A DNA stretch of 64,000 nt from Alphaproteobacteria bacterium (GCA_027045875.1 JALUAG010000049.1:1-64000), one strand, 5' to 3'. Positions 1 through 64,000 are shown, counted from the first letter of the stretch. Notes: generated by a model from the letters alone, not told the origin. A program made the numbers and translations.

Positions 1-921
1 GCGGATGGGGCCCCCGAAGCCGACGATGGCGCAAACGAGGTGCGCCAGCTCGGCGATCGGGATGTCCTCGCCGGTCCCCACGTTGGGCGCGATCTCGGCC
101 GACCAGTGGCGCAGCAGATGGAGACAGGCCGCCGCCAGATCGTCGACGTGCAGGAACTCGCGCCGCGGCCGGCCGCTGCCCCAGATGCGCAGCACCGGCT
201 CGGCCCCGGTCCGTCGGAAGCCGTCCGCCCGGCGCGCGAGCCCGAGGTCGGCGAGGACCTCGTCGGGAAGGCGGCCGAAGCGCGCCTCGTCGGCCCGAAC
301 CGCCTCGAGATCGCCCTCGGCCGCCAGCCGGGCCAGATGCGCCTTGCGGATCAGGGCCGGCAGCACGTGGCTGGTGGCGAGGTCGAAATTGTCGAAGGGA
401 CCGTAGAGATTGGTGGGCATGCAGGCGATGAAGTCGGCCCCGTGCTGCCGCCGCCAGGCCCGGCACAGCTCGAGGCCGCAGATCTTGGCCAGCGCATAGG
501 CCCGGTTGGTCTCCTCGAGCGGCCCGGTCAGGAGATGTTCCTCCCGGATCGGCTGCGGGCAATCGCGGGGATAGATGCAGGAGGACCCCAGGAAGAGGAG
601 CTTTTCCACCCCGAGCCCGGCGCTGGCCCCGATCACCTCGAGGGCGATGCGCAGGTTCTGCTCCAGGAAATCGACGGGGCGGGTCGCGTTGGCGAGGATG
701 CCGCCCACCCGGGCCGCGGCCAGGATCACCACCTGCGGCCGGTGCCGCGCCATCCAGGCCCGCACCGCGGCGCCGTCGGTGAGATCCAGCGCCGCCCGCG
801 GCACCGTGAGGAGCTCGACGGGCTCCCGTTCGAGGGCGCGACAGAGGGCCCGCCCCACCATGCCCCGGTGGCCGGCGACGAACACGCGCTTGCCCGCCAG
901 CGCGTACGGCACGCCGCTCAT
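1..921 (-). CDS. fcl: GDP-L-fucose synthase, C-terminus cut by window edge
   Basis: This NADPH-dependent epimerase/reductase converts GDP-4-keto-6-deoxy-D-mannose, the product of the neighbouring gmd, to GDP-L-fucose in the cytoplasm. It starts at ATG 919-921 and 307 codons are visible; the stop lies outside the window. The Rossmann motif is G17-H-R-G20-M-V-G23. The short-chain dehydrogenase triad is S113 (in SSCIYPRDC), Y142 and K146, with the same S-to-Y spacing as E. coli Fcl. PTNLYGPFDNF and WGSGRPRREFLHVDD are family hallmarks. Between them is an insertion of roughly 30 residues compared with E. coli Fcl. It follows gmd by about 70 bases on the same strand, so the two form a nucleotide-sugar operon feeding fucose-containing polysaccharide. 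Identification is firm. Confidence 0.95.
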   Translation of the reverse strand, partial: MSGVPYALAGKRVFVAGHRGMVGRALCRALEREPVELLTVPRAALDLTDGAAVRAWMARHRPQVVILAAARVGGILANATRPVDFLEQNLRIALEVIGASAGLGVEKLLFLGSSCIYPRDCPQPIREEHLLTGPLEETNRAYALAKICGLELCRAWRRQHGADFIACMPTNLYGPFDNFDLATSHVLPALIRKAHLARLAAEGDLEAVRADEARFGRLPDEVLADLGLARRADGFRRTGAEPVLRIWGSGRPRREFLHVDDLAAACLHLLRHWSAEIAPNVGTGEDIPIAELAHLVCAIVGFGGPIR

Positions 922-990
922 GCCGCCGCCTCGTACGCCCGCCGGCCCGAAAGACCGTCGAGCGGCTCCCGCTCCCCGGTCCGCCGTCCC

Positions 991-2067
991 TCAGTCCGCC
1001 GCATCGTGGATCCGCCGTCCGCCCAGGAGCTCCCGCCGCAGCGCCTCGAGATCGGCCTGCACCATCTCCCGCACCAGCTCCCGGAACCCCACCCGCGGCC
1101 GCCAGCCCAGCTCGCACCGCGCCCGGCTCGCATCGCCCTCGAGATGGGGCACCTCGAGGGGCCGGAAATAGCGCGGATCCACCTCCACCAGCACCTGCCC
1201 GGTGCGGGCGCAGATCCCCTTCTCCTCCGCCCCCTCGCCCCGCCACACCAGCGGCCGGTCGATCTCGGCGAAGGCCAGCTCCACGAACTCCCGCACGCTG
1301 TGCGATTCCCCCGTCGCCAGCACGTAGTCCGAGGGCCGCTCCGCCTGCAGCATCCGCCACATCCCCTCGACATAGTCGCGCGCATGGCCCCAGTCGCGCC
1401 GCGCCTCCAGATTGCCGATCCACAGCCGACCCTGCAGACCCAGCGCGATCGCCGCCGCCGCCCGGCTGATCTTGCGGCTGACGAAGGTCTCGCCCCGCAG
1501 CGGGCTCTCGTGGTTGAACAGGATGCCGTTGACCGCGAACATCCCGTAGCCCTCGCGGTAGTTGCGCACGATCCAGTAGGCGTAGAGCTTGGCCGTCGCA
1601 TAGGGGCTCCGCGGCAGGAACGGCGTCGCCTCGTTCTGCGGCGGCGGCGCCGCCCCGTAGAGCTCCGAGCTCGAGGCCTGATAAAAGCGCACCCGATCCT
1701 CCATCCCCAGAATGCGCACCGCCTCCAAGAGCCGAAGCGTCCCCAGCCCGTCGGCGTTGGCCGTGTATTCCGCCGTCTCGAAGCTCACCTTCACGTGGCT
1801 CTGCGCCGCCAGATTGTAGATCTCGTCGGGGCGCACCTCCTGTACGATGCGAATGAGGTTGGTGGCGTCCGTCATGTCCCCGTAATGGAGAAAGAACCGC
1901 GCCTCCCGCTCGTGCGGATCCACGTAGAGATGATCCACCCGCTCCGTGTTGAAGCTCGACGACCGCCGCTTGACCCCGTGAACCTCGTACCCCTTGCCCA
2001 GCAGCAGCTCCGCCAGATAACTCCCGTCCTGTCCCGTCACCCCCGTAATCAACGCCACCTTGGTCAT
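991..2067 (-). CDS. gmd: GDP-mannose 4,6-dehydratase
   Basis: It removes water from GDP-D-mannose to give GDP-4-keto-6-deoxymannose, the first step to GDP-L-fucose. The 358-aa product begins [18 protein letters not shown], the NADP-binding glycine motif of Gmd. Other marks are [28 protein letters not shown] with the catalytic Ser/Glu, and [12 protein letters not shown] with the Tyr-x3-Lys pair. Length is close to the usual 370 residues. The frame stays open far upstream, but that part has no family similarity and would overlap the divergent acyl-CoA synthetase, so ATG 2067 is taken. A CtrA-like box lies 66-81 bases upstream. Confidence 0.96.
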
Positions 2068-2132
2068 GTGATGCTCTTTCCCGTGCGCGGACGGACCCCG
2101 GTCTCCTGGCTTCAGGCCTAGCGCGGGTTTGG

Positions 2133-2148
2133 TTAAGATTTCGTCAAC
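2133..2148. promoter_or_regulatory. CtrA-like box between gmd and the acyl-CoA synthetase gene
   Basis: TTAA-GATTTCG-TCAAC matches the CtrA consensus TTAA-N7-TTAAC at 8 of 9 fixed positions. It sits in the 102-base divergent promoter gap, upstream of gmd and 22 bases before the GTG of the synthetase. A role is inferred from the motif alone. Confidence 0.4.
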
Positions 2149-2169
2149 ACCACGCCGGGGGATGCCACC

Positions 2170-3798
2170 GTGCTGCCGGAAGGCCAGACCATCGCCGAGA
2201 TCCGGGCCAGGTTTCGCTGGCGGATTCCCGAACGTTTCGACATCGCCACCGCCTGCTGCGACCGCTGGGCCGACGGCAGCGGCCGCGAGGCCCTCGTGGT
2301 GGTCGGCGAGGACGGCGGGCGGCGGGTCTGGAGCTTCGACGCCCTGGCCGACCGCTCGCGGCGGCTCGCCGCCCTGTTCGCGGCGAGCGGCGTGGAGGCC
2401 GGCGACCGGGTGGGCATCCTGCTCGGTCAGCGGGTCGAGACCCTGCTCGCCCATCTCGCCTGTGCCCGGATCGGTGCCATCGCGGTACCCCTCTTCTCCC
2501 TGTTCGGCCCCGAGGCCCTCCGCTTCCGCCTCGCCGACAGCGCCACCTGCCTGCTGGTCACCGACCGGGCGGGGGTGGAGAAGGTCGCCCCGCTGCGCGG
2601 GGAGCTCCCGGCCCTGCGCCGGCTGCTGTCGGTGGACGGCGCGGAGCAGGGAGCCGACGCGTTCTGGCCGCTGCTCGAACGGGCCGCCCCGATCACCGGT
2701 CGGCGTCTGCGGGCCGAGGATCCGGCCCTCGTCATCTACACCTCGGGGACGACCGGACCGCCCAAGGGGGCGCTGCACGCCCAGCGGGTGCTGCTCGGCC
2801 ATCTGCCCGGGGTGCAGATGCCGCACGAGTTCTTCCCGCAGCCCGGCGACCGCTTCTGGACACCGGCCGACTGGGCCTGGATCGGCGGACTCCTCGACGT
2901 GCTGCTGCCGAGCCTCTATTTCGGCGTGCCGGTGGTGGCCGGCCCCGGGGGGAAGTTCGATCCCGAGCGGGCCGTCCGGCTGATGGCCCGGGAAGGGGTG
3001 CGCAACGTCTTCATGCCCCCCACCGCCATCCGCCTGATGCGCCGGGCCGGGGTCGATCCGCTGGCCGCCGGCGTGCGCCTCAGGACCATCGGCAGCGGCG
3101 GCGAATCGCTCGGCGCCGACGTGCTGGAATGGGGGCGTGAACGCTTCGGCGTCACCATCAACGAGTTCTACGGCCAGACCGAGGCCAACCTGCTCGTCTC
3201 CAACATGGCCGCCGTCCTGCCGCCGCGTGCGGGCTCGATGGGGGTCGCCGTGCCCGGTCACGAGGTGGCGATCCTCGGCGAGGACGGAGAGCCCCTGCCG
3301 CCCGGGGAGACCGGCGTGATCGCCGTGCGCCGTCCCGATCCGGTGATGTTCCTGGGTTACTGGCAGAGACCCGAGGCCACCGCCGCCAAGTTCCGCGGCG
3401 ACTGGCTGCTGACCGGCGATCTCGGCCGCATGGACGAGGACGGCTTCTTCACCTGCCTCGGTCGTGAGGACGATCTCATCAACAGCGCCGGCTATCGCAT
3501 CGGGCCGGCGGAGATCGAGGCCTGTCTCGCCCGCCATCCGGCGGTAGGGCTCTGCGCCGTGATCGGCGTGCCCGATCCGGTACGCGGCGAGATCGTCAAG
3601 GCCTATGTGGTGCCCGAACCCGGCTGTCGTGCCGACGAGGCGCTGGCCGAAGAGATTCGACGTTTCGTTCGCGAGCGGCTCGCCGCCCATCTCTATCCGC
3701 GCGTCGTCACCTTCGTCGATTCCCTGCCCCTCACCGCCACCGGCAAGGTGCGCCGGGCGGAGCTCAGGGCGCGCGAGCGGCGGGAAGCCGGCGGGTGA
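2170..3798 (+). CDS. AMP-forming acyl-CoA synthetase (acetyl/medium-chain type)
   Basis: This ANL-superfamily enzyme activates a carboxylic acid with ATP and transfers it to CoA. The 542-aa protein has the phosphate-binding A3 motif [16 protein letters not shown] near residue 190, the FYGQTEAN motif, the hinge motif [20 protein letters not shown], and [20 protein letters not shown] leading into the C-terminal domain. The catalytic lysine of [11 protein letters not shown] is near the C-terminus. The start is GTG 2170; a nearby ATG at 2162 is out of frame. It resembles the AcsM/medium-chain branch more than acetyl-CoA synthetase, but the substrate cannot be read from the sequence. Its end overlaps trkH by GTGA, so the two are probably translated together. 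Confidence 0.9.
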
Positions 3799-5321
3799 GG
3801 GTCGAGCCCGATCCGCCACTGGCGGCCGGGAAGGCCGCCATAGCGCCGAAGCGCCGGACGCGGGGAGCGATCTCCGATTTCGGCCCCATCGCCTTCGTCC
3901 TCGGCATCGTGCTGAGTGTGCTGGCGCTGGCCATGATCCCCAGCATCCTGGTCGATCTGGTGGCCGGCCGCCCGGACTGGGAGGCCTTCCTGTTCAGCGC
4001 CGGCGCCACCGGCTTCTTCGGCGTCACCCTGCTGCTGATGCACCGCCGGGCTCCCTCGCGCCCCCTCTCCGCCCGCGAGGCGTTCCTGATGATCACCCTC
4101 GTGTGGACGGTGACGGCGGTGGTGGCCGCCGTTCCGCTGGCCTTCTCCGAATTCGGGCTGTCGGCGGCGGACGCCTTCTTCGAGGCCATGTCGGGCCTCA
4201 CCACCACCGGTTCCACGGTCCTCGTCGGGCTCGACATGGCGCCCCCCGGGCTGCTCCTGTGGCGGGCACTCCTGCAATGGCTCGGCGGCATCGGCATCAT
4301 CGTCATGGGGATCGCCATCCTGCCGGTACTGAGCGTGGGCGGCATGCAGCTGTTCCGCATCGAGCGCTCCGATCTCTCCGAGAAGGTGCTGCCGCGGGCG
4401 GCGCAGGTGGCCTCCGCCATCGGCGGCGTCTATCTGGGGCTCACCGTGATCTGCGCGGTGCTCTACTGGAGCGCCGGCATGACCGCCTTCGAGGCGGCAG
4501 CCCACGCCATGACGACCATCGCCACCGGCGGCTATTCGACCTCCGACGCCTCGATCGGCGGCTTCGGCAACCCGGCCATCGAATGGACCGCCATCCTGTT
4601 CATGATCCTGGGCGGCATCCCCTTCGGTCTCTACGTCCAGGCACTGCGTGGCCATCCCATGGCGCTGGCCGCCGACGTGCAGGTGCGCTGGTTCCTGGGG
4701 ATCCTGCTCGGCGGCGCCCTGCTGCTGGCCGCCTGGGTGCTGCTCGACGGCCGCATGGAGGGTGCGGGGGCGCTGCGCCATGCGCTGTTCACCACCGTGT
4801 CGGTGGTCACCGGCACCGGCTACGCCTCCACCGACTACGGCCAGTGGGGGCCCTTCGCGGTGGCGCTGCTGTTCTTCCTCATGTGCGTGGGCGGCTGCAC
4901 GGGCTCCACCACGGGCGGCATCAAGGTGTTCCGCTTCACCGTCCTCTACGCCGTCGCCCGGGTCCAGATGCAGCGGCTGCTGCAGCCGAGCGGCGTCTTC
5001 CGGGCGCTCTACAACGATCGACCGATCTCGGACGCGGCGGCCATCTCGGTGCTCGCCTTCATCTTCGTCTTCGCCCTCAGCTTCGCCGTGCTGGCCACCC
5101 TGCTGTCGTTGCTGGGGCTCGACTATCTGACCGCCATGTCGGCATCGTTGACCGCCCTCGCCAACGTCGGCCCGGGGCTCGGCGAGATCGTCGGCCCGGC
5201 GGGCAATTTCGCGAGCCTTCCCGACAGTGCCAAATGGCTGCTCGCCTTCGGCATGCTGCTGGGCCGGCTCGAGCTGTTCACGGTGCTGGTCCTGTTCACC
5301 CCCGCCTTCTGGCGGGCGTGA
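3795..5321 (+). CDS. trkH: TrkH-family potassium uptake channel subunit
   Basis: This inner-membrane, potassium-translocating subunit of the Trk system has 508 aa and about ten hydrophobic segments. All four P-loop filter sequences are visible: [31 protein letters not shown] and [23 protein letters not shown] is another family signature. The GTG start overlaps the stop of the acyl-CoA synthetase (GTGA), which implies translational coupling, though the two products have no obvious common role. The cytoplasmic TrkA NAD-binding partner is not in the window. The first 25 or so residues are basic and cytoplasmic. Confidence 0.93.
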
Positions 5322-5468
5322 GCCGGGCATCGCCTTGAAAGCAGGGCGCCTTTGGGATAGCTCATAGGCGCAACCCGAGCACGGCACGTCTGGAATGCGC
5401 GAGCGAGCCGCCCGTTACGCCCCCGGGGCCGCCGGGCAACGACCAGCACCGACGACCACGGCCCGGCC

Positions 5469-6047
5469 ATGACCACCGGGCCGGACCTCGCGCCACCGCT
5501 TTCGGCCTGTCCGGCCCTCGTCCTCAATGCCGATTATCGCCCCCTGAGCTACTATCCGCTGTCCGTCTGGAGCTGGCAGGAAGCGGTCAAGGCGATCTTT
5601 CTCGACCGGGTCGACGTGGTGTCCCGCTACGATCGCGTGATCCGCGCGCCCGCCTTCGAGATGCGGCTGCCGAGCGTGGTCGCGCTGCGGCAGTACATTC
5701 CGCTGCAGCGGCGCCCGCCCTTCACCCGTTTCAACGTCTTCCTGCGCGACCGCTTCACCTGCCAGTACTGCACCCGTCGGCTGCCGGCCCAGGATCTGAC
5801 CTTCGACCATCTCGTGCCGCGCTCGCGCGGCGGGCGCACCACCTGGACCAACATCGTCACCGCCTGCGCGCCCTGCAACCTGCGCAAGGGCAACCGGCTG
5901 CCCGAGGAATGCGGGGTACGGCCGAAACGGCGGCCCTTCGTGCCCACGCTCCAGGAACTCCACCGCAACGGGCGCGCCTTTCCGCCCAACTTCCTGCACG
6001 AGAGCTGGCGCGACTTTCTCTACTGGGACAGCGAGCTCGAGCCCTGA
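5469..6047 (+). CDS. HNH endonuclease family protein
   Basis: This 192-aa protein has an HNH fold between about residues 90 and 150. A zinc CxxC pair (CQYC) is followed by FDHLVPRSRGG with the catalytic His, then TNIVTACAPCNLRKGN with the second CxxC and the central Asn. It belongs to the stand-alone family of about 185-200 residues common in bacteria, with a conserved N-terminus (ALVLNADYRPLS) and C-terminus (SWRDFLYWDSELEP). These are usually chromosomal singletons of unknown target rather than restriction enzymes, and no methylase is adjacent. DNA nicking or cleavage is inferred from the fold. Confidence 0.88.
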   Translation: MTTGPDLAPPLSACPALVLNADYRPLSYYPLSVWSWQEAVKAIFLDRVDVVSRYDRVIRAPAFEMRLPSVVALRQYIPLQRRPPFTRFNVFLRDRFTCQYCTRRLPAQDLTFDHLVPRSRGGRTTWTNIVTACAPCNLRKGNRLPEECGVRPKRRPFVPTLQELHRNGRAFPPNFLHESWRDFLYWDSELEP

Positions 6048-6085
6048 TCGCCGCGCGTTAACCGAATCTTGGTGAAAGGGCGGCA

Positions 6086-8221
6086 GTGTCGCCCCGAACG
6101 TTGCGGCGAACGGTGCCCATGGCGCTTTCCATCCGTCTTTCCACCGCGTCTCGCGGCGGCGAAAGATCATCGGCACGCGAGATCCTCGGATCGGCGCGAC
6201 TCGCCCTCCTCTACGGCCTCGCGGCTCTCGCCGGCTGGCTGCTGTTCTCCCATCCGGCAGGCGCGACGGTGGCGCTGTGGCCGGCGGCCGGGGTGGTGCT
6301 CGGCCTCGCCTGGCGGCGGCAGGAACGGCTGGGGCCCGCCGCGCTCCTCGCCTTCGCGCTCGTCGATCTGGCGGTGAGCCTTCCCTTCGTCGGCTGGAGC
6401 CCGGAGCTGCTCCTTCTCTCGCTGTTGCGCGGCGCGGCACCGGTGGTGGCGCAGCGGGCCCTGGCCGGTCCCGATCGTGCGACCGCCGCCTTCGACTGCC
6501 TGCAGCACTATCTGACCTTCCTCCTGCGGGCGGCCCTGCCGTCGGCCGCGCTGGTGGCGGCGGGGGTGATGCCGCTCGCCGGGACCGATGCGGCCATAAC
6601 CACCTTCGGCGCCCATTTCCTCGGGGTGATGCTGTTCGCCCCGCTGTTCGCGGTCAGGGGCGACCGGCTCGCCGCACTCCTGCGCTCGCCCATGGGCATC
6701 ACCGAGGGTGCGCTGCTGATCCTCGGCATCGCCGGTGGCACGGTGGTCCTGTTCATGCAGTCGGCGCTGGCGCTGATCGCCCTGCTCGCCCCGCTCCTGC
6801 TGTGGGCGGCCCTGCGCCACGGTTTCCGGGTCACCGGCCTCCTCGGGGCGCTGGCGGCCGCCATCGCCGTTCTCGCGACCCTCGAGGGCTATGTGCCGAC
6901 GCCCCTCCTGCGCCGGGTGGCACCCGAGGATCTGGTCCCCGCCCTCCAGGGCTATCTCGTGCTGGTTACCGGCATGTCGGCGGTGATCGCCCTCGCGGTG
7001 AGCCGCGAGCGGCGGATGGCGGCGGCGGCCCTCGCCCGCAGCCAGGAGCTCGAGGGGCTGCTGCGCGCGCTGCCGGATCCCGTGTTCCGCCTCGACCGCG
7101 ACGGGCGGATCCTGGATTTCCGGGCCGCGCTGCCCACCGTCATGCCCTTCCCGCCGGAGCGGTTCCTCGGCCAGCGGATCGGCGATCTGCTGCCGTCGGA
7201 GGTGGCCGCCCGGCTGCGCCGGGCGATGCGGGAGGCGGAGAGCAGCCCGGGGGCCGTACAGCTCGAATGCGGGCTCGGCGAGGGATCGCAGCGGCGGGAG
7301 TTCGAGATCCGCATCGCCGGTCTGCCGGAAGGGCGCTTCGTCGCCGTGCTGCGGGACATCACCGAACGCAAGCGCGCCGAACGGGCGCTCGCCGCCCGGG
7401 CCGAGGCACTCGCCCGCTCCAACGAGGAACTGCAGCAGTTCGCCTATGTGGCCTCCCACGATCTGCAGGAACCGCTGCGCACCGTGGCGAGCTTCTGCGA
7501 GCTCCTGCGCCGCCGCTACCACGGCAGGCTCGGCCCCGAGGCCGACGAGTTCATCGATTTCGCCGTGGACGGCGCCCGCCGCATGCAGAGCCTGATCCGC
7601 GACCTCCTCGATCTCTCCCGCATCACCACCCGCGGGCGGCCTTTCGTGCCGGTCGACGCCGCGGCTCTGCTCGCCGAGACGGTGGAAGGCCTGCGGACCG
7701 CCATCGCCGAGGCCGGAGCCCGGGTCGAGATCGGCGAGATGCCGCGACTGCGGGGTGATCCGGCGCAGCTTCGGCAGCTCTTCGCCAATCTGCTCGGCAA
7801 CGCCATCAAGTACCGCTCCGAGGCACCACCGCGGATCACCGTCACCGCCGAACGCGAGGGCGAGGGCTGGCGGTTCTGCGTCGCCGACAACGGCATCGGC
7901 ATCGAAGAGGCGTTCCGGGACCGCATCTTCCAGATCTTCCAGCGCCTCCACACCCGCGAGGAATACGGCGGCAACGGTATCGGCCTCGCCCTCTGCCGCA
8001 AGATCGTGGCCCGACACGGCGGGCGCATATGGGTCGAGAGCCGCAAGGGGGAGGGCAGCCGCTTCTATGTCTGGTTGCCCGACCGGCCGCCGGCGGGCGA
8101 GGAGCTGGTCACCGCCGGAACGGATCCGGATGTACCGCCTTCCGGGCGCGAACCGTCGCCCGGGGAGACCGCGATGGCCGTCGCCGGGAGTGACGACGCC
8201 CGGGCCGCGCCGCCGGCGTGA
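6086..8221 (+). CDS. Membrane sensor histidine kinase, MASE1-PAS-HisKA-HATPase
   Basis: The 711-aa protein starts with a membrane sensor domain of about eight hydrophobic segments (residues 25-310) resembling MASE1. A PAS domain follows (about 325-425), ending in VAVLRDITERKRAER. The dimerisation domain has the phospho-accepting His in YVASHDLQEPLRT, near residue 460. The HATPase core has an N-box (LLGNAIKYRS), G1 (VADNGIGI) and G2 (YGGNGIGLALC). The HisKA type resembles kinases related to bacteriophytochromes. No response regulator is adjacent, so it is an orphan kinase. The start is uncertain: GTG 6086 has an AAAGGG-type ribosome site, and ATG 6119 is in frame 11 codons later. The C-terminal 35 residues are low complexity. 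Confidence 0.9.
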   Translation: MSPRTLRRTVPMALSIRLSTASRGGERSSAREILGSARLALLYGLAALAGWLLFSHPAGATVALWPAAGVVLGLAWRRQERLGPAALLAFALVDLAVSLPFVGWSPELLLLSLLRGAAPVVAQRALAGPDRATAAFDCLQHYLTFLLRAALPSAALVAAGVMPLAGTDAAITTFGAHFLGVMLFAPLFAVRGDRLAALLRSPMGITEGALLILGIAGGTVVLFMQSALALIALLAPLLLWAALRHGFRVTGLLGALAAAIAVLATLEGYVPTPLLRRVAPEDLVPALQGYLVLVTGMSAVIALAVSRERRMAAAALARSQELEGLLRALPDPVFRLDRDGRILDFRAALPTVMPFPPERFLGQRIGDLLPSEVAARLRRAMREAESSPGAVQLECGLGEGSQRREFEIRIAGLPEGRFVAVLRDITERKRAERALAARAEALARSNEELQQFAYVASHDLQEPLRTVASFCELLRRRYHGRLGPEADEFIDFAVDGARRMQSLIRDLLDLSRITTRGRPFVPVDAAALLAETVEGLRTAIAEAGARVEIGEMPRLRGDPAQLRQLFANLLGNAIKYRSEAPPRITVTAEREGEGWRFCVADNGIGIEEAFRDRIFQIFQRLHTREEYGGNGIGLALCRKIVARHGGRIWVESRKGEGSRFYVWLPDRPPAGEELVTAGTDPDVPPSGREPSPGETAMAVAGSDDARAAPPA

Positions 8222-8294
8222 GCCCGCTCGGCGAGGGCCGGCCAGGGTGCCACGGAACCGACGTCCCGGGGAAGGCGGAGGCCGGCGGAGATGG

Positions 8295-8324
8295 CACGGC
8301 CGGCCGGGATACACGCCGGCCGTG
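8295..8324. terminator. Perfect 10-bp hairpin between convergent kinase and icd genes
   Basis: CACGGCCGGC at 8295-8304 pairs exactly with GCCGGCCGTG at 8315-8324 across a 10-base loop. It lies in the convergent gap between the sensor kinase and icd and has no U-tract on either side. A transcription-ending or 3'-end-stabilising role for one or both genes is inferred from position. Confidence 0.4.
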
Positions 8325-8386
8325 GGTTCCGGGTCTCCGATCCGCCCTTCCTCCGCCCGTACGCGCGCCGGCGCCCGGACGGACCC

Positions 8387-9604
8387 TCAGATGCCCAGCC
8401 GGCGCGCGAGTTCGCCGGCGATCGCCTCCATGAACTGGGTGGTGGTGAGCCAGGGCTGATCGGGGCCGATCAGCAGGGCCAGATCCTTGGTCATCCGGCC
8501 GCCCTCGACGGTATCGACGCACACCTGCTCCAGGGTGCGGGCGAACGCCTCCACCTCCGGCGTGCCGTCGATCCGGCCGCGGTAGGTGAGGCCGCGGGTC
8601 CAGGCGAAGATGGAGGCGATGGGGTTGGTGGAGGTCTCCTTGCCCTGCTGCCACAGCCGATAGTGGCGGGTGACCGTGCCGTGGGCCGCCTCCGCCTCCA
8701 CGGTCCGACCGTCGGGGGTCATCAGGACCGAGGTCATGAGCCCGAGGGAGCCGAAGCCCTGGGCCACGGCGTCCGACTGCACGTCGCCGTCGTAGTTCTT
8801 GCAGGCCCAGACGAAGCCGCCTTCCCATTTGAGCGCGGCCGCCACCATGTCGTCGATCAGCCGGTGCTCGTAGGTGAGACCCTTCTCCTCGAAGCGGGCC
8901 CGGAACTCGCGGTCGTAGACCTCCTGGAAGATGTCCTTGAAGCGCCCGTCGTAGACCTTGAGGATGGTGTTCTTGGTGGACAGGTAAACGGGATAGCCGC
9001 GCTCCAGCCCGTAGTTCATGCAGGCCCGGGCGAAATCGCGGATCTTCTCGTCCTCGTTGAACATGCCCATGGCGATGCCGGGGCCGGGATAGTCGTGGAT
9101 CTCCCAGCTCGTGGGCTCGCCGCCATCCTCGGGGGTGAAGGTCAGGGTGAGCCGGCCGCGGCCGGGGATCGCCACGTCGGTGGCCTTGTACTGGTCGCCG
9201 AAGGCGTGACGGCCGATGACGATGGGCTTTTCCCAGGTGCGCACGAGACGCGGCACGTTGCGGCAGATGATCGGCTCGCGGAACACCGTGCCGCCCAGGA
9301 TGTTGCGGATGGTGCCGTTGGGCGAGCGCCACATCTTCTTGAGGCCGAACTCCTCGACCCGCGCCTCGTCGGGAGTGATGGTGGCGCATTTGACGCCGAC
9401 GTTGTGACGCTTGATGGCCTCGGCCGCCTCCACCGTCACCCGGTCGTCGGTGGCGTCGCGGTTCTGGATGGAGAGATCGAAGTAGACGATCTCGAGATCG
9501 AGGAACGGCCGGATGAGCTGCTCCTTGATCATGTGCCAGATGATGCGGGCCATCTCGTCGCCGTCGAGCTCGACGATCGGGTTCGCGACCTTGATCTTTG
9601 CCAT
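8387..9604 (-). CDS. icd: NADP-dependent isocitrate dehydrogenase (homodimeric, eukaryote-like type)
   Basis: This TCA-cycle enzyme oxidatively decarboxylates isocitrate to 2-oxoglutarate and produces NADPH. The 405-aa product starts [18 protein letters not shown]. It carries the substrate motif [18 protein letters not shown] and the nucleotide-binding stretch [14 protein letters not shown]. The sequence matches the subfamily found in mitochondria and most alphaproteobacteria, not the E. coli Icd type. ATG 9604 has GGAG a few bases upstream. The reading frame extends further 5' without family similarity. It is a single gene with its own promoter region, since dnaQ ends 56 bases upstream. Confidence 0.97.
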
Positions 9605-9659
9605 CCTGCGATCTCCGGAGAAAGGGGTGGGGGCGCACCGTCCCTGGCTTGCGCGGCTT

Positions 9660-10379
9660 CTAGCGGCCCTCGTCCGCCTTGGCAAAGGGATCCACCGTCG
9701 CAGTCTCCTGCAGCCACAACGGATTCTCGAGGGTGGCGAGGAAGGCCTCGTGGGCGGCGAGTTCCTCGGCCGTCGGTGCGTGGGGCCGCGGCTCTCGGCG
9801 CACCCGGGCGGTCGTACGGTCGCCTCGCGCTTCGCCTCGCGCCGTCTCGAGACCGAGTGCCGCCTGCCTACCGCCGATCAGATGCAGATACACCTCCGCC
9901 AGGAGCTCGCTGTCGAGCAGCGCACCGTGGAGCTGCCGGTTGCTCGCGTCGATCCCGAAGCGGCGGCAGAGGGCGTCGAGGCTGTTGGACTGGCCGGGAA
10001 ACTTGCGCTGGGCGAGGAGCAGGGTGTCGATCGCGCGGGCCGGTGGCAGCGGCTCGCGCCCGCAGCGCTCCAGCTCGGCATTGAGAAAGCGGAGATCGAA
10101 GCTCGCGTTGTGGATGACGAGCGGGCTGTCGCCGATGAACGCGAGGAATTCCTCGACGATCTCGACGAAGCGCGGATGGTCGGCAAGAAAGCGGCTCGTC
10201 AGGCCGTGCACCCGCTCCGCCTCCGCCGGCACCTCCCGTTCGGGGTTGACGTAGCGGTGGAAGCTCTGGCCGCTGGGCAGATGATTGATCAGCTCCACCG
10301 CGCCGATCTCGACGATGCGGTGGCCGTCCGCGGGATCGAGGCCGGTGGTCTCGGTGTCGAGGACGATTTCACGCAGCAT
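9660..10379 (-). CDS. dnaQ: DNA polymerase III epsilon subunit (proofreading exonuclease)
   Basis: This 3'-5' exonuclease subunit edits replication errors within the polymerase III core. The 239-aa protein shows Exo I (LDTETTGLD), Exo II ([11 protein letters not shown]) and Exo III ([14 protein letters not shown]), the DEDDh set. It begins [15 protein letters not shown] and has a C-terminal tail of about 60 residues that would carry the alpha-subunit contact. Its start overlaps the end of coaE by 11 bases. The maf–coaE–dnaQ order is typical of alphaproteobacteria. Confidence 0.95.
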
Positions 10380-11028
10380 GCGGGCGACCTTCCTCCCTCG
10401 CGTTCAGGAACCAGCGCTGCGGCCAGACGCCGGCCGGGATCCGCCGCATCTCGAGCACGATGCGCCGGATGATGGCGAGCGTCGTGCCCTTGCCCTGGCC
10501 GGTGGGGATCACGTAGTCGGCGCGCCGGCGCTTTTCCGCCTCCGGCATCTGCGCGGCGCGAACGGCCGCCAGCCTTTCGCCGGTCATGCCGGGGCGGCGC
10601 AGGGCGCGCTGCTCCTGTAACAGCGGATGGCAGGTGACCACCGCCACCCGGTCGGTGCGGCGATCGCCGCCCGTTTCCAGGAGCAGCGGGATGTCCAGCA
10701 CCGCGAGCCGCACGCCCGCCCGGGCGCAGCGTTCGAGAAAGCGCCGCTCGCAGTCCCGCACGAGCGGATGGAGGATCGCTTCCAGCCGCCGCAGCGCCGT
10801 CCGGTCGGCGAACACCCGCCGGCCGAGGGCGGTGCGGTCGATGCCGCCACGGCCGTCGGCCGCCTCCGGGAAGAGCCCGGTCACCGCCGTCACCGCTGCG
10901 CCCCCGGGCCCGAGCAGCCGGTGCACCGCGGCATCGGCGTCGAACACGGGGACGCCGAAGGCATCGAACACCGAGGCGGCGAAGCTCTTGCCCATGGCGA
11001 TCGAGCCGGTGAGACCGAGGATCCGCAT
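10369..11028 (-). CDS. coaE: Dephospho-CoA kinase
   Basis: It catalyses the last step of coenzyme A synthesis, phosphorylating the 3'-OH of dephospho-CoA with ATP. The 219-aa protein starts MRILGLTGSIAMGKS, with the P-loop GSIAMGKS. VPVFDADAAVHRLL and LDIPLLLETG are CoaE signatures. ATG 11028 is chosen because the in-frame extension upstream reads into maf. It begins four bases after the maf stop and overlaps dnaQ by 11 bases, so the three genes are one transcript. Confidence 0.95.
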   Translation of the reverse strand: MRILGLTGSIAMGKSFAASVFDAFGVPVFDADAAVHRLLGPGGAAVTAVTGLFPEAADGRGGIDRTALGRRVFADRTALRRLEAILHPLVRDCERRFLERCARAGVRLAVLDIPLLLETGGDRRTDRVAVVTCHPLLQEQRALRRPGMTGERLAAVRAAQMPEAEKRRRADYVIPTGQGKGTTLAIIRRIVLEMRRIPAGVWPQRWFLNAREEGRPHAA

Positions 11029-11032
11029 CGTC

Positions 11033-11662
11033 TCACTCTTCCAGTACGCCTTCGCGGCGCAATGCGTCGAGCAGCGGCAGCAGCGGCAGACCGAGCACCG
11101 AGAAGAAGTCGCCCTCGATCCGCGCGAACAGCTGGGCACCCCGACCCTCGAGCTCGTAGGCGCCCACCGAGCGGAGAATATCCGGTCCGCAGCGCTCGAG
11201 ATAGTGGGCCAGGAAACGGTCGGAGAAGGCGCGCATCTCGAGCTCCACCGTCTCCACGTGCCGCCAGCGGAGCCGTTCCCTTCCCAGCAGCACGGCGGCG
11301 GTGACGAGCCGGTGTGGGCGTCCTCTCAGCCGGGCGAGGAGCTCTGCCGCCGCCGTCATATCGGCGCATTTCCCGATCCATTCCCCCTCGAATTCCAGGA
11401 TCTGGTCGGCGCCCAGCACCAGCGCGTCCGCGTCGACACGGTCCGTCACGGCGAGCGCCTTGCGTCGTGCCAGCTCGAACGCCGCGCGCGCCGTGGCCGC
11501 CCCGGCGGCCCGCAGCTCCTCGCGCAGGTGGGCTTCCGGCGCGCCGGCGGGGATCGCCCGGAAGGGAACGCCGGCGGCGGTGAGCAGACGCGCCCGTGCG
11601 GCACTGGCGGAAGCCAGAACGAGCCGGGTGGTGCCTCGGGCCTGGGCGGGGTTCGGGTGCAT
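11033..11662 (-). CDS. maf: Maf-family nucleotide pyrophosphatase, YceF-like
   Basis: Maf proteins hydrolyse non-canonical or modified nucleoside triphosphates. The 209-aa sequence has the N-terminal LVLASASAARARLL loop, an LVLGADQILEFEG segment and AQLFARIEGDFFSVLGLPLLPLL. The ADQ (rather than ADT) motif and the C-terminal pattern fit the YceF (7-methyl-GTP) branch better than the YhdE dTTP/UTP branch; the substrate is inferred. It is the first gene of maf–coaE–dnaQ. In many alphaproteobacteria aroE lies between maf and coaE; here it is absent and only four bases separate them. Confidence 0.9.
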   Translation of the reverse strand: MHPNPAQARGTTRLVLASASAARARLLTAAGVPFRAIPAGAPEAHLREELRAAGAATARAAFELARRKALAVTDRVDADALVLGADQILEFEGEWIGKCADMTAAAELLARLRGRPHRLVTAAVLLGRERLRWRHVETVELEMRAFSDRFLAHYLERCGPDILRSVGAYELEGRGAQLFARIEGDFFSVLGLPLLPLLDALRREGVLEE

Positions 11663-11815
11663 GGCTGCCGCTTACCATGATGTGCGCGCGCGGAAAACCG
11701 ACCGGCAGCGGCGACCACGCCGGACGGGAATGTCGCCCCCCGGACTTGACAAGCGCCCGACCCGTGTGACCATGCGGCCACAGCAAGATCGGCCAAGAGG
11801 AAGGAGGTACCCTCG

Positions 11816-12889
11816 ATGAAAGGAAGGCGGGCTCTCGCCCTCACCAGTGCCGTCGCTCTCGCCGCGGCGGCGGGGATCGCCTATGCCGCCGAGACCCTGA
11901 CCGTGGTGTCCTGGGGCGGCGCCTACACCAAGAGCCAGATCGAGGCCTATCACAAGCCGTTCACGGAGAAGACCGGCGTCGTCATCAATTCCGTCGACTA
12001 CAACGGCGGTCTCGCCGAGGTGCGGGCCCAGGTCGAATCCGGGAACGTCACCTGGGACGTGATCGACGTCGAGCTGTCGGACGCCATCCGTGGCTGTGAC
12101 GAAGGCCTGTTCGTCCCCATCGATCCCTCGATCCTGCCGCCCGCGCCCGATGGCACGCCGGCCGAGGAGGACTTCATCGAAGGCGGGATCCAGGAATGTG
12201 CGGTGGCCAACATCGTCTGGTCCACCGTCTACGCCTATCGTACCGATCTCGTCGGTGACAAGGCGCCCACCACCATCGCCGACTTCTTCGATCTCGAGAC
12301 CTGGCCCGGCAAGCGTGGCATGCGCCGCACGCCCAAGGTCAATCTCGAGTTCGCGCTGATGGCCGACGGCGTGCCGACGAGCGAGGTCTACAACGTGCTC
12401 GCCACCCCGGAGGGTGTGGACCGCGCCTTCGCCAAGCTGGACGAGATCAAGGACCAGGTGATCTGGTGGGAGGCGGGTGCCCAGCCGCCGCAGCTCCTGG
12501 CCGACGGCGAGGTGCTGATGAGCACCGCCTACAACGGACGGCTGTTCAACGCCATCTACAACGAGAAGCAGCCGCTCGAGATCGTCTGGGACGGCCAGGT
12601 CTACGACCTCGACCTGTTCGCCATTCTCAAGGGCGCGCCCAACGAGAAGCGGGCGCTCGAGTTCGTGGCCTTCGCCACCGACACCGAGCGGCTCGCCCGG
12701 CAGGCCGACTGGATCTCCTACGGTCCGGCCAGGAAGTCCTCCATGAAGTACGTGCAGCCGGACATTCTGCCCCACCTGCCGACGGCGCCCGAGAACTTCA
12801 AGAATCCGCTGCAGAACGATTTCGAGTTCTGGGCCGACAACCAGGACGAGCTCAACGAGCGCTTCAACACCTGGCTGGCCGTCAACTGA
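11816..12889 (+). CDS. Periplasmic solute-binding protein, spermidine/putrescine (PotD/F) type
   Basis: This is a substrate-capturing component of an ABC importer. The 357-aa precursor has a Sec signal peptide (residues 1 to about 24, cleavage near AYA|AETL). The mature part opens with LTVVSWGGAYTKSQIEAY, as in the PotD/PotF-like family. IIWxxGAQPPQLLADGEV-type and TAYNGRLF segments also fit that family. No permease or ATPase genes flank it, so it is an orphan binding protein. The ribosome site is strong (AAGGAGGT about 9 bases before ATG). A TTGACA box at 11746-11751 could be its -35, with a poor -10. A U-tract terminator follows directly, so it is transcribed alone. Confidence 0.9.
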   Translation: MKGRRALALTSAVALAAAAGIAYAAETLTVVSWGGAYTKSQIEAYHKPFTEKTGVVINSVDYNGGLAEVRAQVESGNVTWDVIDVELSDAIRGCDEGLFVPIDPSILPPAPDGTPAEEDFIEGGIQECAVANIVWSTVYAYRTDLVGDKAPTTIADFFDLETWPGKRGMRRTPKVNLEFALMADGVPTSEVYNVLATPEGVDRAFAKLDEIKDQVIWWEAGAQPPQLLADGEVLMSTAYNGRLFNAIYNEKQPLEIVWDGQVYDLDLFAILKGAPNEKRALEFVAFATDTERLARQADWISYGPARKSSMKYVQPDILPHLPTAPENFKNPLQNDFEFWADNQDELNERFNTWLAVN

Positions 12890-12914
12890 CGCGCTTCGCC
12901 GGCGACCACCGAGC

Positions 12915-12946
12915 GGGAGGCGGGCTTCGGCCCGCCTCTCCTTTTT
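12915..12946 (+). terminator. Rho-independent terminator of the binding-protein gene
   Basis: A GC-rich stem of about 11 bp (12915-12925 with 12930-12940) closed by a TTCG loop is followed by TTTTT at 12942-12946. It starts 26 bases after the stop of the plus-strand binding protein and abuts the stop of the convergent gene. Confidence 0.85.
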
Positions 12947-13753
12947 CTACTGCCGGACGCGGTGGAAATGGCGACCGGCGAGATCCTCGAGCAGCGGTCG
13001 CATCTCCGGCGGCCCGGCGATCACCGCGTTGCCTTCCGTGAGCCCCTCCCCGGCCAGGAAATCGTTGGCGAACCCGCCCGCCTCCTCGACCAGCAGCAGG
13101 CCGGCGAGACAGTCCCAGCTGTTCATGTGCGGCTCGAGGTAGCCGATCAGCCGCCCGCAGGCGGTCCAGGCGAGGCCCAGGGCACCCGAGCCGTGCCGAT
13201 GGTACATGCCGCCCGCCGCCAGCACTTCGGTGATCAGCGGGCCCACCTCCTCGGGCCGGCTGCGATGGGAGAAGCCGACGCCGAGCGTGCCGTCGCGCAG
13301 TGAACGCGCCTCGGCCACCCGCACCCGCTGGCCGTCGAGCCGCGCCCCCAGGCCGCGTGCGGCCGCGAACATCTCGCCGCTGCAGGGGTCGAAGACGACG
13401 CCCACTGCCGTGCGCCCCCCGATCACGCAGGCGACGGCCACGCACCAGGTGCCGATGCCGTTGAGAAAGCACCAGGTACCGTCGATCGGATCCACCACCC
13501 AGACCGCGTCACTGCTTCCTTCGGTCAGCCCCTGTTCCTCGCCCAGCACCGCATCCTCGGGCAGGAGCGCCGCGAGCCGTGCGCGGATCAAGCCCTCCAC
13601 CTCGCGATCGGCGGCGCTCACCACGTCCTGCAGCCCCTTGCGCTCCACCGTCAGGGTTTCGAGCTTGCGGAAGCGACGGAGGGCGAGGGCGCCGGCTTCG
13701 CGGGCGACGGCTTCGGCGATGGCGAGGCGGGTGGCGAGCGGGGGCGACGGCAT
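12947..13753 (-). CDS. Inositol monophosphatase family phosphatase
   Basis: This Mg-dependent phosphomonoesterase of the IMPase/CysQ/histidinol-phosphatase superfamily has 268 aa. Metal ligands are seen in LGEEQG (Glu), WVVDPIDGTWCFLNG (Asp-x2-Asp) and NSWDCLAGLLLVEEAGG (Asp). Cys-Phe after DGTW and the SWDC pattern are slightly off the SuhB consensus. The substrate may therefore be inositol phosphate, histidinol phosphate or PAP, and cannot be decided here. ATG 13753 is chosen because the frame further 5' runs under the divergent meaB gene. Promoters for the two genes share the 138-base gap. Confidence 0.85.
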   Translation of the reverse strand: MPSPPLATRLAIAEAVAREAGALALRRFRKLETLTVERKGLQDVVSAADREVEGLIRARLAALLPEDAVLGEEQGLTEGSSDAVWVVDPIDGTWCFLNGIGTWCVAVACVIGGRTAVGVVFDPCSGEMFAAARGLGARLDGQRVRVAEARSLRDGTLGVGFSHRSRPEEVGPLITEVLAAGGMYHRHGSGALGLAWTACGRLIGYLEPHMNSWDCLAGLLLVEEAGGFANDFLAGEGLTEGNAVIAGPPEMRPLLEDLAGRHFHRVRQ

Positions 13754-13891
13754 GACGGCTCCGGCGGATTGCGTGGCGCCCTCAGCATGGGCGTATCCCC
13801 GGCCGCTGTCGAGCCGCCCGCGCGGCGGCTTTGCCCGTGGCGGCGGCTGTGCGATGAAGGGGCCGCGTGGATTGCAGCGGGGTATCCTGCC

Positions 13892-14908
13892 GTGTCGCCG
13901 GACGAAGCGGCTCCTGCGAAAGGTCGACTGTCCCTCGAGGCCTACCGCCGCGGCGTGCTGGCCGGCGACCGGGGCGTGCTGTCGCGCGCCATCACCCTGA
14001 TCGAGAGCCGCCGTGCCGACGACCGCGAGCGCGCGGAGGCGCTCCTGAACGCGCTCCTGCCCCACGCCGGCCGGGCCCACCGGATCGGCATCACCGGCGT
14101 GCCCGGGGTCGGCAAGAGCACGCTCGTCGACAATCTCGGCTCGCGGCTGATCGCCGCCGGCCACCGCGTCGCGGTGCTGGCGGTGGATCCGACGAGCGTG
14201 CGCACGGGCGGCTCCATCCTGGGCGACAAGACCCGGATGCCGCGTCTCGCGGCGAGCGAGGCCGCCTACATCCGCCCGTCGCCCTCGGGCGGCGCCCTGG
14301 GGGGCGTGGCGCGCACCACGCGGGAGACCATGCTCCTGTGCGAGGCGGCGGGCTTCGATCCCGTGATCGTCGAGACCGTCGGCGTCGGCCAGTCGGAGGT
14401 GATGGTCGCCGAAATGGTCGACCTCTTTCTCGTGCTGGTCCTTCCCGGCGCCGGCGACGAGCTGCAGGGCCTCAAGAAGGGGGTGCTCGAGCTCGCCGAC
14501 ATCATCGCCGTCAACAAGGCGGACGGGGACAATCTCCATCGCGCACGGCAGGCCGCCCGCCACTACGAGAACGCCCTGCGGATCCTGGAGCCGGTGCATC
14601 CCGACTGGCGGACGCCGGTCTTGCTGGTGAGCGCCAAGGAAGGTCGGGGCCTGGACGATCTGTGGCGGACGGTGACCGAGCACCGGCGCCTGTTCACCGC
14701 CAGCAGCGCCTTCGCGGCACGGCGCCGCGAGCAGCGCATCCGCTGGTTCCACAGCCTCCTCGACGAACGGCTGGAACGGCTGCTGCGCGAACATCCGGTG
14801 GTCGCGCGGCGGTTGCCGGAGATCGAGCGACAGGTGGAGGAAGGAACCGTCACCCCCACCCTGGCGGTGAGCCGGATCGTCGAGCTGTTCCTCCGAAAGG
14901 GCGGCTGA
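13892..14908 (+). CDS. meaB: MeaB/ArgK G3E GTPase, methylmalonyl-CoA mutase chaperone
   Basis: This GTPase loads and protects the adenosylcobalamin cofactor of methylmalonyl-CoA mutase. Motifs are Walker A GVPGVGKSTLVDNL, AVDPTSVRTGGSILGDKTRM (base-off switch region) and VETVGVGQSE. The G4 NKAD motif (AVNKADGDN) gives guanine specificity. From GTG 13892 the product is 338 aa, the usual MeaB length. An upstream in-frame start at 13769 would add 41 residues of low-quality sequence. The mutase genes are not in this window. Confidence 0.93.
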   Translation: MSPDEAAPAKGRLSLEAYRRGVLAGDRGVLSRAITLIESRRADDRERAEALLNALLPHAGRAHRIGITGVPGVGKSTLVDNLGSRLIAAGHRVAVLAVDPTSVRTGGSILGDKTRMPRLAASEAAYIRPSPSGGALGGVARTTRETMLLCEAAGFDPVIVETVGVGQSEVMVAEMVDLFLVLVLPGAGDELQGLKKGVLELADIIAVNKADGDNLHRARQAARHYENALRILEPVHPDWRTPVLLVSAKEGRGLDDLWRTVTEHRRLFTASSAFAARRREQRIRWFHSLLDERLERLLREHPVVARRLPEIERQVEEGTVTPTLAVSRIVELFLRKGG

Positions 14909-14932
14909 ACCCGAGCGCGCCGCGGCCGCGCC

Positions 14933-15484
14933 TCAGAACCCGAAGGTGCCGCCGATGGTGATCCGCTGGCCGAAAAGATCGAGGCCGTAGGTGTCGGCGT
15001 AGTCGTCGGGGAAGAGCGCGGCCATCGCGCGCCAGACGGCCCGTTCCACCGCCGCCGCGGCGGGCTCGCCGCTCGGCACCTCGACCGCGGCCACGGTGCG
15101 ATCCTCCTCGCACCAGGCGGCGACCACCGCTTCCGCGACCTCGCCGGCGAGCGTTTCCCCCTGCCGGCAGGCCGGCAGCGGTCTCCCCGCCTCGCGCAGC
15201 GCCAGCAGGAGGTAGGGACCCTCGGGCGGCGGTTCCGGCCGTGGCCGGAAGCGGACGTCGATCGCCCGCACCCCCTTTGCGGCGGCCGTCGCGATCTCCT
15301 CCGCGGAGAGGTTCCGGAGGGTTCCATGGATCACCAGCGGCACGGGTCCGGCCTCGGCCCGTGCCATCAGGAGCGCCCGTGCCGTCGAGGGTTCGCCCAC
15401 GGTGGCCGCCGGTCCGGGCGCGGCGACGCAGCCCGCGAGCAGCAGCAGGAGGAGGGGTGCGAGAGCGCGGAGGCGTAACGGCAT
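14933..15484 (-). CDS. Predicted lipoprotein of unknown function
   Basis: The 183-aa product begins MPLRLRALAPLLLLLLAGC, a lipoprotein signal with lipobox LAGC and acylated Cys19. The remainder contains ALLMARAEAGPVPLVIHGTLRNLS and a C-terminus ending LFGQRITIGGTFGF. I do not recognise a domain. It probably sits in the periplasm on a membrane anchor. It converges on meaB with a 24-base gap. A CtrA-like box lies 31-46 bases upstream of its start. Confidence 0.7.
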   Translation of the reverse strand: MPLRLRALAPLLLLLLAGCVAAPGPAATVGEPSTARALLMARAEAGPVPLVIHGTLRNLSAEEIATAAAKGVRAIDVRFRPRPEPPPEGPYLLLALREAGRPLPACRQGETLAGEVAEAVVAAWCEEDRTVAAVEVPSGEPAAAAVERAVWRAMAALFPDDYADTYGLDLFGQRITIGGTFGF

Positions 15485-15514
15485 CGCCTTCGATCCGAAG
15501 TGCGTCGATACGGA

Positions 15515-15530
15515 TTTACGCCGATTTAAC
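15515..15530. promoter_or_regulatory. CtrA-like box upstream of the lipoprotein gene
   Basis: TTTA-CGCCGAT-TTAAC matches TTAA-N7-TTAAC at 8 of 9 positions. It lies between the divergent lipoprotein (start 15484) and the small plus-strand ORF. Confidence 0.35.
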
Positions 15531-15552
15531 CATGATCTCCGAAGATGGGGCC

Positions 15553-15852
15553 ATGCTCGCCGTCCGTCCAGCACCGATGCGGCTGGCCGCATCCTTCCTC
15601 CTCGTGCCGCTCGCCGGCGACGGACCGTCACCGGCGGCCCGGACGGGCTTCGTGCTGCCGCCGACGGACACCGCGGCCGGCGTCCCGGGCACCCCCCTGT
15701 CGCGGATCCGCCCGCCGCCGCTACCGGCCGGAATGGAAACCGGCGAGGCGCCCGCCGAGCGCGGCACCTACGGGGCCCGGATATACGCCCGCGCCGCGAC
15801 GGCGGGTGTCCGCATCGACGGTCCGGAGCGGCCGGTGAATCTCCTCGTCTAG
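15553..15852 (+). CDS. Possible small secreted protein, unknown
   Basis: A 99-codon ORF starts MLAVRPAPMRLAASFLLVPL, which could be a signal peptide; an ATG at 15532 would add seven residues. The rest is rich in Pro, Ala, Gly and Arg with no recognisable domain. Its TAG overlaps the minus-strand TAG of the M28 peptidase as CTAG, the same arrangement as aphA/rimO at 27327-27330. Coding potential is weak; it may be spurious. Confidence 0.35.
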   Translation: MLAVRPAPMRLAASFLLVPLAGDGPSPAARTGFVLPPTDTAAGVPGTPLSRIRPPPLPAGMETGEAPAERGTYGARIYARAATAGVRIDGPERPVNLLV

Positions 15853-16733
15853 GGCGCGGTCTCCCCGGCGAGCACCGTGAACGCCCGGTGCAGGCTCGTG
15901 ACGAGCCGTGCCATGAACCCGAAATCGAGCGTGTCGATGGTGTCGCTCGGCCGGTGGTAGTGCGGATTGCGGAAGAAGGCGGTGTCGGTGACCATCACCG
16001 CCGGAATGCCGGCATCCCAGAAACTCGCGTGATCCGAGAGGCGGGTGGCGGGTAGAGGCCAGCCGCGCAGGGGCACGAACAGGGATTCGACCGGCAGTAC
16101 GGGATTGCGCCGGAACCCCTCGAGCAACCGCCGGCCGAAGCGTCGCGACCGGCCGTCGCCGACGATGCCGATGAAATCGCCCCGCTCCGGATAGCCCGCC
16201 CAGCGCAGGACCGGGGGGTAGTGCTGGCGCGCCGCGGTGTAGCCCACCATCTCGAGTACCACTGCGCCGCGGATCCGCCGCCGCGCCTCGCCGAGGGCGC
16301 GCAGGAACACGCGGCTGCCCTGACGGCCGGTCATGAAGGCGGGTGGCTCCTCCATGGTGAAGGCGACGCAGCGGAGGGGGATCGGCAGCGAGGCCGCGAT
16401 GCCGGCGAAGGCCAGCAGCACCGCCACGGCGCTCGCGTTGTCGTCCGCCCCCGGGCTGTCCGGCACGCTGTCGTAGTGGGCGCCGACGATCCAGCAGGAG
16501 GAAGCCGATCGGGCGGCAGCGTTGGTGGCGATCAGGTTCGCCACCTCGCGGCCGTGGAAGTCGTAGGCCTGCCGCTCCACCTCGAGCCCGGCATCCTCGA
16601 GCCGGCCGCGGATGTAGGCTTCGGCGCGATCGAGGGAATCGCCGACGAACGGGGCGCGCGGCCCGATCTCGACGCTCAGGGCCTCGACATCGCGGCGCAG
16701 CCCGACCTCGCGACCGGTTCCGGTCCCGCTCAC
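15849..16733 (-). CDS. M28-family zinc aminopeptidase-like protein
   Basis: This di-zinc peptidase fold has 294 aa. The ligand motifs are VGAHYDSVPDSPGADDNASA (His and bridging Asp), FTMEEPP (general-base Glu and Glu ligand), and the C-terminal His in RNPHYHRPSDT. No signal peptide is evident. The GTG start (16733-16731) overlaps the stop of the proline-racemase-family gene as GTGA, so it is translationally coupled to it. The pairing suggests release of (hydroxy)proline from peptides followed by its isomerisation, which is inference from context. M28 members also include glutaminyl cyclases, but the EE pair favours a peptidase. Confidence 0.82.
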   Translation of the reverse strand: MSGTGTGREVGLRRDVEALSVEIGPRAPFVGDSLDRAEAYIRGRLEDAGLEVERQAYDFHGREVANLIATNAAARSASSCWIVGAHYDSVPDSPGADDNASAVAVLLAFAGIAASLPIPLRCVAFTMEEPPAFMTGRQGSRVFLRALGEARRRIRGAVVLEMVGYTAARQHYPPVLRWAGYPERGDFIGIVGDGRSRRFGRRLLEGFRRNPVLPVESLFVPLRGWPLPATRLSDHASFWDAGIPAVMVTDTAFFRNPHYHRPSDTIDTLDFGFMARLVTSLHRAFTVLAGETAP

Positions 16734-17755
16734 GGCAACGGTCCCGGCCCCCAGATGTCGGAAAGGCTGTGACCGAGCGGGAAGGGATCGCGCGGATCCA
16801 CACCGATCTCCTCGCGCGAGAAGATCCAGGCCCGACCGGTGATGCGCGGGCAGACGGCGGGTCTTCCCGCCGCCTCGGTGACGGCCGCGATCTCCGCCTC
16901 GAAGCGCGAGCCGATGGTGGAGCGGAAGACGAGCCGCTCGCCCGGAGCGATCTCGCCGCGCGCGGCCATGGTCGCGAGGCGCGCCGAGGAACCGGTGCCG
17001 CAGGGCGAGCGGTCGAGCCGGCCGGGCGGCATCACGGTGGCGTTGCGCGGCCCCTCCCCGTCCCGGCCGCACCACATGAGATAGGCGAGGCCGCGGATGC
17101 CCGGGCGTTCCGGATGCTCGGGAACGATCTCCCGCCGCGCCGCCTCCAGGATGCGCATGCCCGTCTCGACCAGTGCCCGGGCCGCCTCGGGGGTGACGGC
17201 GAGACCGAGCGTGGCCGGGTCGAGGAGGGCGTAGAACACGCCGCCGAAGGCGACATCGAGGCTCACCCGGCCGATCCCCGGCACCCGGACCGGTACCGCC
17301 AGCGCCTCCACGAAGCTCGCCGGCATGTCGAGGGTGACCGAAAGGCAGCTCCCCTCGCCGCAGCGGGCGCGGGCGCGCACGAGACCGGCCGCGGTATCGA
17401 GGGTGACGAGGGTTTCCGGCTCGTGCAGGGGCAGCATCCCGGTCTCGAGGAGGGCGGTGGTGACGCAGATGGCGTTGGAGCCCGACATGGCGTGGCAGCG
17501 GTCCGGCTGCATGACGATGAAACCGGCGTCCGCCTCCGGCTCGCAGGGCGGCAGCAGCAGGTTGACGGACATGTTCGGCCCGCCCCGCGGCTCCAGGAGA
17601 CAGAAGCGCCGCAGGCTGTCGTCCACCTCCTCGAGGTAACGCAGCTTGGCCAGCATGCTGTCGCCCGGAACGTCGATCACGCCGCCGGTGATCACCTTGC
17701 CGATTTCGCCCTCGGCATGGACGCCGACGAGCCCGAGACACCGCGACCAGCGCAT
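16730..17755 (-). CDS. Proline racemase family: hydroxyproline 2-epimerase / trans-3-hydroxyproline dehydratase, Ser/Cys type
   Basis: This 341-aa member of the PLP-independent proline racemase family has catalytic positions S91 (HAMSGSNA, where racemases have Cys in MCGH) and C252 (DRSPCGTGSSA). A Ser/Cys pair is reported for bifunctional members with 4-hydroxyproline 2-epimerase and trans-3-hydroxy-L-proline dehydratase activity. Cys/Cys is typical of racemase and epimerase, and Cys/Thr of dehydratase only. The call therefore rests on the residue pair. It is followed by a coupled M28 peptidase. No HypD-type oxidase or 1-pyrroline reductase genes are adjacent. Confidence 0.85.
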   Translation of the reverse strand: MRWSRCLGLVGVHAEGEIGKVITGGVIDVPGDSMLAKLRYLEEVDDSLRRFCLLEPRGGPNMSVNLLLPPCEPEADAGFIVMQPDRCHAMSGSNAICVTTALLETGMLPLHEPETLVTLDTAAGLVRARARCGEGSCLSVTLDMPASFVEALAVPVRVPGIGRVSLDVAFGGVFYALLDPATLGLAVTPEAARALVETGMRILEAARREIVPEHPERPGIRGLAYLMWCGRDGEGPRNATVMPPGRLDRSPCGTGSSARLATMAARGEIAPGERLVFRSTIGSRFEAEIAAVTEAAGRPAVCPRITGRAWIFSREEIGVDPRDPFPLGHSLSDIWGPGPLP

Positions 17756-17847
17756 CCTTCCTCTCCCGCTCTCCGCGTCTTGCCCCGCTCCCGCCGGCCG
17801 ATTAGGAGGAGAGGCGGCCGACAGCGACCCGCCGAACGGAGCGGTCC

Positions 17848-18099
17848 TTGCCCCGCATCACCTTCGCCACCGTGCTCAAGCTCCTGATCGCCTCCTTCCT
17901 GGTCGGCCTCGTGCTCGCCCTCTTCGACGTCACGCCCCGCGAGGTGCTGGCCTGGGCCAGGGCCCTCCTGCGCGAGCTGGCCTCGGATTTCTGGGGCTGG
18001 GTGAACTGGGCTCTTTCCTACGTGCTGATCGGTGCCGTCGTCGTGGTCCCGATCTGGGCGATCTCCTACCTCCTCAAGGCGCTGCGGCGCCGCTCCTGA
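17848..18099 (+). CDS. Small two-helix membrane protein, DUF6460-like
   Basis: An 83-aa protein with two hydrophobic helices (about residues 8-27 and 55-77) separated by an amphipathic stretch. It ends in VVVVPIWAISYLLKALRRRS. The pattern resembles the short alphaproteobacterial DUF6460 proteins. The start is TTG 17848; no nearer ATG or GTG fits. It converges on the PBP1A gene with a six-base gap. Function unknown. Confidence 0.6.
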   Translation: MPRITFATVLKLLIASFLVGLVLALFDVTPREVLAWARALLRELASDFWGWVNWALSYVLIGAVVVVPIWAISYLLKALRRRS

Positions 18100-18105
18100 A
18101 GCGCA

Positions 18106-20052
18106 TCAGCGCGCGAACACTCCGCCGAGCCAGTCGAGGATGAGGGCGAGACCGCTCTCCTCCCGCCGGCGCTCGCGGGCCTCGGACGGCGGTGCGGCGA
18201 CCGCCACCTCCTTCTCCGCCGGTATGCCCTTCATGATGTCGCGCCAGATTTCGGCCGGCAAGCCGCCGCCGGTGAGGCCCTCGACCGGCCGGTCGTCGTC
18301 CCGGCCCACCCAGACGGCGATCAGGTGACGGCCGGAAAAGCCCACGAACCAGCCGTCGCGACCGTTCTGGCTGGTGCCCGTCTTGCCGAACACCGGCCGA
18401 TCGGGAAGCCGCGCCTTGCGCCCGGTCCCGCGTTCGACCGCCGCGCGCAGGAGACGGCGCATGGCGGTCGTGATCTCGGGCGACAGCACCCGCACCTCGG
18501 TCGGCACGTGGCGGTAGAGGACGCGGCCGCCGGTGTCCGCCACCCTGAGGACGGCGAAGGGGGGACGGCGGATGCCGCCGGTGAGGAACGGCAGATAGGC
18601 GCCGGCGAGCTCGAGAGGACCGACCTCGGAAGTGCCGAGCGCGAGCGACGGCACCGCCCGCAGCTCGCTCGTCACCCCCATCCGGCGGGCGAGGGCCGCC
18701 ACCCGATCGGGACCGATCTCGTGGGCCAGCCGCACGGCCACGCTGTTCACCGAAAGGGCGAACGCCCGCTCCAGGGTGATGCGACCGTAGTAGCGCCTCC
18801 CCGCGTTGCGCGGCCGCCAGTCGCCGATGGTGAAGGGGCGGTCGTCGATCACGCTGTCGGGGCGGTAGCCGCGGGCGAAGGCGGCGGCATAGACGAAGGG
18901 CTTGAAGGCGGAACCCGGCTGCCGCCTTCCGGCGACGGCGCGGTCGAAGCGGCTCTGGCGGTAGCTGCGGCCGCCGGTGAGCGCCCGCACGGCACCATCG
19001 GCGTCGAGCACCACGACCGCTGCCTGCAGGCCCGGTCGGCCGTCGAGGCGGCGGGCGACCACCCGCTCGACGCGCCGCTGGAGGGCGGGATCGAGGGTCG
19101 TCCGGATGACGAGATCGCGTTCGGGCTTGCCGAGAAAGCGGGTCAGCCGCTCCAGCACCCAATCGGTGAAATAGGCCGCGAAGCTGCCGCCTTCGGGGGC
19201 CAGCCGCGCCGGGTTCGCGCGCGCCTTTTGGGCGATGTCGGCGTCGATGTAGCCGGCGTCCACCATCAGCGAGAGCACGGTCGCGGCCCGCGCCCGGGCG
19301 CGGGCGAGGTCGCGCGTCGGCGCGTAGCGCGACGGCGCCTTGAGGAGGCCCGCCAGCATCGCCGCCTCGGGAAGCGTCAGGTCGCGCGCCGATTTGGCGA
19401 AGTAGGTGCGGGCGGCGGCTTCGGCGCCGTAGGCCCCGGCCCCGAAATAGACCCGGTTGAGATAGAGCTCGAGGATCCGGTCCTTGGACAGCCGCGCCTC
19501 GAGCCAGAGGGCGAGGAACAGTTCGCGGATCTTGCGGACGAGGCTGCGCTCCGGTGTGAGATAGAGGTTCTTCGCCAGCTGCTGGGTGATGGTGCTGCCG
19601 CCGGCCACATAGGAGCCCGAGAGGAGATTGCGGAGGAGCGCCCGGGCGGTCCCCACGATGTCGAGGCCGAAATGGCGGTAGAAGCGGCGGTCCTCGGTGG
19701 CGAGCACGGCCCGGATCAGCCAGGGGGAGATCTCCCCGAGCCGGACGTAGGGGGCGCCCGAAACGCCCCGCTCCGCGAGAATCCCGCCGTCGGCGGCGAG
19801 CAGCGTGACCCGCGCCTGGCGGCTGGAGGCGACGAGCTCGTCGGTATCGGGAAGTTCGGGCGCGAAGAGGTAGAAGCCCGCCGCCCACAGCAGGAGAAGG
19901 CCGGTCAGCACCCCGGGCAGGGCGGCCAGCAGCCGCAGGAACCACCGGCGCCGCGGGCGCGCTCCGGCCCCGCTGCGGGAGGTCGCGGTCCCGGCACGGC
20001 GCGGCGCGGACCGGCGCCGGCCGGCCGCGGGCTTTGTTTTCCGCTTCGACAT
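18106..20052 (-). CDS. Class A penicillin-binding protein (PBP1A type)
   Basis: This bifunctional peptidoglycan glycosyltransferase/transpeptidase has 648 aa. A basic cytoplasmic tail of about 35 residues precedes one transmembrane helix. The GT51 domain shows ATEDRRFYRHFGLD with the catalytic Glu, GGSTITQQLAKNL and ELYLNRVYFGAGAYG. The transpeptidase domain has SAFK (PGSAFKPFVYA), SVNS and KTGTSQNGRDGWFVG. It is shorter than E. coli PBP1A (about 850) and lacks its OB insertion, like the compact alphaproteobacterial PbpC/PbpG type. ATG 20052 was chosen over one eight codons upstream. fdhD diverges from a 44-base gap. Confidence 0.93.
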   Translation of the reverse strand: MSKRKTKPAAGRRRSAPRRAGTATSRSGAGARPRRRWFLRLLAALPGVLTGLLLLWAAGFYLFAPELPDTDELVASSRQARVTLLAADGGILAERGVSGAPYVRLGEISPWLIRAVLATEDRRFYRHFGLDIVGTARALLRNLLSGSYVAGGSTITQQLAKNLYLTPERSLVRKIRELFLALWLEARLSKDRILELYLNRVYFGAGAYGAEAAARTYFAKSARDLTLPEAAMLAGLLKAPSRYAPTRDLARARARAATVLSLMVDAGYIDADIAQKARANPARLAPEGGSFAAYFTDWVLERLTRFLGKPERDLVIRTTLDPALQRRVERVVARRLDGRPGLQAAVVVLDADGAVRALTGGRSYRQSRFDRAVAGRRQPGSAFKPFVYAAAFARGYRPDSVIDDRPFTIGDWRPRNAGRRYYGRITLERAFALSVNSVAVRLAHEIGPDRVAALARRMGVTSELRAVPSLALGTSEVGPLELAGAYLPFLTGGIRRPPFAVLRVADTGGRVLYRHVPTEVRVLSPEITTAMRRLLRAAVERGTGRKARLPDRPVFGKTGTSQNGRDGWFVGFSGRHLIAVWVGRDDDRPVEGLTGGGLPAEIWRDIMKGIPAEKEVAVAAPPSEARERRREESGLALILDWLGGVFAR

Positions 20053-20096
20053 GCCTACCTTGACGCCACCGGGCACGACCGCTCGCGAGGGACGTC

Positions 20097-20984
20097 ATGA
20101 CGGATTCGCTGCTCCTGCCCGACCCCGAGGACCCGCGGCTCACCCGGCGGGTGGAGGGGATCGATCAGGCGGGAAAACGGGTCGAGGCATCCATCGTCCA
20201 TGAACGGCCGCTCACGCTGTTTCTGAACGATCAGGAGATCGTCACGGTGATGACGATCGGAGATTACCCCGAATATCTCGCCATCGGCTACCTTCTCAAC
20301 CAGAACATGCTGCGGCCGGACGACAGGATCACCGCCGTCGAGTACGACGAGGAACTCGAGCTGGTGGTCGTGCGGACCGAGCGACGGACCGACTACGAGG
20401 AGAAGCTGCGGCGGAGGATCCAGACCTCGGGCTGCGCCCAGGGCACCGTCTTCGGCGATCTCATGGAACGTTTCGACGAGGTGGTGCTGCCCGAGGAGGC
20501 GGAGCTCCGGACCTCCTCGCTCTACGCCCTTCTGAAGCGGATCAACACCTGCCCCTCGCTCTATCTGAAGGCGGGTGCGATCCACGGCTGTGCGCTCTGC
20601 GAGCGCGACCGGGTGCTCGTCTACATGGAGGATGTCGGCCGCCACAACGCGGTCGACAAGATCGCGGGCTTCATGTTCCGCCACGGCATCTCCGCCGGCG
20701 ACAAGATCTTCTACACCACGGGCAGGCTCACCTCGGAGATGATCATCAAGACGGTGCAGATGGGCATTCCGATCCTCGTCTCGCGCTCGGGGTTCACCGC
20801 CTGGGGGGTCGATCTCGCGCGCCGGGCCGGGCTCACTCTCGTGGGGCGGGCGCGCGGCCGCCGGTTCCTCGTCCTCTCCGGCGAGCACCGGCTGGTGTTC
20901 GACGCCGATGCACGGGCGGCGCCCGCCGAGGATCCCCGGTCGGTGCGCAAGGGGGCCCTTCCCGAAGAGGGGAGTGCCGTCTGA
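20097..20984 (+). CDS. fdhD: Formate dehydrogenase sulfurtransferase FdhD
   Basis: FdhD transfers sulfur from IscS to the molybdenum cofactor before insertion into formate dehydrogenase. The 295-aa protein has YLAIGYLLNQNML, CALCERDRVLVYMEDVGRHNAVDK and FYTTGRLTSEMIIKTVQMGIPI, all family signatures. It starts a fdhD–mobA–helicase operon: mobA begins one base after its stop. The formate dehydrogenase structural genes are outside the window. Confidence 0.95.
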   Translation: MTDSLLLPDPEDPRLTRRVEGIDQAGKRVEASIVHERPLTLFLNDQEIVTVMTIGDYPEYLAIGYLLNQNMLRPDDRITAVEYDEELELVVVRTERRTDYEEKLRRRIQTSGCAQGTVFGDLMERFDEVVLPEEAELRTSSLYALLKRINTCPSLYLKAGAIHGCALCERDRVLVYMEDVGRHNAVDKIAGFMFRHGISAGDKIFYTTGRLTSEMIIKTVQMGIPILVSRSGFTAWGVDLARRAGLTLVGRARGRRFLVLSGEHRLVFDADARAAPAEDPRSVRKGALPEEGSAV

Positions 20985-20985
20985 C

Positions 20986-21603
20986 ATGGGCGGGCCGGTC
21001 GTGGGCCTGCTGCTCGCCGGCGGTCGCGCACGCCGCATGGGGGGCGGCGACAAATGCCTCCTTCCCCTGGCCGGGCGGCCGCTCCTCGAGCACGTGATCC
21101 ATCGCGCCCGGCCCCAGGTCGCCCGGCTGGTGCTCAACGCCAACGGCGATCCGGCGCGCTTCGCCGCCTTCGGCCTGCCGGTGGTGGCCGACACCATCGA
21201 GGGCTTCGCCGGCCCCCTCGCCGGCGTGCTGGCGGGCCTCGACTGGATGGCGCGCCGGGGTTCGGGCGCCGACTGGCTCGCCACCTTCGCCACCGATACG
21301 CCGTTCTTCCCGTTCGACCTCGTGGCCCGCATGCGGGAGGCCGTGGCGTGCGAGGGGGCCGATCTCGCCTGCGCCGCCTCCGGTGGGCGTGCCCATCCCG
21401 TGTTCGGCCTCTGGCCGCTCGCGCTGCGCGAGGATCTCGAACGGGCGATGCGCGAGGAAGGGCTGCGCAAGATCGATCGCTTCACCGCCCGCTACCGGCT
21501 CGCCACCGTCGAATGGCCGGTGGGCGACATCGATCCCTTCTTCAACGTCAACCGGGTTGAGGACCTCGAAGCGGCCGAAGCCCGTCTGCGTGCGGGCGGC
21601 TGA
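20986..21603 (+). CDS. mobA: Molybdenum cofactor guanylyltransferase MobA
   Basis: MobA attaches GMP to molybdopterin to make the bis-MGD cofactor of DMSO-reductase-family enzymes, including formate dehydrogenase. The 205-aa protein starts MGGPVVGLLLAGGRARRMGGGDK, the nucleotidyltransferase loop. FATDTPFFP carries the Mg-binding Asp. It sits immediately between fdhD and the helicase gene (stop TGA adjoining the next ATG), consistent with a shared role with fdhD in maturing formate dehydrogenase. Confidence 0.94.
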   Translation: MGGPVVGLLLAGGRARRMGGGDKCLLPLAGRPLLEHVIHRARPQVARLVLNANGDPARFAAFGLPVVADTIEGFAGPLAGVLAGLDWMARRGSGADWLATFATDTPFFPFDLVARMREAVACEGADLACAASGGRAHPVFGLWPLALREDLERAMREEGLRKIDRFTARYRLATVEWPVGDIDPFFNVNRVEDLEAAEARLRAGG

Positions 21604-23688
21604 ATGGGCGCACGGGAGGCGCGGGACCATCTCGCCGCACTCAATCCCGAACAGCGCGCCGCCGCCAGCTTCGGCATCGGGGCCGGGGAGCTCGCAGGCC
21701 GGCATCCGCCGCTCCTGATCGCCGCCGGGGCCGGAACGGGCAAGACCACGACCCTCGCCCATCGTGTGGCCCGGCTCGTGCTGCACGGGGCCGATCCGCG
21801 CCGCATCCTGCTCCTCACCTTCACCCGCCGCGCGGCCGAGGACATGACGGCCCGGGTCCGCAGCATCTGCACCCGTGCCCTCGGCCGCGAGCTCGATCTC
21901 GAGGATGCGTTCATCTGGGCCGGGACCTTCCATGGCATCGCCGCCCGGTTGCTGCGGGAATTCGCGCCCGAGCTCGGCCTGTCGCCGGATTTCGGCATCC
22001 TGGACCGCGCGGACGCCCAGGATCTGATGGACGTCGTGCGCGAGGAGGCGGGGTGGGCCCGCGGTGATCGGCGCTTTCCGAAGAAGGCCCTGTGCCTCGA
22101 GATCTGCTCCTTCGCCGTCAACAGCGGCCGACCGCTCGGCGAGGTCCTGGCCCGCCGCTTCGGCTGGTGCGCGCCCTTCGAGGCGGAGCTGCGACGCCTG
22201 TTCCGCGCCTACGCCGAGGCCAAGCATCGCCAGGCGCTGCTGGACTACGACGACCTCCTCCTGGGCTGGGCGCAGATGCTGGGCTGCGGGGATCTCGCGG
22301 CCCGTCTGCGGGAGCGCTTTCCCTTCGTGCTGGTGGACGAATACCAGGACACGAGCCCGCTCCAGGCCCGCATCCTCGAGGGGCTCGCCCCCGAGGGACG
22401 CGGGCTCACGGTGGTGGGCGACGAGCTGCAGGCGATCTACGGCTTTCGGGCCGCCTCGGTGCGCAACATGCTGGACTTCCGCCGGCGCTTCGCACCCGAA
22501 GCGCGGATGCTTTCGCTTTCCCTCAACTACCGCTCCGTGACCCCCGTGCTCGAACTCGCGAACGCGCTCGCGGCCGAGGCCGGGGAGAGTTTCGGCCGCC
22601 GCCTCGTCGGCGGGCGCGACTCCGCGGAGAGGCCCTGGGAAGTGCCGGTGGCGGACGAGAGCGCACAGGCCCGCCACGTGGTGGAACGGGTACTGGCCAA
22701 CCGCGAAGCGGGCATGCATCTGCGCGAACAGGCGGTGCTCGTCCGTTCCGCCCATCACACCGGGCTTCTCGAACTGGAACTCGCACGGCGTCGCATCCCC
22801 TATCGCAAGTACGGCGGTCTGCGGATGCTGGAGGCGGCGCACGTCAAGGATGTGCTCGCCTTCCTGCGCTTCGCCGAAAACCCGCGCGATCGCATGGCCG
22901 GCTTCCGCCTGCTCCAGCTCCTGCCCGGCATAGGCCCCGCCTTCGCCCGCCGGGTTCTCGATCGGCTGGAGGCGTCGGGGTTCGATCCCGAAGCCCTCGC
23001 CCTGCTGCCGCCGCCGCCCGCGGCCCGTCGGCTCTGGCCGGAGCTGGTGGCGCTGCTGCGGCGCCTGCGCAGGGAACCCGACTGGCCGGGGGAGCTCGCC
23101 GCCGTGCGCGCCTTCTACGAGCCGCTGCTGCGCGAGCGTTACGAGGAGGCGGAGGGCAGGCTCGCCGATCTCGACCAGCTCGTGCTGGCCGCCGAGGCGA
23201 GCCCCTCGCGTCGGCGCTTTCTCGCCGATCTGGCGCTCGATCCGCCGATCGGCAGCGGCCTCGAAGCGGGACGGCCGGTGCAGGACGAGGACTACCTCGT
23301 GCTCTCCACCATCCATTCCGCCAAGGGCCGGGAATGGAAGGCGGTGTTCGTCCTGTTCGTGATCGACGGCTGGATCCCGTCCGACATGGCGACCGGCAGC
23401 AGGGAGGAGATCGAGGAGGAGCGCCGGCTCCTGTACGTGGCCGTCACCCGGGCGCGCGACCAGCTCCGGCTCCTCGTTCCCCAGCGCTGCCACGTCCATG
23501 CCGATCCGCGCCTCGGTGACGGCTACGTGCGCGCCGCGCCGAGCCGGTTCCTGACCGCCCGTGTGCGGGCCTGCTGCGACCGCTGGCGGCCACCGGCGCT
23601 GGCCGGCAGCGGGGAGACGGCGGCCCGCGCGGATCCGGCGGTATTGCTCGATCTGGCGGCGCGGCTCCGGGATATGTGGAAGACTTGA
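21604..23688 (+). CDS. UvrD/Rep-family ATP-dependent DNA helicase
   Basis: This superfamily 1A 3'-5' helicase has 694 aa. Motif I is IAAGAGTGKTTTLAHR, Ia LLTFTRRAAEDM, motif II VDEYQDTSPLQ, III VVGDELQAIYGFRAAS, IV SLNYRSV, V/VI YLVLSTIHSAKGREWKAV and LLYVAVTRARDQL. It is the compact class found outside the main UvrD/PcrA group and is often annotated only as ATP-dependent helicase. Its ATG abuts the mobA stop with no gap, so translation is probably coupled. Why a helicase is tied to molybdenum-cofactor genes is not clear. Confidence 0.92.
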   Translation: MGAREARDHLAALNPEQRAAASFGIGAGELAGRHPPLLIAAGAGTGKTTTLAHRVARLVLHGADPRRILLLTFTRRAAEDMTARVRSICTRALGRELDLEDAFIWAGTFHGIAARLLREFAPELGLSPDFGILDRADAQDLMDVVREEAGWARGDRRFPKKALCLEICSFAVNSGRPLGEVLARRFGWCAPFEAELRRLFRAYAEAKHRQALLDYDDLLLGWAQMLGCGDLAARLRERFPFVLVDEYQDTSPLQARILEGLAPEGRGLTVVGDELQAIYGFRAASVRNMLDFRRRFAPEARMLSLSLNYRSVTPVLELANALAAEAGESFGRRLVGGRDSAERPWEVPVADESAQARHVVERVLANREAGMHLREQAVLVRSAHHTGLLELELARRRIPYRKYGGLRMLEAAHVKDVLAFLRFAENPRDRMAGFRLLQLLPGIGPAFARRVLDRLEASGFDPEALALLPPPPAARRLWPELVALLRRLRREPDWPGELAAVRAFYEPLLRERYEEAEGRLADLDQLVLAAEASPSRRRFLADLALDPPIGSGLEAGRPVQDEDYLVLSTIHSAKGREWKAVFVLFVIDGWIPSDMATGSREEIEEERRLLYVAVTRARDQLRLLVPQRCHVHADPRLGDGYVRAAPSRFLTARVRACCDRWRPPALAGSGETAARADPAVLLDLAARLRDMWKT

Positions 23689-23787
23689 TCCGATAAAGCC
23701 GAACCCGATCCACGGAAAGTTCGCATTTACAAAACCCGCTCTCCCGTGGCTCAAGGACCGGAGGTGGCAGTACGGGAGGGCAGGCTC

Positions 23788-25248
23788 ATGATCCGTACCG
23801 GCGAGCAGTACCGGGAATCCATCCGCGACGGGCGACAGGTCTGGATCGACGGCGAGCGCGTCGCCGATGTGACGCGTCACCCGATGTTCCGTCCCATCGT
23901 CGACATTCGGGCGCGCATCTACGACATGCAGCACGAAGCGCCCTTCCGGGATATCATGACCTTTACCGACGAGAACGGCGAGCGCTGCGCCATCGGCTCC
24001 AAGCTGCCGTTCGAGGCGGCGGACTGGGAGGCCAAGCGGCGGGCGGTCGATACGCTGTTCGAGGAGATCGGGGGGATCGTCACCCGGGTCGGCGACGAGA
24101 CGGTGGGGGAGATGTGGTCCCTCTACGACGGGGGCGACGTGCTCGACGAGGTGAACCCCGAGTTCTCGGAGAACATCCGTCGCCACATCCACAAGGTGAT
24201 CGCCGACGATCCCTTCCATGTTTCGGCCAACACCGATCCCAAGGGCGACCGCTCGAAGCGCCCGCAGGACCAGGATCCCGACATGCTCCTGCACGTGGTA
24301 CGGGAGACCGATGCCGGGATCGTGGTGCGCGGTGCCAAGTACGAGACGGCGGCGGCCTACGCCAACCAGGCCTTCTGCAAGCCGACCATCGCCAACTGGG
24401 GCGACGCCGAACTCTCCGACTATGCCGTCGGCTTCATCGTCGAGATGAACCAGCCGGGGATCCGTCACATCTGCCGCACCGGCTTCGCCGGGCGGCGGCC
24501 GGTCGAGGACTATCCGCTGGCCAACCGCTTCGACGAGGTGGACACCCTCGTCGTCTTCGACGATGTGCTGATTCCCTGGGAGAACGTGCTCTTCTACCGC
24601 CATACGCGGGCCGCCGCCTACATCCGCGCGACGCTGCACCGCTACAGCGCCTTCCCCTTCCTGCAGCGCACCCTGCGTCTGGCCGATCTGCTCATCGGCA
24701 CCGCCCTCTGGAACGTCCGCCAGACGGGTCTCGAACGGCAGCAGGCGGTGCAGGAGAAGCTCGCCACGCTGGCCTGCTACCGGGAGGGCATCGACGCCCA
24801 TCTGACGGCGGCCATCGCCAAGGGCCAGCGCAGCCCGGCCGGCCTGTTCATGCCGAACCAGGCGCTCCTCTACGCGGGCCGGGTGTTCGCCATCTCCCAG
24901 CTCCACCAGATGATGCACATCGCCCGCGAGCTCTGCGGTGGCCAGGTCTGCGTGACGCCGGATTACGCCTGCTTCCGGGATCCCGAGACGGCCCCCTGGC
25001 TCGAGAAATACTACACCATCAACGAGCGGTGGGTGGCCGAGGATCGCCGCAAGCTGCTGGCACTGGCCCGCGATCTCCTGAATTCCGACTACGCCGGCCA
25101 CCGCCTCACCTTCCAGCTCTTCGCCCAGTCGCCGCCGTTTGCCCATCTCGCGGCCGTCTACCGCAACGTCGACTGGGAGGGACCGCTCCGCTTCGCCCAG
25201 AAGGCGGCCGGCCTCTCGGATCGGGTTTGGGGCAGCGGCGAGGGCTGA
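23788..25248 (+). CDS. HpaB-family FADH2-dependent monooxygenase (4-hydroxyphenylacetate 3-hydroxylase type)
   Basis: The oxygenase component uses reduced FAD supplied by a separate reductase to hydroxylate a phenolic or related substrate. The 486-aa protein begins MIRTGEQYRESIRDGRQVWIDGERV. HVVRETDAGIVVRGAKYETA and FDDVLIPWENVLFYRH are HpaB/PvcC signatures. ATG 23788 has GGGAGG 8-14 bases upstream. No flavin reductase (HpaC) is next to it. The downstream LysR gene follows in four bases and may control it. The substrate is unknown; related enzymes act on 4-hydroxyphenylacetate, chlorophenols or pyoverdine-type precursors. Confidence 0.87.
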   Translation: MIRTGEQYRESIRDGRQVWIDGERVADVTRHPMFRPIVDIRARIYDMQHEAPFRDIMTFTDENGERCAIGSKLPFEAADWEAKRRAVDTLFEEIGGIVTRVGDETVGEMWSLYDGGDVLDEVNPEFSENIRRHIHKVIADDPFHVSANTDPKGDRSKRPQDQDPDMLLHVVRETDAGIVVRGAKYETAAAYANQAFCKPTIANWGDAELSDYAVGFIVEMNQPGIRHICRTGFAGRRPVEDYPLANRFDEVDTLVVFDDVLIPWENVLFYRHTRAAAYIRATLHRYSAFPFLQRTLRLADLLIGTALWNVRQTGLERQQAVQEKLATLACYREGIDAHLTAAIAKGQRSPAGLFMPNQALLYAGRVFAISQLHQMMHIARELCGGQVCVTPDYACFRDPETAPWLEKYYTINERWVAEDRRKLLALARDLLNSDYAGHRLTFQLFAQSPPFAHLAAVYRNVDWEGPLRFAQKAAGLSDRVWGSGEG

Positions 25249-25252
25249 CAGG

Positions 25253-26221
25253 GTGGCGGCCGGCGGTGCCGGCAACGGCGCCGGAAGCCCGCGCTTCACG
25301 CTGCGTCAGCTGCGCTGTTTCGTGGCCGTCGCGGAGGCCGGAAGCGTGACCGGCGCGGCCGAGGCGCTCGCCCTTTCCCCGTCCTCGGTGTCGGCGGCGG
25401 TAGCCCAGCTCGAGCAGACGCTGGGGCTTTCTCTCTTCCTGCGTCACCACGCGCGCGGGGTGACGCCCACCCGTGCCGGCGAGCGGGTCCTGCAGGAGGC
25501 GCGCGAGCTGCTGCGGCGCGCCGGCGCCCTCGGCAATCTGGCGGGCGAACTCGCGCGCGTTCCCGCCGGTCCGCTGGCCATCGGCTGCCTCGTGACCCTC
25601 GCGCCGGTCGTTCTGCCGGGCCTCCTCGCGAGCTTTCTCGCCCGCTTCCCGGCAGTCGAGCCACGGTTCCGCGAGGCCGATCAGGCGACCCTGCTCGAGC
25701 TTCTGGGCGAGGGCCGGATCGACCTCGCCCTCACCTACGACCTCGGGCTCGACGACCGGGTCGGCTTCACCGCACTCGCCCGTCTCCCGCCCTATGCCCT
25801 TCTGGGCGAGACGCATCCGCTGGCGGCGCGGACGAAGGTCCCTCTCCCGGAGCTCGCCGCGCATCCCTACGTGCTGCTCGACCTCCCGCTGAGCCGCGAG
25901 TATTTCGCCTCGCTGTTCGCCGCGGCCGGCGTCACGCCGCGCATCGTCGCCCGTTCCCCGCATTTCGAGCTGGTGCGCAGCCTGGTCGCCAACGGCTTCG
26001 GCTGGACGCTCGCCAACATCCGTGCCGGCGGCGATCGGGCGGGGGACGGGCGGCGTCTGCTGGCGGTCGAACTCGAGGGCGTGCACCGGGCGACGGCCCT
26101 CGGGCTCGCGATCCCGCGGAGGTTCACGCCTTCGCGGGCGGCGCACGCCTTCACCGAGCATGCGGTCGAACTGGCCGCGCGGAGCCGTCTGCCCGGGGCA
26201 GCCGGGTCCGGCACGGTGTGA
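25253..26221 (+). CDS. LysR-type transcriptional regulator
   Basis: The 322-aa protein has an N-terminal winged helix (FTLRQLRCFVAVAEAGSVTGAAEALALS) and a periplasmic-binding-protein-like effector domain. GTG 25253 lies four bases after the HpaB-family stop and is in frame; an upstream start would lie inside that gene. Unlike most LysR genes it is co-directional with its likely target rather than divergent. The effector is unknown. Confidence 0.88.
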   Translation: MAAGGAGNGAGSPRFTLRQLRCFVAVAEAGSVTGAAEALALSPSSVSAAVAQLEQTLGLSLFLRHHARGVTPTRAGERVLQEARELLRRAGALGNLAGELARVPAGPLAIGCLVTLAPVVLPGLLASFLARFPAVEPRFREADQATLLELLGEGRIDLALTYDLGLDDRVGFTALARLPPYALLGETHPLAARTKVPLPELAAHPYVLLDLPLSREYFASLFAAAGVTPRIVARSPHFELVRSLVANGFGWTLANIRAGGDRAGDGRRLLAVELEGVHRATALGLAIPRRFTPSRAAHAFTEHAVELAARSRLPGAAGSGTV

Positions 26222-26301
26222 GTTTCGTCACAGACGCGGCCCGGGACGCGGTTGCTATTGTCCGCGTTCACGAATGCGACGCCGGGGGTCGGGAACGGCT
26301 A

Positions 26302-27330
26302 ATGTACACTATTTTCAGTGAAAAACATCGCATGCGGGACAGTTGCACGGAGCTCTACGGCGGCGAATTCATCCCGCCGTTCGAATGTCCCGCGCGTGCC
26401 GATCTGGTGCGCGAATACATCGACGAGGTGGGGCTCGGCGAGGTGGTGCACTGTCGCCAGCACGGGCTGGAGCCGCTGCTCCGGATTCATCCCACCGATT
26501 ACGTGCGGTTCCTCGAGGGTGCCCACGAGGAATGGGTGGCGGCGGGCTTCCACGGCGAGGCCATCGCCAGTTGCTGGCCGGCGCGGCGGATGCGCGACAC
26601 GCCCCCCGCCCACATCGACGGCAAGCTCGGCTACTATGCCTTCGCCGCCGAGACCGCCATCGACGAGGGCACCTACGAGGCGGCCCGGGTGGCGGTGGAC
26701 GTCGCACTCACCGGCGTCGATTTCCTGCTTCGCGGCGAGCGGGCGGCGTTCGCCCTCTGTCGCCCGCCGGGCCATCACGCCGCCCGCGACCTCTACGGCG
26801 GCTACTGCTTCTTCAACAACGCGGCCGTCGCCGCCCAGGCGCTGCGGGACCGCGGCCTCGCGCGGGTGGCCGTGCTGGATGTCGATTTCCACCACGGCAA
26901 CGGTACCCAGGACATCTTCTACGACCGCGACGACGTCCTGTTCCTCTCCATCCACGGGGATCCCGCCCAGGCCTTCCCCTATTTCTCGGGCTATGCCGAC
27001 GAGACCGGAAGTGGCCCGGGCGCCGGGGCGACCGTCAACTTCCCGCTGCCGCCGGGCACGCGGTTCGACGTCTGGGGCGAGGCGCTCGAGGAGGCGCTGC
27101 GCCGGGTGGCGCGTTTCGGGGCCGAGGCGCTGGTGGTCTCCCTCGGCACCGACACCTACGAGCGCGATCCGATCGGCTTCTTCGAGCTCACGAGCGAGGA
27201 TTTCACGATCATCGGCCGCCGGATCGCCGCCCTCGGCCTGCCCACCCTGTTCGTCATGGAAGGGGGTTACGCCATCGACGAGCTGGCCGTGAACACCGTC
27301 AACGTGCTCTGCGGCTTCGCCGACGCCTAG
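26302..27330 (+). CDS. aphA: Acetylpolyamine amidohydrolase (histone-deacetylase superfamily)
   Basis: This Zn-dependent deacetylase cleaves acetyl groups from N-acetylated polyamines. The 342-aa sequence closely follows the Mycoplana AphA pattern: [13 protein letters not shown] and [13 protein letters not shown] at the N-terminus, the HH pair in [19 protein letters not shown], zinc ligands in [17 protein letters not shown], and the transition-state Tyr in [10 protein letters not shown]. The length equals that of AphA (341). ATG 26302 is favoured over an upstream in-frame start that overlaps lysR. The spermidine/putrescine-type binding protein at 11.8 kb hints at polyamine use, but it is not linked. 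Its stop overlaps that of rimO (CTAG). Confidence 0.93.
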
Positions 27331-28703
27331 GAGGTCCCCTCCTCCGCCGGCTCGCCGTAGAGATCGTGGGCGTCGGCGGCGGTGATCCGCACCCAGACGA
27401 GATCGCCCGGCCGCAGGCCGCCGGGACGGGCCACGTGCACGCGGCCGTCGATCTCCGGGGCATCCGCGTAGGTCCGGCCGAGCGCCACGTCCTCTCCGCC
27501 CTCGTCGATCAGCACCCGCATCTCGTCGCCCACCCGCCGCCGGAGGCGGCGGGCGCTGATGGCCTCCTGCCGCTCCATGAGCCGTCGCCGGCGCTCCTCG
27601 CGCACCTCACGCGGCAGGTGACCGGGCAGCCGGTTGGCGGCCGCACCTTCCACGTCCTCGTAGGCGAAGCAGCCCACGCGGTCGAGTTCGGCCTCCTCGA
27701 GCCAGTCCAGCAGACGGTCGAAATCCGCCTCGGTCTCGCCCGGAAAGCCGACGAGGAAGGTGGAGCGGATGACGAGCTCGGGGCACCGTTCCCGCCAGCG
27801 GTGGATGCGCTCGAGCATCCGGTCCTGCCGCGCCGGCCGCCGCATCGCCCGCAACACGGCGGGGCTCGCATGCTGGAAGGGGATGTCGAGATAGGGGAGG
27901 ATCGCGCCTTCCTCCATCAACGGCAGCAGGCCGTCGAGATGCGGATAGGGGTAGAGGTAATGCAGCCGCACCCAGACACCGAAGCGCCCGAGAGCGCGGG
28001 CGAGGCCGACGATATGGGCACGGATCGCCTCGCCCCGGAAGCGGGAAGCGGCATGGCCGAGATCGTGGCCGTAGGCACCGGTGTCCTGGGCGATGACCAG
28101 CAGCTCGCGCACCCCGGCCTCCACGAGGCGCTCGGCCTCGTGCAGGACGTGCGCGGCGGGCCGGCTGCGCAGCGGGCCGCGCAGTCGCGGGATGATGCAG
28201 AAGCGGCAGCGATGATCGCAGCCCTCCGCGATCTTGAGGTAGGCGTAGTGCCTCGGGGTGAGGCGAAGACCGCCGGGCGGCAGCAGGTCGAGGCGCGGAT
28301 CGTGGCGCGGCGGCAGCACCCGGTGGACCGCTTCCATCACCGCCTCGAACTGCTGCGGGCCGGTGACGGCGAGGAGGTTCGGGAACCGCGCCCGGAGCCG
28401 CTCCGCCTCGACGCCGAGACAGCCGGTGACGACGACGCGCCCGTTCTCGGCCAGGGCCTCGGCGATGGCCTCGAGGGATTCCTCGCGCGCCGAATCCAGA
28501 AAGCCGCAGGTGTTGACCAGCACCAGATCGGCATCCTCGTACGATGCCGAGAGCTCGTAGCCTTCCGCTCGCAGCCGGCTGACGATCCGTTCGGAATCGA
28601 CCAGCGCCTTGGGGCAACCGAGACTGACGAGGCCGATGCGGGGAACGCCATCCGCGGCCCCTCCGGGCTTCGCCTCCTTCTCGACCGTGTCCGTGCTCGT
28701 CAC
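27327..28703 (-). CDS. rimO: Ribosomal protein S12 methylthiotransferase RimO
   Basis: This radical-SAM enzyme adds a methylthio group to the conserved Asp of ribosomal protein S12. The 458-aa protein has an N-terminal auxiliary cluster domain ([26 protein letters not shown]). The radical-SAM CxxxCxxC is in [18 protein letters not shown]-terminal TRAM domain starts near [11 protein letters not shown]. The [10 protein letters not shown] motif marks RimO rather than MiaB. It diverges from fucU across an 86-base gap. Confidence 0.95.
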
Positions 28704-28789
28704 CGGCGCGTTCCCCTTTTCTCTCGACGGCGCGGGCGGCCTTCTGCCACAGTTCGGGGCGGGAGGAAAAGCCGATCGGGGAGGCGATC

Positions 28790-29224
28790 ATGCTCAAGGG
28801 TATCGATCCGCTGCTCAATGCCGACATTCTCTACGCCCTGCGGGCGATGGGCCACGGCGACGACATCGTCATCGCCGATGCCAACTTTCCCGCCGAGACC
28901 ATGGCCCGCAGCCTCATCCGCATGGAGGGGGCGAGCGGGCCGCGGATGCTGGAGGCCGTACTGTCGGTGCTGCCGCTCGACGATTTCGTGCCGGATCCGG
29001 CCCTGCGCATCGAGGTGGTCGGGGATCCCGAGGCCGAGCCCGAGGTCTGCCGCGAGTACCGCGAGATCCTGGCCCGGCCCGAGCACGGCGGGGTGCCGCT
29101 GGGCAAGATCGACCGCTTCGCCTTCTACGAACGGGCCCAGCAGGCCTTCGCCGTGATCGCCACCGGCGAACCGCGCCTCTACGGCTGCGTGCTCCTCAAG
29201 AAGGGGGTGATCCGCCCCGACTGA
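28790..29224 (+). CDS. fucU: L-fucose mutarotase (FucU/RbsD family)
   Basis: It interconverts alpha and beta anomers of L-fucose (or a related sugar). The 144-aa sequence begins MLKGIDPLLNADILYALRAM and continues GHGDDIVIADANFPAETM with the family's catalytic His/Asp. FYERAQQAFAVIATGEPRLYGCVLLKKGV is the C-terminal signature, here with the active-site Tyr. It is convergent with, and eight bases from, a hydrolase of the type seen in L-fucose/L-rhamnose oxidative degradation. Confidence 0.92.
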   Translation: MLKGIDPLLNADILYALRAMGHGDDIVIADANFPAETMARSLIRMEGASGPRMLEAVLSVLPLDDFVPDPALRIEVVGDPEAEPEVCREYREILARPEHGGVPLGKIDRFAFYERAQQAFAVIATGEPRLYGCVLLKKGVIRPD

Positions 29225-29232
29225 GGAGCCTC

Positions 29233-30075
29233 TCAGGCGGCCACGGTGACGAGCCGCTGTTCTCCCAGCCCGGCGATGCCGAGGCGCATGGTCTGACCCG
29301 GCTTCAGGAACACCGGCGGCTTCTGCCCGAGGCCCACCCCGGGAGGGGTGCCGGTGGCGATGATGTCGCCCGGCTCGAGGCGCATGAAGCGGGACAGGTA
29401 GCTCACGAGATAGGGCACCTTGAAGATCATGGTGCGCGTGCTGCCGTCCTGGTAGCGCTTGCCGTCCACCTCGAGCCACATGGCGAGATCGTTGGGATCG
29501 GGGATCTCGTCGCGGGTGACGAGCCAGGGGCCGATGGGGGCGAAGGTGTCGTGGCTCTTGCCCTTCACCCACTGGCCGCAGTGGTTCATCTGGAAGTCGC
29601 GCTCGGAGACGTCGTTGAGGATGCAGTAGCCCGCCACATGGGCCATCGCCTCCTCCTCGGCGACGTATTTGGCGGTGCTGCCGATGACGACCGCGAGCTC
29701 CACCTCCCAGTCGGTCCTTTCCGATCCGCGCGGGATCTCCACCTCGTCCCAGGGGCCGGTGATGGCGGTGGTGGCCTTCATGAAGGTGATGGGCTCCTTC
29801 GGCACCTCGGCACCCGTTTCCGCCGCATGGTCCGAATAGTTGAGCCCGATGGCGACGATCTTCCCCACCCCCGCCACGCAGGGGCCGAGGCGGGGCTCTC
29901 CCGGCACCCGCGGCAGGCTCTCGGGATCGAGCCCGCGCAGCCGCTCGAGGCTCTCGGGAGCGAGCGTCTTACCGTCGATGTCCGCGACGATCCCGGAAAG
30001 ATCCCGGATCGCTCCGCCGGCGTCGAGCAGACCCGGTTTCTCCCGGCCCCTGGGGCCGTAGCGCACGAGTTTCAC
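29233..30075 (-). CDS. Fumarylacetoacetate hydrolase-family protein
   Basis: The 280-aa protein has the FAH fold: IVAIGLNYSDHAAETG, metal-binding WEVELAVVIG with the paired Glu, GKSHDTFAPIGPWLVT and IIATGTPPGVGLGQKPP. These occur in the subgroup that includes 2,4-diketo-3-deoxy-L-fuconate hydrolase and ureidoglycolate lyase-like proteins. Being next to fucU favours an oxidative L-fucose or related deoxysugar pathway, but no fuconate dehydratase or dehydrogenases are adjacent. The specific reaction is inference. Confidence 0.88.
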   Translation of the reverse strand: MKLVRYGPRGREKPGLLDAGGAIRDLSGIVADIDGKTLAPESLERLRGLDPESLPRVPGEPRLGPCVAGVGKIVAIGLNYSDHAAETGAEVPKEPITFMKATTAITGPWDEVEIPRGSERTDWEVELAVVIGSTAKYVAEEEAMAHVAGYCILNDVSERDFQMNHCGQWVKGKSHDTFAPIGPWLVTRDEIPDPNDLAMWLEVDGKRYQDGSTRTMIFKVPYLVSYLSRFMRLEPGDIIATGTPPGVGLGQKPPVFLKPGQTMRLGIAGLGEQRLVTVAA

Positions 30076-30198
30076 GGCCGTTCCTCCCCCGATCCGATGT
30101 CCTCGCGAGGCGATGCGTTCGCCGGCAGGGGAGCACGGGCGCAGCGCGATTGCAAGCGGCTCCGGACGGCGGGCGATGGTTCGTCGAGAGGGAAGGGG

Positions 30199-30273
30199 TG
30201 GCGTCCCCAGCGGGAATCGAACCCGCGTTACCAGCTTGAAAGGCTGGCGTCCTGACCACTAGACGATGGGGAC
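30199..30273 (-). tRNA. tRNA-Glu (anticodon UUC)
   Basis: A 75-nt cloverleaf including encoded CCA: acceptor GTCCCCA pairs with TGGGGAC, discriminator G, then CCA at 30201-30199. The anticodon stem CCAGC/GCTGG encloses loop CTTTCAA with anticodon TTC at 30240-30238. The T-loop is GGTTCGATTCC. D-arm and acceptor closely match other bacterial tRNA-Glu. Confidence 0.97.
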
Positions 30274-30336
30274 CACGACCGTCCCTGTAGTGGTGCGCGG
30301 CCTCGAAATCAAGAGCGGGAATGGCGAGGGCGGCCG

Positions 30337-30352
30337 TTAACCGGCCGTTTAC
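30337..30352. promoter_or_regulatory. CtrA-like box upstream of the 30.4-kb gene
   Basis: TTAA-CCGGCCG-TTTAC matches TTAA-N7-TTAAC at 8 of 9 positions, 58-73 bases before ATG 30410 and beyond the 5' end of the tRNA gene. Confidence 0.35.
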
Positions 30353-30409
30353 CCTGCGATGTCATAGTTGCTCCGGGAGCGACGGGAAGCAGACGCGACG
30401 GGAGCGCTC

Positions 30410-30853
30410 ATGGCCCAGACGGCCGCGCCGTCCATCACGCAGGTGCATTTCGAGGTCCACGTCCTCGACAGCGACCGCTGGACCATCGACTATGTCTCGA
30501 CCAGCGAGGAAGACGCCCTCGAGGAGGCGGAGGAGCTGGTCCGCAGGCCCGAGATCTCCGGCGTGCGGGTGGTGAAGGAAATGTTCAATCCGCGGACCGA
30601 GGTCACCGCGGCACGCATCCTGTTCGAGCGGGTGCGACCCGCGCGCCCTTCCGCGGTGGCTCCCCTCCGGGTGGCCCGTCCACGGCCACCGGCGAACGCG
30701 CACGCGCCGGCAGGCCCCTCTCTCGACCCGCCGGGGCCACCGCCGGTAGAGGAGGAGTCCTTCTCATGGCTGTCGCTGGCCGGTCTTTCGGTGCTCGGTG
30801 CCGCGGGTGGCGGCTTGCTCGCCGTCGCGCTGGCTCTTCTCGCCGGATCCTGA
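30410..30853 (+). CDS. Hypothetical protein with C-terminal membrane helix
   Basis: This 147-aa protein is unrecognised. Residues about 10-78 form a compact acidic/hydrophobic domain (ITQVHFEVHVLDSDRWTIDY, then EEDALEEAEELVRRPEISGV). A Pro/Ala-rich linker follows, and the last 25 residues are a transmembrane helix. The layout suggests a cytoplasmic domain tethered to the inner membrane by its tail. GGGAGC precedes ATG 30410 at a good distance. Confidence 0.65.
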   Translation: MAQTAAPSITQVHFEVHVLDSDRWTIDYVSTSEEDALEEAEELVRRPEISGVRVVKEMFNPRTEVTAARILFERVRPARPSAVAPLRVARPRPPANAHAPAGPSLDPPGPPPVEEESFSWLSLAGLSVLGAAGGGLLAVALALLAGS

Positions 30854-31115
30854 CGGGCCGGCGCCGGCCTCCCCCCGCGGCAACGGGGTGGCGGCCCGCT
30901 GCCCGAGCTCGCGCCGGGCGTAGGAAATCTCGGCTCCCCACCGCCGCGGGGAGGCTGCTGCGGACCTTCGGATAGCCCGCGGGCCTCCAGATAGAGGATG
31001 ACGCGACCGGCAATTCGCGGCATCCTGTGGTGGCGTCCCCGCGTGTCCCGCCGGCGGGGACGAACGGGCGGCGGACGGCCGTCGCAAGGAGGCAACGCAG
31101 GGGGAGGAGAGGCGC

Positions 31116-31946
31116 GTGTACGGCGTCGAGGCGCACGGTGCCCGGATACCGGTCCTCGGATTCGGCACCTGGGAGCTGCGCGACGGGCTCGCCGTCCGGA
31201 TGGTGGAGGCGGCGCTGGGGATCGGTTACCGCCACATCGACACGGCGCAGATGTACGAGAACGAGCGCGAGGTCGGGACCGCCATCCGTACGAGCGGCAT
31301 CGACCGCCGCGAGATCTTCCTCACCACCAAGGTGTGGCCGGACCGCTTCCGCGACGGCGATCTCCAGCGCTCGGTGGAGGAAAGCCTCGAACGTCTCGGG
31401 CTCGATGCCGTCGATCTGCTCCTTCTGCACTGGCCCAACCCGGCGGTGCCGCTGGCCGAGACCATCGCCGCCCTGAACGATGCCCGGGCACGGGGGCTGA
31501 CCCGGCACATCGGTGTCAGCAACTTCCCCACCGGGCTCATGCGCGAGGCTCTCCGGCTGTCGGAGGCGCCACTGGTCACCAACCAGGTCGAATACCATCC
31601 CTTCCTTTCCCAGAAGCGGGTGCTCCGCGCCTGCCGCGAGGCCGGCATGGCCCTCACCGCCTACTGTCCGCTGGCCCGCGGGCGCGTCTTCGGCCATCCC
31701 GTCATCGAACGGATCGCGGCCCGTCATCGCAAGAGTCCGGCGCAGGTGGCGCTGCGCTGGCTGGTGCAGCAGGAGGGCGTGGTGGCCATTCCGCGCAGCT
31801 CGAAGCCCGAACATGCGCGGGCCAACTTCGAGATCTGGGATTTTTCGCTGGACGGCCGCGAGATGGCCGAAATCTCCGCGCTCGCCCGCTCCGGGGGGCG
31901 CATCGTCGACATCGCCGGGCTGGCCCCCGACTGGGATGCCGACTGA
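31116..31946 (+). CDS. Aldo/keto reductase
   Basis: This NADPH-dependent carbonyl reductase with a TIM-barrel fold has 276 aa. The catalytic tetrad is visible: Asp and Tyr in HIDTAQMYENE, Lys in LTTKVW and His in LLLLHWP. NVEYHPFL-type (here NQVEYHPFLSQ) and IPRSSKPEHARANF bind the cofactor. The size and N-terminus match the 2,5-diketo-D-gluconate reductase group (DkgA/B-like). The start is GTG 31116 with GGGGGAGGAG 6-15 bases upstream. The physiological substrate is not inferable. Confidence 0.92.
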   Translation: MYGVEAHGARIPVLGFGTWELRDGLAVRMVEAALGIGYRHIDTAQMYENEREVGTAIRTSGIDRREIFLTTKVWPDRFRDGDLQRSVEESLERLGLDAVDLLLLHWPNPAVPLAETIAALNDARARGLTRHIGVSNFPTGLMREALRLSEAPLVTNQVEYHPFLSQKRVLRACREAGMALTAYCPLARGRVFGHPVIERIAARHRKSPAQVALRWLVQQEGVVAIPRSSKPEHARANFEIWDFSLDGREMAEISALARSGGRIVDIAGLAPDWDAD

Positions 31947-32816
31947 ACCTCACACGGGCCACCGGGCCGGGCGCCACCCGCGCCGGTGGTTCCTGCCCTT
32001 GCGACCCCGGTTCGCACGGCCGCCCGCGGACACCCGCATCGTCGGCCGCGGGGTCGCGGCTCCGCTCTGCGACCCCGTCGGAGCGCAAGCGCCCTGCATG
32101 TCATACGCCCGCGCTCCCTCTTCGGCCCGGGAGCGGGCGCGGAGGCGGATGTAAGCGAGTGACCGCGAAGGCGCCGCTGGAGCCGCGGCGATGTCACCTG
32201 CGGTGGAGGAAGAGCGGGCCGCGGCGGGCAGGCGTACGGCGCGTGCCGTAAGCGGCCTCTTTCCCGGCTACGGCGTGAGTGCCCACTGCCGGGCCGCATG
32301 CGGGTCGCACCGGCGTGACCGGGCCGCCCCCCGGGGCGAGCTCCCGGATCGCGGCCGAGGCATCGGCGATGCGTGGGCACTCGGATCGCCCGCCGCGGAC
32401 CGCCCGACGGCAGGTGCCGGCTGCGGGATCGCGGGTGGCGTCTTCGGCCCGACCTCGCCGGTGACGGGGGGCGGTGGCGAGCGGGCGGGCCTCGATCCGG
32501 TCGGGCTATCCGTGATGCCGGGTCCGCGACCGCTCGGCGGGGAGCTCGCCGCGCTCCGGTTTCCGTTTCGGAGGTGCCGAGCCGTACTCGGGCGGGGTGC
32601 TGCGCAGATGCCGAGTTCGGCACCGTACCCTCGGACGAACCCGTGCCGAGCGTTCCGCCGGTTGCAGCGGATGCCTGCTCGGGGGGAGGTGTGGGCCCGG
32701 CAGGTCCGCGCCCCGGGGCCGCCGGACGGTGCGCGTGGGAAGCGGGTCCGGGGAGTGGGAGTGCTGGGTGAAGGAGAGAAGGCTCGACTTCCGTGGCGTG
32801 CGAGCGAGGCCGTCTT
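31947..32816. other. 870-base stretch without a convincing gene
   Basis: Several open frames cross this stretch on both strands, but none has family similarity, a ribosome site or the steady GC3 pattern of the neighbours. I see no RNA gene, terminator or repeat array. It may be decayed coding sequence between the aldo/keto reductase and the sulfotransferase. Confidence 0.5.
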
Positions 32817-33719
32817 CTATGGGCGCCTTGCGCCGGTCGGCAGGATGGTGCCGGTTGCCGGTATGGCGCGGGCCTCGGGAAGGGGGCCGGCTCGTGCCGA
32901 TACGGCCGATCCGTAACCGAGCCGCGAAAGCCAGGGCTCGAACTGCGAATCGAGAAGGCTGCGTTCATGGGCGAACAGCAGGTCGCGGTGGGCACCCGCC
33001 CGGCCGTTCGGGAAGAAGGTGAAACCTTCCCCCCGGCTACGCGCGAGACGCCCGAGGCAGCCCGCCGCGCTGTGCGCATCGCGCCGCTCGATCTCGCGCA
33101 GCCTTTCGATCCGTGTGTCCTCGATGCAGGCTTCGAGGACCGAATCGGCGACGTCCAATCCCAGGGCTCGAGCCAGTCCGCGGAGCTCGCTCTTCGGGCG
33201 CGCGAGCATGTTCTCGTAGCGGACCGTGTGGACGGGAATCCGCGCGGCCGCGCGGACGAGCCAGCTCTCCACATGCTGCGTCCAACTGCCGAATCCGAAT
33301 TGCAGGAACAGGGGCATGCTGCCGCCGCATTCCACGAAGCTCGCGAGGAGACGGTCGCGGTCGGAAGGCGTCGTCGCCTTCGTGTAGCGCATCAGCGAAA
33401 CGAACATGTCGCGCGGGTCGCGGAGGAGGTAGATGGCGGCGGCGGTGCGCCAGAGGCGCATGGGCGCGACATCGAACATCCAGTGGGTCTTGACGAAGAC
33501 GCGACCCCGGTAGGACGGTGGTTGCGTGTTCGGCGTGCCGGCGTGCACGTCCGGGATCCGACGGTCGAGCTCCGCCGAACTGTCCAGCGGACCGAACAGC
33601 AATCGCGCCAGCAGGAACCGAAGCCAGGTGTTGCCGGACTTCGGGAAGGACGCGATCCAGACGACCCCCGGCGTCGACCCTGCGGGGTGATCGGTGTTTC
33701 CGCCGTCGGATGCCTGCAA
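32817..33719 (-). CDS. PAPS-dependent sulfotransferase
   Basis: It transfers sulfate from PAPS to a hydroxyl group, probably of a carbohydrate or lipid. The 5'-phosphosulfate loop is WIASFPKSGNTWLRFLLARL and the 3'-phosphate site is YLLRDPRDMFVSLMRY. The frame is open to 34085, but the upstream part looks non-coding. A TTG at 33719 with GGGAGC 8-13 bases before it gives a 300-aa protein and is taken as the start; ATG 33824 would give 335. It lies divergent from a WbaP-type exopolysaccharide gene, so the acceptor may be a surface polysaccharide. Its base composition is less GC-biased than its neighbours, which may indicate transfer. Confidence 0.85.
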   Translation of the reverse strand: MQASDGGNTDHPAGSTPGVVWIASFPKSGNTWLRFLLARLLFGPLDSSAELDRRIPDVHAGTPNTQPPSYRGRVFVKTHWMFDVAPMRLWRTAAAIYLLRDPRDMFVSLMRYTKATTPSDRDRLLASFVECGGSMPLFLQFGFGSWTQHVESWLVRAAARIPVHTVRYENMLARPKSELRGLARALGLDVADSVLEACIEDTRIERLREIERRDAHSAAGCLGRLARSRGEGFTFFPNGRAGAHRDLLFAHERSLLDSQFEPWLSRLGYGSAVSARAGPLPEARAIPATGTILPTGARRP

Positions 33720-33769
33720 GGGTGCTGCTCCCGCTCTGTCGTGGCCTTTCGTCTTTCTGTCACGAACGT

Positions 33770-33785
33770 GTGAAATCAGGGTTAA
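33770..33785. promoter_or_regulatory. CtrA-like box upstream of the sulfotransferase gene
   Basis: On the minus strand TTAA-CCCTGAT-TTCAC matches TTAA-N7-TTAAC at 8 of 9 positions, 51-66 bases upstream of the chosen TTG start. Confidence 0.35.
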
Positions 33786-33879
33786 CGCGGCCGCGCGGGA
33801 CGGGGTCGCGCACTTGCGCCCCATGGTGTGCTTTTCGACACTGCCACGTGCTTCTTGGCCGGACAGGATGGGATGGACC

Positions 33880-33898
33880 GTGTCATAATGTATGACAC
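33880..33898. promoter_or_regulatory. Perfect 8-bp inverted repeat, likely operator
   Basis: GTGTCATA-ATG-TATGACAC is a perfect 8+3+8 palindrome in otherwise GC-rich DNA, 142-160 bases upstream of the WbaP-like gene. It has the size and symmetry of a dimeric repressor/activator site. The regulator is unknown. Confidence 0.5.
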
Positions 33899-34039
33899 GG
33901 GCGCTACGGCCGCCGACGAAGGCGTTCCGGCCCTGTACTCGCCGTTGCGGGTCGGTGGCGTTGGTACTACCTCTAGGGATACCGCATCGATCACACTGTT
34001 GATAGAACCAGAAACTGCGGAACTGGGAAGAGCGCCGGG

Positions 34040-35482
34040 ATGTCATCGCAGCTGCTGAGGGTTTCGCGTCGGGGGTCGCGGGCACAGACCCTGCGAGGGA
34101 TCACCGTCCTGCCGGCGGTCGATTTCGCCACCATGTTCGCCTGCTTCATGATCGGCGGCGTCGTCAACTTCTCCTACGAGAACCTGACGGACCAGAGGCT
34201 GGCCATCCTCCTCGTGCTGACCGCGGCCGCCGTTTCGGTCTTCAAGTATCTCGGTCATTACGATCGTCGTCGCCTGTTCTGGCAGGAGGTGGGCGACATC
34301 GTCGTGGTGGCCGGCATCGGCTTCCTGCTCGACGCGGCGCTGCTCTACCTGCTCAAGGTCAACTTCTCGCGCCTGTGGGTGCTCACGAGCTGGACACTGA
34401 TCGTCTTCTCGGTGCCGATCGCACGCCGCGCCGTCAAATCGGTGATGTTGCGGTACGGCACCTGGCGGGAGCCCACCGTCGTCATCGGCACCGGTCCGAT
34501 CGCCCGGGAGGCGGCCGAGGCCTACGCCCACGACCGTTATCTGGGATACGAGATCATCGCCTTCCTGGATCCGGCGGCACGAGCGGACGACGAGGACGGC
34601 ATCGAGCTCGAGGGCAGGAAGATCCCCGTACTGCCGATGAACGGGGCGGAACGCGACACTCTGAGTCGCTTCGGCAGTCCCCATGTGGTGGTGGCCCTCG
34701 ATGCCGAGGAGGTGGCCGACAACGAGAACCTGATCGAGCGGCTGTGCCTCGCCACCCGCAGCCTCGACGTGATCTCGCCGCTGCGGGGACTGCCCATCAA
34801 CAATACCCGTCTCGCCCATTTCTTCAGCCGCGAGGTGCTCGCCCTCCGGATCCACAACAACCTCGCCCGTCCCTGGGCGCGCTACCTGAAGCGCCTGTTC
34901 GACCTCGCGGCGGCCAGTGCCATCCTCGTGCTGGTGGCGCCGCTGATGGCCGTCATCGCCCTGCTGTTGCGTCTCGAGGGAGGGCCCGTGCTGTTCGCCC
35001 ATCAGCGGGTGGGACGCGAGGGACGGCTGTTCCCCTGCTACAAGTTCCGCAGCATGGTGCCCAACGCCAAGGAGGTGCTGGACAGGCTGCTGGCCGAGGA
35101 TCCCGAGGCCCGCGCCGAATGGGAGCGCGATCACAAGCTCAAGAACGATCCCCGCATCACCCGGCTCGGTCACTTCCTGCGCAAGCTGAGCCTCGACGAG
35201 CTGCCGCAGCTTTTCAACGTGCTCAGGGGCGACATGAGTCTGGTGGGGCCCCGGCCGGTGGTGCCCGAGGAGCTCGAGCGCTACGGCGATGCCAAGGTCT
35301 ACTATCTGATGGTCCGTCCGGGTCTGACCGGCCTCTGGCAGATCAGCGGCCGCAACGACATCGACTACGACCAGCGGGTGGCGCTCGACACCTGGTACGT
35401 CCGCAACTGGACCCTCTGGAACGACATCGTCATCCTCTTCAAGACGCTGGTCGTGGTGCCGAGCCGCGCCGGCGCCTATTGA
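34040..35482 (+). CDS. Exopolysaccharide polyprenyl glycosylphosphotransferase (WbaP-like)
   Basis: This inner-membrane enzyme starts a repeat unit by moving a sugar-1-phosphate (often galactose or glucose) to undecaprenyl phosphate. The 480-aa protein has four N-terminal transmembrane helices, a nucleotide-binding-like middle domain (TVVIGTGPIAREAAEAY) and the C-terminal transferase domain after a re-entrant helix (KRLFDLAAASAILV). Catalytic motifs are CYKFRSMVPNA, LPQLFNVLRGDMSLVGPRP and RPGLTGLWQISGRN. It stands alone here; fcl/gmd at the left edge could supply GDP-fucose to the same polymer. Upstream is a perfect palindrome. Confidence 0.93.
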   Translation: MSSQLLRVSRRGSRAQTLRGITVLPAVDFATMFACFMIGGVVNFSYENLTDQRLAILLVLTAAAVSVFKYLGHYDRRRLFWQEVGDIVVVAGIGFLLDAALLYLLKVNFSRLWVLTSWTLIVFSVPIARRAVKSVMLRYGTWREPTVVIGTGPIAREAAEAYAHDRYLGYEIIAFLDPAARADDEDGIELEGRKIPVLPMNGAERDTLSRFGSPHVVVALDAEEVADNENLIERLCLATRSLDVISPLRGLPINNTRLAHFFSREVLALRIHNNLARPWARYLKRLFDLAAASAILVLVAPLMAVIALLLRLEGGPVLFAHQRVGREGRLFPCYKFRSMVPNAKEVLDRLLAEDPEARAEWERDHKLKNDPRITRLGHFLRKLSLDELPQLFNVLRGDMSLVGPRPVVPEELERYGDAKVYYLMVRPGLTGLWQISGRNDIDYDQRVALDTWYVRNWTLWNDIVILFKTLVVVPSRAGAY

Positions 35483-35615
35483 GACGGGTGCCGCGGCTTC
35501 GGTCGGCCATCGGGCCGCGGCCCGATGTCGTATTCGGGCAGGCCGCGGGCGCTCGCCGGCAAGCGGCGGCGGGCGGTGGCGGCAGAGTGGCCGTAACCTG
35601 CGATTCCCCTGGCCG

Positions 35616-35861
35616 GTGGCGCCGATGCCGCGAGCTCCCGCGACGACGGTCGTTCCCTCGCCCTGTACGGGGATCTGCCGTCTCGATCCGATCACCGGAC
35701 TGTGCCGCGGCTGTTTCCGCGATCCGGCGGAGATTGCCGAATGGCCTTCCGCGTCCCGGGAGCGCCGCCTCGCCATTCTCCAGCAGCTGCGGCAGCGCCG
35801 GCGCGCCGTCGGCCGCACGAGTCCGGCGGATTCCCGCCGGCGCCGGCGGGCGGGGCCGTGA
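35616..35861 (+). CDS. DUF1289 small cysteine protein
   Basis: This 81-aa protein has the DUF1289 core PCTGICRLDPITGLCRGC, with four cysteines likely binding a metal, followed by RDPAEIAEW. The tail is Arg-rich. The start may be GTG 35616 or ATG 35625. Its TGA overlaps the GTG of the homocysteine methyltransferase gene, so the two are coupled. Function unknown. Confidence 0.82.
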   Translation: MAPMPRAPATTVVPSPCTGICRLDPITGLCRGCFRDPAEIAEWPSASRERRLAILQQLRQRRRAVGRTSPADSRRRRRAGP

Positions 35862-36865
35862 ACCTTCTCCGACAGCGGCTCGGCGAACGTGGCGTACTGA
35901 TGGCCGATGGCGGCATCGGTACCGGTCTCTTCGCGCGTGGCCTCGAGAGCGGCGAGAGCCCCGAGATCTGGAACCTCCAGCACCCCGACGCGGTGCGGGA
36001 CCTGCATCGGGAATTCCTCGATGCCGGCGCCGACATCCTCCTCACCAACAGCTTCGGCGCCAACCGCTTCCGCCTTGCCCTGCACGGTCGTGAAACGGCG
36101 GTGGCGGAGCTGTGCCTGGCGGCGGCGGCGCTGGCGCGGGAGGCGGCCGCCCGCAGCGACCGGAGGGTCGTCGTCGCCGGCTCGATGGGACCCACCGGGG
36201 AAGTGCTGCAGCCGGTGGGAAGCTGCAGCCCCGCGGCGGCCCGGGACGCCTTCTTCGAGCAGGCCGAGGCGCTGGCCCGGGGCGGTGTCGACCTATTGTG
36301 GATCGAGACCGTCTCCTCGGCCGAGGAGCTCCAGGTGGCGGTCGAGGCGGCGGCAGCGACCGGCCTGCCGGTGGTCGCCACCATGAGCTTCGATACCGGG
36401 GGGCGCACCATGATGGGCATCACTCCCGAACAGGCGATCATGCTGGCCCGCGGCCTCGTCGCGCCGCCGGTGGCGTTCGGCGCCAACTGCGGCACCGGAC
36501 CGGCCGGCCTGGTCGCCGCCATTCTCGCCATGCGCCGTGTGGCCGCGCCGGGGGAGATCCTGGTGGCGAAAGCCAACTGCGGCATTCCGGTGTTCGAGGA
36601 CGGTGCCGTCCGCTACTCGGGAACACCCGAGGTGATGGGCCGATACGCCCGGCTCGCGCGGGCGGCCGGCGCCCGCATCATCGGCGGCTGCTGCGGGACT
36701 ACGGGGGAACATCTACGCGCCATGCGGGCGGCACTCGATCTGCCCCGGAGCGATCCGCCACCCGATCCCGCCACCATCGAGCGGCTCCTGGGAACGCTGC
36801 CCGCCGCCGCTGCCGGTCGCGGCCGCACGCGGCCGCGCCGCCGACGGCGGCGGGCCCCCGGCTGA
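35858..36865 (+). CDS. Homocysteine S-methyltransferase family protein (betaine-type)
   Basis: This zinc enzyme methylates homocysteine to methionine from betaine or another methyl donor. The 335-aa barrel has DGGIGTGLFARGL, TNSFGANRFRL and the zinc cysteines in FGANCGTGPAG and GGCCGTTGEHLRAM. The ANCG and GGCCGT signatures fit the BHMT/MetH-N family. The GTG start overlaps the DUF1289 stop (GTGA). A short hairpin (CCCCGG/CCGGGG) brackets its TGA and the next gene converges 12 bases on. Confidence 0.88.
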   Translation: MNLLRQRLGERGVLMADGGIGTGLFARGLESGESPEIWNLQHPDAVRDLHREFLDAGADILLTNSFGANRFRLALHGRETAVAELCLAAAALAREAAARSDRRVVVAGSMGPTGEVLQPVGSCSPAAARDAFFEQAEALARGGVDLLWIETVSSAEELQVAVEAAAATGLPVVATMSFDTGGRTMMGITPEQAIMLARGLVAPPVAFGANCGTGPAGLVAAILAMRRVAAPGEILVAKANCGIPVFEDGAVRYSGTPEVMGRYARLARAAGARIIGGCCGTTGEHLRAMRAALDLPRSDPPPDPATIERLLGTLPAAAAGRGRTRPRRRRRRAPG

Positions 36866-36877
36866 CCGGGGAGGCGT

Positions 36878-37885
36878 TCAGCGCCCGGACGGCAGGCGGC
36901 GTGGCCGCTCCCGCCACATCGTTTCGGCGAGATGCTGGGCCTCCGCCATGGAACGGCCGGGATCGAGCAGCCGCAGCGCCAGAGCGACGGTACCGGTGAC
37001 CGCCGCCACCGGTCCCGCTGGCTCCCACTCGCCCTCCCACAGCGCCCGCAGTCGCCGACAGTCCAGCTCCTCCCGCCGCCAGGGATGGGGCTCGCCGGCG
37101 GTCAGAGGCGGCCAGACTTCCTCGCGGCCTTCGGCGCCCTCGACCATCAGACAGCGGCAGGGCTTCTCGGGATTGCGCTGGGCTTCGCCCCCGCCGCCCT
37201 TGAAGGTGACGGCGCGCGGCTGCCCCAGCCGGAGCTGGGTATCGCGGTGGAGCGTCAGATAGGTCGGATGGAAGATGCCCTGGATCTGGGCGGGAGCGTG
37301 GAACGGGTTGAGCTCGCGGGCCAGCGTGTGCACCGCGGTCCGGAGACCGAGCAGCGGCCGCAGGGCGAACAGCGCCTCGAGCTCCGGCAGCAGGACGGCG
37401 AGGGGCAGATAGGCGAAGCCCGTCCGGTCCAGTTGGCGGCGGGCGTCCGCCACCGAGCGGGCGGCATCGATTCCGAGGGCGGCCAGCCCGGCCGGCGTGG
37501 TGGCCGGTCCCTCGCCGGATATCCCGTGCATCAGCACCCGCACGCCGCTGCCCGCGAGGAGCCGCGCCGCCAGCAGGAAATAGGGCAGCTGCCGATGGCG
37601 GTCCGCGTAGGACGGCCAGTCGAGATCCACCGCGAGCTCCGAAGCGCCGGCGATGCGGGCGCGGGCCGCGCGCACGAAGCCCGCGAGCTCGGCGGCGGTC
37701 TCGGTCCGGTAGCGGAGAACGAGCAGGAAGGCGCCCAGCTGCAGCGGCTCGACCGCGCCTTCGAGGATCGCCTCCATCGCCCTTTGCGCTTCCTCTTCCT
37801 CGAGCGGGCGGGAAAGGGTCGGACCGCGCCCGACGGTGCGCAGAAAGGCGGCGAACGGATGGGGTTCGGCGGGATGTCCGTTCAC
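36878..37885 (-). CDS. TrpD2/YbiB-like glycosyltransferase-family protein
   Basis: The 335-aa protein has the anthranilate phosphoribosyltransferase fold: FAAFLRTVGRGPTLSRPLEEEEA, a helical domain with EAILEGAVEPLQLGAFLLVLR, and MHGISGEGPATTPAG. It also has HPTYLTLHRDTQLRLG and TFKGGGGEAQRNPEKPC, the YbiB (TrpD2) features. YbiB binds nucleic acid and lacks TrpD activity, so the name should not be read as a tryptophan enzyme. The GTG start overlaps the nnrS stop (GTGA), making it the last gene of the minus-strand NO cluster. Confidence 0.8.
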   Translation of the reverse strand: MNGHPAEPHPFAAFLRTVGRGPTLSRPLEEEEAQRAMEAILEGAVEPLQLGAFLLVLRYRTETAAELAGFVRAARARIAGASELAVDLDWPSYADRHRQLPYFLLAARLLAGSGVRVLMHGISGEGPATTPAGLAALGIDAARSVADARRQLDRTGFAYLPLAVLLPELEALFALRPLLGLRTAVHTLARELNPFHAPAQIQGIFHPTYLTLHRDTQLRLGQPRAVTFKGGGGEAQRNPEKPCRCLMVEGAEGREEVWPPLTAGEPHPWRREELDCRRLRALWEGEWEPAGPVAAVTGTVALALRLLDPGRSMAEAQHLAETMWRERPRRLPSGR

Positions 37886-39033
37886 GTTCGATGGCCCGGC
37901 TGTCGTCTGCTGCCGGTCCCGAGCATAGGCCGCCGCAAGGAGAGGAGAAAGGCCACCAGCAGGAGGAAGGCCAAGGCCCAGAGGGCTGCCGAAAGCGTCA
38001 GGAGAAGAGGCGCGCGTTCGGGAAACAGGGGGAGGGCGAGGCGGGCGAGGGCGGCGAGGCTCAGAAGTGGCGCCCAGCGGGCGACGGACGCCGCGGCGGC
38101 GAACCCTTTCCCGGCGCGCTGGGCGGCGGTGCGTGCCATGACCGTGAAGGCGAGGGTGCCGAGACCGCCGATCATCACCGCATGGACCCCATCGACGGGT
38201 GTGAAGAGCGCACCGGAGAACGCGACGCCGAGCAGGATCAGGCCGGCGGCGAGCCAGCCGTAGCCGAGATGGAGGGCCCAGACTTCGGGCGAGCCCGTGA
38301 CGATCGGCGCGAACCAGCGGGCGAGCCGCCAGCCCGTGAGGACGCCGGCCGCCGACAGGGCGAGGCCGGCGATCGCGGGGGCGAGAGAGAGCAGGATCCC
38401 GACGATGGCGAGGAAGAACAGGCCCAGGGTGAGCATCTCGCGGGGAAGGTCGATGCCGGCGGCGAGGCGTCCGCCTCGCCGCTGGACGACTCCCGCGGTG
38501 GCGGCGCGGATGATCCGCCCTCCCATCAGGGTCAGCAGGGTGGAGAGCAGGAGCACGAGGCTCCAGACCGCGGTCGTGGCGAGCGCTCCCTCCGCCCGAC
38601 GCGCCGCCAGGGCGAACAGGACCTCGAGCAGCAGGAAGCCGACGGGGATGACCCCGAAGGCGAAGTTGCCGGCCTTCCTGGAGCTCCGGAAGAAGGGCGG
38701 TGCCACCAGAAGGGCGAGCAGGGCGGGAAAGGGCAGCAGGAGAAGGGGGGCGAGCGCCGCGGGCATCCAGAAGGCGGTGCGCGCGAGCAGCCACAGCGCC
38801 GCCAGCAGCAGTATCTGCACGGCTGTCGCGCGGGTGACGAGAAAGCCCGCCATCACCGCCCCGGCGAAGCCGAGCAGCATTTCATGGGCATGCCAGGCGG
38901 TGAGCGCGGGCCAGCCGGGTGCCGGCAGCCGACCATCGTAGACCGCCAGCCACCACGGCGCGGCGAGCGCCGCCCAGAGACCGGCGAGCGGAAAGAACAG
39001 CTCGTGGGCGAGGAGGCGACGATTCCGCTTCAA
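37882..39033 (-). CDS. nnrS: NnrS-family haem/copper membrane protein (second copy)
   Basis: This 383-aa membrane protein has about 12 helices. NnrS proteins are tied to NO metabolism and resistance to NO stress and are regulated by NNR/NsrR in denitrifiers. Family motifs are WHAHEMLLGFAGAVMAGFLVT near the start, LTLMGGRIIRAAT, VWALHLGYGWLAAGLILLG and GLGTLAFTVMARTA. The TTG start (39033-39031) overlaps the bacteriohemerythrin stop as TTGA, so the two are coupled. A second NnrS lies at the other end of the cluster, at about 46 kb. Confidence 0.88.
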   Translation of the reverse strand: MKRNRRLLAHELFFPLAGLWAALAAPWWLAVYDGRLPAPGWPALTAWHAHEMLLGFAGAVMAGFLVTRATAVQILLLAALWLLARTAFWMPAALAPLLLLPFPALLALLVAPPFFRSSRKAGNFAFGVIPVGFLLLEVLFALAARRAEGALATTAVWSLVLLLSTLLTLMGGRIIRAATAGVVQRRGGRLAAGIDLPREMLTLGLFFLAIVGILLSLAPAIAGLALSAAGVLTGWRLARWFAPIVTGSPEVWALHLGYGWLAAGLILLGVAFSGALFTPVDGVHAVMIGGLGTLAFTVMARTAAQRAGKGFAAAASVARWAPLLSLAALARLALPLFPERAPLLLTLSAALWALAFLLLVAFLLSLRRPMLGTGSRRQPGHRT

Positions 39034-39428
39034 ACGCCGAGTTTCTTGTGCAATCGGGCGTCCTTGGTCTTGAAGTGGTTCACGAACCAGTCGCGCACGC
39101 GACTCGCCAGACGATCCTCGAAGTCCTCGTAAACGCCGGCCTCGTAGTCGTCCATGATGTCGCGGATGTCGTCGAGAAGCCGTTCGTGTTCCGCCTTGTG
39201 GGCTTCGTATTCGTCGTAGCCGTGTTTGCGCATGATCGTCTCCTCGAGCGCGAAATGCGCCGAGATGCGGGCGAAGACCTCGCCGAGGAAGGCGGAGACG
39301 GTCTCGCGATCGGCCCGCTCGCCGATCTTGTCGTGCAGGGAGTTGATGAGATCCACGAGCTCCCGGTGCTCGTGATCGACATCGGGTATGCCGGTCTCGA
39401 ACTCCTCGCGCCACTCGATCAGGGCCAT
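39030..39428 (-). CDS. Bacteriohemerythrin
   Basis: This soluble four-helix di-iron protein binds O2, and related proteins bind NO. The 132-aa sequence keeps all seven ligands: H21, H58, E62, H77, H81, H118 and D123, in the H-HxxxE-HxxxH-HxxxxD pattern. It is coupled to nnrS by a stop/start overlap and lies 40 bases from the membrane-anchored orphan. In this context an NO- or O2-delivery/scavenging role for the cluster is a reasonable inference. Confidence 0.93.
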   Translation of the reverse strand: MALIEWREEFETGIPDVDHEHRELVDLINSLHDKIGERADRETVSAFLGEVFARISAHFALEETIMRKHGYDEYEAHKAEHERLLDDIRDIMDDYEAGVYEDFEDRLASRVRDWFVNHFKTKDARLHKKLGV

Positions 39429-39468
39429 GCCGTTCCCCCCGGAGATCCGTTTCGCACGAGAGACTTGC

Positions 39469-39975
39469 CTAAAGATAGAAGATGAACCCGCCCTTGTCGG
39501 CCTTGAAATCGATCGGCAGGTTCTGGCGGGGGCGAAGATCGACCACCAGCTCGCTCTCGTAGGCGAAACGATCGGTGCGGCCGCGGTCTTCGAGGCGGAC
39601 GAGGAGGCGGTGGCGGCCGGTCGGTACCAGGAACTTCTCGTAGGCGTGGGCCGGGCTGTCGCCGGCGAGGCCGCCGGGCTCGAGGACCTGGTCGAAGATC
39701 ACCGTCTCGTCGAGGACGAGCTGGACGCGGATCGGCAGCCGCCGGCGGGAGCAGGTGTTGGGGCGCCGCTGGCCGGGCGGCAGCCGCGCGATCTCCTCGG
39801 CGGAGAGACGACGGCAGGCCTCGACACGTGCGCCGCCGTGGGAGAAGCTCAGCAGGATCTGCGCCTTGTCCGGCGGGATGTGCTCGTAGATCGGCCGCTG
39901 CGAGAAGTAGCCGATACCCAGCACGACGACCGCGTAGAAGACGGCCTGCCCGACGTAGCGCAAGAGATCAGTCAT
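39469..39975 (-). CDS. Membrane-anchored periplasmic protein of the NO cluster, unknown
   Basis: The 168-aa protein begins MTDLLRYVGQAVFYAVVVLG, a single transmembrane helix. A soluble beta-rich domain follows with two Cys near residues 54 and 73, a long stretch starting IRVQLVLDETVIFDQVLEP, and the end FKADKGGFIFYL. I do not recognise a family. Its start overlaps the cytochrome b fusion gene by eight bases, which argues for a shared complex. It occupies the place of 'orf1' in norSY–senC–orf1-type clusters, but homology to that protein is not established here. Confidence 0.72.
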   Translation of the reverse strand: MTDLLRYVGQAVFYAVVVLGIGYFSQRPIYEHIPPDKAQILLSFSHGGARVEACRRLSAEEIARLPPGQRRPNTCSRRRLPIRVQLVLDETVIFDQVLEPGGLAGDSPAHAYEKFLVPTGRHRLLVRLEDRGRTDRFAYESELVVDLRPRQNLPIDFKADKGGFIFYL

Positions 39976-41542
39976 CGCCGGCCTCCGCCAGTTCCCGGCG
40001 GCGTCGGGCCCGCTCTTCGGCAAGGGAGGGCAGGCGCGAAAGTTCGGCCGCGAACGTCTCCAAGAGCGCCTCCAGCCGATGGCGTCCGAGCGGTCCCGCC
40101 CACAGGGTGCGCAGCCGCTCACGCGGCACCCGCTGGCGCAGGTAGGGATCCCGTTCGCCCGCGATCCGCTGCTCGGTCCAGCTGATGCCGAAGCGGTTGT
40201 GGCAGTCGTTCTCGGCGCAGCCGGTGAGCACCACCCCTTCGGCGAGATCGCGGCTCAGCACGTAGTCGATGAAGGAGGGCGGCAAATGGCCGCTGCAGGC
40301 GAGCTGCACGACCCCCACCCCGGGACTGTCGAGCCCCGAAAGCGGCACACCGTTGCCGCATCCGAAGACGATGATGCGCGGACGTTCGGTCAGCCGCGCC
40401 GAGGCGGCGTGCAGGCGCTCCCGGATCGCGGCGAGGGGCAGATCGGGGAGATCGATCCCGGGATGCAGGGGGGTCGCCCGTCGGAACGGGGTGGCGGTCG
40501 GACAGGCGCCGGCACAGATGCCGCAGGCGACACAGAGGGATGCGTTGACCTGGGCTTCCCGCTCGAACGGCCGCCCGTCGCTTCGGGCCACCATGGTGAT
40601 GGCGCTGTAGGGACAGTCGGCGAAGCAGCGGGCGCAGCCGTTGCAGTTGACGAGATCGACGCGGGCCGGGCTGGCCCGCCGCATGGGCGGCAGCCAGGGA
40701 ATGGCCAGGAACATCACCAGGAGCGCGATGGAGCTGCCCCAGGTGACCGGCCCCGGCAGGGTCTCGAACAGCGGATAGAGCGGCAGGTAGAACCAGTCGA
40801 GGCCGATGTCCGCCGGCACTTCCAGAAGATCGGCCGGTCCCTGGCTGGTGGCCGGCCAGACGAGGGACAGGACGAGAAGGGAGAGGAGGGTGCCGACGGC
40901 GAGCCCGCGGGGCGGGTTGATGCGCGGCTTGGTGATGCGCTGCAGATGCACCCAGAGGATCAGGAGGGCAATGAGCGGCACCGCGATGTGCATGAACACC
41001 ATCAGGGTGAAGAAGCGGTCGCTCAGATGCTCGGGCGAAAGGAAGTTGCGGGCGATCGGCTGGCCGAAGATGCCCGCCTTGTCCAGCCATTCGCTGGTGA
41101 CGATGGCGACGTACTGGGCCAGCTTGTCCCACACCAGCCAGTAGCCGGTGATGCCGGCGACATAGACCAGTACCAGCACCGGCACGCCGGTGAGCCAGCT
41201 GAAGCTCCGCGCCCCCCGGTAGCGGTCGTTGGCGAATTCGCGCAGGAGATGCAACAGCATGACGACGACCAGCCCGTCCGAGGCGTAGCGGTGCAGGCTG
41301 CGCATCAGCCCGGCGTGGAACCACTGTTCGTTGGTCATGGTTTCCACCGAGCCGAAGGCCTGGGCGGCGCCGGTGTCGAAGAAGGCGTAGACGTAGATGC
41401 CGCTGACGGTGACGACCCAGTAGAAGAAGAAGCCGAGCGCGCCCAGATTGAGGAGCGGGTTCCAGGCGTCCGGGAAGATCCGGCCGAGAGCGTTCTGGGC
41501 GGTCTCGAAGACGAGCCGCAGCGACCTGCGCAGTGCGTTCAT
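39968..41542 (-). CDS. Fusion: di-haem cytochrome b + 2x[4Fe-4S] ferredoxin + MvhD domain
   Basis: Residues 1-290 form a cytochrome b/b6-like membrane domain. H84/H98 and H185/H199 (both H-x13-H) would bind two b haems, and LDWFYLPLYP near 248 recalls the quinol-site PEWY loop. Residues 300-347 hold two 4Fe-4S sites (C300, C303, C306, C310; C337, C340, C343, C347). Residues 388-490 resemble MvhD, the electron-transfer subunit of F420-non-reducing hydrogenase, with C395, C416, C442 and C447 (TGCAENDCH). The 524-aa protein could move electrons between quinol, iron-sulfur clusters and a soluble partner. No hydrogenase or Hdr genes are nearby. Domain calls are strong; the reaction is unknown. Confidence 0.88.
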   Translation of the reverse strand: MNALRRSLRLVFETAQNALGRIFPDAWNPLLNLGALGFFFYWVVTVSGIYVYAFFDTGAAQAFGSVETMTNEQWFHAGLMRSLHRYASDGLVVVMLLHLLREFANDRYRGARSFSWLTGVPVLVLVYVAGITGYWLVWDKLAQYVAIVTSEWLDKAGIFGQPIARNFLSPEHLSDRFFTLMVFMHIAVPLIALLILWVHLQRITKPRINPPRGLAVGTLLSLLVLSLVWPATSQGPADLLEVPADIGLDWFYLPLYPLFETLPGPVTWGSSIALLVMFLAIPWLPPMRRASPARVDLVNCNGCARCFADCPYSAITMVARSDGRPFEREAQVNASLCVACGICAGACPTATPFRRATPLHPGIDLPDLPLAAIRERLHAASARLTERPRIIVFGCGNGVPLSGLDSPGVGVVQLACSGHLPPSFIDYVLSRDLAEGVVLTGCAENDCHNRFGISWTEQRIAGERDPYLRQRVPRERLRTLWAGPLGRHRLEALLETFAAELSRLPSLAEERARRRRELAEAGDD

Positions 41543-41552
41543 GTGCGTCGTC

Positions 41553-42356
41553 TCAGCGCAACGATGAAGGCCCGGTTCGTGCCGGCGAGCGGCGCCATTC
41601 GCGCACGATCACCAGAAGGACGAGGAAAAGAGCACCGCTGCCGATGGCGATGCGGATGAAGAGGGCGTAGTTGAAATAGTAGCGTCCGCTGTCGGGGTCG
41701 TAAATCGTGCAGAACAGGCGGATGCGATCCAGCACGTCCTCGATCCCGGACATCGGCCGGTAACGGCCGTAGACGAGATCCTTGAGGGGTTCGACGATCT
41801 GCGGCGGATCGAAGTCGGCGCCGTAGATCTGGCGGTAGATGCGCCCTTCGGCGTCGACGACGGTGACCTGGGCGAGATGACCGAAGCCGCCGGCGAGGGG
41901 ATAAATCGTGAAGCCCACCGCCTCGGTCAGCGCGTCGATGGTCTTCTGTTCGGCGCTCAGGAACAGCCAGCCGGGAAGATCGACGCCCTGGCTGCGGGCG
42001 AAGGACCGCATGCGCTCGGGCGTGTCACGGGCGGCGTCGAAGCCGATCGTCACCACCCGGAAGCTGTCCGGGCCGAACATCTCCTGGGCGTTCTCGATGA
42101 TGGGATAGATGTTCTGGATGAGGGTCGGGCAGATGTCGGCGCAGGCCGTGTAGACGAGGCTCACCAGCAGCGGCCGGCCGCGCAGCTCGCCCAGCCGTAC
42201 GACGCGGCCCTCGGTGTCGCGGAAGGGGAGATCGGGCAGCGTATCACCGAGCACCGCCCGGCTCCTGGCCAGCGTTTCCTCAGCGTCCGGTGTGGTCGCG
42301 GCCTGCGCCGACAGCGCGAGGACCAGCAGACCGGCCGCCAGCCACGGCGCGCGCAT
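41553..42356 (-). CDS. Sco1/SenC copper chaperone with extra C-terminal membrane helix
   Basis: SenC/Sco proteins deliver copper to the CuA or CuB site of haem-copper oxidases. The 267-aa protein has a signal sequence (residues 1-18), the thioredoxin fold with CADIC (CxxxC) near residue 92, and the copper-binding His in GGFGHLAQVT. Unusually it ends with a second hydrophobic helix (about residues 235-257) and a basic tail, so it is anchored at its C-terminus. Its ATG overlaps the haem O synthase stop (ATGA). It is the expected partner of the adjacent oxidase-like subunits. Confidence 0.92.
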   Translation of the reverse strand: MRAPWLAAGLLVLALSAQAATTPDAEETLARSRAVLGDTLPDLPFRDTEGRVVRLGELRGRPLLVSLVYTACADICPTLIQNIYPIIENAQEMFGPDSFRVVTIGFDAARDTPERMRSFARSQGVDLPGWLFLSAEQKTIDALTEAVGFTIYPLAGGFGHLAQVTVVDAEGRIYRQIYGADFDPPQIVEPLKDLVYGRYRPMSGIEDVLDRIRLFCTIYDPDSGRYYFNYALFIRIAIGSGALFLVLLVIVREWRRSPARTGPSSLR

Positions 42357-43234
42357 CAGCCGGTTCCCGACAGCCAGCGATCGGCGATGGCCCCGAGCAG
42401 GAGGAGCAGCAACTGGCCCAGGGACGCGAAGAAATTGCGCATCGCCTGTCGCCGGGTGGGCCGCATCACCAGCCACCAGCTCTCGAGGGTGAACCAGATG
42501 CCACCGGCGAGGGTGGCGAACAGATAGATCCGGCCCATGCCGGCGAGGGCCGGCAACAGGGCGAGGATGCTCAGTGCCAGGGTATGGGCGAACACCACCT
42601 TGGCGCAGAGCCGGTTGCCGACCACCACCGGCAGCATGGGGACGCCCGCTTCGGCGTAGTCCTCGCGGAGCGCCATCGACAGACTCCAGAAATGGGGCGG
42701 TGTCCAGAGGAACAGCACGATGGCGAGGAGCAGGGGCGCGGCGCCGATCGCGGGATCGACGGCTGCCGCCCCGGCGAGGACCGCGAAGCTGCCGGAGAGG
42801 CCGCCGACGACGATGTTGAGCCAGGTCCGGCGTTTGAGCCAGACGGTATAGACCACGCCGTAGGTGACGGCGCCGAGGAAGACGTAGAGCGCCGCCCAGC
42901 CGTTGGCGACCCCGGCGGCGAGCAGCACCGCGGCGGCCAACAGCGCGAGGATGGTCACCAGCCAGCCGGCACCCGCCCGCAAGCGACCGGCCACGAAGGG
43001 GCGGTTGCGGGTGCGCGGCATGCGGGCATCGAGATCCCGCTCCACGAGCTGGTTGAAGGCGCCGGCGCTGGCCGACGCCAGGAAGACGGCGAGGGCGAGC
43101 GCGGCGATGGCGGTGCCGTCGGGAAGCGCCCCCTCGGTCACGGCCAGCCCGCCGAGGGCGCTCAGGGTGATGGCGAAGCCGATCCTGAGCTTGAAGACCG
43201 AGACCAGATCCCGAACCGTCGCTGCCATCGCCAT
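42356..43234 (-). CDS. ctaB: Protohaem IX farnesyltransferase (haem O synthase)
   Basis: This UbiA-superfamily membrane enzyme farnesylates haem b to haem o. The 292-aa protein has the prenyl-PP site NQLVERDLDARMPRTRNRP and YTVWLKRRTWLNIVVGGLSG, with WTPPHFWSL in the later loop. ATG 43234 is chosen; an in-frame GTG at 43285 would overlap subunit I by 16 bases. Its place between subunit I and Sco1 implies that the enzyme carries haem o or a at one site. No haem A synthase (ctaA) is in the window. Confidence 0.92.
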   Translation of the reverse strand: MAMAATVRDLVSVFKLRIGFAITLSALGGLAVTEGALPDGTAIAALALAVFLASASAGAFNQLVERDLDARMPRTRNRPFVAGRLRAGAGWLVTILALLAAAVLLAAGVANGWAALYVFLGAVTYGVVYTVWLKRRTWLNIVVGGLSGSFAVLAGAAAVDPAIGAAPLLLAIVLFLWTPPHFWSLSMALREDYAEAGVPMLPVVVGNRLCAKVVFAHTLALSILALLPALAGMGRIYLFATLAGGIWFTLESWWLVMRPTRRQAMRNFFASLGQLLLLLLGAIADRWLSGTG

Positions 43235-43269
43235 GGCTCGCTCGCCCCTGCCGGTGTCCGACCCGTCGA

Positions 43270-45018
43270 TCAGCTCATCGGCCACAGCTCGGACAGGTAC
43301 TTCCAGTTCACGAAGTAGTAGAGCACGAAGGAGACGAAGAACACGCCCACGATCACGTAGGTGCCGGGCAGATGATGGGCCTCGGCGCTGCCGTGCTTGG
43401 CGACGTTCGCCGAGGACCCGCTCTGCAGCACGCGCGCCGGCATCGGTCCGAGCGATTCGAGGGCGTTTGAGGCATCGACCTTCTTGCCCCAGAGCACCGT
43501 CCCGACGGTGATCAGGATGTAGAGGATACCGCCGATCGAGGCGAGAATGGCGAAGATGCCGTTGAGCCCCATCATCAGGAAGGCGGCGGGCGGATAGTCG
43601 AAGCTCAGGAGCGCGTCACTGAAGGTGATGTCCCAGTGCCGGCGCGACACGCCCAGGGTCCCGGCACCCATCATGAACAGCGAGATGCCGCCGGCGCCGA
43701 TGCCGAACAGGTAGGGCTGCCATTTGGCGAGCTTCGGCCAGATCACCTGGCGCTGGAAGATGAGGGGCAGCACGAGATAGGTGAGGGCCATGAAGGCCAG
43801 GGTCGTGCCGGCCACCACCGTACCGTGGAAATGCCCGGGCACGTAGAGGGTGTTGTGCATCATGATGTTGAGCTGCTCGGAGCCCAGCACCACGCCCGAA
43901 ATGCCGCCCAGGAAGCCGAACAGGACGAGGGAAAGGAACATGCCGGCGAAGGCCGGATTGTCCCAGGGCGCCTTCCTGAGCCACTCGAACATGCCGTTGA
44001 CATATCCGTTCTTGCGCTGGGCCGCCTCGATCGCGCCCGGCACCGTCATGCCGTGGATGAGGGAGCCGAGCACCGCCAGATAGAGGGCATAGCTGGTGTT
44101 GAACACCTTCCATTCGGCGCTGAGACCGGGCTCCACCAGCAGATGGTGGGCGGAGGCCAGCTGGAGGAACAGGATATAGAGGAAGAAGGCGGTCCGGCTG
44201 ACCTTCTCCGACAGCGGCTTGGCACCCAGCAGCAGGCCGATGATCGCGTACCAGATGGCGACCTGGGCCGAGACGTTGATCTGCTGGGAGCTGTGGCCCA
44301 TGCCCCACCAGACGAGCTTGTACATCAGGGTGTCGATGTTGGCGATGTAGCCCAGGGACCACAGCCAGGTGGGGATGAGGATGATGGCACCGGAGGCGAT
44401 GGTGAAGACGGCGATGATCGCGGCGGTGATGGCGCCGAAGGTGACGAGCGGGACCGAGCCTTCGTAGGTCCGCTCCTCACGGGCGATCACCAGCGTGCCG
44501 AAGAATACCCCGCAGCCGATCAGCGCACCCACGGCGAACAGAATGAGCCCGAGATAGAAGTTGGGCGAGGCCTGCATCGGCACGTAGGAGGTGAACATGA
44601 CGCTCGAATCGCCCTGCAGCACCGCCCAGTTCGTCAGCAGCGAGCCGACGATCATCAGCACGAAGGCCATCCAGGCGAGCCAGGGAGTGGCGAGACGGCA
44701 GTTGAGCAGGATCGCCGATGCGAAGTAGAGGACCGCGATTTCGAAGAAGATGATCCAGAACAGCAGCACGTTGATGCCGTGTGCGGTCAGGACCAGGTAG
44801 AAAGTGTCGGCGTCCAGGAGATGGATGGCGGGCCAGCGCGTCAGCGCCACCAGTAGACCGAGGAGTCCGCCGATGGCCAGATAGACGACGGCCACCACGG
44901 CGTTGGCTTTGATCAGTCGTTCGGCGGCCAGATCGACCTTCAGCCCGGTCGCCGGGCAGCTCCGGAACTTGGCGGCGATGCCGCCGATCACACCGAGTTC
45001 GCCTGCTGCAGTCGCCAT
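43270..45018 (-). CDS. Haem-copper oxidoreductase subunit I, NorY/sNOR-like, active-site Tyr replaced by Gln
   Basis: The 582-aa membrane protein has about 14 helices and is related to B-family (ba3) oxidases. All metal ligands are present: H80 (LTAHGINVLLFW) and H398 for low-spin haem, H396 (YVPGHFHG) for high-spin haem, and H242, H291 and H292 for CuB. After H242, oxidases have HPxxY with a cross-linked Tyr; here it is GHSSQQINVSAQ, with Q246 at the Tyr position and no Pro. Loss of this Tyr is typical of nitric oxide reductases. I therefore read it as a NO reductase-like enzyme of the NorSY–SenC class, not a cytochrome c oxidase. Subunit II starts upstream with a three-base gap. Confidence 0.85.
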   Translation of the reverse strand: MATAAGELGVIGGIAAKFRSCPATGLKVDLAAERLIKANAVVAVVYLAIGGLLGLLVALTRWPAIHLLDADTFYLVLTAHGINVLLFWIIFFEIAVLYFASAILLNCRLATPWLAWMAFVLMIVGSLLTNWAVLQGDSSVMFTSYVPMQASPNFYLGLILFAVGALIGCGVFFGTLVIAREERTYEGSVPLVTFGAITAAIIAVFTIASGAIILIPTWLWSLGYIANIDTLMYKLVWWGMGHSSQQINVSAQVAIWYAIIGLLLGAKPLSEKVSRTAFFLYILFLQLASAHHLLVEPGLSAEWKVFNTSYALYLAVLGSLIHGMTVPGAIEAAQRKNGYVNGMFEWLRKAPWDNPAFAGMFLSLVLFGFLGGISGVVLGSEQLNIMMHNTLYVPGHFHGTVVAGTTLAFMALTYLVLPLIFQRQVIWPKLAKWQPYLFGIGAGGISLFMMGAGTLGVSRRHWDITFSDALLSFDYPPAAFLMMGLNGIFAILASIGGILYILITVGTVLWGKKVDASNALESLGPMPARVLQSGSSANVAKHGSAEAHHLPGTYVIVGVFFVSFVLYYFVNWKYLSELWPMS

Positions 45019-45021
45019 GGC

Positions 45022-45576
45022 TTACCCTCCCTGCCCGGGCTCGACGACCCGGATGCGGCCGGTCATGGTGTGATGGCCGAGGCCGCAGTACTCGTTGCAG
45101 ACCACGGTGAAGACCCCCGTTTCCTGGGGGGTGATGGTGATGATGTGTTCGAGACCGGGGTGTACCTGGAGGTTGATGTTCACCGGCTGCAGGGAGAAAC
45201 CGTGCTGCCAGTCGACGGATGAGATGTGCAGACGGTAGCTCTGCCCCTTCTCGAGCTGCAGGACAGGCCACCACTCCCACAGCCGGGCAACCATGTAGAC
45301 GTCGCTGCCGGGCGGTGGCGCCACGATGGGAATGCCCGTATCCCCCTCTTCACCGATCTTGTACTTCTCGGTGGTTTCTTCGGCCCGCTGAGCGAATACT
45401 TCCGGATCGATGCGGTAGACTTCGGTCGACAGGTTCTGCTTCCCCTCCAGATGCCAGTAGATCATCATGCCGAACATGAACAGGCCCCAGAGGAAGGCGA
45501 TCACGATCCACAGGAGCTCGCCGCGGGCTATGGGTTCGTTCCACCAGACCCGTACCTCGGGAGGACGTAACGCCAT
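45022..45576 (-). CDS. CuA-bearing subunit II of the haem-copper complex (NorS-like)
   Basis: The 184-aa protein has one N-terminal transmembrane helix (about residues 20-42) and a periplasmic cupredoxin domain. The complete CuA site is present: H125 (VDWQHGFSL), C160, E162, C164, H168 and M171 in CNEYCGLGHHTM. It therefore takes electrons from a soluble or membrane c-type cytochrome, unlike the cytochrome c subunit NorC of classical NO reductase. It is translated between the 55-aa peptide (12-base gap) and subunit I. Confidence 0.92.
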   Translation of the reverse strand: MALRPPEVRVWWNEPIARGELLWIVIAFLWGLFMFGMMIYWHLEGKQNLSTEVYRIDPEVFAQRAEETTEKYKIGEEGDTGIPIVAPPPGSDVYMVARLWEWWPVLQLEKGQSYRLHISSVDWQHGFSLQPVNINLQVHPGLEHIITITPQETGVFTVVCNEYCGLGHHTMTGRIRVVEPGQGG

Positions 45577-45588
45577 GGCAGCACCCCC

Positions 45589-45756
45589 TCATTTCGCGAT
45601 TGGTATCTGGGTGATCTCCATCAGTCCCCACATCAGATAGAGGACGGCGGGGACCGTGACGCCCAGGAAGAGAAGCAGGAACGGGTTATCCAGAACGCGC
45701 TGCATGAAGGGCAGCCGTTCCGGCCTGCCCGCCGGTCGTTCGGTCTGGTTGCTCAT
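45589..45756 (-). CDS. 55-aa single-helix membrane peptide, first gene of the oxidase operon
   Basis: This short gene reads MSNQTERPAGRPERLPFMQR, then one hydrophobic helix (residues about 24-47) and a tail ending QIPIAK. It is the first gene after the Fnr-type box at 45834-45847, and its stop is 12 bases before subunit II. Its place and topology recall subunit IIa (CbaD) of ba3 oxidase, a small helix packed against subunits I and II. That equivalence is inferred from context, not sequence identity. Confidence 0.75.
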   Translation of the reverse strand: MSNQTERPAGRPERLPFMQRVLDNPFLLLFLGVTVPAVLYLMWGLMEITQIPIAK

Positions 45757-45826
45757 GGCTCAGCTCACCCATGCTTCCGGAAACGGGCCAACACTGCACG
45801 AGCCGAGCCTACCGCCGGGGCTGTCT

Positions 45827-47038
45827 TCAAGAATTGACCGTCGTCAAGCGGGGGCGCAGTAGCATCGGTCCGAAACGCACGGCGAACACGGCGTAGGCGC
45901 CGCTCCAGAAGAGTGCCGGCAATCCCAGCGCGAAGACGGCGTTTTCGGCCCACAGCGGTGCCAGGAGACGGAGGACGGCGCCGGCGGTCACCAGCAGATA
46001 GATCGAGGTGGTCACGCGATCGGCAACCAAGGGGCGGCCCGTGTGACCGAGGGTGGCGCGGGTCATCACGGCCAGCGTCATGGTGCCGAAGGCGCCGGTC
46101 GTGAAGGCATGGAAGGCGGTCGAGGACGGCAGGCCGAAACCCAGCAACGCGGCTCCGTAGAGAATGCCGCCGATGCCCAGCCACGCATAGCCGAGATGCA
46201 GAACGGCGACGAGCGGTTCCGGCAGGGTGACGCCGCCCCGCCAGCGCGAGAGCCGCAGGAGATGCGCCACGCCCGAAACGAGGAACGGCACCGCGGCGGC
46301 GGTGGGCGAGACCAGCCAGAGAAGAAGTGTCGCCGCCCACAGCAGAAGCGTCAACTTGTCCCAGGCGTCCCATTCCGCCGGGAGCCGCCGATCACCGCGT
46401 CGTACGAGCCAGTTGCGGGTGAAGGCGGGGGTGATCCGGCCGCCGATGAGGGCCAGCAGCATCATCACCACGGCGAGACCGAGGTGCCGGCCGAAGCCGC
46501 CTGTGGGCCCGCCGAGGAAGGGATCGAGACGCGAAAGGAGACTGCCCAGGGCGAACAGGCTCACCAGCACCGCCACCGGGATGTTGCGGCGATTGTCACC
46601 GGCCAGGATCTCCCGCCAGGTGAGGAAGGCGAGGGCGCCGAAGAACGCGGCATCGGCGAGCAGGGCGAGGAATGCCGCGGCGGCCCCCGGAAGGAGGCCG
46701 AACAGACGGCCGGCGAGCCACGGCAGGAGAAGCGCCAGCAGGGCCGTGCCCCGCACGGGTGGCCGGCCGGTCCAGTTGGGGATGGCGGTGAGCAGGAAAC
46801 CCGCCACGATGGCCCCGATGCCGCCGAACAGGGCGGCATGCTGGTGCCAGGCGAGGGCGCCGGTGGCGGGCACCCAGGCCAGGCGATGCCCCAGGAACGC
46901 GAGCCAGATCAGGAGGCTCGCCGGAAGCCAGACGGCACCGGCGAGGAAGAACGGGCGAAAGCCGATCTGCAGCACCGGTCGGTCCGCGATGCGAAGGCGT
47001 CGGTGGTGCTGGGCGGAGATCGAAGACGTGGTGCTCAC
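45827..47038 (-). CDS. nnrS: NnrS-family haem/copper membrane protein (first copy)
   Basis: This 403-aa, roughly 12-helix protein has NnrS hallmarks: VLQIGFRPFFLAGAVW near the N-terminus, WHQHAALFGGIGAIVAGFLL, ALIGGRITPAFTRNWL, VLHLGYAWLGIGGILYG and HAFTTGAFGTMTLAVMTRA. GTG 47038 with GAGGA about ten bases upstream is chosen. A TTG at 47122 lies inside the Fnr-type box and is unlikely to be the start. The last codons of this gene carry a second Fnr-type box for the next operon. NnrS proteins act in NO stress; the exact reaction is unknown. Confidence 0.9.
   Translation of the reverse strand: MSTTSSISAQHHRRLRIADRPVLQIGFRPFFLAGAVWLPASLLIWLAFLGHRLAWVPATGALAWHQHAALFGGIGAIVAGFLLTAIPNWTGRPPVRGTALLALLLPWLAGRLFGLLPGAAAAFLALLADAAFFGALAFLTWREILAGDNRRNIPVAVLVSLFALGSLLSRLDPFLGGPTGGFGRHLGLAVVMMLLALIGGRITPAFTRNWLVRRGDRRLPAEWDAWDKLTLLLWAATLLLWLVSPTAAAVPFLVSGVAHLLRLSRWRGGVTLPEPLVAVLHLGYAWLGIGGILYGAALLGFGLPSSTAFHAFTTGAFGTMTLAVMTRATLGHTGRPLVADRVTTSIYLLVTAGAVLRLLAPLWAENAVFALGLPALFWSGAYAVFAVRFGPMLLRPRLTTVNS
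45834..45847. promoter_or_regulatory. Fnr/Dnr-type box before the oxidase operon
   Basis: TTGACCGTCGTCAA (minus strand TTGACGACGGTCAA) has perfect TTGAC and GTCAA half-sites with a 4-base spacer. Its centre is about 84 bases upstream of the 55-aa gene and it lies in the final codons of nnrS. The form is typical of Crp/Fnr-superfamily regulators such as Dnr/NNR. Confidence 0.7.
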
Positions 47039-47108
47039 GGCTCGGTCCTCTTCGCTGGCCCGGAATACGGCGACGACCCGGTTATCGCGAAGCCGTATCC
47101 GTACAGAT

Positions 47109-47122
47109 TTGACGATCGTCAA
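47109..47122. promoter_or_regulatory. Fnr/Dnr-type box before nnrS
   Basis: TTGACGATCGTCAA is a perfect 14-base palindrome with the same TTGAC-N4-GTCAA form. Its centre is about 78 bases upstream of the nnrS GTG start. It also lies upstream of the divergent FAD oxidoreductase remnant. Confidence 0.7.
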
Positions 47123-47194
47123 TTCCTCCCCTCACCAGGACGTGAGCGGGAGAGGACCTCTCATCCGGAGAGGGAAACGGAAACGGGCGCCGAA

Positions 47195-48197
47195 ATCGTT
47201 GTGGTCGGCGGCGGCATCACGGGACTGACGGCGGCGTTCGAGCTGGCCAGCGCCGGCTGCCGGTGTGCGCCTGCTGGAGGCGAGGCGCATCGGGGGCATG
47301 GCTTCGGGCGTCACCCTGGGCGGCGTCCGCCAGTCCGGCAGAGATCCCGCCGAACTGCCGCTCGCGCGGGCGGCGGTGGCGGTCTGGAGTGATCTCGACC
47401 GGCGTCTCGATGCGCCCACGGGATACCGTCGGACCGGCAATCTGCGCCTCGCCCGTTCGGACCGGGAAGCCGCGCAGATCGCCCGCATGGTCGAGGATCA
47501 GCGGGCGGCGGGGTTGGAGATCGAGTTCCTCGCCGCTCGCCGCGCGATCCGCGAGCTCGTTCCCGGGCTCCGCGGCAAGGTGGTGGCAGCGTCCTTCTGT
47601 CCCGGTGACGGTCAGGCGGAGCCCGCCTCCGTACTCGGCGCCTACGGAGCCGCCCTGTGGCGCACGGGAGTGACGACCGGCGAAGGCGAGCCGGTCCGGG
47701 AGCTGCTGACACGGGCCGGCCGGGTGGTCGGCGTCCGCACCCTGCCCGTGGCCTCGCGCCTCGGTCCCGTCCTGGGCGTGGCCAATGCCGAGATCGCGCT
47801 CAGACGGCAGTGCGACGGATGTTTCCGGGTGACGGGGGCTGCCGGCCTCCACCGGGCGGTCGGGGCGGAAGGGCCGCGCCTGGGCGGCTTCGCCGCTCTT
47901 CTGGCGAGCTTGGCCGAGCTCCTCGAGGGGGCGATGGAGCTGCGGCTGGCGGAAAGCTGGATCGGATTTCTCGATCGGACGCCGGATGCGCTGTCGGTGA
48001 TCGAGGCCCCGCCGGTACCCGAGGGGTTGGCGATCGCCTTCGGGTTCTCGGGACACGGTTTCGCCCTCGGCCCCCTGGTCGGATGCCTGCTCTGCGATCT
48101 GGTGCTGGGCCGCCCGCCTCGCCTCTCTCTCGGGGCGTTTCGCAGCGACCGCTTCCGCGAGCAGAGTGGGCGGGCCGCGGTCATCCTTCACGGCTGA
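47195..48197 (+). pseudogene. DAO-family FAD-dependent oxidoreductase, frameshifted
   Basis: The FAD-binding start IVVVGGGITGLTAAFELASAG is read in one frame up to codon CGG 47261-47263. The next base, T47264, shifts the frame. The following frame from 47265 continues as VRLLEARRIGGMASGVTLGG and runs to a stop at 48195-48197. Removing one base would restore a continuous glycine/sarcosine-oxidase-type protein. No proper start codon precedes the FAD motif (GTG 47201 is inside it). The middle also seems short, lacking the usual VVNAAGAW region after GVRT. I take it as decayed, though a sequencing error could explain the single shift. Confidence 0.7.
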
Positions 48198-49048
48198 GGT
48201 CGAGCACCGCAGCAGCGGAGCCGCAGATCGAGACGATTCTCGTCCACCGGCACCGCCGCCTTGTAGGGCCCGGCGACGAAACGGAAGGCGATACGCTCGG
48301 CGGGCAGGCCGGCCGCCACCACCCGGTCCGCCACCCTCGCGAAGCGGGCCAGCGTCCGTTCCCAGACCTCGATCGGCAGTCCCGAACGGCTGATCGCCTG
48401 GCGGGCGCGAGCGGAGATCACGAGATGCCAGTCGGCATCGGCGGGCAGGTCGCGGACGGCGCGATCGATCCGGGTGAGGAGGACGGCGAGCTGCTGCGCG
48501 CCGACCCGATCGAGTTCCGTCGTTCCCGGCCGGAAGCGGATCTCGCCCGCGATGCCCGTGCTCGTGGATGCGGCCGTGAGATCACCCCCGGTGCCGGGCG
48601 GAGAGATCGCGGTGGCGCCGACGGTGGCCGCCTGGCGCAGCGTCTTTTCCAGCATCGCGATCCGGGCCTGCGTCCACCACAGCCACAGCGACAGACCGGC
48701 TACGGCCACCGCTCCGAGGAGCGCCAGACCACGCCAGACGCGCCATCGCGCCCAGCCGCCCGCGTGATCGCGCCGCGGCCGCCGGCCGTCGCTTCCGTTC
48801 CGGCGCCCCCCCGTCCGCACCCGGGCGCGCAGTCGCGCGTCGTAGGCCGCCCGCTCCAGCGGATCGGTGAGCACGCCGTAGGCCTCGCGCAACAGGCGGA
48901 AGCGGGCGGGATCGGTTCCCGGCCCCGCGTGATCGGGATGGAATCGTTTGGCGCGCTCGCGGTAGGCGTTCTTGATCTCCTCGGTGGAAGCCGCGGGGTC
49001 GACCCCGAGGATCGCATAGTAGTCCCTGAGCGGCTCGCCGGTTGCCAT
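48188..49048 (-). CDS. Membrane protein with J domain and OmpA-like C-terminus
   Basis: The 286-aa protein has an N-terminal DnaJ domain (DYYAILGVDPAASTEEIKNA, then FHPDHAG with the HPD motif), residues about 9-75. A basic linker and one transmembrane helix follow (about 100-122). A domain of about 140 residues starting GEIRFRPGTTELD resembles the OmpA peptidoglycan-binding fold. The J domain would stay in the cytoplasm to recruit DnaK while the C-terminus faces the periplasm. ATG 49048 is chosen over an extension that lacks similarity. Its end overlaps the oxidoreductase remnant by ten bases. Confidence 0.82.
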   Translation of the reverse strand: MATGEPLRDYYAILGVDPAASTEEIKNAYRERAKRFHPDHAGPGTDPARFRLLREAYGVLTDPLERAAYDARLRARVRTGGRRNGSDGRRPRRDHAGGWARWRVWRGLALLGAVAVAGLSLWLWWTQARIAMLEKTLRQAATVGATAISPPGTGGDLTAASTSTGIAGEIRFRPGTTELDRVGAQQLAVLLTRIDRAVRDLPADADWHLVISARARQAISRSGLPIEVWERTLARFARVADRVVAAGLPAERIAFRFVAGPYKAAVPVDENRLDLRLRCCGARPQP

Positions 49049-49422
49049 GGTCCTTTCCGGTTCAGCGGCAGATCGAAGCCGGGCGCGGAGCTTGCCGCGA
49101 AGCCCCTCGGGGGGCAAGTTCCACCGGCGGCCGCGAAAGGATCACCGGAGGCCGGGGCGGAAACCGCGCCGGATGTTCGGCACCTCGCCCCGCGGGCGGT
49201 GCTCCTGCGGTTCGCGCGAGGTGATCCGGCCGCCCCGGTGGGGGCGCGGGGTACCGATCGTGCTCCACCGCTGCCTCCACGGCGTGGCGCCGCACCGGCA
49301 TGGCCCGCCGTCCGTCCGGTCCCATGTCGATCTCCTACGCCGGTTCCCGGGTTTCTCCCGCCGTGAACCGACCGGCAGTCCGGTCGAGGCGGGGGTGGGA
49401 ACGGCGGATCCTTCGCCGCCGC
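49049..49422. other. 374-base gap without a recognised feature
   Basis: This GC-rich stretch lies between the DnaJ-like gene and the family 2 glycosyltransferase. Short open frames are present but have no similarity or ribosome site. I see no RNA gene or clear terminator. Confidence 0.5.
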
Positions 49423-50391
49423 TCAGTGGGAATGCGGCTGGTGGAGATGGCCGGGGGCGGCGCCGAACATCCGGGTCTTGACGCGTTCGGCGAAGCCCAC
49501 GAGCCTCGGAGCGGCGACGGCGGCGATGTCCACGCCGGCACGCACCGCGTTCCAGTTGACGAACCACCAGCGTGCGAGGACGGACCAGCAGCGCAGCCTC
49601 TCGCCGACGGGCAGCGGCTCCTGCCGTACCATCTTCACGTACTCGGCATAGAGCCGCCAGGTCGGGAACACGAGACGGCCGGCGCGGCTCGCGTCGTGCC
49701 AGCGCATGCGCTCGACGAGGCTCGCGTGCCGGCGCGTGTAGCGGCTCTCGTGTTCGCGCATCTGGACCAGCGGCCGGTCGAGTTGGATCAGGCGGCCGCG
49801 CAGCGCCATCTGGGCGAGAAAGGCCCGGTCGGCACCGTGGAAGGGCCCGTGCAGCAACGAATTCTCCATCGCCGAACGGCGCACGAGGCCGAAGAAGTCG
49901 ACGCAGGAATGGGAGCGCAGGATCATGGCCGCGAAGCGCTCGGCCGGCGACCGCCGGTCGGCGCTGCGGAGGCCGCTGTCGTAGACGCCGATGTGCCGAC
50001 CGGCACCGTCGATGTACTCGACGACGGTGTTGCACAGCACGGCATCGGGCGCCGCCTCCAGGGCCGCCACCGTGGCCTCGAGATAGCCGGGCAGCATCCG
50101 GTCGTCGTGGGCGAGCCACTTGAAATAGGTGCCGCGGGCCGCCGCCCAGGCGCGGTTGTAGTTGGGGGCGGCACCCAGATTCCGCTCGTTGCGCAGGCAC
50201 CGGACGCGCGGATCGCTGGCCGCCAGATCGCCGACGATCTCGGGCGTCCGGTCGGTGGAGGCGTTGTCGGAGACGATCAGCTCGAGGTCGTCGAAGCTCT
50301 GCGCGAGGACCGACCGCATCGCCTCCTCGAGATAGTTCTCGCCGTTGTAGACCGGGATACCGACCGAAACCCGGGGGGATGAGCTGTGCAT
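49423..50391 (-). CDS. Family 2 glycosyltransferase
   Basis: This GT-A-fold inverting glycosyltransferase has 322 aa. It opens VSVGIPVYNGENYLEEAM and has the nucleotide-sugar motifs SDNASTDRTPEI and WLAHDDRMLPG (metal-binding Asp pair). It probably adds a sugar to a surface polysaccharide or lipid on the cytoplasmic side. It is isolated from other sugar genes. The upstream 180 bases are relatively AT-rich (50430-50460) and probably hold its promoter. Confidence 0.9.
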   Translation of the reverse strand: MHSSSPRVSVGIPVYNGENYLEEAMRSVLAQSFDDLELIVSDNASTDRTPEIVGDLAASDPRVRCLRNERNLGAAPNYNRAWAAARGTYFKWLAHDDRMLPGYLEATVAALEAAPDAVLCNTVVEYIDGAGRHIGVYDSGLRSADRRSPAERFAAMILRSHSCVDFFGLVRRSAMENSLLHGPFHGADRAFLAQMALRGRLIQLDRPLVQMREHESRYTRRHASLVERMRWHDASRAGRLVFPTWRLYAEYVKMVRQEPLPVGERLRCWSVLARWWFVNWNAVRAGVDIAAVAAPRLVGFAERVKTRMFGAAPGHLHQPHSH

Positions 50392-50570
50392 CTCTCGCGA
50401 TCCGTTCCCAACCGCCTGTTCGAGGAGGGTATTCTATATCAAATGATCCTAACAGCTCTGTGCCTTTTGTCATGGACGGCGAGCGTCGATGCGACACCGG
50501 CGTGCGCGCGACCGCCGAATGTTGCCCCGCCGCAACTGTCACCTCGCCGCCGCTTCCCGGTCGCCGACCC

Positions 50571-51797
50571 TCAGGCGACGACGTCCGCTTCCCGCCAGGC
50601 CGCGATCTCTTCCGCCGTGGCCCCGATCAGCTCGCGCAGAAGCTCCTCGGTATGCTGGCCGAGAAGCGGCGGCGGATGGCGATAGTCGGGGGGCGTGACG
50701 GTCATCCTGATGGGGTTGGCGATGAGCGGTACGGTGCCTTCGCGGGCGGTGGGATGGGGCATCTCGACGCGCATGCCGCGGGCGCGGACCTGGGGGTCCG
50801 CGAACACCCGGGCGATGTCGTTGACCGGTCCGCAGGGCACGCCGAGCGCGGCGAGCCCGTCCACCCAGGCGGCGGTGGTCCTGCGGCGCATCACCGGTTC
50901 CATCAGCGCATAGAGCGCGCGCCGGTTCTCCACCCGGGCGCTGTTGGTGGAGAAACGCGGATCCCGCGCCAGCTCGGGAACCTCGGCGAAGCGGCACCAG
51001 CGCGCGAACTGGCGATCGTTGCCCACCGCCAGGATGACCCAGCCGTCGGCGCTCTCGAAGGCCTTGTAGGGCACGATGTTGGGATGCTCGTTGCCGAGGC
51101 GTCGCGGAACGCGACCGGAAACCAGATAGTTCACCCCCTCGTTCACGAGCCAGGCCACCTGGGTGTCGAGCAGCGCCATGTCGATGTGCTGGCCCTCGCC
51201 GGTGGCATCCCGATGCCGCAGCGCCGCCAGGATGGCGACGGCGGCGTACATGCCGCACATCACGTCGGCGATGCCCACCCCGACCTTGAGGGGCTGGCCG
51301 TCGGGCTCGCCGGTGATGCTCATGATGCCGCCGTGGCCCTGGGCCAGGAAATCGTAGCCGGCGCGGGCGGCCAGCGGTCCCGTCTGGCCGAAGCCGGTGA
51401 TCGAGCAGTAGACGAGACCGGGAAACTCGGCGCGGAGGTCCTCGTAGCCGAGACCGTATTTCGCGAGCCCGCCCACCTTGAAATTCTCCACCAGCACGTC
51501 GCAGCGGCTGATCAGTCGGCGGGCCAGGCGCTGGCCCTCGGGCCGCGAGATGTCGAGGGCAAGGGAGCGCTTGTTGCGGTTGGCGCAGAGATAGTAGGCG
51601 CTCTCGCCGGTCGGCCGTCCGTCGGCGCCGGTCACATAGGGCGGCCCCCAGCGGCGGGTGTCGTCTCCCTGTCCCGGCCGCTCGATCTTGATCACCTCGG
51701 CACCGAGGTCCCCCAGCAGCTGGGTGCAGGTGGGCCCCGCCAGGATGCGGGTGAGATCGAAGATCCGGATTCCCGACAGTGCGCCGGTGCCGCTCAT
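50571..51797 (-). CDS. CaiB/BaiF-family CoA-transferase
   Basis: This family III CoA-transferase moves CoA between carboxylic acids. The 408-aa protein has IRIFDLTRILAGPTCTQLLG, GDLGAEVIKIERPGQGDD, ANRNKRSLALDI and the catalytic Asp in AGYDFLAQGHGGIMSITGE. It resembles the formyl-CoA:oxalate/succinyl-CoA transferase branch. The acid cannot be determined. It stands alone, with no acyl-CoA dehydrogenase or hydratase beside it. Confidence 0.92.
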   Translation of the reverse strand: MSGTGALSGIRIFDLTRILAGPTCTQLLGDLGAEVIKIERPGQGDDTRRWGPPYVTGADGRPTGESAYYLCANRNKRSLALDISRPEGQRLARRLISRCDVLVENFKVGGLAKYGLGYEDLRAEFPGLVYCSITGFGQTGPLAARAGYDFLAQGHGGIMSITGEPDGQPLKVGVGIADVMCGMYAAVAILAALRHRDATGEGQHIDMALLDTQVAWLVNEGVNYLVSGRVPRRLGNEHPNIVPYKAFESADGWVILAVGNDRQFARWCRFAEVPELARDPRFSTNSARVENRRALYALMEPVMRRRTTAAWVDGLAALGVPCGPVNDIARVFADPQVRARGMRVEMPHPTAREGTVPLIANPIRMTVTPPDYRHPPPLLGQHTEELLRELIGATAEEIAAWREADVVA

Positions 51798-51876
51798 CCC
51801 CGGCCTCCGCCTGCAGCTTCGCTCCCGGGTGACTAGCGCAGCCGCAGGAGGTGCCACAAGGGCGGCCCGTCGGACC

Positions 51877-52782
51877 TCACCACATGTCGAGCGGCAGGCC
51901 CCGGAAAACCGAGCCGTGGGCGAAGCCCGTCCCCAGGGCCCAGCCGGCGACGGCGGCGAGCATCAGCGGATCGGGGCCCTCCCCGGCGCGGGACCGCAGA
52001 CCCCGCCAGAGCGCGGTCAGGAAGAAGGCGAACGCGGCGTAGGCGGCGAGCGTCTCCCAGGGCGTGCCGGTGGCGGGCGGCGGCAGGCGCATGAGATAGA
52101 GGACGAGGGCAGCCAGTCCCGCGAGGCCGAGGGCGATCCCGCGGCAGGTCGCCGAGTGGCGCCGGCCCGGCAGCGAATCCGCGCCGCGGAGGACGAGATC
52201 CCCCTTGCCGGCGACGAGCTCGCCGAACATCGCCACCGCCGCCGCCCAGGCGAGAAGATCGAACCCGCGCGGCATGCCCAGCACGGTCGCGCCGGCATCG
52301 AGGGCCAGGGCGGCGGAAAGGGCGGTCAGCAGCAGCCGGGCGGGGGAGGGCAGCGGGGGAACCGCGTACCGGGCCGCCTGGCAGAGGGCCACCGACGCCG
52401 CCAGCACGGCCATCCCAGGCTGCGGCATGGCGGCGAGCAGGAGCCCCAGGAGCATCACCGGCGCGCCCAGGATCCTGCCGGCCGCCGTGCCGCCATCCGG
52501 CGACCGGGGCCCGGCGGCCAGCAGGGCGGCGCCCGAAACGCTCATCACCATGCCGAAGAAGACGAAGCCGAGGGCCAGTGCCTGATCGGAGGCGAGAGGG
52601 CCGCGGAAGAAGAACGCGGGCACGAGGACGAACAGGACGACCGGCCAGATCTGCGCCGGCGCCGCCATCCGTGCCGCGGCGGCCCGCAGACGGCCCCGCC
52701 GCGACCCCGCCGCTGTCCTCGCGATCGCACGGCGTACCTCGAACCTTCCACCGCCGGCGAGATCGGCCACCATCCCGGACAT
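51877..52782 (-). CDS. Polytopic membrane protein, unknown
   Basis: The 301-aa protein has an Arg-rich N-terminus of about 45 residues, then some eight hydrophobic helices. The general layout recalls UbiA-like prenyltransferases, but no Asp-rich NDxxD motif is present. I do not assign a family. A perfect CtrA box lies 59-74 bases upstream of its start. Confidence 0.65.
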   Translation of the reverse strand: MSGMVADLAGGGRFEVRRAIARTAAGSRRGRLRAAAARMAAPAQIWPVVLFVLVPAFFFRGPLASDQALALGFVFFGMVMSVSGAALLAAGPRSPDGGTAAGRILGAPVMLLGLLLAAMPQPGMAVLAASVALCQAARYAVPPLPSPARLLLTALSAALALDAGATVLGMPRGFDLLAWAAAVAMFGELVAGKGDLVLRGADSLPGRRHSATCRGIALGLAGLAALVLYLMRLPPPATGTPWETLAAYAAFAFFLTALWRGLRSRAGEGPDPLMLAAVAGWALGTGFAHGSVFRGLPLDMW

Positions 52783-52840
52783 CGTCGCGCTCTCCTCGGT
52801 CGCTGCGGCTCCGATGCCGCGGGATGGTGGACCAGGAAGG

Positions 52841-52856
52841 TTAACGAAGGGTTAAC
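52841..52856. promoter_or_regulatory. Perfect CtrA box
   Basis: TTAACGAAGGGTTAAC matches TTAA-N7-TTAAC exactly, and the extended site GGTTAAC-N5-GTTAACC also matches in reverse. It sits between the protease gene's 3' end and the start of the 51.9-kb membrane protein. Confidence 0.6.
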
Positions 52857-52871
52857 CCTGACGGCGGCATC

Positions 52872-54245
52872 TCACGGCAGCAGCAGGAAGATCTGCATGT
52901 TGCCGCGCAGGATGGTGAGCGCGAACACCTTCTTCGCGCGCTGCGCCCGCTCCTCGAACTCGGCCAGCGAGCCGACGGGCTCGCGGTTGACGCCGGTGAT
53001 GATGTCGCCGGGGCGCAGCCCGACCTGCCAGGCCGGCGAGCCGCGGGCCACGTCGGCCACCAGCACGCCGCGGACGTTGCCGTGGGCGGGGTGATCCTCG
53101 GGAATGTCGGTGAGGGTGGCGCCCGCCAGCTGAGGCACCGCCTCGGCCCCCGAAATCACCGTTTCGGCCGGCGCCCCGACCGTCACCTCGACCCGCCTTT
53201 CGGCACCGTCGCGGAGGATGGTCAGGGTCACCCTGCGGCCGCGCTCGACGAGGCCGATGCGGTTGCGCAGATCGGTGGAGCTCTTCACCGGCCGACCGTC
53301 CACCGCCACCACCACGTCGCCCGGTCGCAGCCCGGCTTCCGCCGCCGGCGAGCCCGGCTCGACGCGGCTGATCACCGCGCCGCTGCGGCCCGGGATGCCC
53401 ATGGCGTCGGCGATCTCGGGGGTGAGGTCCTGGATCACCACCCCGATGCGGCCGCGGCGCACCTCGCCGTAGCGCAGGAGCTGGTCCATCACCGCGCGGG
53501 CCATGTTCACCGGAACCGCGAAGCCGATGCCGACGTTGCCGCCGGCCGGGGCGATGATGGCGGTGTTGATGCCCACGAGCTCGCCCTTGGTGTTGATGAG
53601 CGCGCCGCCCGAATTGCCGGGATTGATGGGGGCGTCGGTCTGGATGAAGCTCTCGTAGTTCTCGGCGGCGAGACCGCTGCGGCCGAGCGCGCTCACGATG
53701 CCCGAGGTCACCGTCTGGCCGAGCCCGAAGGGATTGCCGATGGCGAGCACCACGTCGCCCACCTGCAGGCGATCGGAATCGCCCATGGGCAGGGCGGTCA
53801 GCCGTTCGGCGGGGATCCTGAGGAGCGCGATGTCGGTGGCCGGATCACGGCCGACGAGCTCGGCCTTGAAGCGCCGCTTGTCCTTCAGGGTGACGGTGAT
53901 CTCCTCCGCCCCCTGCACCACGTGATTGTTGGTCAGCACATAGCCCTTGTCGGCATCGACGATGACCCCCGAGCCGGCGCTCAGCACCTCGCGTCGGGGC
54001 TCCATGTCGGGCAGGCCGAAGAAACGGCGGAAGAACGGATCGCGCAGGAGGGGATTGGTCTGTACCGGACGCACCGAGCGGACGGCGATGTTGACGACGG
54101 CGGGCGTCGCCCGTTCGAGGACCGGAGCCAGGGTGAGCACGCCCCGCTCGCGATCGAGGAGGGAAAGCTGGGCCTCGGCGGCGCTCGCGACGACGGAGAC
54201 CACGGCGACCAACAGCGTCGCCAGCCATATGCGGTAGCGTGACAT
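52872..54245 (-). CDS. DegP/HtrA-type periplasmic serine protease
   Basis: The 457-aa precursor has a signal peptide (MSRYRIWLATLLVAVVSVV, cleavage after AAEA). A trypsin-like domain follows with His in LTNNHVV, Asp in DPATDIALL and Ser in NPGNSGGALIN, and then two PDZ domains (about 260-350 and 370-455). It handles misfolded envelope proteins. The lineage is DegP/DegQ-like (MucD). It is upstream, on the same strand, of the CtrA-boxed membrane gene, and an Hsp20 operon terminator lies on its 5' side. Confidence 0.94.
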   Translation of the reverse strand: MSRYRIWLATLLVAVVSVVASAAEAQLSLLDRERGVLTLAPVLERATPAVVNIAVRSVRPVQTNPLLRDPFFRRFFGLPDMEPRREVLSAGSGVIVDADKGYVLTNNHVVQGAEEITVTLKDKRRFKAELVGRDPATDIALLRIPAERLTALPMGDSDRLQVGDVVLAIGNPFGLGQTVTSGIVSALGRSGLAAENYESFIQTDAPINPGNSGGALINTKGELVGINTAIIAPAGGNVGIGFAVPVNMARAVMDQLLRYGEVRRGRIGVVIQDLTPEIADAMGIPGRSGAVISRVEPGSPAAEAGLRPGDVVVAVDGRPVKSSTDLRNRIGLVERGRRVTLTILRDGAERRVEVTVGAPAETVISGAEAVPQLAGATLTDIPEDHPAHGNVRGVLVADVARGSPAWQVGLRPGDIITGVNREPVGSLAEFEERAQRAKKVFALTILRGNMQIFLLLP

Positions 54246-54382
54246 CCTCGTTCTCCCGACAATCGATCGACGGGGAGGGCGGAAGACCGCATCCAGGGGC
54301 CGCCCGTCCCCGAACCGTGGCGAAAACCTCCGCCTTTCATGTAGGCACGGCAAGCGGTCGCGGAGGGCGTCGTCCGTGCGAC

Positions 54383-54417
54383 AAAAAAGCCGGAGAACCC
54401 GCGGCTTCTCCGGCTTT
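54383..54417 (-). terminator. Rho-independent terminator of the Hsp20/micro-ORF operon
   Basis: On the minus strand AAAGCCGGAGAA pairs perfectly (12 bp) with TTCTCCGGCTTT across an eight-base loop and runs into TTTTTT. It lies 14 bases after the micro-ORF stop. Confidence 0.92.
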
Positions 54418-54430
54418 CGGGACGTTCGGC

Positions 54431-54598
54431 TCAGCTCTTCGCGGCCTCGTCGCCCCGGGTTCCGGATCCGCCGTCGCCCACCGGCGACAGCAGCGCCATC
54501 ACCCAGCAGGGCGGACAGATCCAGAACAGCCAGGGCGCGACGGCCAGCTGGGCCGCCAGCCAGTTCGGTGGCGGGGCGGCCCCGAGCAGACCGCTCAC
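54431..54598 (-). CDS. 55-aa membrane micro-protein coupled to Hsp20
   Basis: The GTG start (54598-54596) overlaps the Hsp20 stop as GTGA, and the ORF ends 14 bases before a strong terminator, so it sits neatly in the transcript. The peptide has one hydrophobic stretch (LAVAPWLFWICPPCWVMALL) with a CPPC-like pair, then an acidic/basic tail ending DEAAKS. No family is recognised. The operon position supports expression, and coupling implies co-production with the chaperone. Confidence 0.55.
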   Translation of the reverse strand: MSGLLGAAPPPNWLAAQLAVAPWLFWICPPCWVMALLSPVGDGGSGTRGDEAAKS

Positions 54599-55101
54599 GC
54601 CGCCTTGACCTCGATCCGCTTGACGGGCTTCTGTGCGGCCTCCGGCTTGGGCAGGCGGATGGTCAGCACACCCTTGTCGAAGCTGGCCTCCGCCTTGTCC
54701 GGCTCGATCTCGGCCGGCAGCCGGATGGTCCGCTCGAAGCGACCGAAGCGCCGCTCAAGGAGGTAGCGATTCTCCTCCTTCTCCTCGCGCTCGGCCTTCT
54801 TCTCGCCGCGGATCGTCAGCATGTCGCCGCGAAGTTCGATGGACACGTCATCGGGATCGACGCCGGGCAGCTCTGCCACCACCTTGTAGGCGTCGTCCGT
54901 CTCGACGATGTCCACTTCCGGCAGCAGCTCGCCCGCGCCCGCGGTCGGAAACGGGAAGCCCCAGGCGCTCCGACCGCCGAAGAACTCGTCGAACAGCCGA
55001 TCCACCTCCCGCCGGAAGCTGGCGAAGGGATCGAGCATCTCGTTCCGGTTGGCGGCGGGCTGCCGCGCGGGCCTCGGGATCAGGGTCCGCACATCCACCA
55101 T
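54595..55101 (-). CDS. Small heat-shock protein Hsp20 (class with long C-terminus)
   Basis: This ATP-independent holdase has 168 aa. The alpha-crystallin domain (about residues 60-155) includes VVAELPGVDPDDVSIELRGD and FDKGVLTIRLPK. The N-terminus is DPFASFRREVDRLFDEFFGG, typical of the bacterial class B type. ATG 55101 is preceded by AGGAGGT at ideal distance. It follows a second Hsp20 gene with a 108-base gap that contains a 9-bp hairpin (55177-55200). Confidence 0.93.
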   Translation of the reverse strand: MVDVRTLIPRPARQPAANRNEMLDPFASFRREVDRLFDEFFGGRSAWGFPFPTAGAGELLPEVDIVETDDAYKVVAELPGVDPDDVSIELRGDMLTIRGEKKAEREEKEENRYLLERRFGRFERTIRLPAEIEPDKAEASFDKGVLTIRLPKPEAAQKPVKRIEVKAA

Positions 55102-55209
55102 GGCTGCACCTCCTTTCCGCATCACGTTTTCCGCATCCCGCCCGTGAGGGCGGAAGGGAGAAGGCGACCGGCGTCCTCCGGGCGGACCGCCCCGCCCGGA
55201 GCCCGACGA

Positions 55210-55710
55210 TCAGGCCGCTTCGGCCCCCTTTTCGCCTTCGCGCTCACCGTCCTCGCGCGCCTCGACCTCGCGATGCTCGATCGTCCGCGTGGCACCGCGG
55301 ATCTCGATCCGCCGCGGCCGCAGCGCCTCGGGGACCTCGCGCGCGAGCTCGATGATCAGGAGGCCGTTCTCAAGGCGCGCTTCCTTCACCTTCACGTAGT
55401 CGGCGAGCTGGAAGCGCCGCTCGAAGGCACGACCGGCGATGCCGCGATGGAGATAGGTGACGTTCGCCGGCTCCCGGCGCTTGCCGCGCACGGTCAGCAG
55501 GTTGGGCTCGGTGACGATCTCCAGATCCTCCGGCCCGAAGCCGGCGACAGCCATGACAATGCGGTAGCTGTCCTCGCCCAGCTTCTCGATGTTGTAGGGC
55601 GGATAGGACGCGCCGTTGTCCTCGATCTGCAGGGCAGCATCGAGTGCCTGCCACAGCCGGTCGAAGCCGACCGTCGACCGCAGCAGGGGCGTGAGATCCA
55701 GTGTGGCCAT
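55210..55710 (-). CDS. Small heat-shock protein Hsp20 (IbpA type)
   Basis: The 166-aa holdase starts MATLDLTPLLRSTVGFDRLW and continues with YPPYNIEKLGEDSYRIVMAV, the IbpA/HspH class A signature. The alpha-crystallin domain includes ENGLLIIELAREVPE. ATG 55710 has AGGAGG eight bases upstream. A possible heat-shock promoter (CTTGAA ... TATTAT) lies about 72-97 bases upstream. Together with the next gene it pairs the two Hsp20 classes. Confidence 0.93.
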   Translation of the reverse strand: MATLDLTPLLRSTVGFDRLWQALDAALQIEDNGASYPPYNIEKLGEDSYRIVMAVAGFGPEDLEIVTEPNLLTVRGKRREPANVTYLHRGIAGRAFERRFQLADYVKVKEARLENGLLIIELAREVPEALRPRRIEIRGATRTIEHREVEAREDGEREGEKGAEAA

Positions 55711-55781
55711 AGTTACCCTCCTTCGAGCGATATCCCAGCCATCACGGGTGCGGCCCCTCGATCGGCAGCCGCATTCTTTAC

Positions 55782-55807
55782 ATAATACCGAGCCAGCGGG
55801 GTTCAAG
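55782..55807 (-). promoter_or_regulatory. Possible RpoH-type heat-shock promoter
   Basis: On the minus strand CTTGAA (55807-55802) and TATTAT (55787-55782) are separated by 14 bases, upstream of the IbpA-type gene. The perfect CTTGAA and short spacer suit sigma-32 better than sigma-70; the -10 is only partly like the RpoH consensus. Confidence 0.4.
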
Positions 55808-57023
55808 AGGTGGCACGGGCTCTCCCGCCCACGAGCAGCATGCCGACCGCCGGCAGCAGCGTCATCACGGCCAGCGTGGGCACGGCGCTGCCCGTGTAGA
55901 AGGCCGCGAGCAGGCTGCCGATCACCGCCGGAACGAAGGTCTGCAGCACACCCAGTGCCGAGACCACGCCGCCCACCATGCGGCCGTGCGGTTGCAGCGC
56001 GAGGGCGGTGCTGTTGGAGACGATCAGGCTGAAGCTGAAGAAGAAGGCGCCGAAGCCCGGCACCAGGAACCAGGCCGAGGACGGCTCGAGAACGGCGACG
56101 CCGAGGTTGAGGAGGCCGCTCGCGAAGGCGCCGGCGCTGCCGAGGGTGATCACGCGGGCGAGGGAAAGGAACCGCACGAGACGCGCGTTGACGAGACTAC
56201 CTGCCGCGGCGCAGGCGGCGGTGAGGGCGAACATGATCGCGAAGCCGCCGGGACCGACCCCGAAGAGGTCCATGTAGATCACCGGCACGTTGGTCAGGTA
56301 GACGATCAGTGTGACGAAGGCGAGGATGGTGACGACCGCGAAGCGCCGCGAGCGGCGGTGACCGAGGAGCGCCCGGTAGCCGTCGAGGATGCGTCGCGGA
56401 TGCAGGGCACCGGCATCGGGGAAGCGGCGGGTCTCCTCGAGCCCGAGCGCCGTCCAGGCGAGCATGGCGAGGCCGTAGAGGGCGAGGAAGGCGAAGATCC
56501 AGCGCCAGGAGCCGAGCGCGAGCAGCCCGGCGCCGATCGTGGGCGCCACGATCGGGGCGGTGATGAAGGCGGCCATCACGAAGGACATCACCCGGGCCAT
56601 CACCGGCCCCTCGAAGAGATCGCGGACCACCGCCCGGCTGAGGATGGGCCCGGTGGCCCCGGCGAGCCCCTGCAGGAGGCGCAGCAGCAGCAGGGTCTCG
56701 ATGTCCGTCGCCGCGAGGCAGGCGAGGCTCGCCAGCACGAACAGGCCGATGCCCCACAGAAGGACCGGCTTGCGGCCGTAGCGGTCGGAGAGGGGGCCGA
56801 TGACGATCTGGCCGAGGGCGAAGCCCGTGAAGAAGCTGGTCACGGTGAGCTGGGCCGCAGCGAGGCTGCTGCCGAGCTCCTGCGCCACCGCCGGGATCGC
56901 CGGCAGGTTCACGTCGATGGTCATGGCGCCCATGCTCATCAGCGCCGAGACCAGGAAGACGAAGCCCACCGTGGCCTCGCGACCGCCCGACGTCGGCGGC
57001 CGCCTGCGGGCGCCCTCCGGCAC
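55803..57023 (-). CDS. MFS efflux transporter, Bcr/CflA family
   Basis: This 12-helix proton-driven exporter has 406 aa. Motif A is GPLSDRYGRKPVLLWG; the N-terminus has MSMGAMTIDVNLPAIPAVAQELG, the Bcr/CflA pattern. The GTG start 57023 has AGGAGGAAC just upstream. It begins nine bases after the glutamine-synthetase-like gene, so the two are co-transcribed. The substrate could be a drug or a small metabolite such as an amino-acid derivative. Confidence 0.88.
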   Translation of the reverse strand: MPEGARRRPPTSGGREATVGFVFLVSALMSMGAMTIDVNLPAIPAVAQELGSSLAAAQLTVTSFFTGFALGQIVIGPLSDRYGRKPVLLWGIGLFVLASLACLAATDIETLLLLRLLQGLAGATGPILSRAVVRDLFEGPVMARVMSFVMAAFITAPIVAPTIGAGLLALGSWRWIFAFLALYGLAMLAWTALGLEETRRFPDAGALHPRRILDGYRALLGHRRSRRFAVVTILAFVTLIVYLTNVPVIYMDLFGVGPGGFAIMFALTAACAAAGSLVNARLVRFLSLARVITLGSAGAFASGLLNLGVAVLEPSSAWFLVPGFGAFFFSFSLIVSNSTALALQPHGRMVGGVVSALGVLQTFVPAVIGSLLAAFYTGSAVPTLAVMTLLPAVGMLLVGGRARATS

Positions 57024-57032
57024 CGTTCCTCC

Positions 57033-58442
57033 TCAGAGGCTGTAGTAGAGCTGGAACTCCACCGGATGCGGCGTGCGCTCGACCCGCTCGAGCTCGCGGC
57101 GCTTGACCTGGATGTAGGCCTCGACGAGGTCGGGCGGCATGACATCCCCCCGTTCCAGGAACTCGTGGTCGGCCTCGAGGGCGGCCAGCGCCTCGCCGAG
57201 ATCCTGGCAGGCCCGGGGCAGATCCTCGAGTTCCACCGCCCGCAGATCGTAGAGATTGCGGTCCATGGCGTCGCCCGGCTCGAGCTGGCGCTCGATGCCG
57301 TCGAGACCGGCCATCAGGATGGCGGCGAAGGCCAGATAGGGGTTGGCGGTGGGATCGGGGAACCGCACCTCGATGCGCTTGTATTCGGGACGGGCGGCGA
57401 AGGGGATGCGGATGGCCGCCGACCGGTTGAAGGCGGCATAGGTGAGCAGCACCGGCTCGTCGAGGCCGGGGCGGAGCCGCCGGTAGCTGTTGGTGGTGGC
57501 GTTGGTGAAGGCGTTGAGGGCCCGGGCGTGGGCCAGCACGCCGGCGATGAAGGACAGGCAGAGGGGACTGAGATCGGCGTAGCCCTGACCGGCGAACAGC
57601 GGCTTGCCGCCGCGGTGCAGGGAGAGATTGACGTGCAGTCCGGAGCCCGGCTCCTCGACCAGGGGCTTGGCCATGAAGGTGGCGCTCTTGCCGTAGGAGG
57701 CCGCCACCTGATGGACCACGTATTTGATCACCTGGAGGCGGTCCGCGGCCCGCAGCAGCGGCGAGGGGCCGCTGCTCAGCTCGCACTGGCAGGTGGCGCG
57801 ACCGTGGCGGTGCTGGACTCGGCCGAGCCCCAGCGAGGTGAGGATGGTGGCCACCTCGGCACGGATCTCGGCCAGATGATCGGTGGGCGGCATGGCCAGA
57901 TAGGCGTCGCCCGGGGCCGGGCGATGGCCGGGATTGCCGTCGGCGTAGCTCTGCGAGGCGGCACGGCCGCTCTCGCTGGCCTGCAGACGGTAGCCGCCGG
58001 CCATGCCGCCGATCTCGAGACGGACGTCGTCGAACAGGAAGAAGGCGAGCTCCGCCGCCAGCAGCGCCTCGTCGGCGACGCCGAGGTCCGCGAGATGCCG
58101 GGCCGCGCGGCGGGCGACGGAACGGGGATCGCGCTCGTAGCCGATGCCGGTGGCGGGATCGGAGCCGTCGCACAACAGCACGAGGGTCGGCTGGGCGGTG
58201 AAGGGATCGACGAAGGCGCTCGCGAGATCCGGCTTCAGGAGGAGGTCGGATTCGGAGACGTCCCGCCAGCCGGGCACCGCGGAGCCGTCGATGAACAGGC
58301 CGTGCTCGAGCACCGTGGCGTCGACGCTGCCGGCGTCGATGGCGGTGTGCCGGAAGCGGCCGGCGAGATCGGTGAAGCGGAGATCGACGATCTTGAGGCG
58401 TTCTTTCTCTATCCGTTCGAGGATCGTCTCGGGATTGCTCAT
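57033..58442 (-). CDS. Glutamine-synthetase paralogue lacking metal-site residues
   Basis: The 469-aa protein aligns end to end with type I glutamine synthetase, from KIVDLRFTDLAGRF to TPHPVEFQLYYSL. It keeps E131 (E. coli Glu129), E221 (Glu220), H270 (Glu-site His269) and RIEVRFPDPTANPY. The n1-metal ligand Glu131 is A133 and Glu212 is H213, in the divergent stretch QHRHGRATCQCEL. Asn264 is P265. The NLYDL tyrosine near the adenylylation site remains. It may ligate a different substrate, or be regulatory or inactive. It is co-transcribed with a Bcr/CflA exporter. The organism's true glnA is presumably elsewhere. Confidence 0.85.
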   Translation of the reverse strand: MSNPETILERIEKERLKIVDLRFTDLAGRFRHTAIDAGSVDATVLEHGLFIDGSAVPGWRDVSESDLLLKPDLASAFVDPFTAQPTLVLLCDGSDPATGIGYERDPRSVARRAARHLADLGVADEALLAAELAFFLFDDVRLEIGGMAGGYRLQASESGRAASQSYADGNPGHRPAPGDAYLAMPPTDHLAEIRAEVATILTSLGLGRVQHRHGRATCQCELSSGPSPLLRAADRLQVIKYVVHQVAASYGKSATFMAKPLVEEPGSGLHVNLSLHRGGKPLFAGQGYADLSPLCLSFIAGVLAHARALNAFTNATTNSYRRLRPGLDEPVLLTYAAFNRSAAIRIPFAARPEYKRIEVRFPDPTANPYLAFAAILMAGLDGIERQLEPGDAMDRNLYDLRAVELEDLPRACQDLGEALAALEADHEFLERGDVMPPDLVEAYIQVKRRELERVERTPHPVEFQLYYSL

Positions 58443-58602
58443 CCTGGCCTGGTCCTTCGCTCACTGGCGCGACGCTGCCGACCGGCCGCCGGCGAGGGAC
58501 GGAGCTTGCCGCGGCGCCACGGCCCGATCAAGCCTCCGTTAACGATTTGCGGGTAGCATGGCGGGAGGAGGCGGTCGAGCCGCCGCAGGAGATGGTCGAC
58601 CG

Positions 58603-60429
58603 ATGAACCCCCTCGGTCCCGCCGGGGGCCCGGCTCCCGTCCGGCCGGGCGAGGATCCGTCGCTGCCCGGCCGCAAGGTGACGGCGGCGCCCCCGCGCGC
58701 CGGCGGCATCCTGCGTCTCGACCTCAGGCTGGCCGGAACGGCCGGAGAGGATCTCGTGCTCGAGGGTTCGGGGCGGCGGCTGCTGCTCGCCGGCGAGGGC
58801 GAGGTCGTGAGCGCCCTGCGCCGGGCGGCGACGGTGGGGCGGAGCCGCCTCGTACTGCTGCTGCTACGGGGCGGCGAGCCCGGAGAGCGGGCGGTGGCGG
58901 CGAGACTGGTGGCGCTCGACGGCGAGCCGCTCGATCTCGCGGTGTCGCTGCGGCGCGCCCCGGCCACGGAGACCGCCACGCGCCCGTCGCCGGGGAACCC
59001 GGCTGCGGGGGCGGACCGGCCGGAGGAGGCGGCCGACCTCCGGCGTCCCTTCGCGGCGACCGTGCTGGCGACGGGTCGGGCCTCCGGACGGCTGACCGTG
59101 GTGCTGGAACCGGTCCCGCGCCCGCCCGCAACCCCCGCCGCACCACCCGCTGCCACGCCTTCCGCCGGCCTGCCTCCCGCCGGCGGGGCTGCGGCGGGCC
59201 CATCCGCCGTTCCCGCGCCGACACCCGTGTTCCCGCCGCCGGAAGGCGCCTCGGCGCCGCCGCTGGCCGCACGGACGGCGACCGGAGCGTCCGCCGGGGA
59301 AGCCGCCCGGGCTGCGCCGCCGACCGCTCGCCCGGCGCCGATCCCGTCCCCGGTGGCGCCGCCGCCCTCGGCCGCGAGAACCCCGCTACCCGGGGTTCTC
59401 CCGAACGCACCGGCGGCGGGGGCCACGGCGCCGCCCTCGGCCGCGGTCCCGCCGACCGCCGCATCCACCGCCGGCGGTGTCGCCGCCGGCACCCCTCCGG
59501 CGTCCTCCGGTGCGGGTGGCGCGACGCCGGCGACAGCCGTCGCGCATCCACCCCCTTCCGCCGCTGCCGCCTCGGGTGCAGCCGCGCCGCCGCCCGTGGC
59601 GGTGGCGGAGACGGCGGGTTCCTCGCCGACCGGCCCGGTCACTCTCCGATCCGCGCCGCCGGGCGCGGAACTGCTCCCGAGGCTCGAAGCGGGCAGCCGC
59701 GTCGATGCGACCGTGATCGGCCGGGATCCCGCCGGGAGGTTGGTGCTGCGTCTCGCCGACGGGCCCGCGGCGCCGCTTCTCCAGATCGAGGAGCCCGGTC
59801 TCGACGTGCCGCCGGGAAGCCGCCTCACGGTCCGCGTCGATCGGGTGCTGGAAGGCGGCGCGCGGGAGGCCGCGGAACGGGCGCCCGCCGCGGTTCCGGC
59901 CACCGGGCCGGCGACCACCGCCTCCATCGCCATGACCGATCGGGACGCGGCGCTGCGGCTGTTCGCCTATCTGCTGCGCCGCCCGCCCGCGGAGGCGGGG
60001 GACCGCGCCACGGCGGCTCCGACCCGGGCCGAGACCCCCGCGCCCGCGGCTGCGCCCGGCTCCGGCGGCGGCTCGGGTGCGAACGCGGTGGTCTGGCTCA
60101 CCGGCGGCGAGGCGCCGCGCGCGCTCCGGATCGGCGAGGAGGCGGAGGGGAAAGCCGCCGCGGACGAGGACGGCGGCCGGCGCTGGATCTTCGCCCTCGA
60201 GCTCGCCGCCTTCGGCGCCGTCCGGCTCGAACTCTGGTCCCGGGGCGGCAGCCGGCAGCTCGCGGTGCGCAGCGAGCGGCCGCTGTCGGAAGAGGTGCGC
60301 CGCCTGATCGCCGACATGTTCGGGGCCGCCCTCGAGATCACCGGCAGCCGGGGCTGGCTGGTGTTCACCGATCTCGTCGCCGTCGGGGCCGCAGGGCACG
60401 GCGCGGGTGGCCGGGGTCTGATCGCCTGA
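58603..60429 (+). CDS. Ala/Pro-rich protein with FliK-like C-terminal domain
   Basis: The 608-aa product has a folded N-terminal domain (residues about 30-120) and a long Ala/Pro/Gly linker (about 190-360). A small beta domain follows (LEAGSRVDATVIGRDPAGRLVLRLADG). The C-terminal domain of about 90 residues (WIFALELAAFGAVRLELWSR, ending GSRGWLVFTD) resembles the hook-length-control Flg_hook domain of FliK. Linker-plus-C-domain fits a FliK-type ruler or substrate-switch protein. No flagellar genes are in the window, so it may be an orphan. GGAGAT precedes ATG 58603. Confidence 0.55.
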   Translation: MNPLGPAGGPAPVRPGEDPSLPGRKVTAAPPRAGGILRLDLRLAGTAGEDLVLEGSGRRLLLAGEGEVVSALRRAATVGRSRLVLLLLRGGEPGERAVAARLVALDGEPLDLAVSLRRAPATETATRPSPGNPAAGADRPEEAADLRRPFAATVLATGRASGRLTVVLEPVPRPPATPAAPPAATPSAGLPPAGGAAAGPSAVPAPTPVFPPPEGASAPPLAARTATGASAGEAARAAPPTARPAPIPSPVAPPPSAARTPLPGVLPNAPAAGATAPPSAAVPPTAASTAGGVAAGTPPASSGAGGATPATAVAHPPPSAAAASGAAAPPPVAVAETAGSSPTGPVTLRSAPPGAELLPRLEAGSRVDATVIGRDPAGRLVLRLADGPAAPLLQIEEPGLDVPPGSRLTVRVDRVLEGGAREAAERAPAAVPATGPATTASIAMTDRDAALRLFAYLLRRPPAEAGDRATAAPTRAETPAPAAAPGSGGGSGANAVVWLTGGEAPRALRIGEEAEGKAAADEDGGRRWIFALELAAFGAVRLELWSRGGSRQLAVRSERPLSEEVRRLIADMFGAALEITGSRGWLVFTDLVAVGAAGHGAGGRGLIA

Positions 60430-60446
60430 GGGTGGCGCCACCTCAG
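60426..60446. terminator. Inverted repeat spanning convergent stop codons
   Basis: CTGAGG(G)TGGC pairs with GCCACCTCAG, a near-perfect hairpin with one extra G that contains both the FliK-like TGA and the hemN stop. There is no U-tract. A terminator or 3'-end role is possible. Confidence 0.3.
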
Positions 60447-61795
60447 ATGGCCACGGCGTGGCGCTGCGTTCCGGGCTCGAGATAGCGGTCGAAGGCGGCC
60501 GCCACGAGGCGCAACAGCGGCCGGTTCTCCGCCGGCACCGAGACCCGTCCGTGCTCGAAGCGGGCGATGCCGAGTTCGACCAGCCGCCGTATCCGTGCGC
60601 CGTCGGGCTCGATCGCGGCTCGCGGCACGCCGCGGGCCTCGGCCATGCGGTCGAGGTCCACCTCCCCGAAGCACATGATCTGCTCGATCACCGCCCGGAT
60701 CGCCCGGTCGGTGGCCCCGAGCGCGAGCCCGCGGGCGATCGGCAGTCGCCCGGCCTGCAGCTCGCGCCGCCAGAGCCGGAGGTCGGCGCTGTTCTGCGCA
60801 TAGCCCGCCGGCAGCTCGCCGATCGCCGAACAGCCGAAGCCGAGCAGCGCATCGGCGGGGTCGGTGGTGTAGCCCTGGAAATTGCGCCGCAGGCTCCGGT
60901 CCCGCAGCGCACGGGCCATCGAATCCTCCGGGCGGGCGAAATGGTCGAGGCCGATCGCCACGTAGCCCGCGCGATCGAAACTCTCGGCGATGGCCTCGAA
61001 CTGGGCGGCGCGGGCGGCGGCGTCGGGCAGGGCCGTCTCCGGGATCAGGCCCTGGTGGCGCTTGAGCCGTGGCAGATGGGCATAGCCGAAGACGGCTGCG
61101 CGGTCCGGCTCGAGGGCCAGGATCTCGGTCGCCGTGCGGCGCACGGTGGCCACGGTCTGGTGGGGCAGGCCGTAGAGCAGATCGACCGAGATGTGCCCGA
61201 TCCCCGCCGCCCGCAACCGTTCGAACACCGAGGCCACCTGCGCCAGCGGCTGGATCCGGTTGACCGCCGCCTGCACCGTGGGATCGGTGGTCTGGACGCC
61301 GAGGCTGGCGCGGTTGACACCGCCCTCGACCAGGGCGGCGATGAGATCCCCGTCCACCATGCGCGGATCGAGCTCGATGGCGATCTCGACGTCGGGCAGG
61401 AACACGAAGCGGCGGCGCAACCGTTGGAGGATCCGCGTCATGCCTTGCGGGCCGACGATCGAGGGGGTGCCGCCGCCGAAATGGAGGTGCACGACCCGCA
61501 TGGTGGCGGGCAGATGCGAGACCACGAGATCGATCTCGCGCTCGAGCAGCGCGAGATACGCCGCCAGCCGCTCGGCCCGCTGCGTGATGTAGGTGTGGCA
61601 GCCGCAGTACCAGCAGAGCTGCCGGCAATAGGGGATGTGGACATAGAGGGAAAGCCGGGCATCCGGCGGCAGCGCTCCGAGCCAGGCGACGTACTCCGCG
61701 GCGCCCACCGCCGTCCCGAAATGCGGGGCGGTGGGATAGCTCGTATAGCGCGGCACCCGTTCACCCTCGAACAGGCGGATGTGCTCGGCACGCAT
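60443..61795 (-). CDS. hemN: Oxygen-independent coproporphyrinogen III oxidase
   Basis: This radical-SAM enzyme makes protoporphyrinogen IX for haem synthesis without oxygen. The 450-aa protein begins with the HemN pattern VPRYTSYPTAPHF. It carries the 4Fe-4S motif in HIPYCRQLCWYCGCHT (CxxxCxxC plus the extra Cys). LHFGGGTPSI and RASLGVQTTDPTVQAAVNR follow. A near-perfect Fnr/Dnr box lies about 70 bases upstream of ATG 61795, fitting induction under low oxygen or NO, when the haem-copper/NnrS cluster would need haem. Confidence 0.95.
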   Translation of the reverse strand: MRAEHIRLFEGERVPRYTSYPTAPHFGTAVGAAEYVAWLGALPPDARLSLYVHIPYCRQLCWYCGCHTYITQRAERLAAYLALLEREIDLVVSHLPATMRVVHLHFGGGTPSIVGPQGMTRILQRLRRRFVFLPDVEIAIELDPRMVDGDLIAALVEGGVNRASLGVQTTDPTVQAAVNRIQPLAQVASVFERLRAAGIGHISVDLLYGLPHQTVATVRRTATEILALEPDRAAVFGYAHLPRLKRHQGLIPETALPDAAARAAQFEAIAESFDRAGYVAIGLDHFARPEDSMARALRDRSLRRNFQGYTTDPADALLGFGCSAIGELPAGYAQNSADLRLWRRELQAGRLPIARGLALGATDRAIRAVIEQIMCFGEVDLDRMAEARGVPRAAIEPDGARIRRLVELGIARFEHGRVSVPAENRPLLRLVAAAFDRYLEPGTQRHAVAI

Positions 61796-61858
61796 GGATC
61801 CGGTCCGTTCGTCCAGCCGCGGAGATCGTGATCCGTAAGATGGTCCTTCGCAGGCGGT

Positions 61859-61872
61859 TCGACATGCGTCAA
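61859..61872. promoter_or_regulatory. Fnr/Dnr-type box before hemN
   Basis: TCGAC-ATGC-GTCAA matches the TTGAC-N4-GTCAA form at nine of ten half-site positions. Its centre is about 70 bases upstream of hemN, in the gap divergent from nhaA. Confidence 0.55.
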
Positions 61873-61989
61873 GCTGCCCCTCTCCGGTACCGCGGCTCGA
61901 CCGCGGCGAGACCCTCGTCTATTTCCTGCCGGGGCCGAGGGGGACGGCCGCGAGGGAAAGCGACAGCTGATGTGCCCTGGAGGCGACGC

Positions 61990-63309
61990 ATGAGCCGCAA
62001 GAAGAGCCGCACGGACCGCCCGACCCATCCCGTGCGCCGACTGCTCACCCCGATCGAGGAGTTCCTGCAGACGGAAGCCCTCGGCGGCGTGGTGCTGATC
62101 ACCACCGCCGTCATCGCCCTCTTGTGGGCGAATTCCCCCTGGGCGGATGCGTACGAGGCGCTCAGGAAGTTCCCGATCGCCATCACCTTCGGCGACTTCA
62201 CCCTGGTCGAACCCTTCGCCTACTGGGTCAACGACCTGCTGATGGCGATCTTCTTCTTCCTGGTCGGTCTCGAGATCAAGCGCGAGCTCCTGGTGGGCGA
62301 ACTCGCGGGATGGAAGAAGGCGGCCCTGCCGGTGGCGGCGGCGGTGGGCGGCATGGTGGTGCCGGCCGGCATCTATCTGGCCTTCACCTTCGGCACCCCG
62401 GAGGCGGTGGGCTGGGGGGTGCCGATGGCCACCGACATCGCCTTCGCGGTGGGCGTGCTGGCCCTGCTCGGGGCACGGGTGCCGGTGGCCCTCAAGGTCT
62501 TTCTGCTGGCCCTCGCCATCATCGACGATCTGGGTGCCGTGCTGGTGATCGCGCTCTTCTACACGGGCGAACTCAACAGCGGCTATCTGGCGCTGGCGGC
62601 GGTCACATGGGTGGTCGCCTTCGCCTACGGCGGCTTCGGCGGCGGCCGCGCGGCGGTGTTCGCGGCCATCGGTCTCGTGCTGTGGTTCTTCACCTTCGAG
62701 TCCGGTGTCCATGCGACCGTCGCCGGGGTGGCGCTCGCCTTCACCGTGCCCATCGCCCGCAACGTCGATCGCAGGACCCTGGTCCAGGAACTGGGCATGC
62801 GGCCCAGCGGCGGCTTCGAGCAGGTGGAGATCAGCATCGGCCACGCCGCCGACGTGCTGCTCGCGGCCCGCAGCCCGCTGCACCGTTTCGAGCACGCGCT
62901 GGCGCCCTATGTCGCCTATCTGATCATGCCCCTGTTCGCGCTGCTCAACGCCGGCATCAGCTTCGGTGGCGAGGGCGGCGGCAGCATGTTCTCGACGGTG
63001 ATGATCGGCGCCTTCCTCGGCCTCCTGCTGGGCAAGCCCCTGGGCATTCTCGGCGCCAGCTGGCTCGCACAGGCGACCGGCATCGCCCGGCTGCCCGAGG
63101 GGGTACCGCTGACTGCGCTGCTCGGTGTGGGCTTTCTCGCCGGCATCGGCTTCACCATGTCGCTGTTCATCGGCGCGCTGGCCTTCGGCGACGGGCCGGT
63201 GCTCGATCAGGCCAAGCTCGGCGTGCTGCTGGCCTCGCTGCTGGCGGCGCTGGCGGGGCTTGCCATCCTCTACCGGGCGCTGCCGGAAAGGGGTGGCGGC
63301 ACGGGCTGA
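61990..63309 (+). CDS. nhaA: Na+/H+ antiporter NhaA
   Basis: This inner-membrane antiporter exchanges two H+ for one Na+. The 439-aa protein has about 12 helices. The ion-binding Asp pair is in LAIIDDLGAVLVIALFYTGE; VPMATDIAFAVGVLALLG and GIGFTMSLFIGALAF are family hallmarks. ATG 61990 has GGAGG nine bases upstream. An earlier in-frame start at 61828 would add a basic N-terminus without similarity. Confidence 0.95.
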   Translation: MSRKKSRTDRPTHPVRRLLTPIEEFLQTEALGGVVLITTAVIALLWANSPWADAYEALRKFPIAITFGDFTLVEPFAYWVNDLLMAIFFFLVGLEIKRELLVGELAGWKKAALPVAAAVGGMVVPAGIYLAFTFGTPEAVGWGVPMATDIAFAVGVLALLGARVPVALKVFLLALAIIDDLGAVLVIALFYTGELNSGYLALAAVTWVVAFAYGGFGGGRAAVFAAIGLVLWFFTFESGVHATVAGVALAFTVPIARNVDRRTLVQELGMRPSGGFEQVEISIGHAADVLLAARSPLHRFEHALAPYVAYLIMPLFALLNAGISFGGEGGGSMFSTVMIGAFLGLLLGKPLGILGASWLAQATGIARLPEGVPLTALLGVGFLAGIGFTMSLFIGALAFGDGPVLDQAKLGVLLASLLAALAGLAILYRALPERGGGTG

Positions 63310-63325
63310 ACGGGCGCGGTCCCGC

Positions 63326-64000
63326 TCAGGGAACCCGGCTGCGCAGGCGGAACCGGGCCTCGATGGAGCTCACGAGATCGACGTGGTCCTCCATCAGCCG
63401 GCTCATCAGGAAGCGCTCGCGCACCGTCCTGCGGGCGGCCGCGCCGAGCCGCCGTCGCAGATCGGGATCCCTGACGAGCTGGACGATACGGGCCGCCGCC
63501 TCCTCCACATTGTTGACGAGGAAGCCGTTCACCCCGTCCCGGATCTGGTGGCGGATGCCGCCGACGTTGCCGCCGATCACCGCCGCTCCCTTCCACATCG
63601 CCTCCGTCACGGTGAGGCCGAAACCCTCGCGCAGGGATTTCTGCAGCACCACCGCCGCCCGTCGCTGGAGGGCGTTGACCAGCGCCGAGTCCTGGACCGA
63701 GAGGATGTGGATGCGGTCGTCGCGGCAGGCGCAGAGGCTCGCGAAGACCTCCTGGCCCTCGGGATCGTCGGTGGCCACATTGCCCACCAGCACCAGAGTG
63801 GCGTCGATCTCGCGGCGGGCGATGCGGAAGGCCTCGATGACCCCCTGCGGGTCCTTCCAGCGGTCGAAGCGGGAGATCTGGACGACCAGCGGAAGGTCGG
63901 TGGGAATGCCGTAGTTGGCCAGCCGTTCCTCGATCTCCTCCTCGCTCAGCTCCTTGTTGGTGGTGTTGAAGGGATTGATGGCCGGCATGATGAACCGCTG
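63326..64000 (-). CDS. GT4 glycosyltransferase, trehalose-synthase (TreT)-like, N-terminus outside window
   Basis: Only the C-terminal 224 codons are seen; the gene enters from the right edge. MPAINPFNTTNKELSEEEI and VVQISRFDRWKDPQGVIEAF match GT4 enzymes related to TreT, which joins NDP-glucose and glucose to trehalose. The donor-binding loop is KSLREGFGLTVTEAMWKG with the E-x7-E motif, followed by GNVGGIRHQI. It is convergent with nhaA across a 16-base gap. The substrate call is family-level. Confidence 0.82.
   Translation of the reverse strand, partial: QRFIMPAINPFNTTNKELSEEEIEERLANYGIPTDLPLVVQISRFDRWKDPQGVIEAFRIARREIDATLVLVGNVATDDPEGQEVFASLCACRDDRIHILSVQDSALVNALQRRAAVVLQKSLREGFGLTVTEAMWKGAAVIGGNVGGIRHQIRDGVNGFLVNNVEEAAARIVQLVRDPDLRRRLGAAARRTVRERFLMSRLMEDHVDLVSSIEARFRLRSRVP

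Follow-up and report, generated by a model that had tools for sequence, protein, structure and literature searches.

A cytochrome b-ferredoxin-MvhD fusion protein encoded beside an eNOR-type nitric oxide reductase in proteobacteria

Introduction

The eNOR enzymes are a recently recognised family of NO reductases and a potential source of N2O in soil, groundwater and the sea. Two established electron-transfer systems offer points of reference for the protein described here. In the Hdr complexes, MvhD is a component of an electron-bifurcating machine; in NarGHI, quinol is oxidised on the p-side of the membrane and the Fe-S module lies on the n-side.

The described systems closest to the present locus each share some of its features. 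The Nrc NADH dehydrogenase of Thermus, which is dedicated to nitrate respiration, sets a precedent for an NADH entry module within a denitrification cluster that is built from a membrane subunit and Fe-S proteins; it differs from the locus studied here in that its components are separate proteins with a separate flavoenzyme, no MvhD is reported, and the module is linked to nitrate reductase and not to a NO reductase (PMC7694296). A Chloroflexi ORF, RME88945.1, is listed as combining a PRK03735 cytochrome b6, a 4Fe-4S domain (DMSOR_beta-like) and FlpD in a study of denitrification (PMC8756737, Table A3); the likeness is one of listed domains, and this ORF additionally has a 'C1' domain, the type of cytochrome c that is found fused to NirS (PMC8756737). 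The reductase family itself is described as related to the B family of haem-copper enzymes and as biochemically characterised (PMC11388526, citing Murali et al. 2024). Its active-site residue is tabulated as Gln, the published eNOR signature (PMC8756737, Table A4), and that of sNOR is given as Asn (PMC8756737). Within the open-access literature that we searched, a scope that excludes the PNAS 2024 eNOR paper, we found no description of MvhD/FlpD, cytochrome b and a NO reductase together.

Results

Domain organization of the fusion protein

The fusion gene lies at positions 39968..41542 on the minus strand of the window, by which we mean the whole 64,000-nucleotide stretch of alphaproteobacterial DNA that was analysed. 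It starts with an ATG at 41542, stops at 39968 and encodes a protein of 524 residues; proteins of this kind are annotated in databases as no more than 'cytochrome b N-terminal domain-containing protein'. The three domains for which the initial annotation of this DNA had suggested a search were all recovered by Pfam, as Cytochrome_B (residues 25-203, 1e-18), Fer4_7 (residues 299-350, 1e-8) and FlpD/MvhD (residues 407-504, 6e-10; 39.6 bits against a cut-off of 22.3). The plus-strand frame over these positions is also free of stop codons, but it is a shadow frame in DNA of high GC content, resembles no family and was rejected as a gene. A chance or mis-framed ORF is ruled out by ligand conservation over 81 sequences together with the significant family scores, and an assembly chimera by the recurrence of the fusion architecture in 80 separate loci from many genomes.

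The cytochrome b domain (residues 25-290; 40673..41470, minus strand, as are all features of the fusion) comprises helices A-D together with E and F, as delimited by Pfam, AlphaFold2/Foldseek and alignment with bc1. Four His residues, placed by homology as ligands of haem bL (H84, 41291..41293; H185, 40988..40990) and haem bH (H98, 41249..41251; H199, 40946..40948), are invariant in 81 of 81 aligned sequences, as are D249 and W250 of the DWFY sequence (residues 249-252; 40787..40798) that aligns with the Qo-site PEWY of bc1. The ferredoxin domain (residues 293-350; 40493..40666) contains two CxxCxxCxxxC motifs, whose eight Cys (300/303/306/310 and 337/340/343/347) are also invariant. The MvhD/FlpD domain (residues 388-506; 40025..40381) matches the PDB MvhD chains 5odc_D and 9sw2_D, and its four Cys (395/416/442/447) all fall on MvhD Cys of 5odc_D in the alignment; three of them are invariant, and the last, C447, is present in 78 of the 81 sequences and missing in three. 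The anatomy first proposed for this chain, with two H-x13-H pairs, a DWFY loop, two 4Fe-4S sites and a four-Cys MvhD domain, is therefore present with its ligands conserved; loss of ligands in most members was looked for in the 81 sequences and was not found.

Residues 292-506 match positions 571-773 of 777 of HdrA2 (NCBIfam), corresponding to its C-terminal part. The order of ferredoxin followed by MvhD and the four aligned Cys are the same as in the MvhD/FlpD of Mvh-Hdr and in the C-terminal part of HdrA2; unlike these, the fusion lacks the HdrA flavin domain, and its tail sits on a membrane cytochrome b.

The membrane half of the fusion

An AlphaFold2 model of the fusion, built from 44 sequences, has a mean pLDDT of 80 and is weaker at about residues 130-190 and 240-260; its closest PDB folds in Foldseek are bc1 cytochrome b, over approximately 290 columns. 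Compared with the cytochrome b of bc1 and b6f complexes, the fusion keeps the haem His at bc1 spacing (x13 in helix D), all four of the Gly that are conserved in helices A and C (a second comparison cytochrome b lacks at least one of them), and helices E and F, where L-D-W-F aligns with P-E-W-Y of the host's own bc1 cytochrome b such that the acidic residue and the Trp are kept and Pro and Glu are not. It differs in ending past helix F, without helices G and H, in lacking the Qi-site His that follows H199 in the bc1 alignment, and in bearing the added Fe-S/MvhD tail. Rieske and cytochrome c1/f partners are absent from the conserved gene order of the 80 fusion loci. The earlier description of this half as b6-like holds only in part: the best PDB sequence matches are b6 proteins, whereas in its x13 spacing of the helix D His and its helix E/PEWY/F region the domain looks like a truncated cytochrome b of the bc1 type, which is how we read it from its sequence. 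The best NCBIfam match to this half is a partial one to ExtP, a b-type cytochrome of selenite/tellurite operons, at 102.8 bits and so far under the 290-bit cut-off of that model, which covers 205 positions and has no tail.

In the bc1 complex the polypeptide that follows helix F emerges on the cytoplasmic side. A manual count on the fusion sequence gives about 15 Lys and Arg in the loops on the side of the tail and four on the opposite side. The bc1 helix order and this concentration of positive charge would place the Fe-S tail in the cytoplasm. By homology, the tail would adjoin haem bH and the D-W motif would occupy the periplasmic Qo position.

The eNOR operon

Seven genes follow one another, nearly contiguously, on the minus strand of the window: subunit II, subunit I, CtaB, Sco, the fusion, a 168-residue protein and a bacteriohemerythrin. 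Subunit II (45022..45576) is an eNOR-type COX2 protein with a CuA site whose residues are invariant. Subunit I (43270..45018) is the catalytic, B-family haem-copper protein, and is followed by the haem O synthase CtaB/CyoE (42356..43285; TIGR01473, 253 bits against a cut-off of 210) and by a SCO1/SenC copper chaperone recognised by Pfam and synteny (41553..42356, with its start taken as the ATG at 42356). Beyond the fusion lie the 168-residue partner protein (39472..39975) and the bacteriohemerythrin (39030..39428; NF033749, 113 bits against 84). The cluster is flanked in the window by two genes for NnrS, a NO-related haem-copper membrane protein, one upstream (45827..47122, minus strand; Pfam NnrS, 1e-101) and one diverged copy downstream (37882..38997, minus strand, start inferred; 1e-55). 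The reductase subunits, CtaB, Sco and NnrS bear out the haem-copper/NO gene setting that had been claimed for the fusion. A long ORF at 36878-38794 (minus strand), with a C-terminal part of the TrpD/YbiB-like glycosyl transferase family (PRK09071, 346 bits), is syntenic in loci L005, L006 and L011 and is apparently unrelated to this cluster.

The PDB matches of subunit I are ba3-type proteins, and in alignment with the ba3 oxidase of T. thermophilus its Gln246 falls at the position of the cross-linked Tyr; the conserved residues are H242, Q245, Q246, N248, H291, H292, H396 and H398. On the position of this Gln and the family relationship, and with a CuA subunit II encoded upstream, we assign the neighbouring reductase to the eNOR type. 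An O2 reductase is not favoured, as Tyr is absent at the A/B-family position; our own inspection of the helix VII spacing found no Tyr at the cbb3-type position either. The sNOR of ammonia oxidisers (norSY-senC-orf1) has senC in common with this operon, but its residue is Asn where eNOR has Gln.

The nearest plasmid-borne relatives of subunit I outside Proteobacteria are those of Thermomicrobium and of the denitrification region of T. thermophilus NAR1, which have 46% identity to the protein of the window and the same Gln. The fusion was not found within about 10 kb of these eNOR-like loci, and eNOR catalysis itself therefore does not require it. On the NAR1 plasmid, the CuA protein and Gln-type subunit I (L087:9444-11668) stand beside nitrite reductase genes; the published genome analysis of this strain reports no nitric oxide reductase genes (PMC7694296), and the pair is possibly an overlooked eNOR.

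Several eNOR-fusion clusters also encode a second COX1-like protein with the motif GGHVLQF (L105:6124-7482, minus strand; also in L022, L038, L044, L068, L081, L082, L101-L103 and L142-L144). It keeps the haem His and one CuB His and has lost the helix VII CuB His pair, of which at most one His is left, in one member; judged by these residues, it is apparently a copper-less haem-copper relative. In the f39 genomes (L101-L104; 1.2-1.9 Mb) two tandem copies of the cytochrome b-ferredoxin-MvhD protein adjoin the copper-less COX1-like protein, together with a CtaA-like protein where the contig reaches that far.

Linkage and co-occurrence with denitrification genes

A scan of one genome per species returned 115 relatives of the fusion, and the loci of 80 were fetched. 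Hyphomicrobium sp. CS1BSMeth3, Chelativorans multitrophicus DSM 9103 and Roseovarius amoyensis are among the culturable bacteria with the cluster. Subunit I of eNOR lies upstream of the fusion in all 72 loci whose contigs are long enough; in the remaining eight, contig ends cut off the upstream region. The survey of taxa and neighbours proposed in the initial annotation thus returned a NO operon at every testable locus, and the fusion was not consistently tied to unrelated operons. Among 398 Pseudomonadota genomes, 30 carry eNOR subunit I and 34 carry the fusion, with 29 having both (Fisher p 8e-38, a value that is descriptive only, since the genomes are related). In the sole genome with eNOR and no fusion the contig stops just past Sco, and the five genomes with the fusion only are drafts, 69-96% complete.

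In seven genomes (loci L117, L119, L120, L123, L124, L127 and L129) the fusion and its partner are unlinked from eNOR, lying on a different contig or at a distance of more than 10 kb, and there the pair is found beside nirS or within about 6 kb of it, usually with genes for d1-haem biosynthesis. Genes of the nir group occur within 8 kb in at least 17 of the 80 fusion loci. Clustering of ORFs across the loci revealed no conserved gene for a soluble electron donor within 8 kb; the only genes that do recur over this distance are those of a Crp/Fnr-like regulator (23 loci) and of cytochromes c. The link between the fusion and denitrification is strong.

The 168-residue partner has an N-terminal transmembrane helix and a beta sandwich that is confidently predicted (pLDDT 96) and expected to be extracytoplasmic. 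Pfam places it in no known family, and there is no structural match below E 0.001; a redox site, looked for by family and by structure, was rejected on these grounds. Its gene adjoins the fusion in 78 of 78 testable loci among the 80 fetched. Where the fusion is found apart from eNOR, the partner gene is always with it, unlike those for the hemerythrin and CtaB/Sco. Two Cys of the partner, C54 and C75, probably form a disulphide, because both are missing together in the f39 copies.

The host genome

The genome from which the window comes carries the cd1 nitrite reductase NirS (495 bits) and a complete bc1 complex (Rieske, cytochrome b and c1, at C74). Three COX1-family proteins are present, which we read as the eNOR, an aa3-type protein with the HPEVY motif and a cbb3-type protein encoded next to CcoO; cNOR, qNOR and NirK were not found above cut-off in the host genome. 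On the basis of these searches, the eNOR is the only recognisable NO reductase of the host.

NiFe hydrogenase (PF00374) and FrhB/FdhB (PF04432) were found nowhere in this genome, and there is no FlpD domain in it besides that of the fusion. Coupling of the MvhD domain to a hydrogenase or to FrhB is ruled out for the host on this ground. CCG (HdrB-type) domains occur in three host genes, one of which (277 residues) is LutA-like by inspection, with the other two judged by ORF size. Coupling to Hdr is not favoured, though this holds less firmly than the exclusion of hydrogenase and FrhB. The original statement that hydrogenase and Hdr genes are lacking thus extends to the whole genome in the case of NiFe hydrogenase, and in the case of Hdr applies to the conserved fusion operon, which contains no Hdr gene.

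A second cytochrome b copy with a reductase tail

In four genera of one proteobacterial family, the operon has the normal fusion and an extra copy of the cytochrome b in which the ferredoxin-MvhD tail is replaced by a plant-type [2Fe-2S] ferredoxin with FAD- and NAD-binding reductase domains (L105:9637-11616, minus strand; L142 about 9628-11640, plus strand; L143 about 10104-12005, plus strand; L144 about 7592-9490, minus strand). The reductase tail was identified by Pfam in one of the four and recognised in the other three by identity over the tail. These paralogues have 54-56% identity to each other and about 41-49% to the cytochrome b of the window, keep all haem ligands and the D-W motif, and form a strongly supported clade; one of the genomes is a single contig. 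In the same four loci the MvhD-tailed copies tend to have long branches with every ligand kept, a pattern that may reflect relaxed or changed constraint.

Of the indirect clues that a pyridine nucleotide or a flavoprotein exchanges electrons with the cytoplasmic tail of the fusion, this replacement of the tail by an NAD(P)H reductase is the best. The electron path to a soluble partner, as first proposed, holds up, and the more specific suggestion of NAD(P)H or a flavoprotein as that partner gains indirect support from the reductase-tailed copies of this one family.

Discussion

From the computed architecture, conservation, operon structure, co-occurrence and tail swap we infer a scheme for how the cofactors are loaded, the order and direction in which electrons pass, the use of quinone and the nature of the donor. 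Its central proposal, which we judge about equally likely to prove right or wrong, is that the fusion is an accessory module that carries electrons across the membrane, taking them from a soluble donor in the cytoplasm and delivering them to the quinone/eNOR/NirS chain. The cytochrome b would hold two b haems in series across the membrane and form a quinone pocket of the Qo type that faces the periplasm; the ferredoxin and MvhD domains would lie in the cytoplasm beside haem bH. A flavoprotein that depends on NAD(P)H or ferredoxin is the likeliest donor. It would dock on MvhD, and electrons would then travel from the [2Fe-2S] cluster through the two [4Fe-4S] clusters to haem bH and haem bL, to exit on the periplasmic side either to quinone or directly to the nitrite/NO-reducing chain. 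The 168-residue partner probably organises the periplasmic face of the fusion. This cytoplasmic-donor model is weakened because the operon has no conserved donor gene and the genome lacks NiFe hydrogenase and FrhB/FdhB, with which MvhD classically works, and because the reduction of quinone at the periplasmic side by cytoplasmic electrons would cost proton-motive force.

The direction of electron flow cannot be read from sequence, and the main rival to the cytoplasmic-donor model runs the path in reverse. Quinol would be oxidised at the periplasmic Qo-like site and give one electron to cytochrome c, eNOR and NirS, which form the high-potential chain; the second would pass through haem bL, haem bH, the Fe-S clusters and MvhD to a cytoplasmic acceptor. 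Low-potential reductant or proton-motive force would be generated in this way, by bifurcation from quinol or by a redox loop like that of Nar. The invariant D-W of the Qo motif and the missing Qi His, as if a cytoplasmic Fe-S exit had replaced the Qi site, agree with this direction, as do the established role of MvhD in the bifurcating Hdr complexes and the precedent of NarGHI as a p-side quinol oxidase with an n-side Fe-S module. Against such a path, the conserved gene order contains no Rieske protein or cytochrome c1 (those of the host belong to its ordinary bc1), the cluster encodes no high-potential first acceptor, and the alternative tail belongs to a type of FAD/NAD(P)H reductase whose normal reaction is the oxidation of NAD(P)H. 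We regard the reverse direction as possible but rather doubtful.

The position of CtaB and Sco directly upstream of the fusion, together with the predicted extracytoplasmic domain of the partner, would also suit a supply of reductant for assembly or repair, in which cytoplasmic electrons would serve the maturation of eNOR and NirS by reducing the copper of Sco or CuA, thiols, or haem that has been damaged. The unlinked fusion nevertheless leaves CtaB and Sco behind and sits with nirS, whose product contains no copper, and the eNOR-like loci of Thermus and Thermomicrobium do without the fusion, which makes this role improbable. Least credible of all is a membrane sensor or detoxifier of redox state or NO, in which NO would bind to the hemerythrin or a haem b and a cytoplasmic protein would receive the signal from the Fe-S tail: the hemerythrin does adjoin the fusion/partner pair in most loci and the two NnrS genes flank the cluster in the window, but the fusion has no signalling domain and keeps every electron-transfer ligand, and several diverged clusters retain it with the hemerythrin missing.

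On the cytoplasmic-donor model or its reverse, a quinone- and b-haem-based machine, whose cytochrome b has acquired the ferredoxin-MvhD end of HdrA2, would link the respiration of NO and nitrite to a soluble cytoplasmic carrier of low potential, a suggestion that we put forward tentatively and at slightly less than an even chance. The coupling would take the form either of NO reduction driven by NAD(P)H or ferredoxin that bypasses bc1, or of a quinol bifurcation through which denitrification yields low-potential reductant; to our knowledge, neither is a known respiratory module. All domains of the fusion are known and the enzyme of the operon is of a known kind, and there is a real chance that the biochemistry is new.

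The near-exceptionless pairing of the fusion with eNOR in the sampled proteobacteria suggests a dedicated route from the cell interior to the nitrite/NO-reducing machinery, and proteobacterial eNOR is thus predicted to have a near-obligatory accessory electron subunit. The protein places MvhD, a hallmark of electron bifurcation in methanogens, in a respiratory membrane protein, and the natural swap between a ferredoxin-MvhD and a Fer2-FAD-NAD tail makes the question of the donor directly testable. Were electrons to enter from the cytoplasm, this branch of denitrification would differ in its yield and energetics from the usually assumed bc1-cytochrome c scheme.
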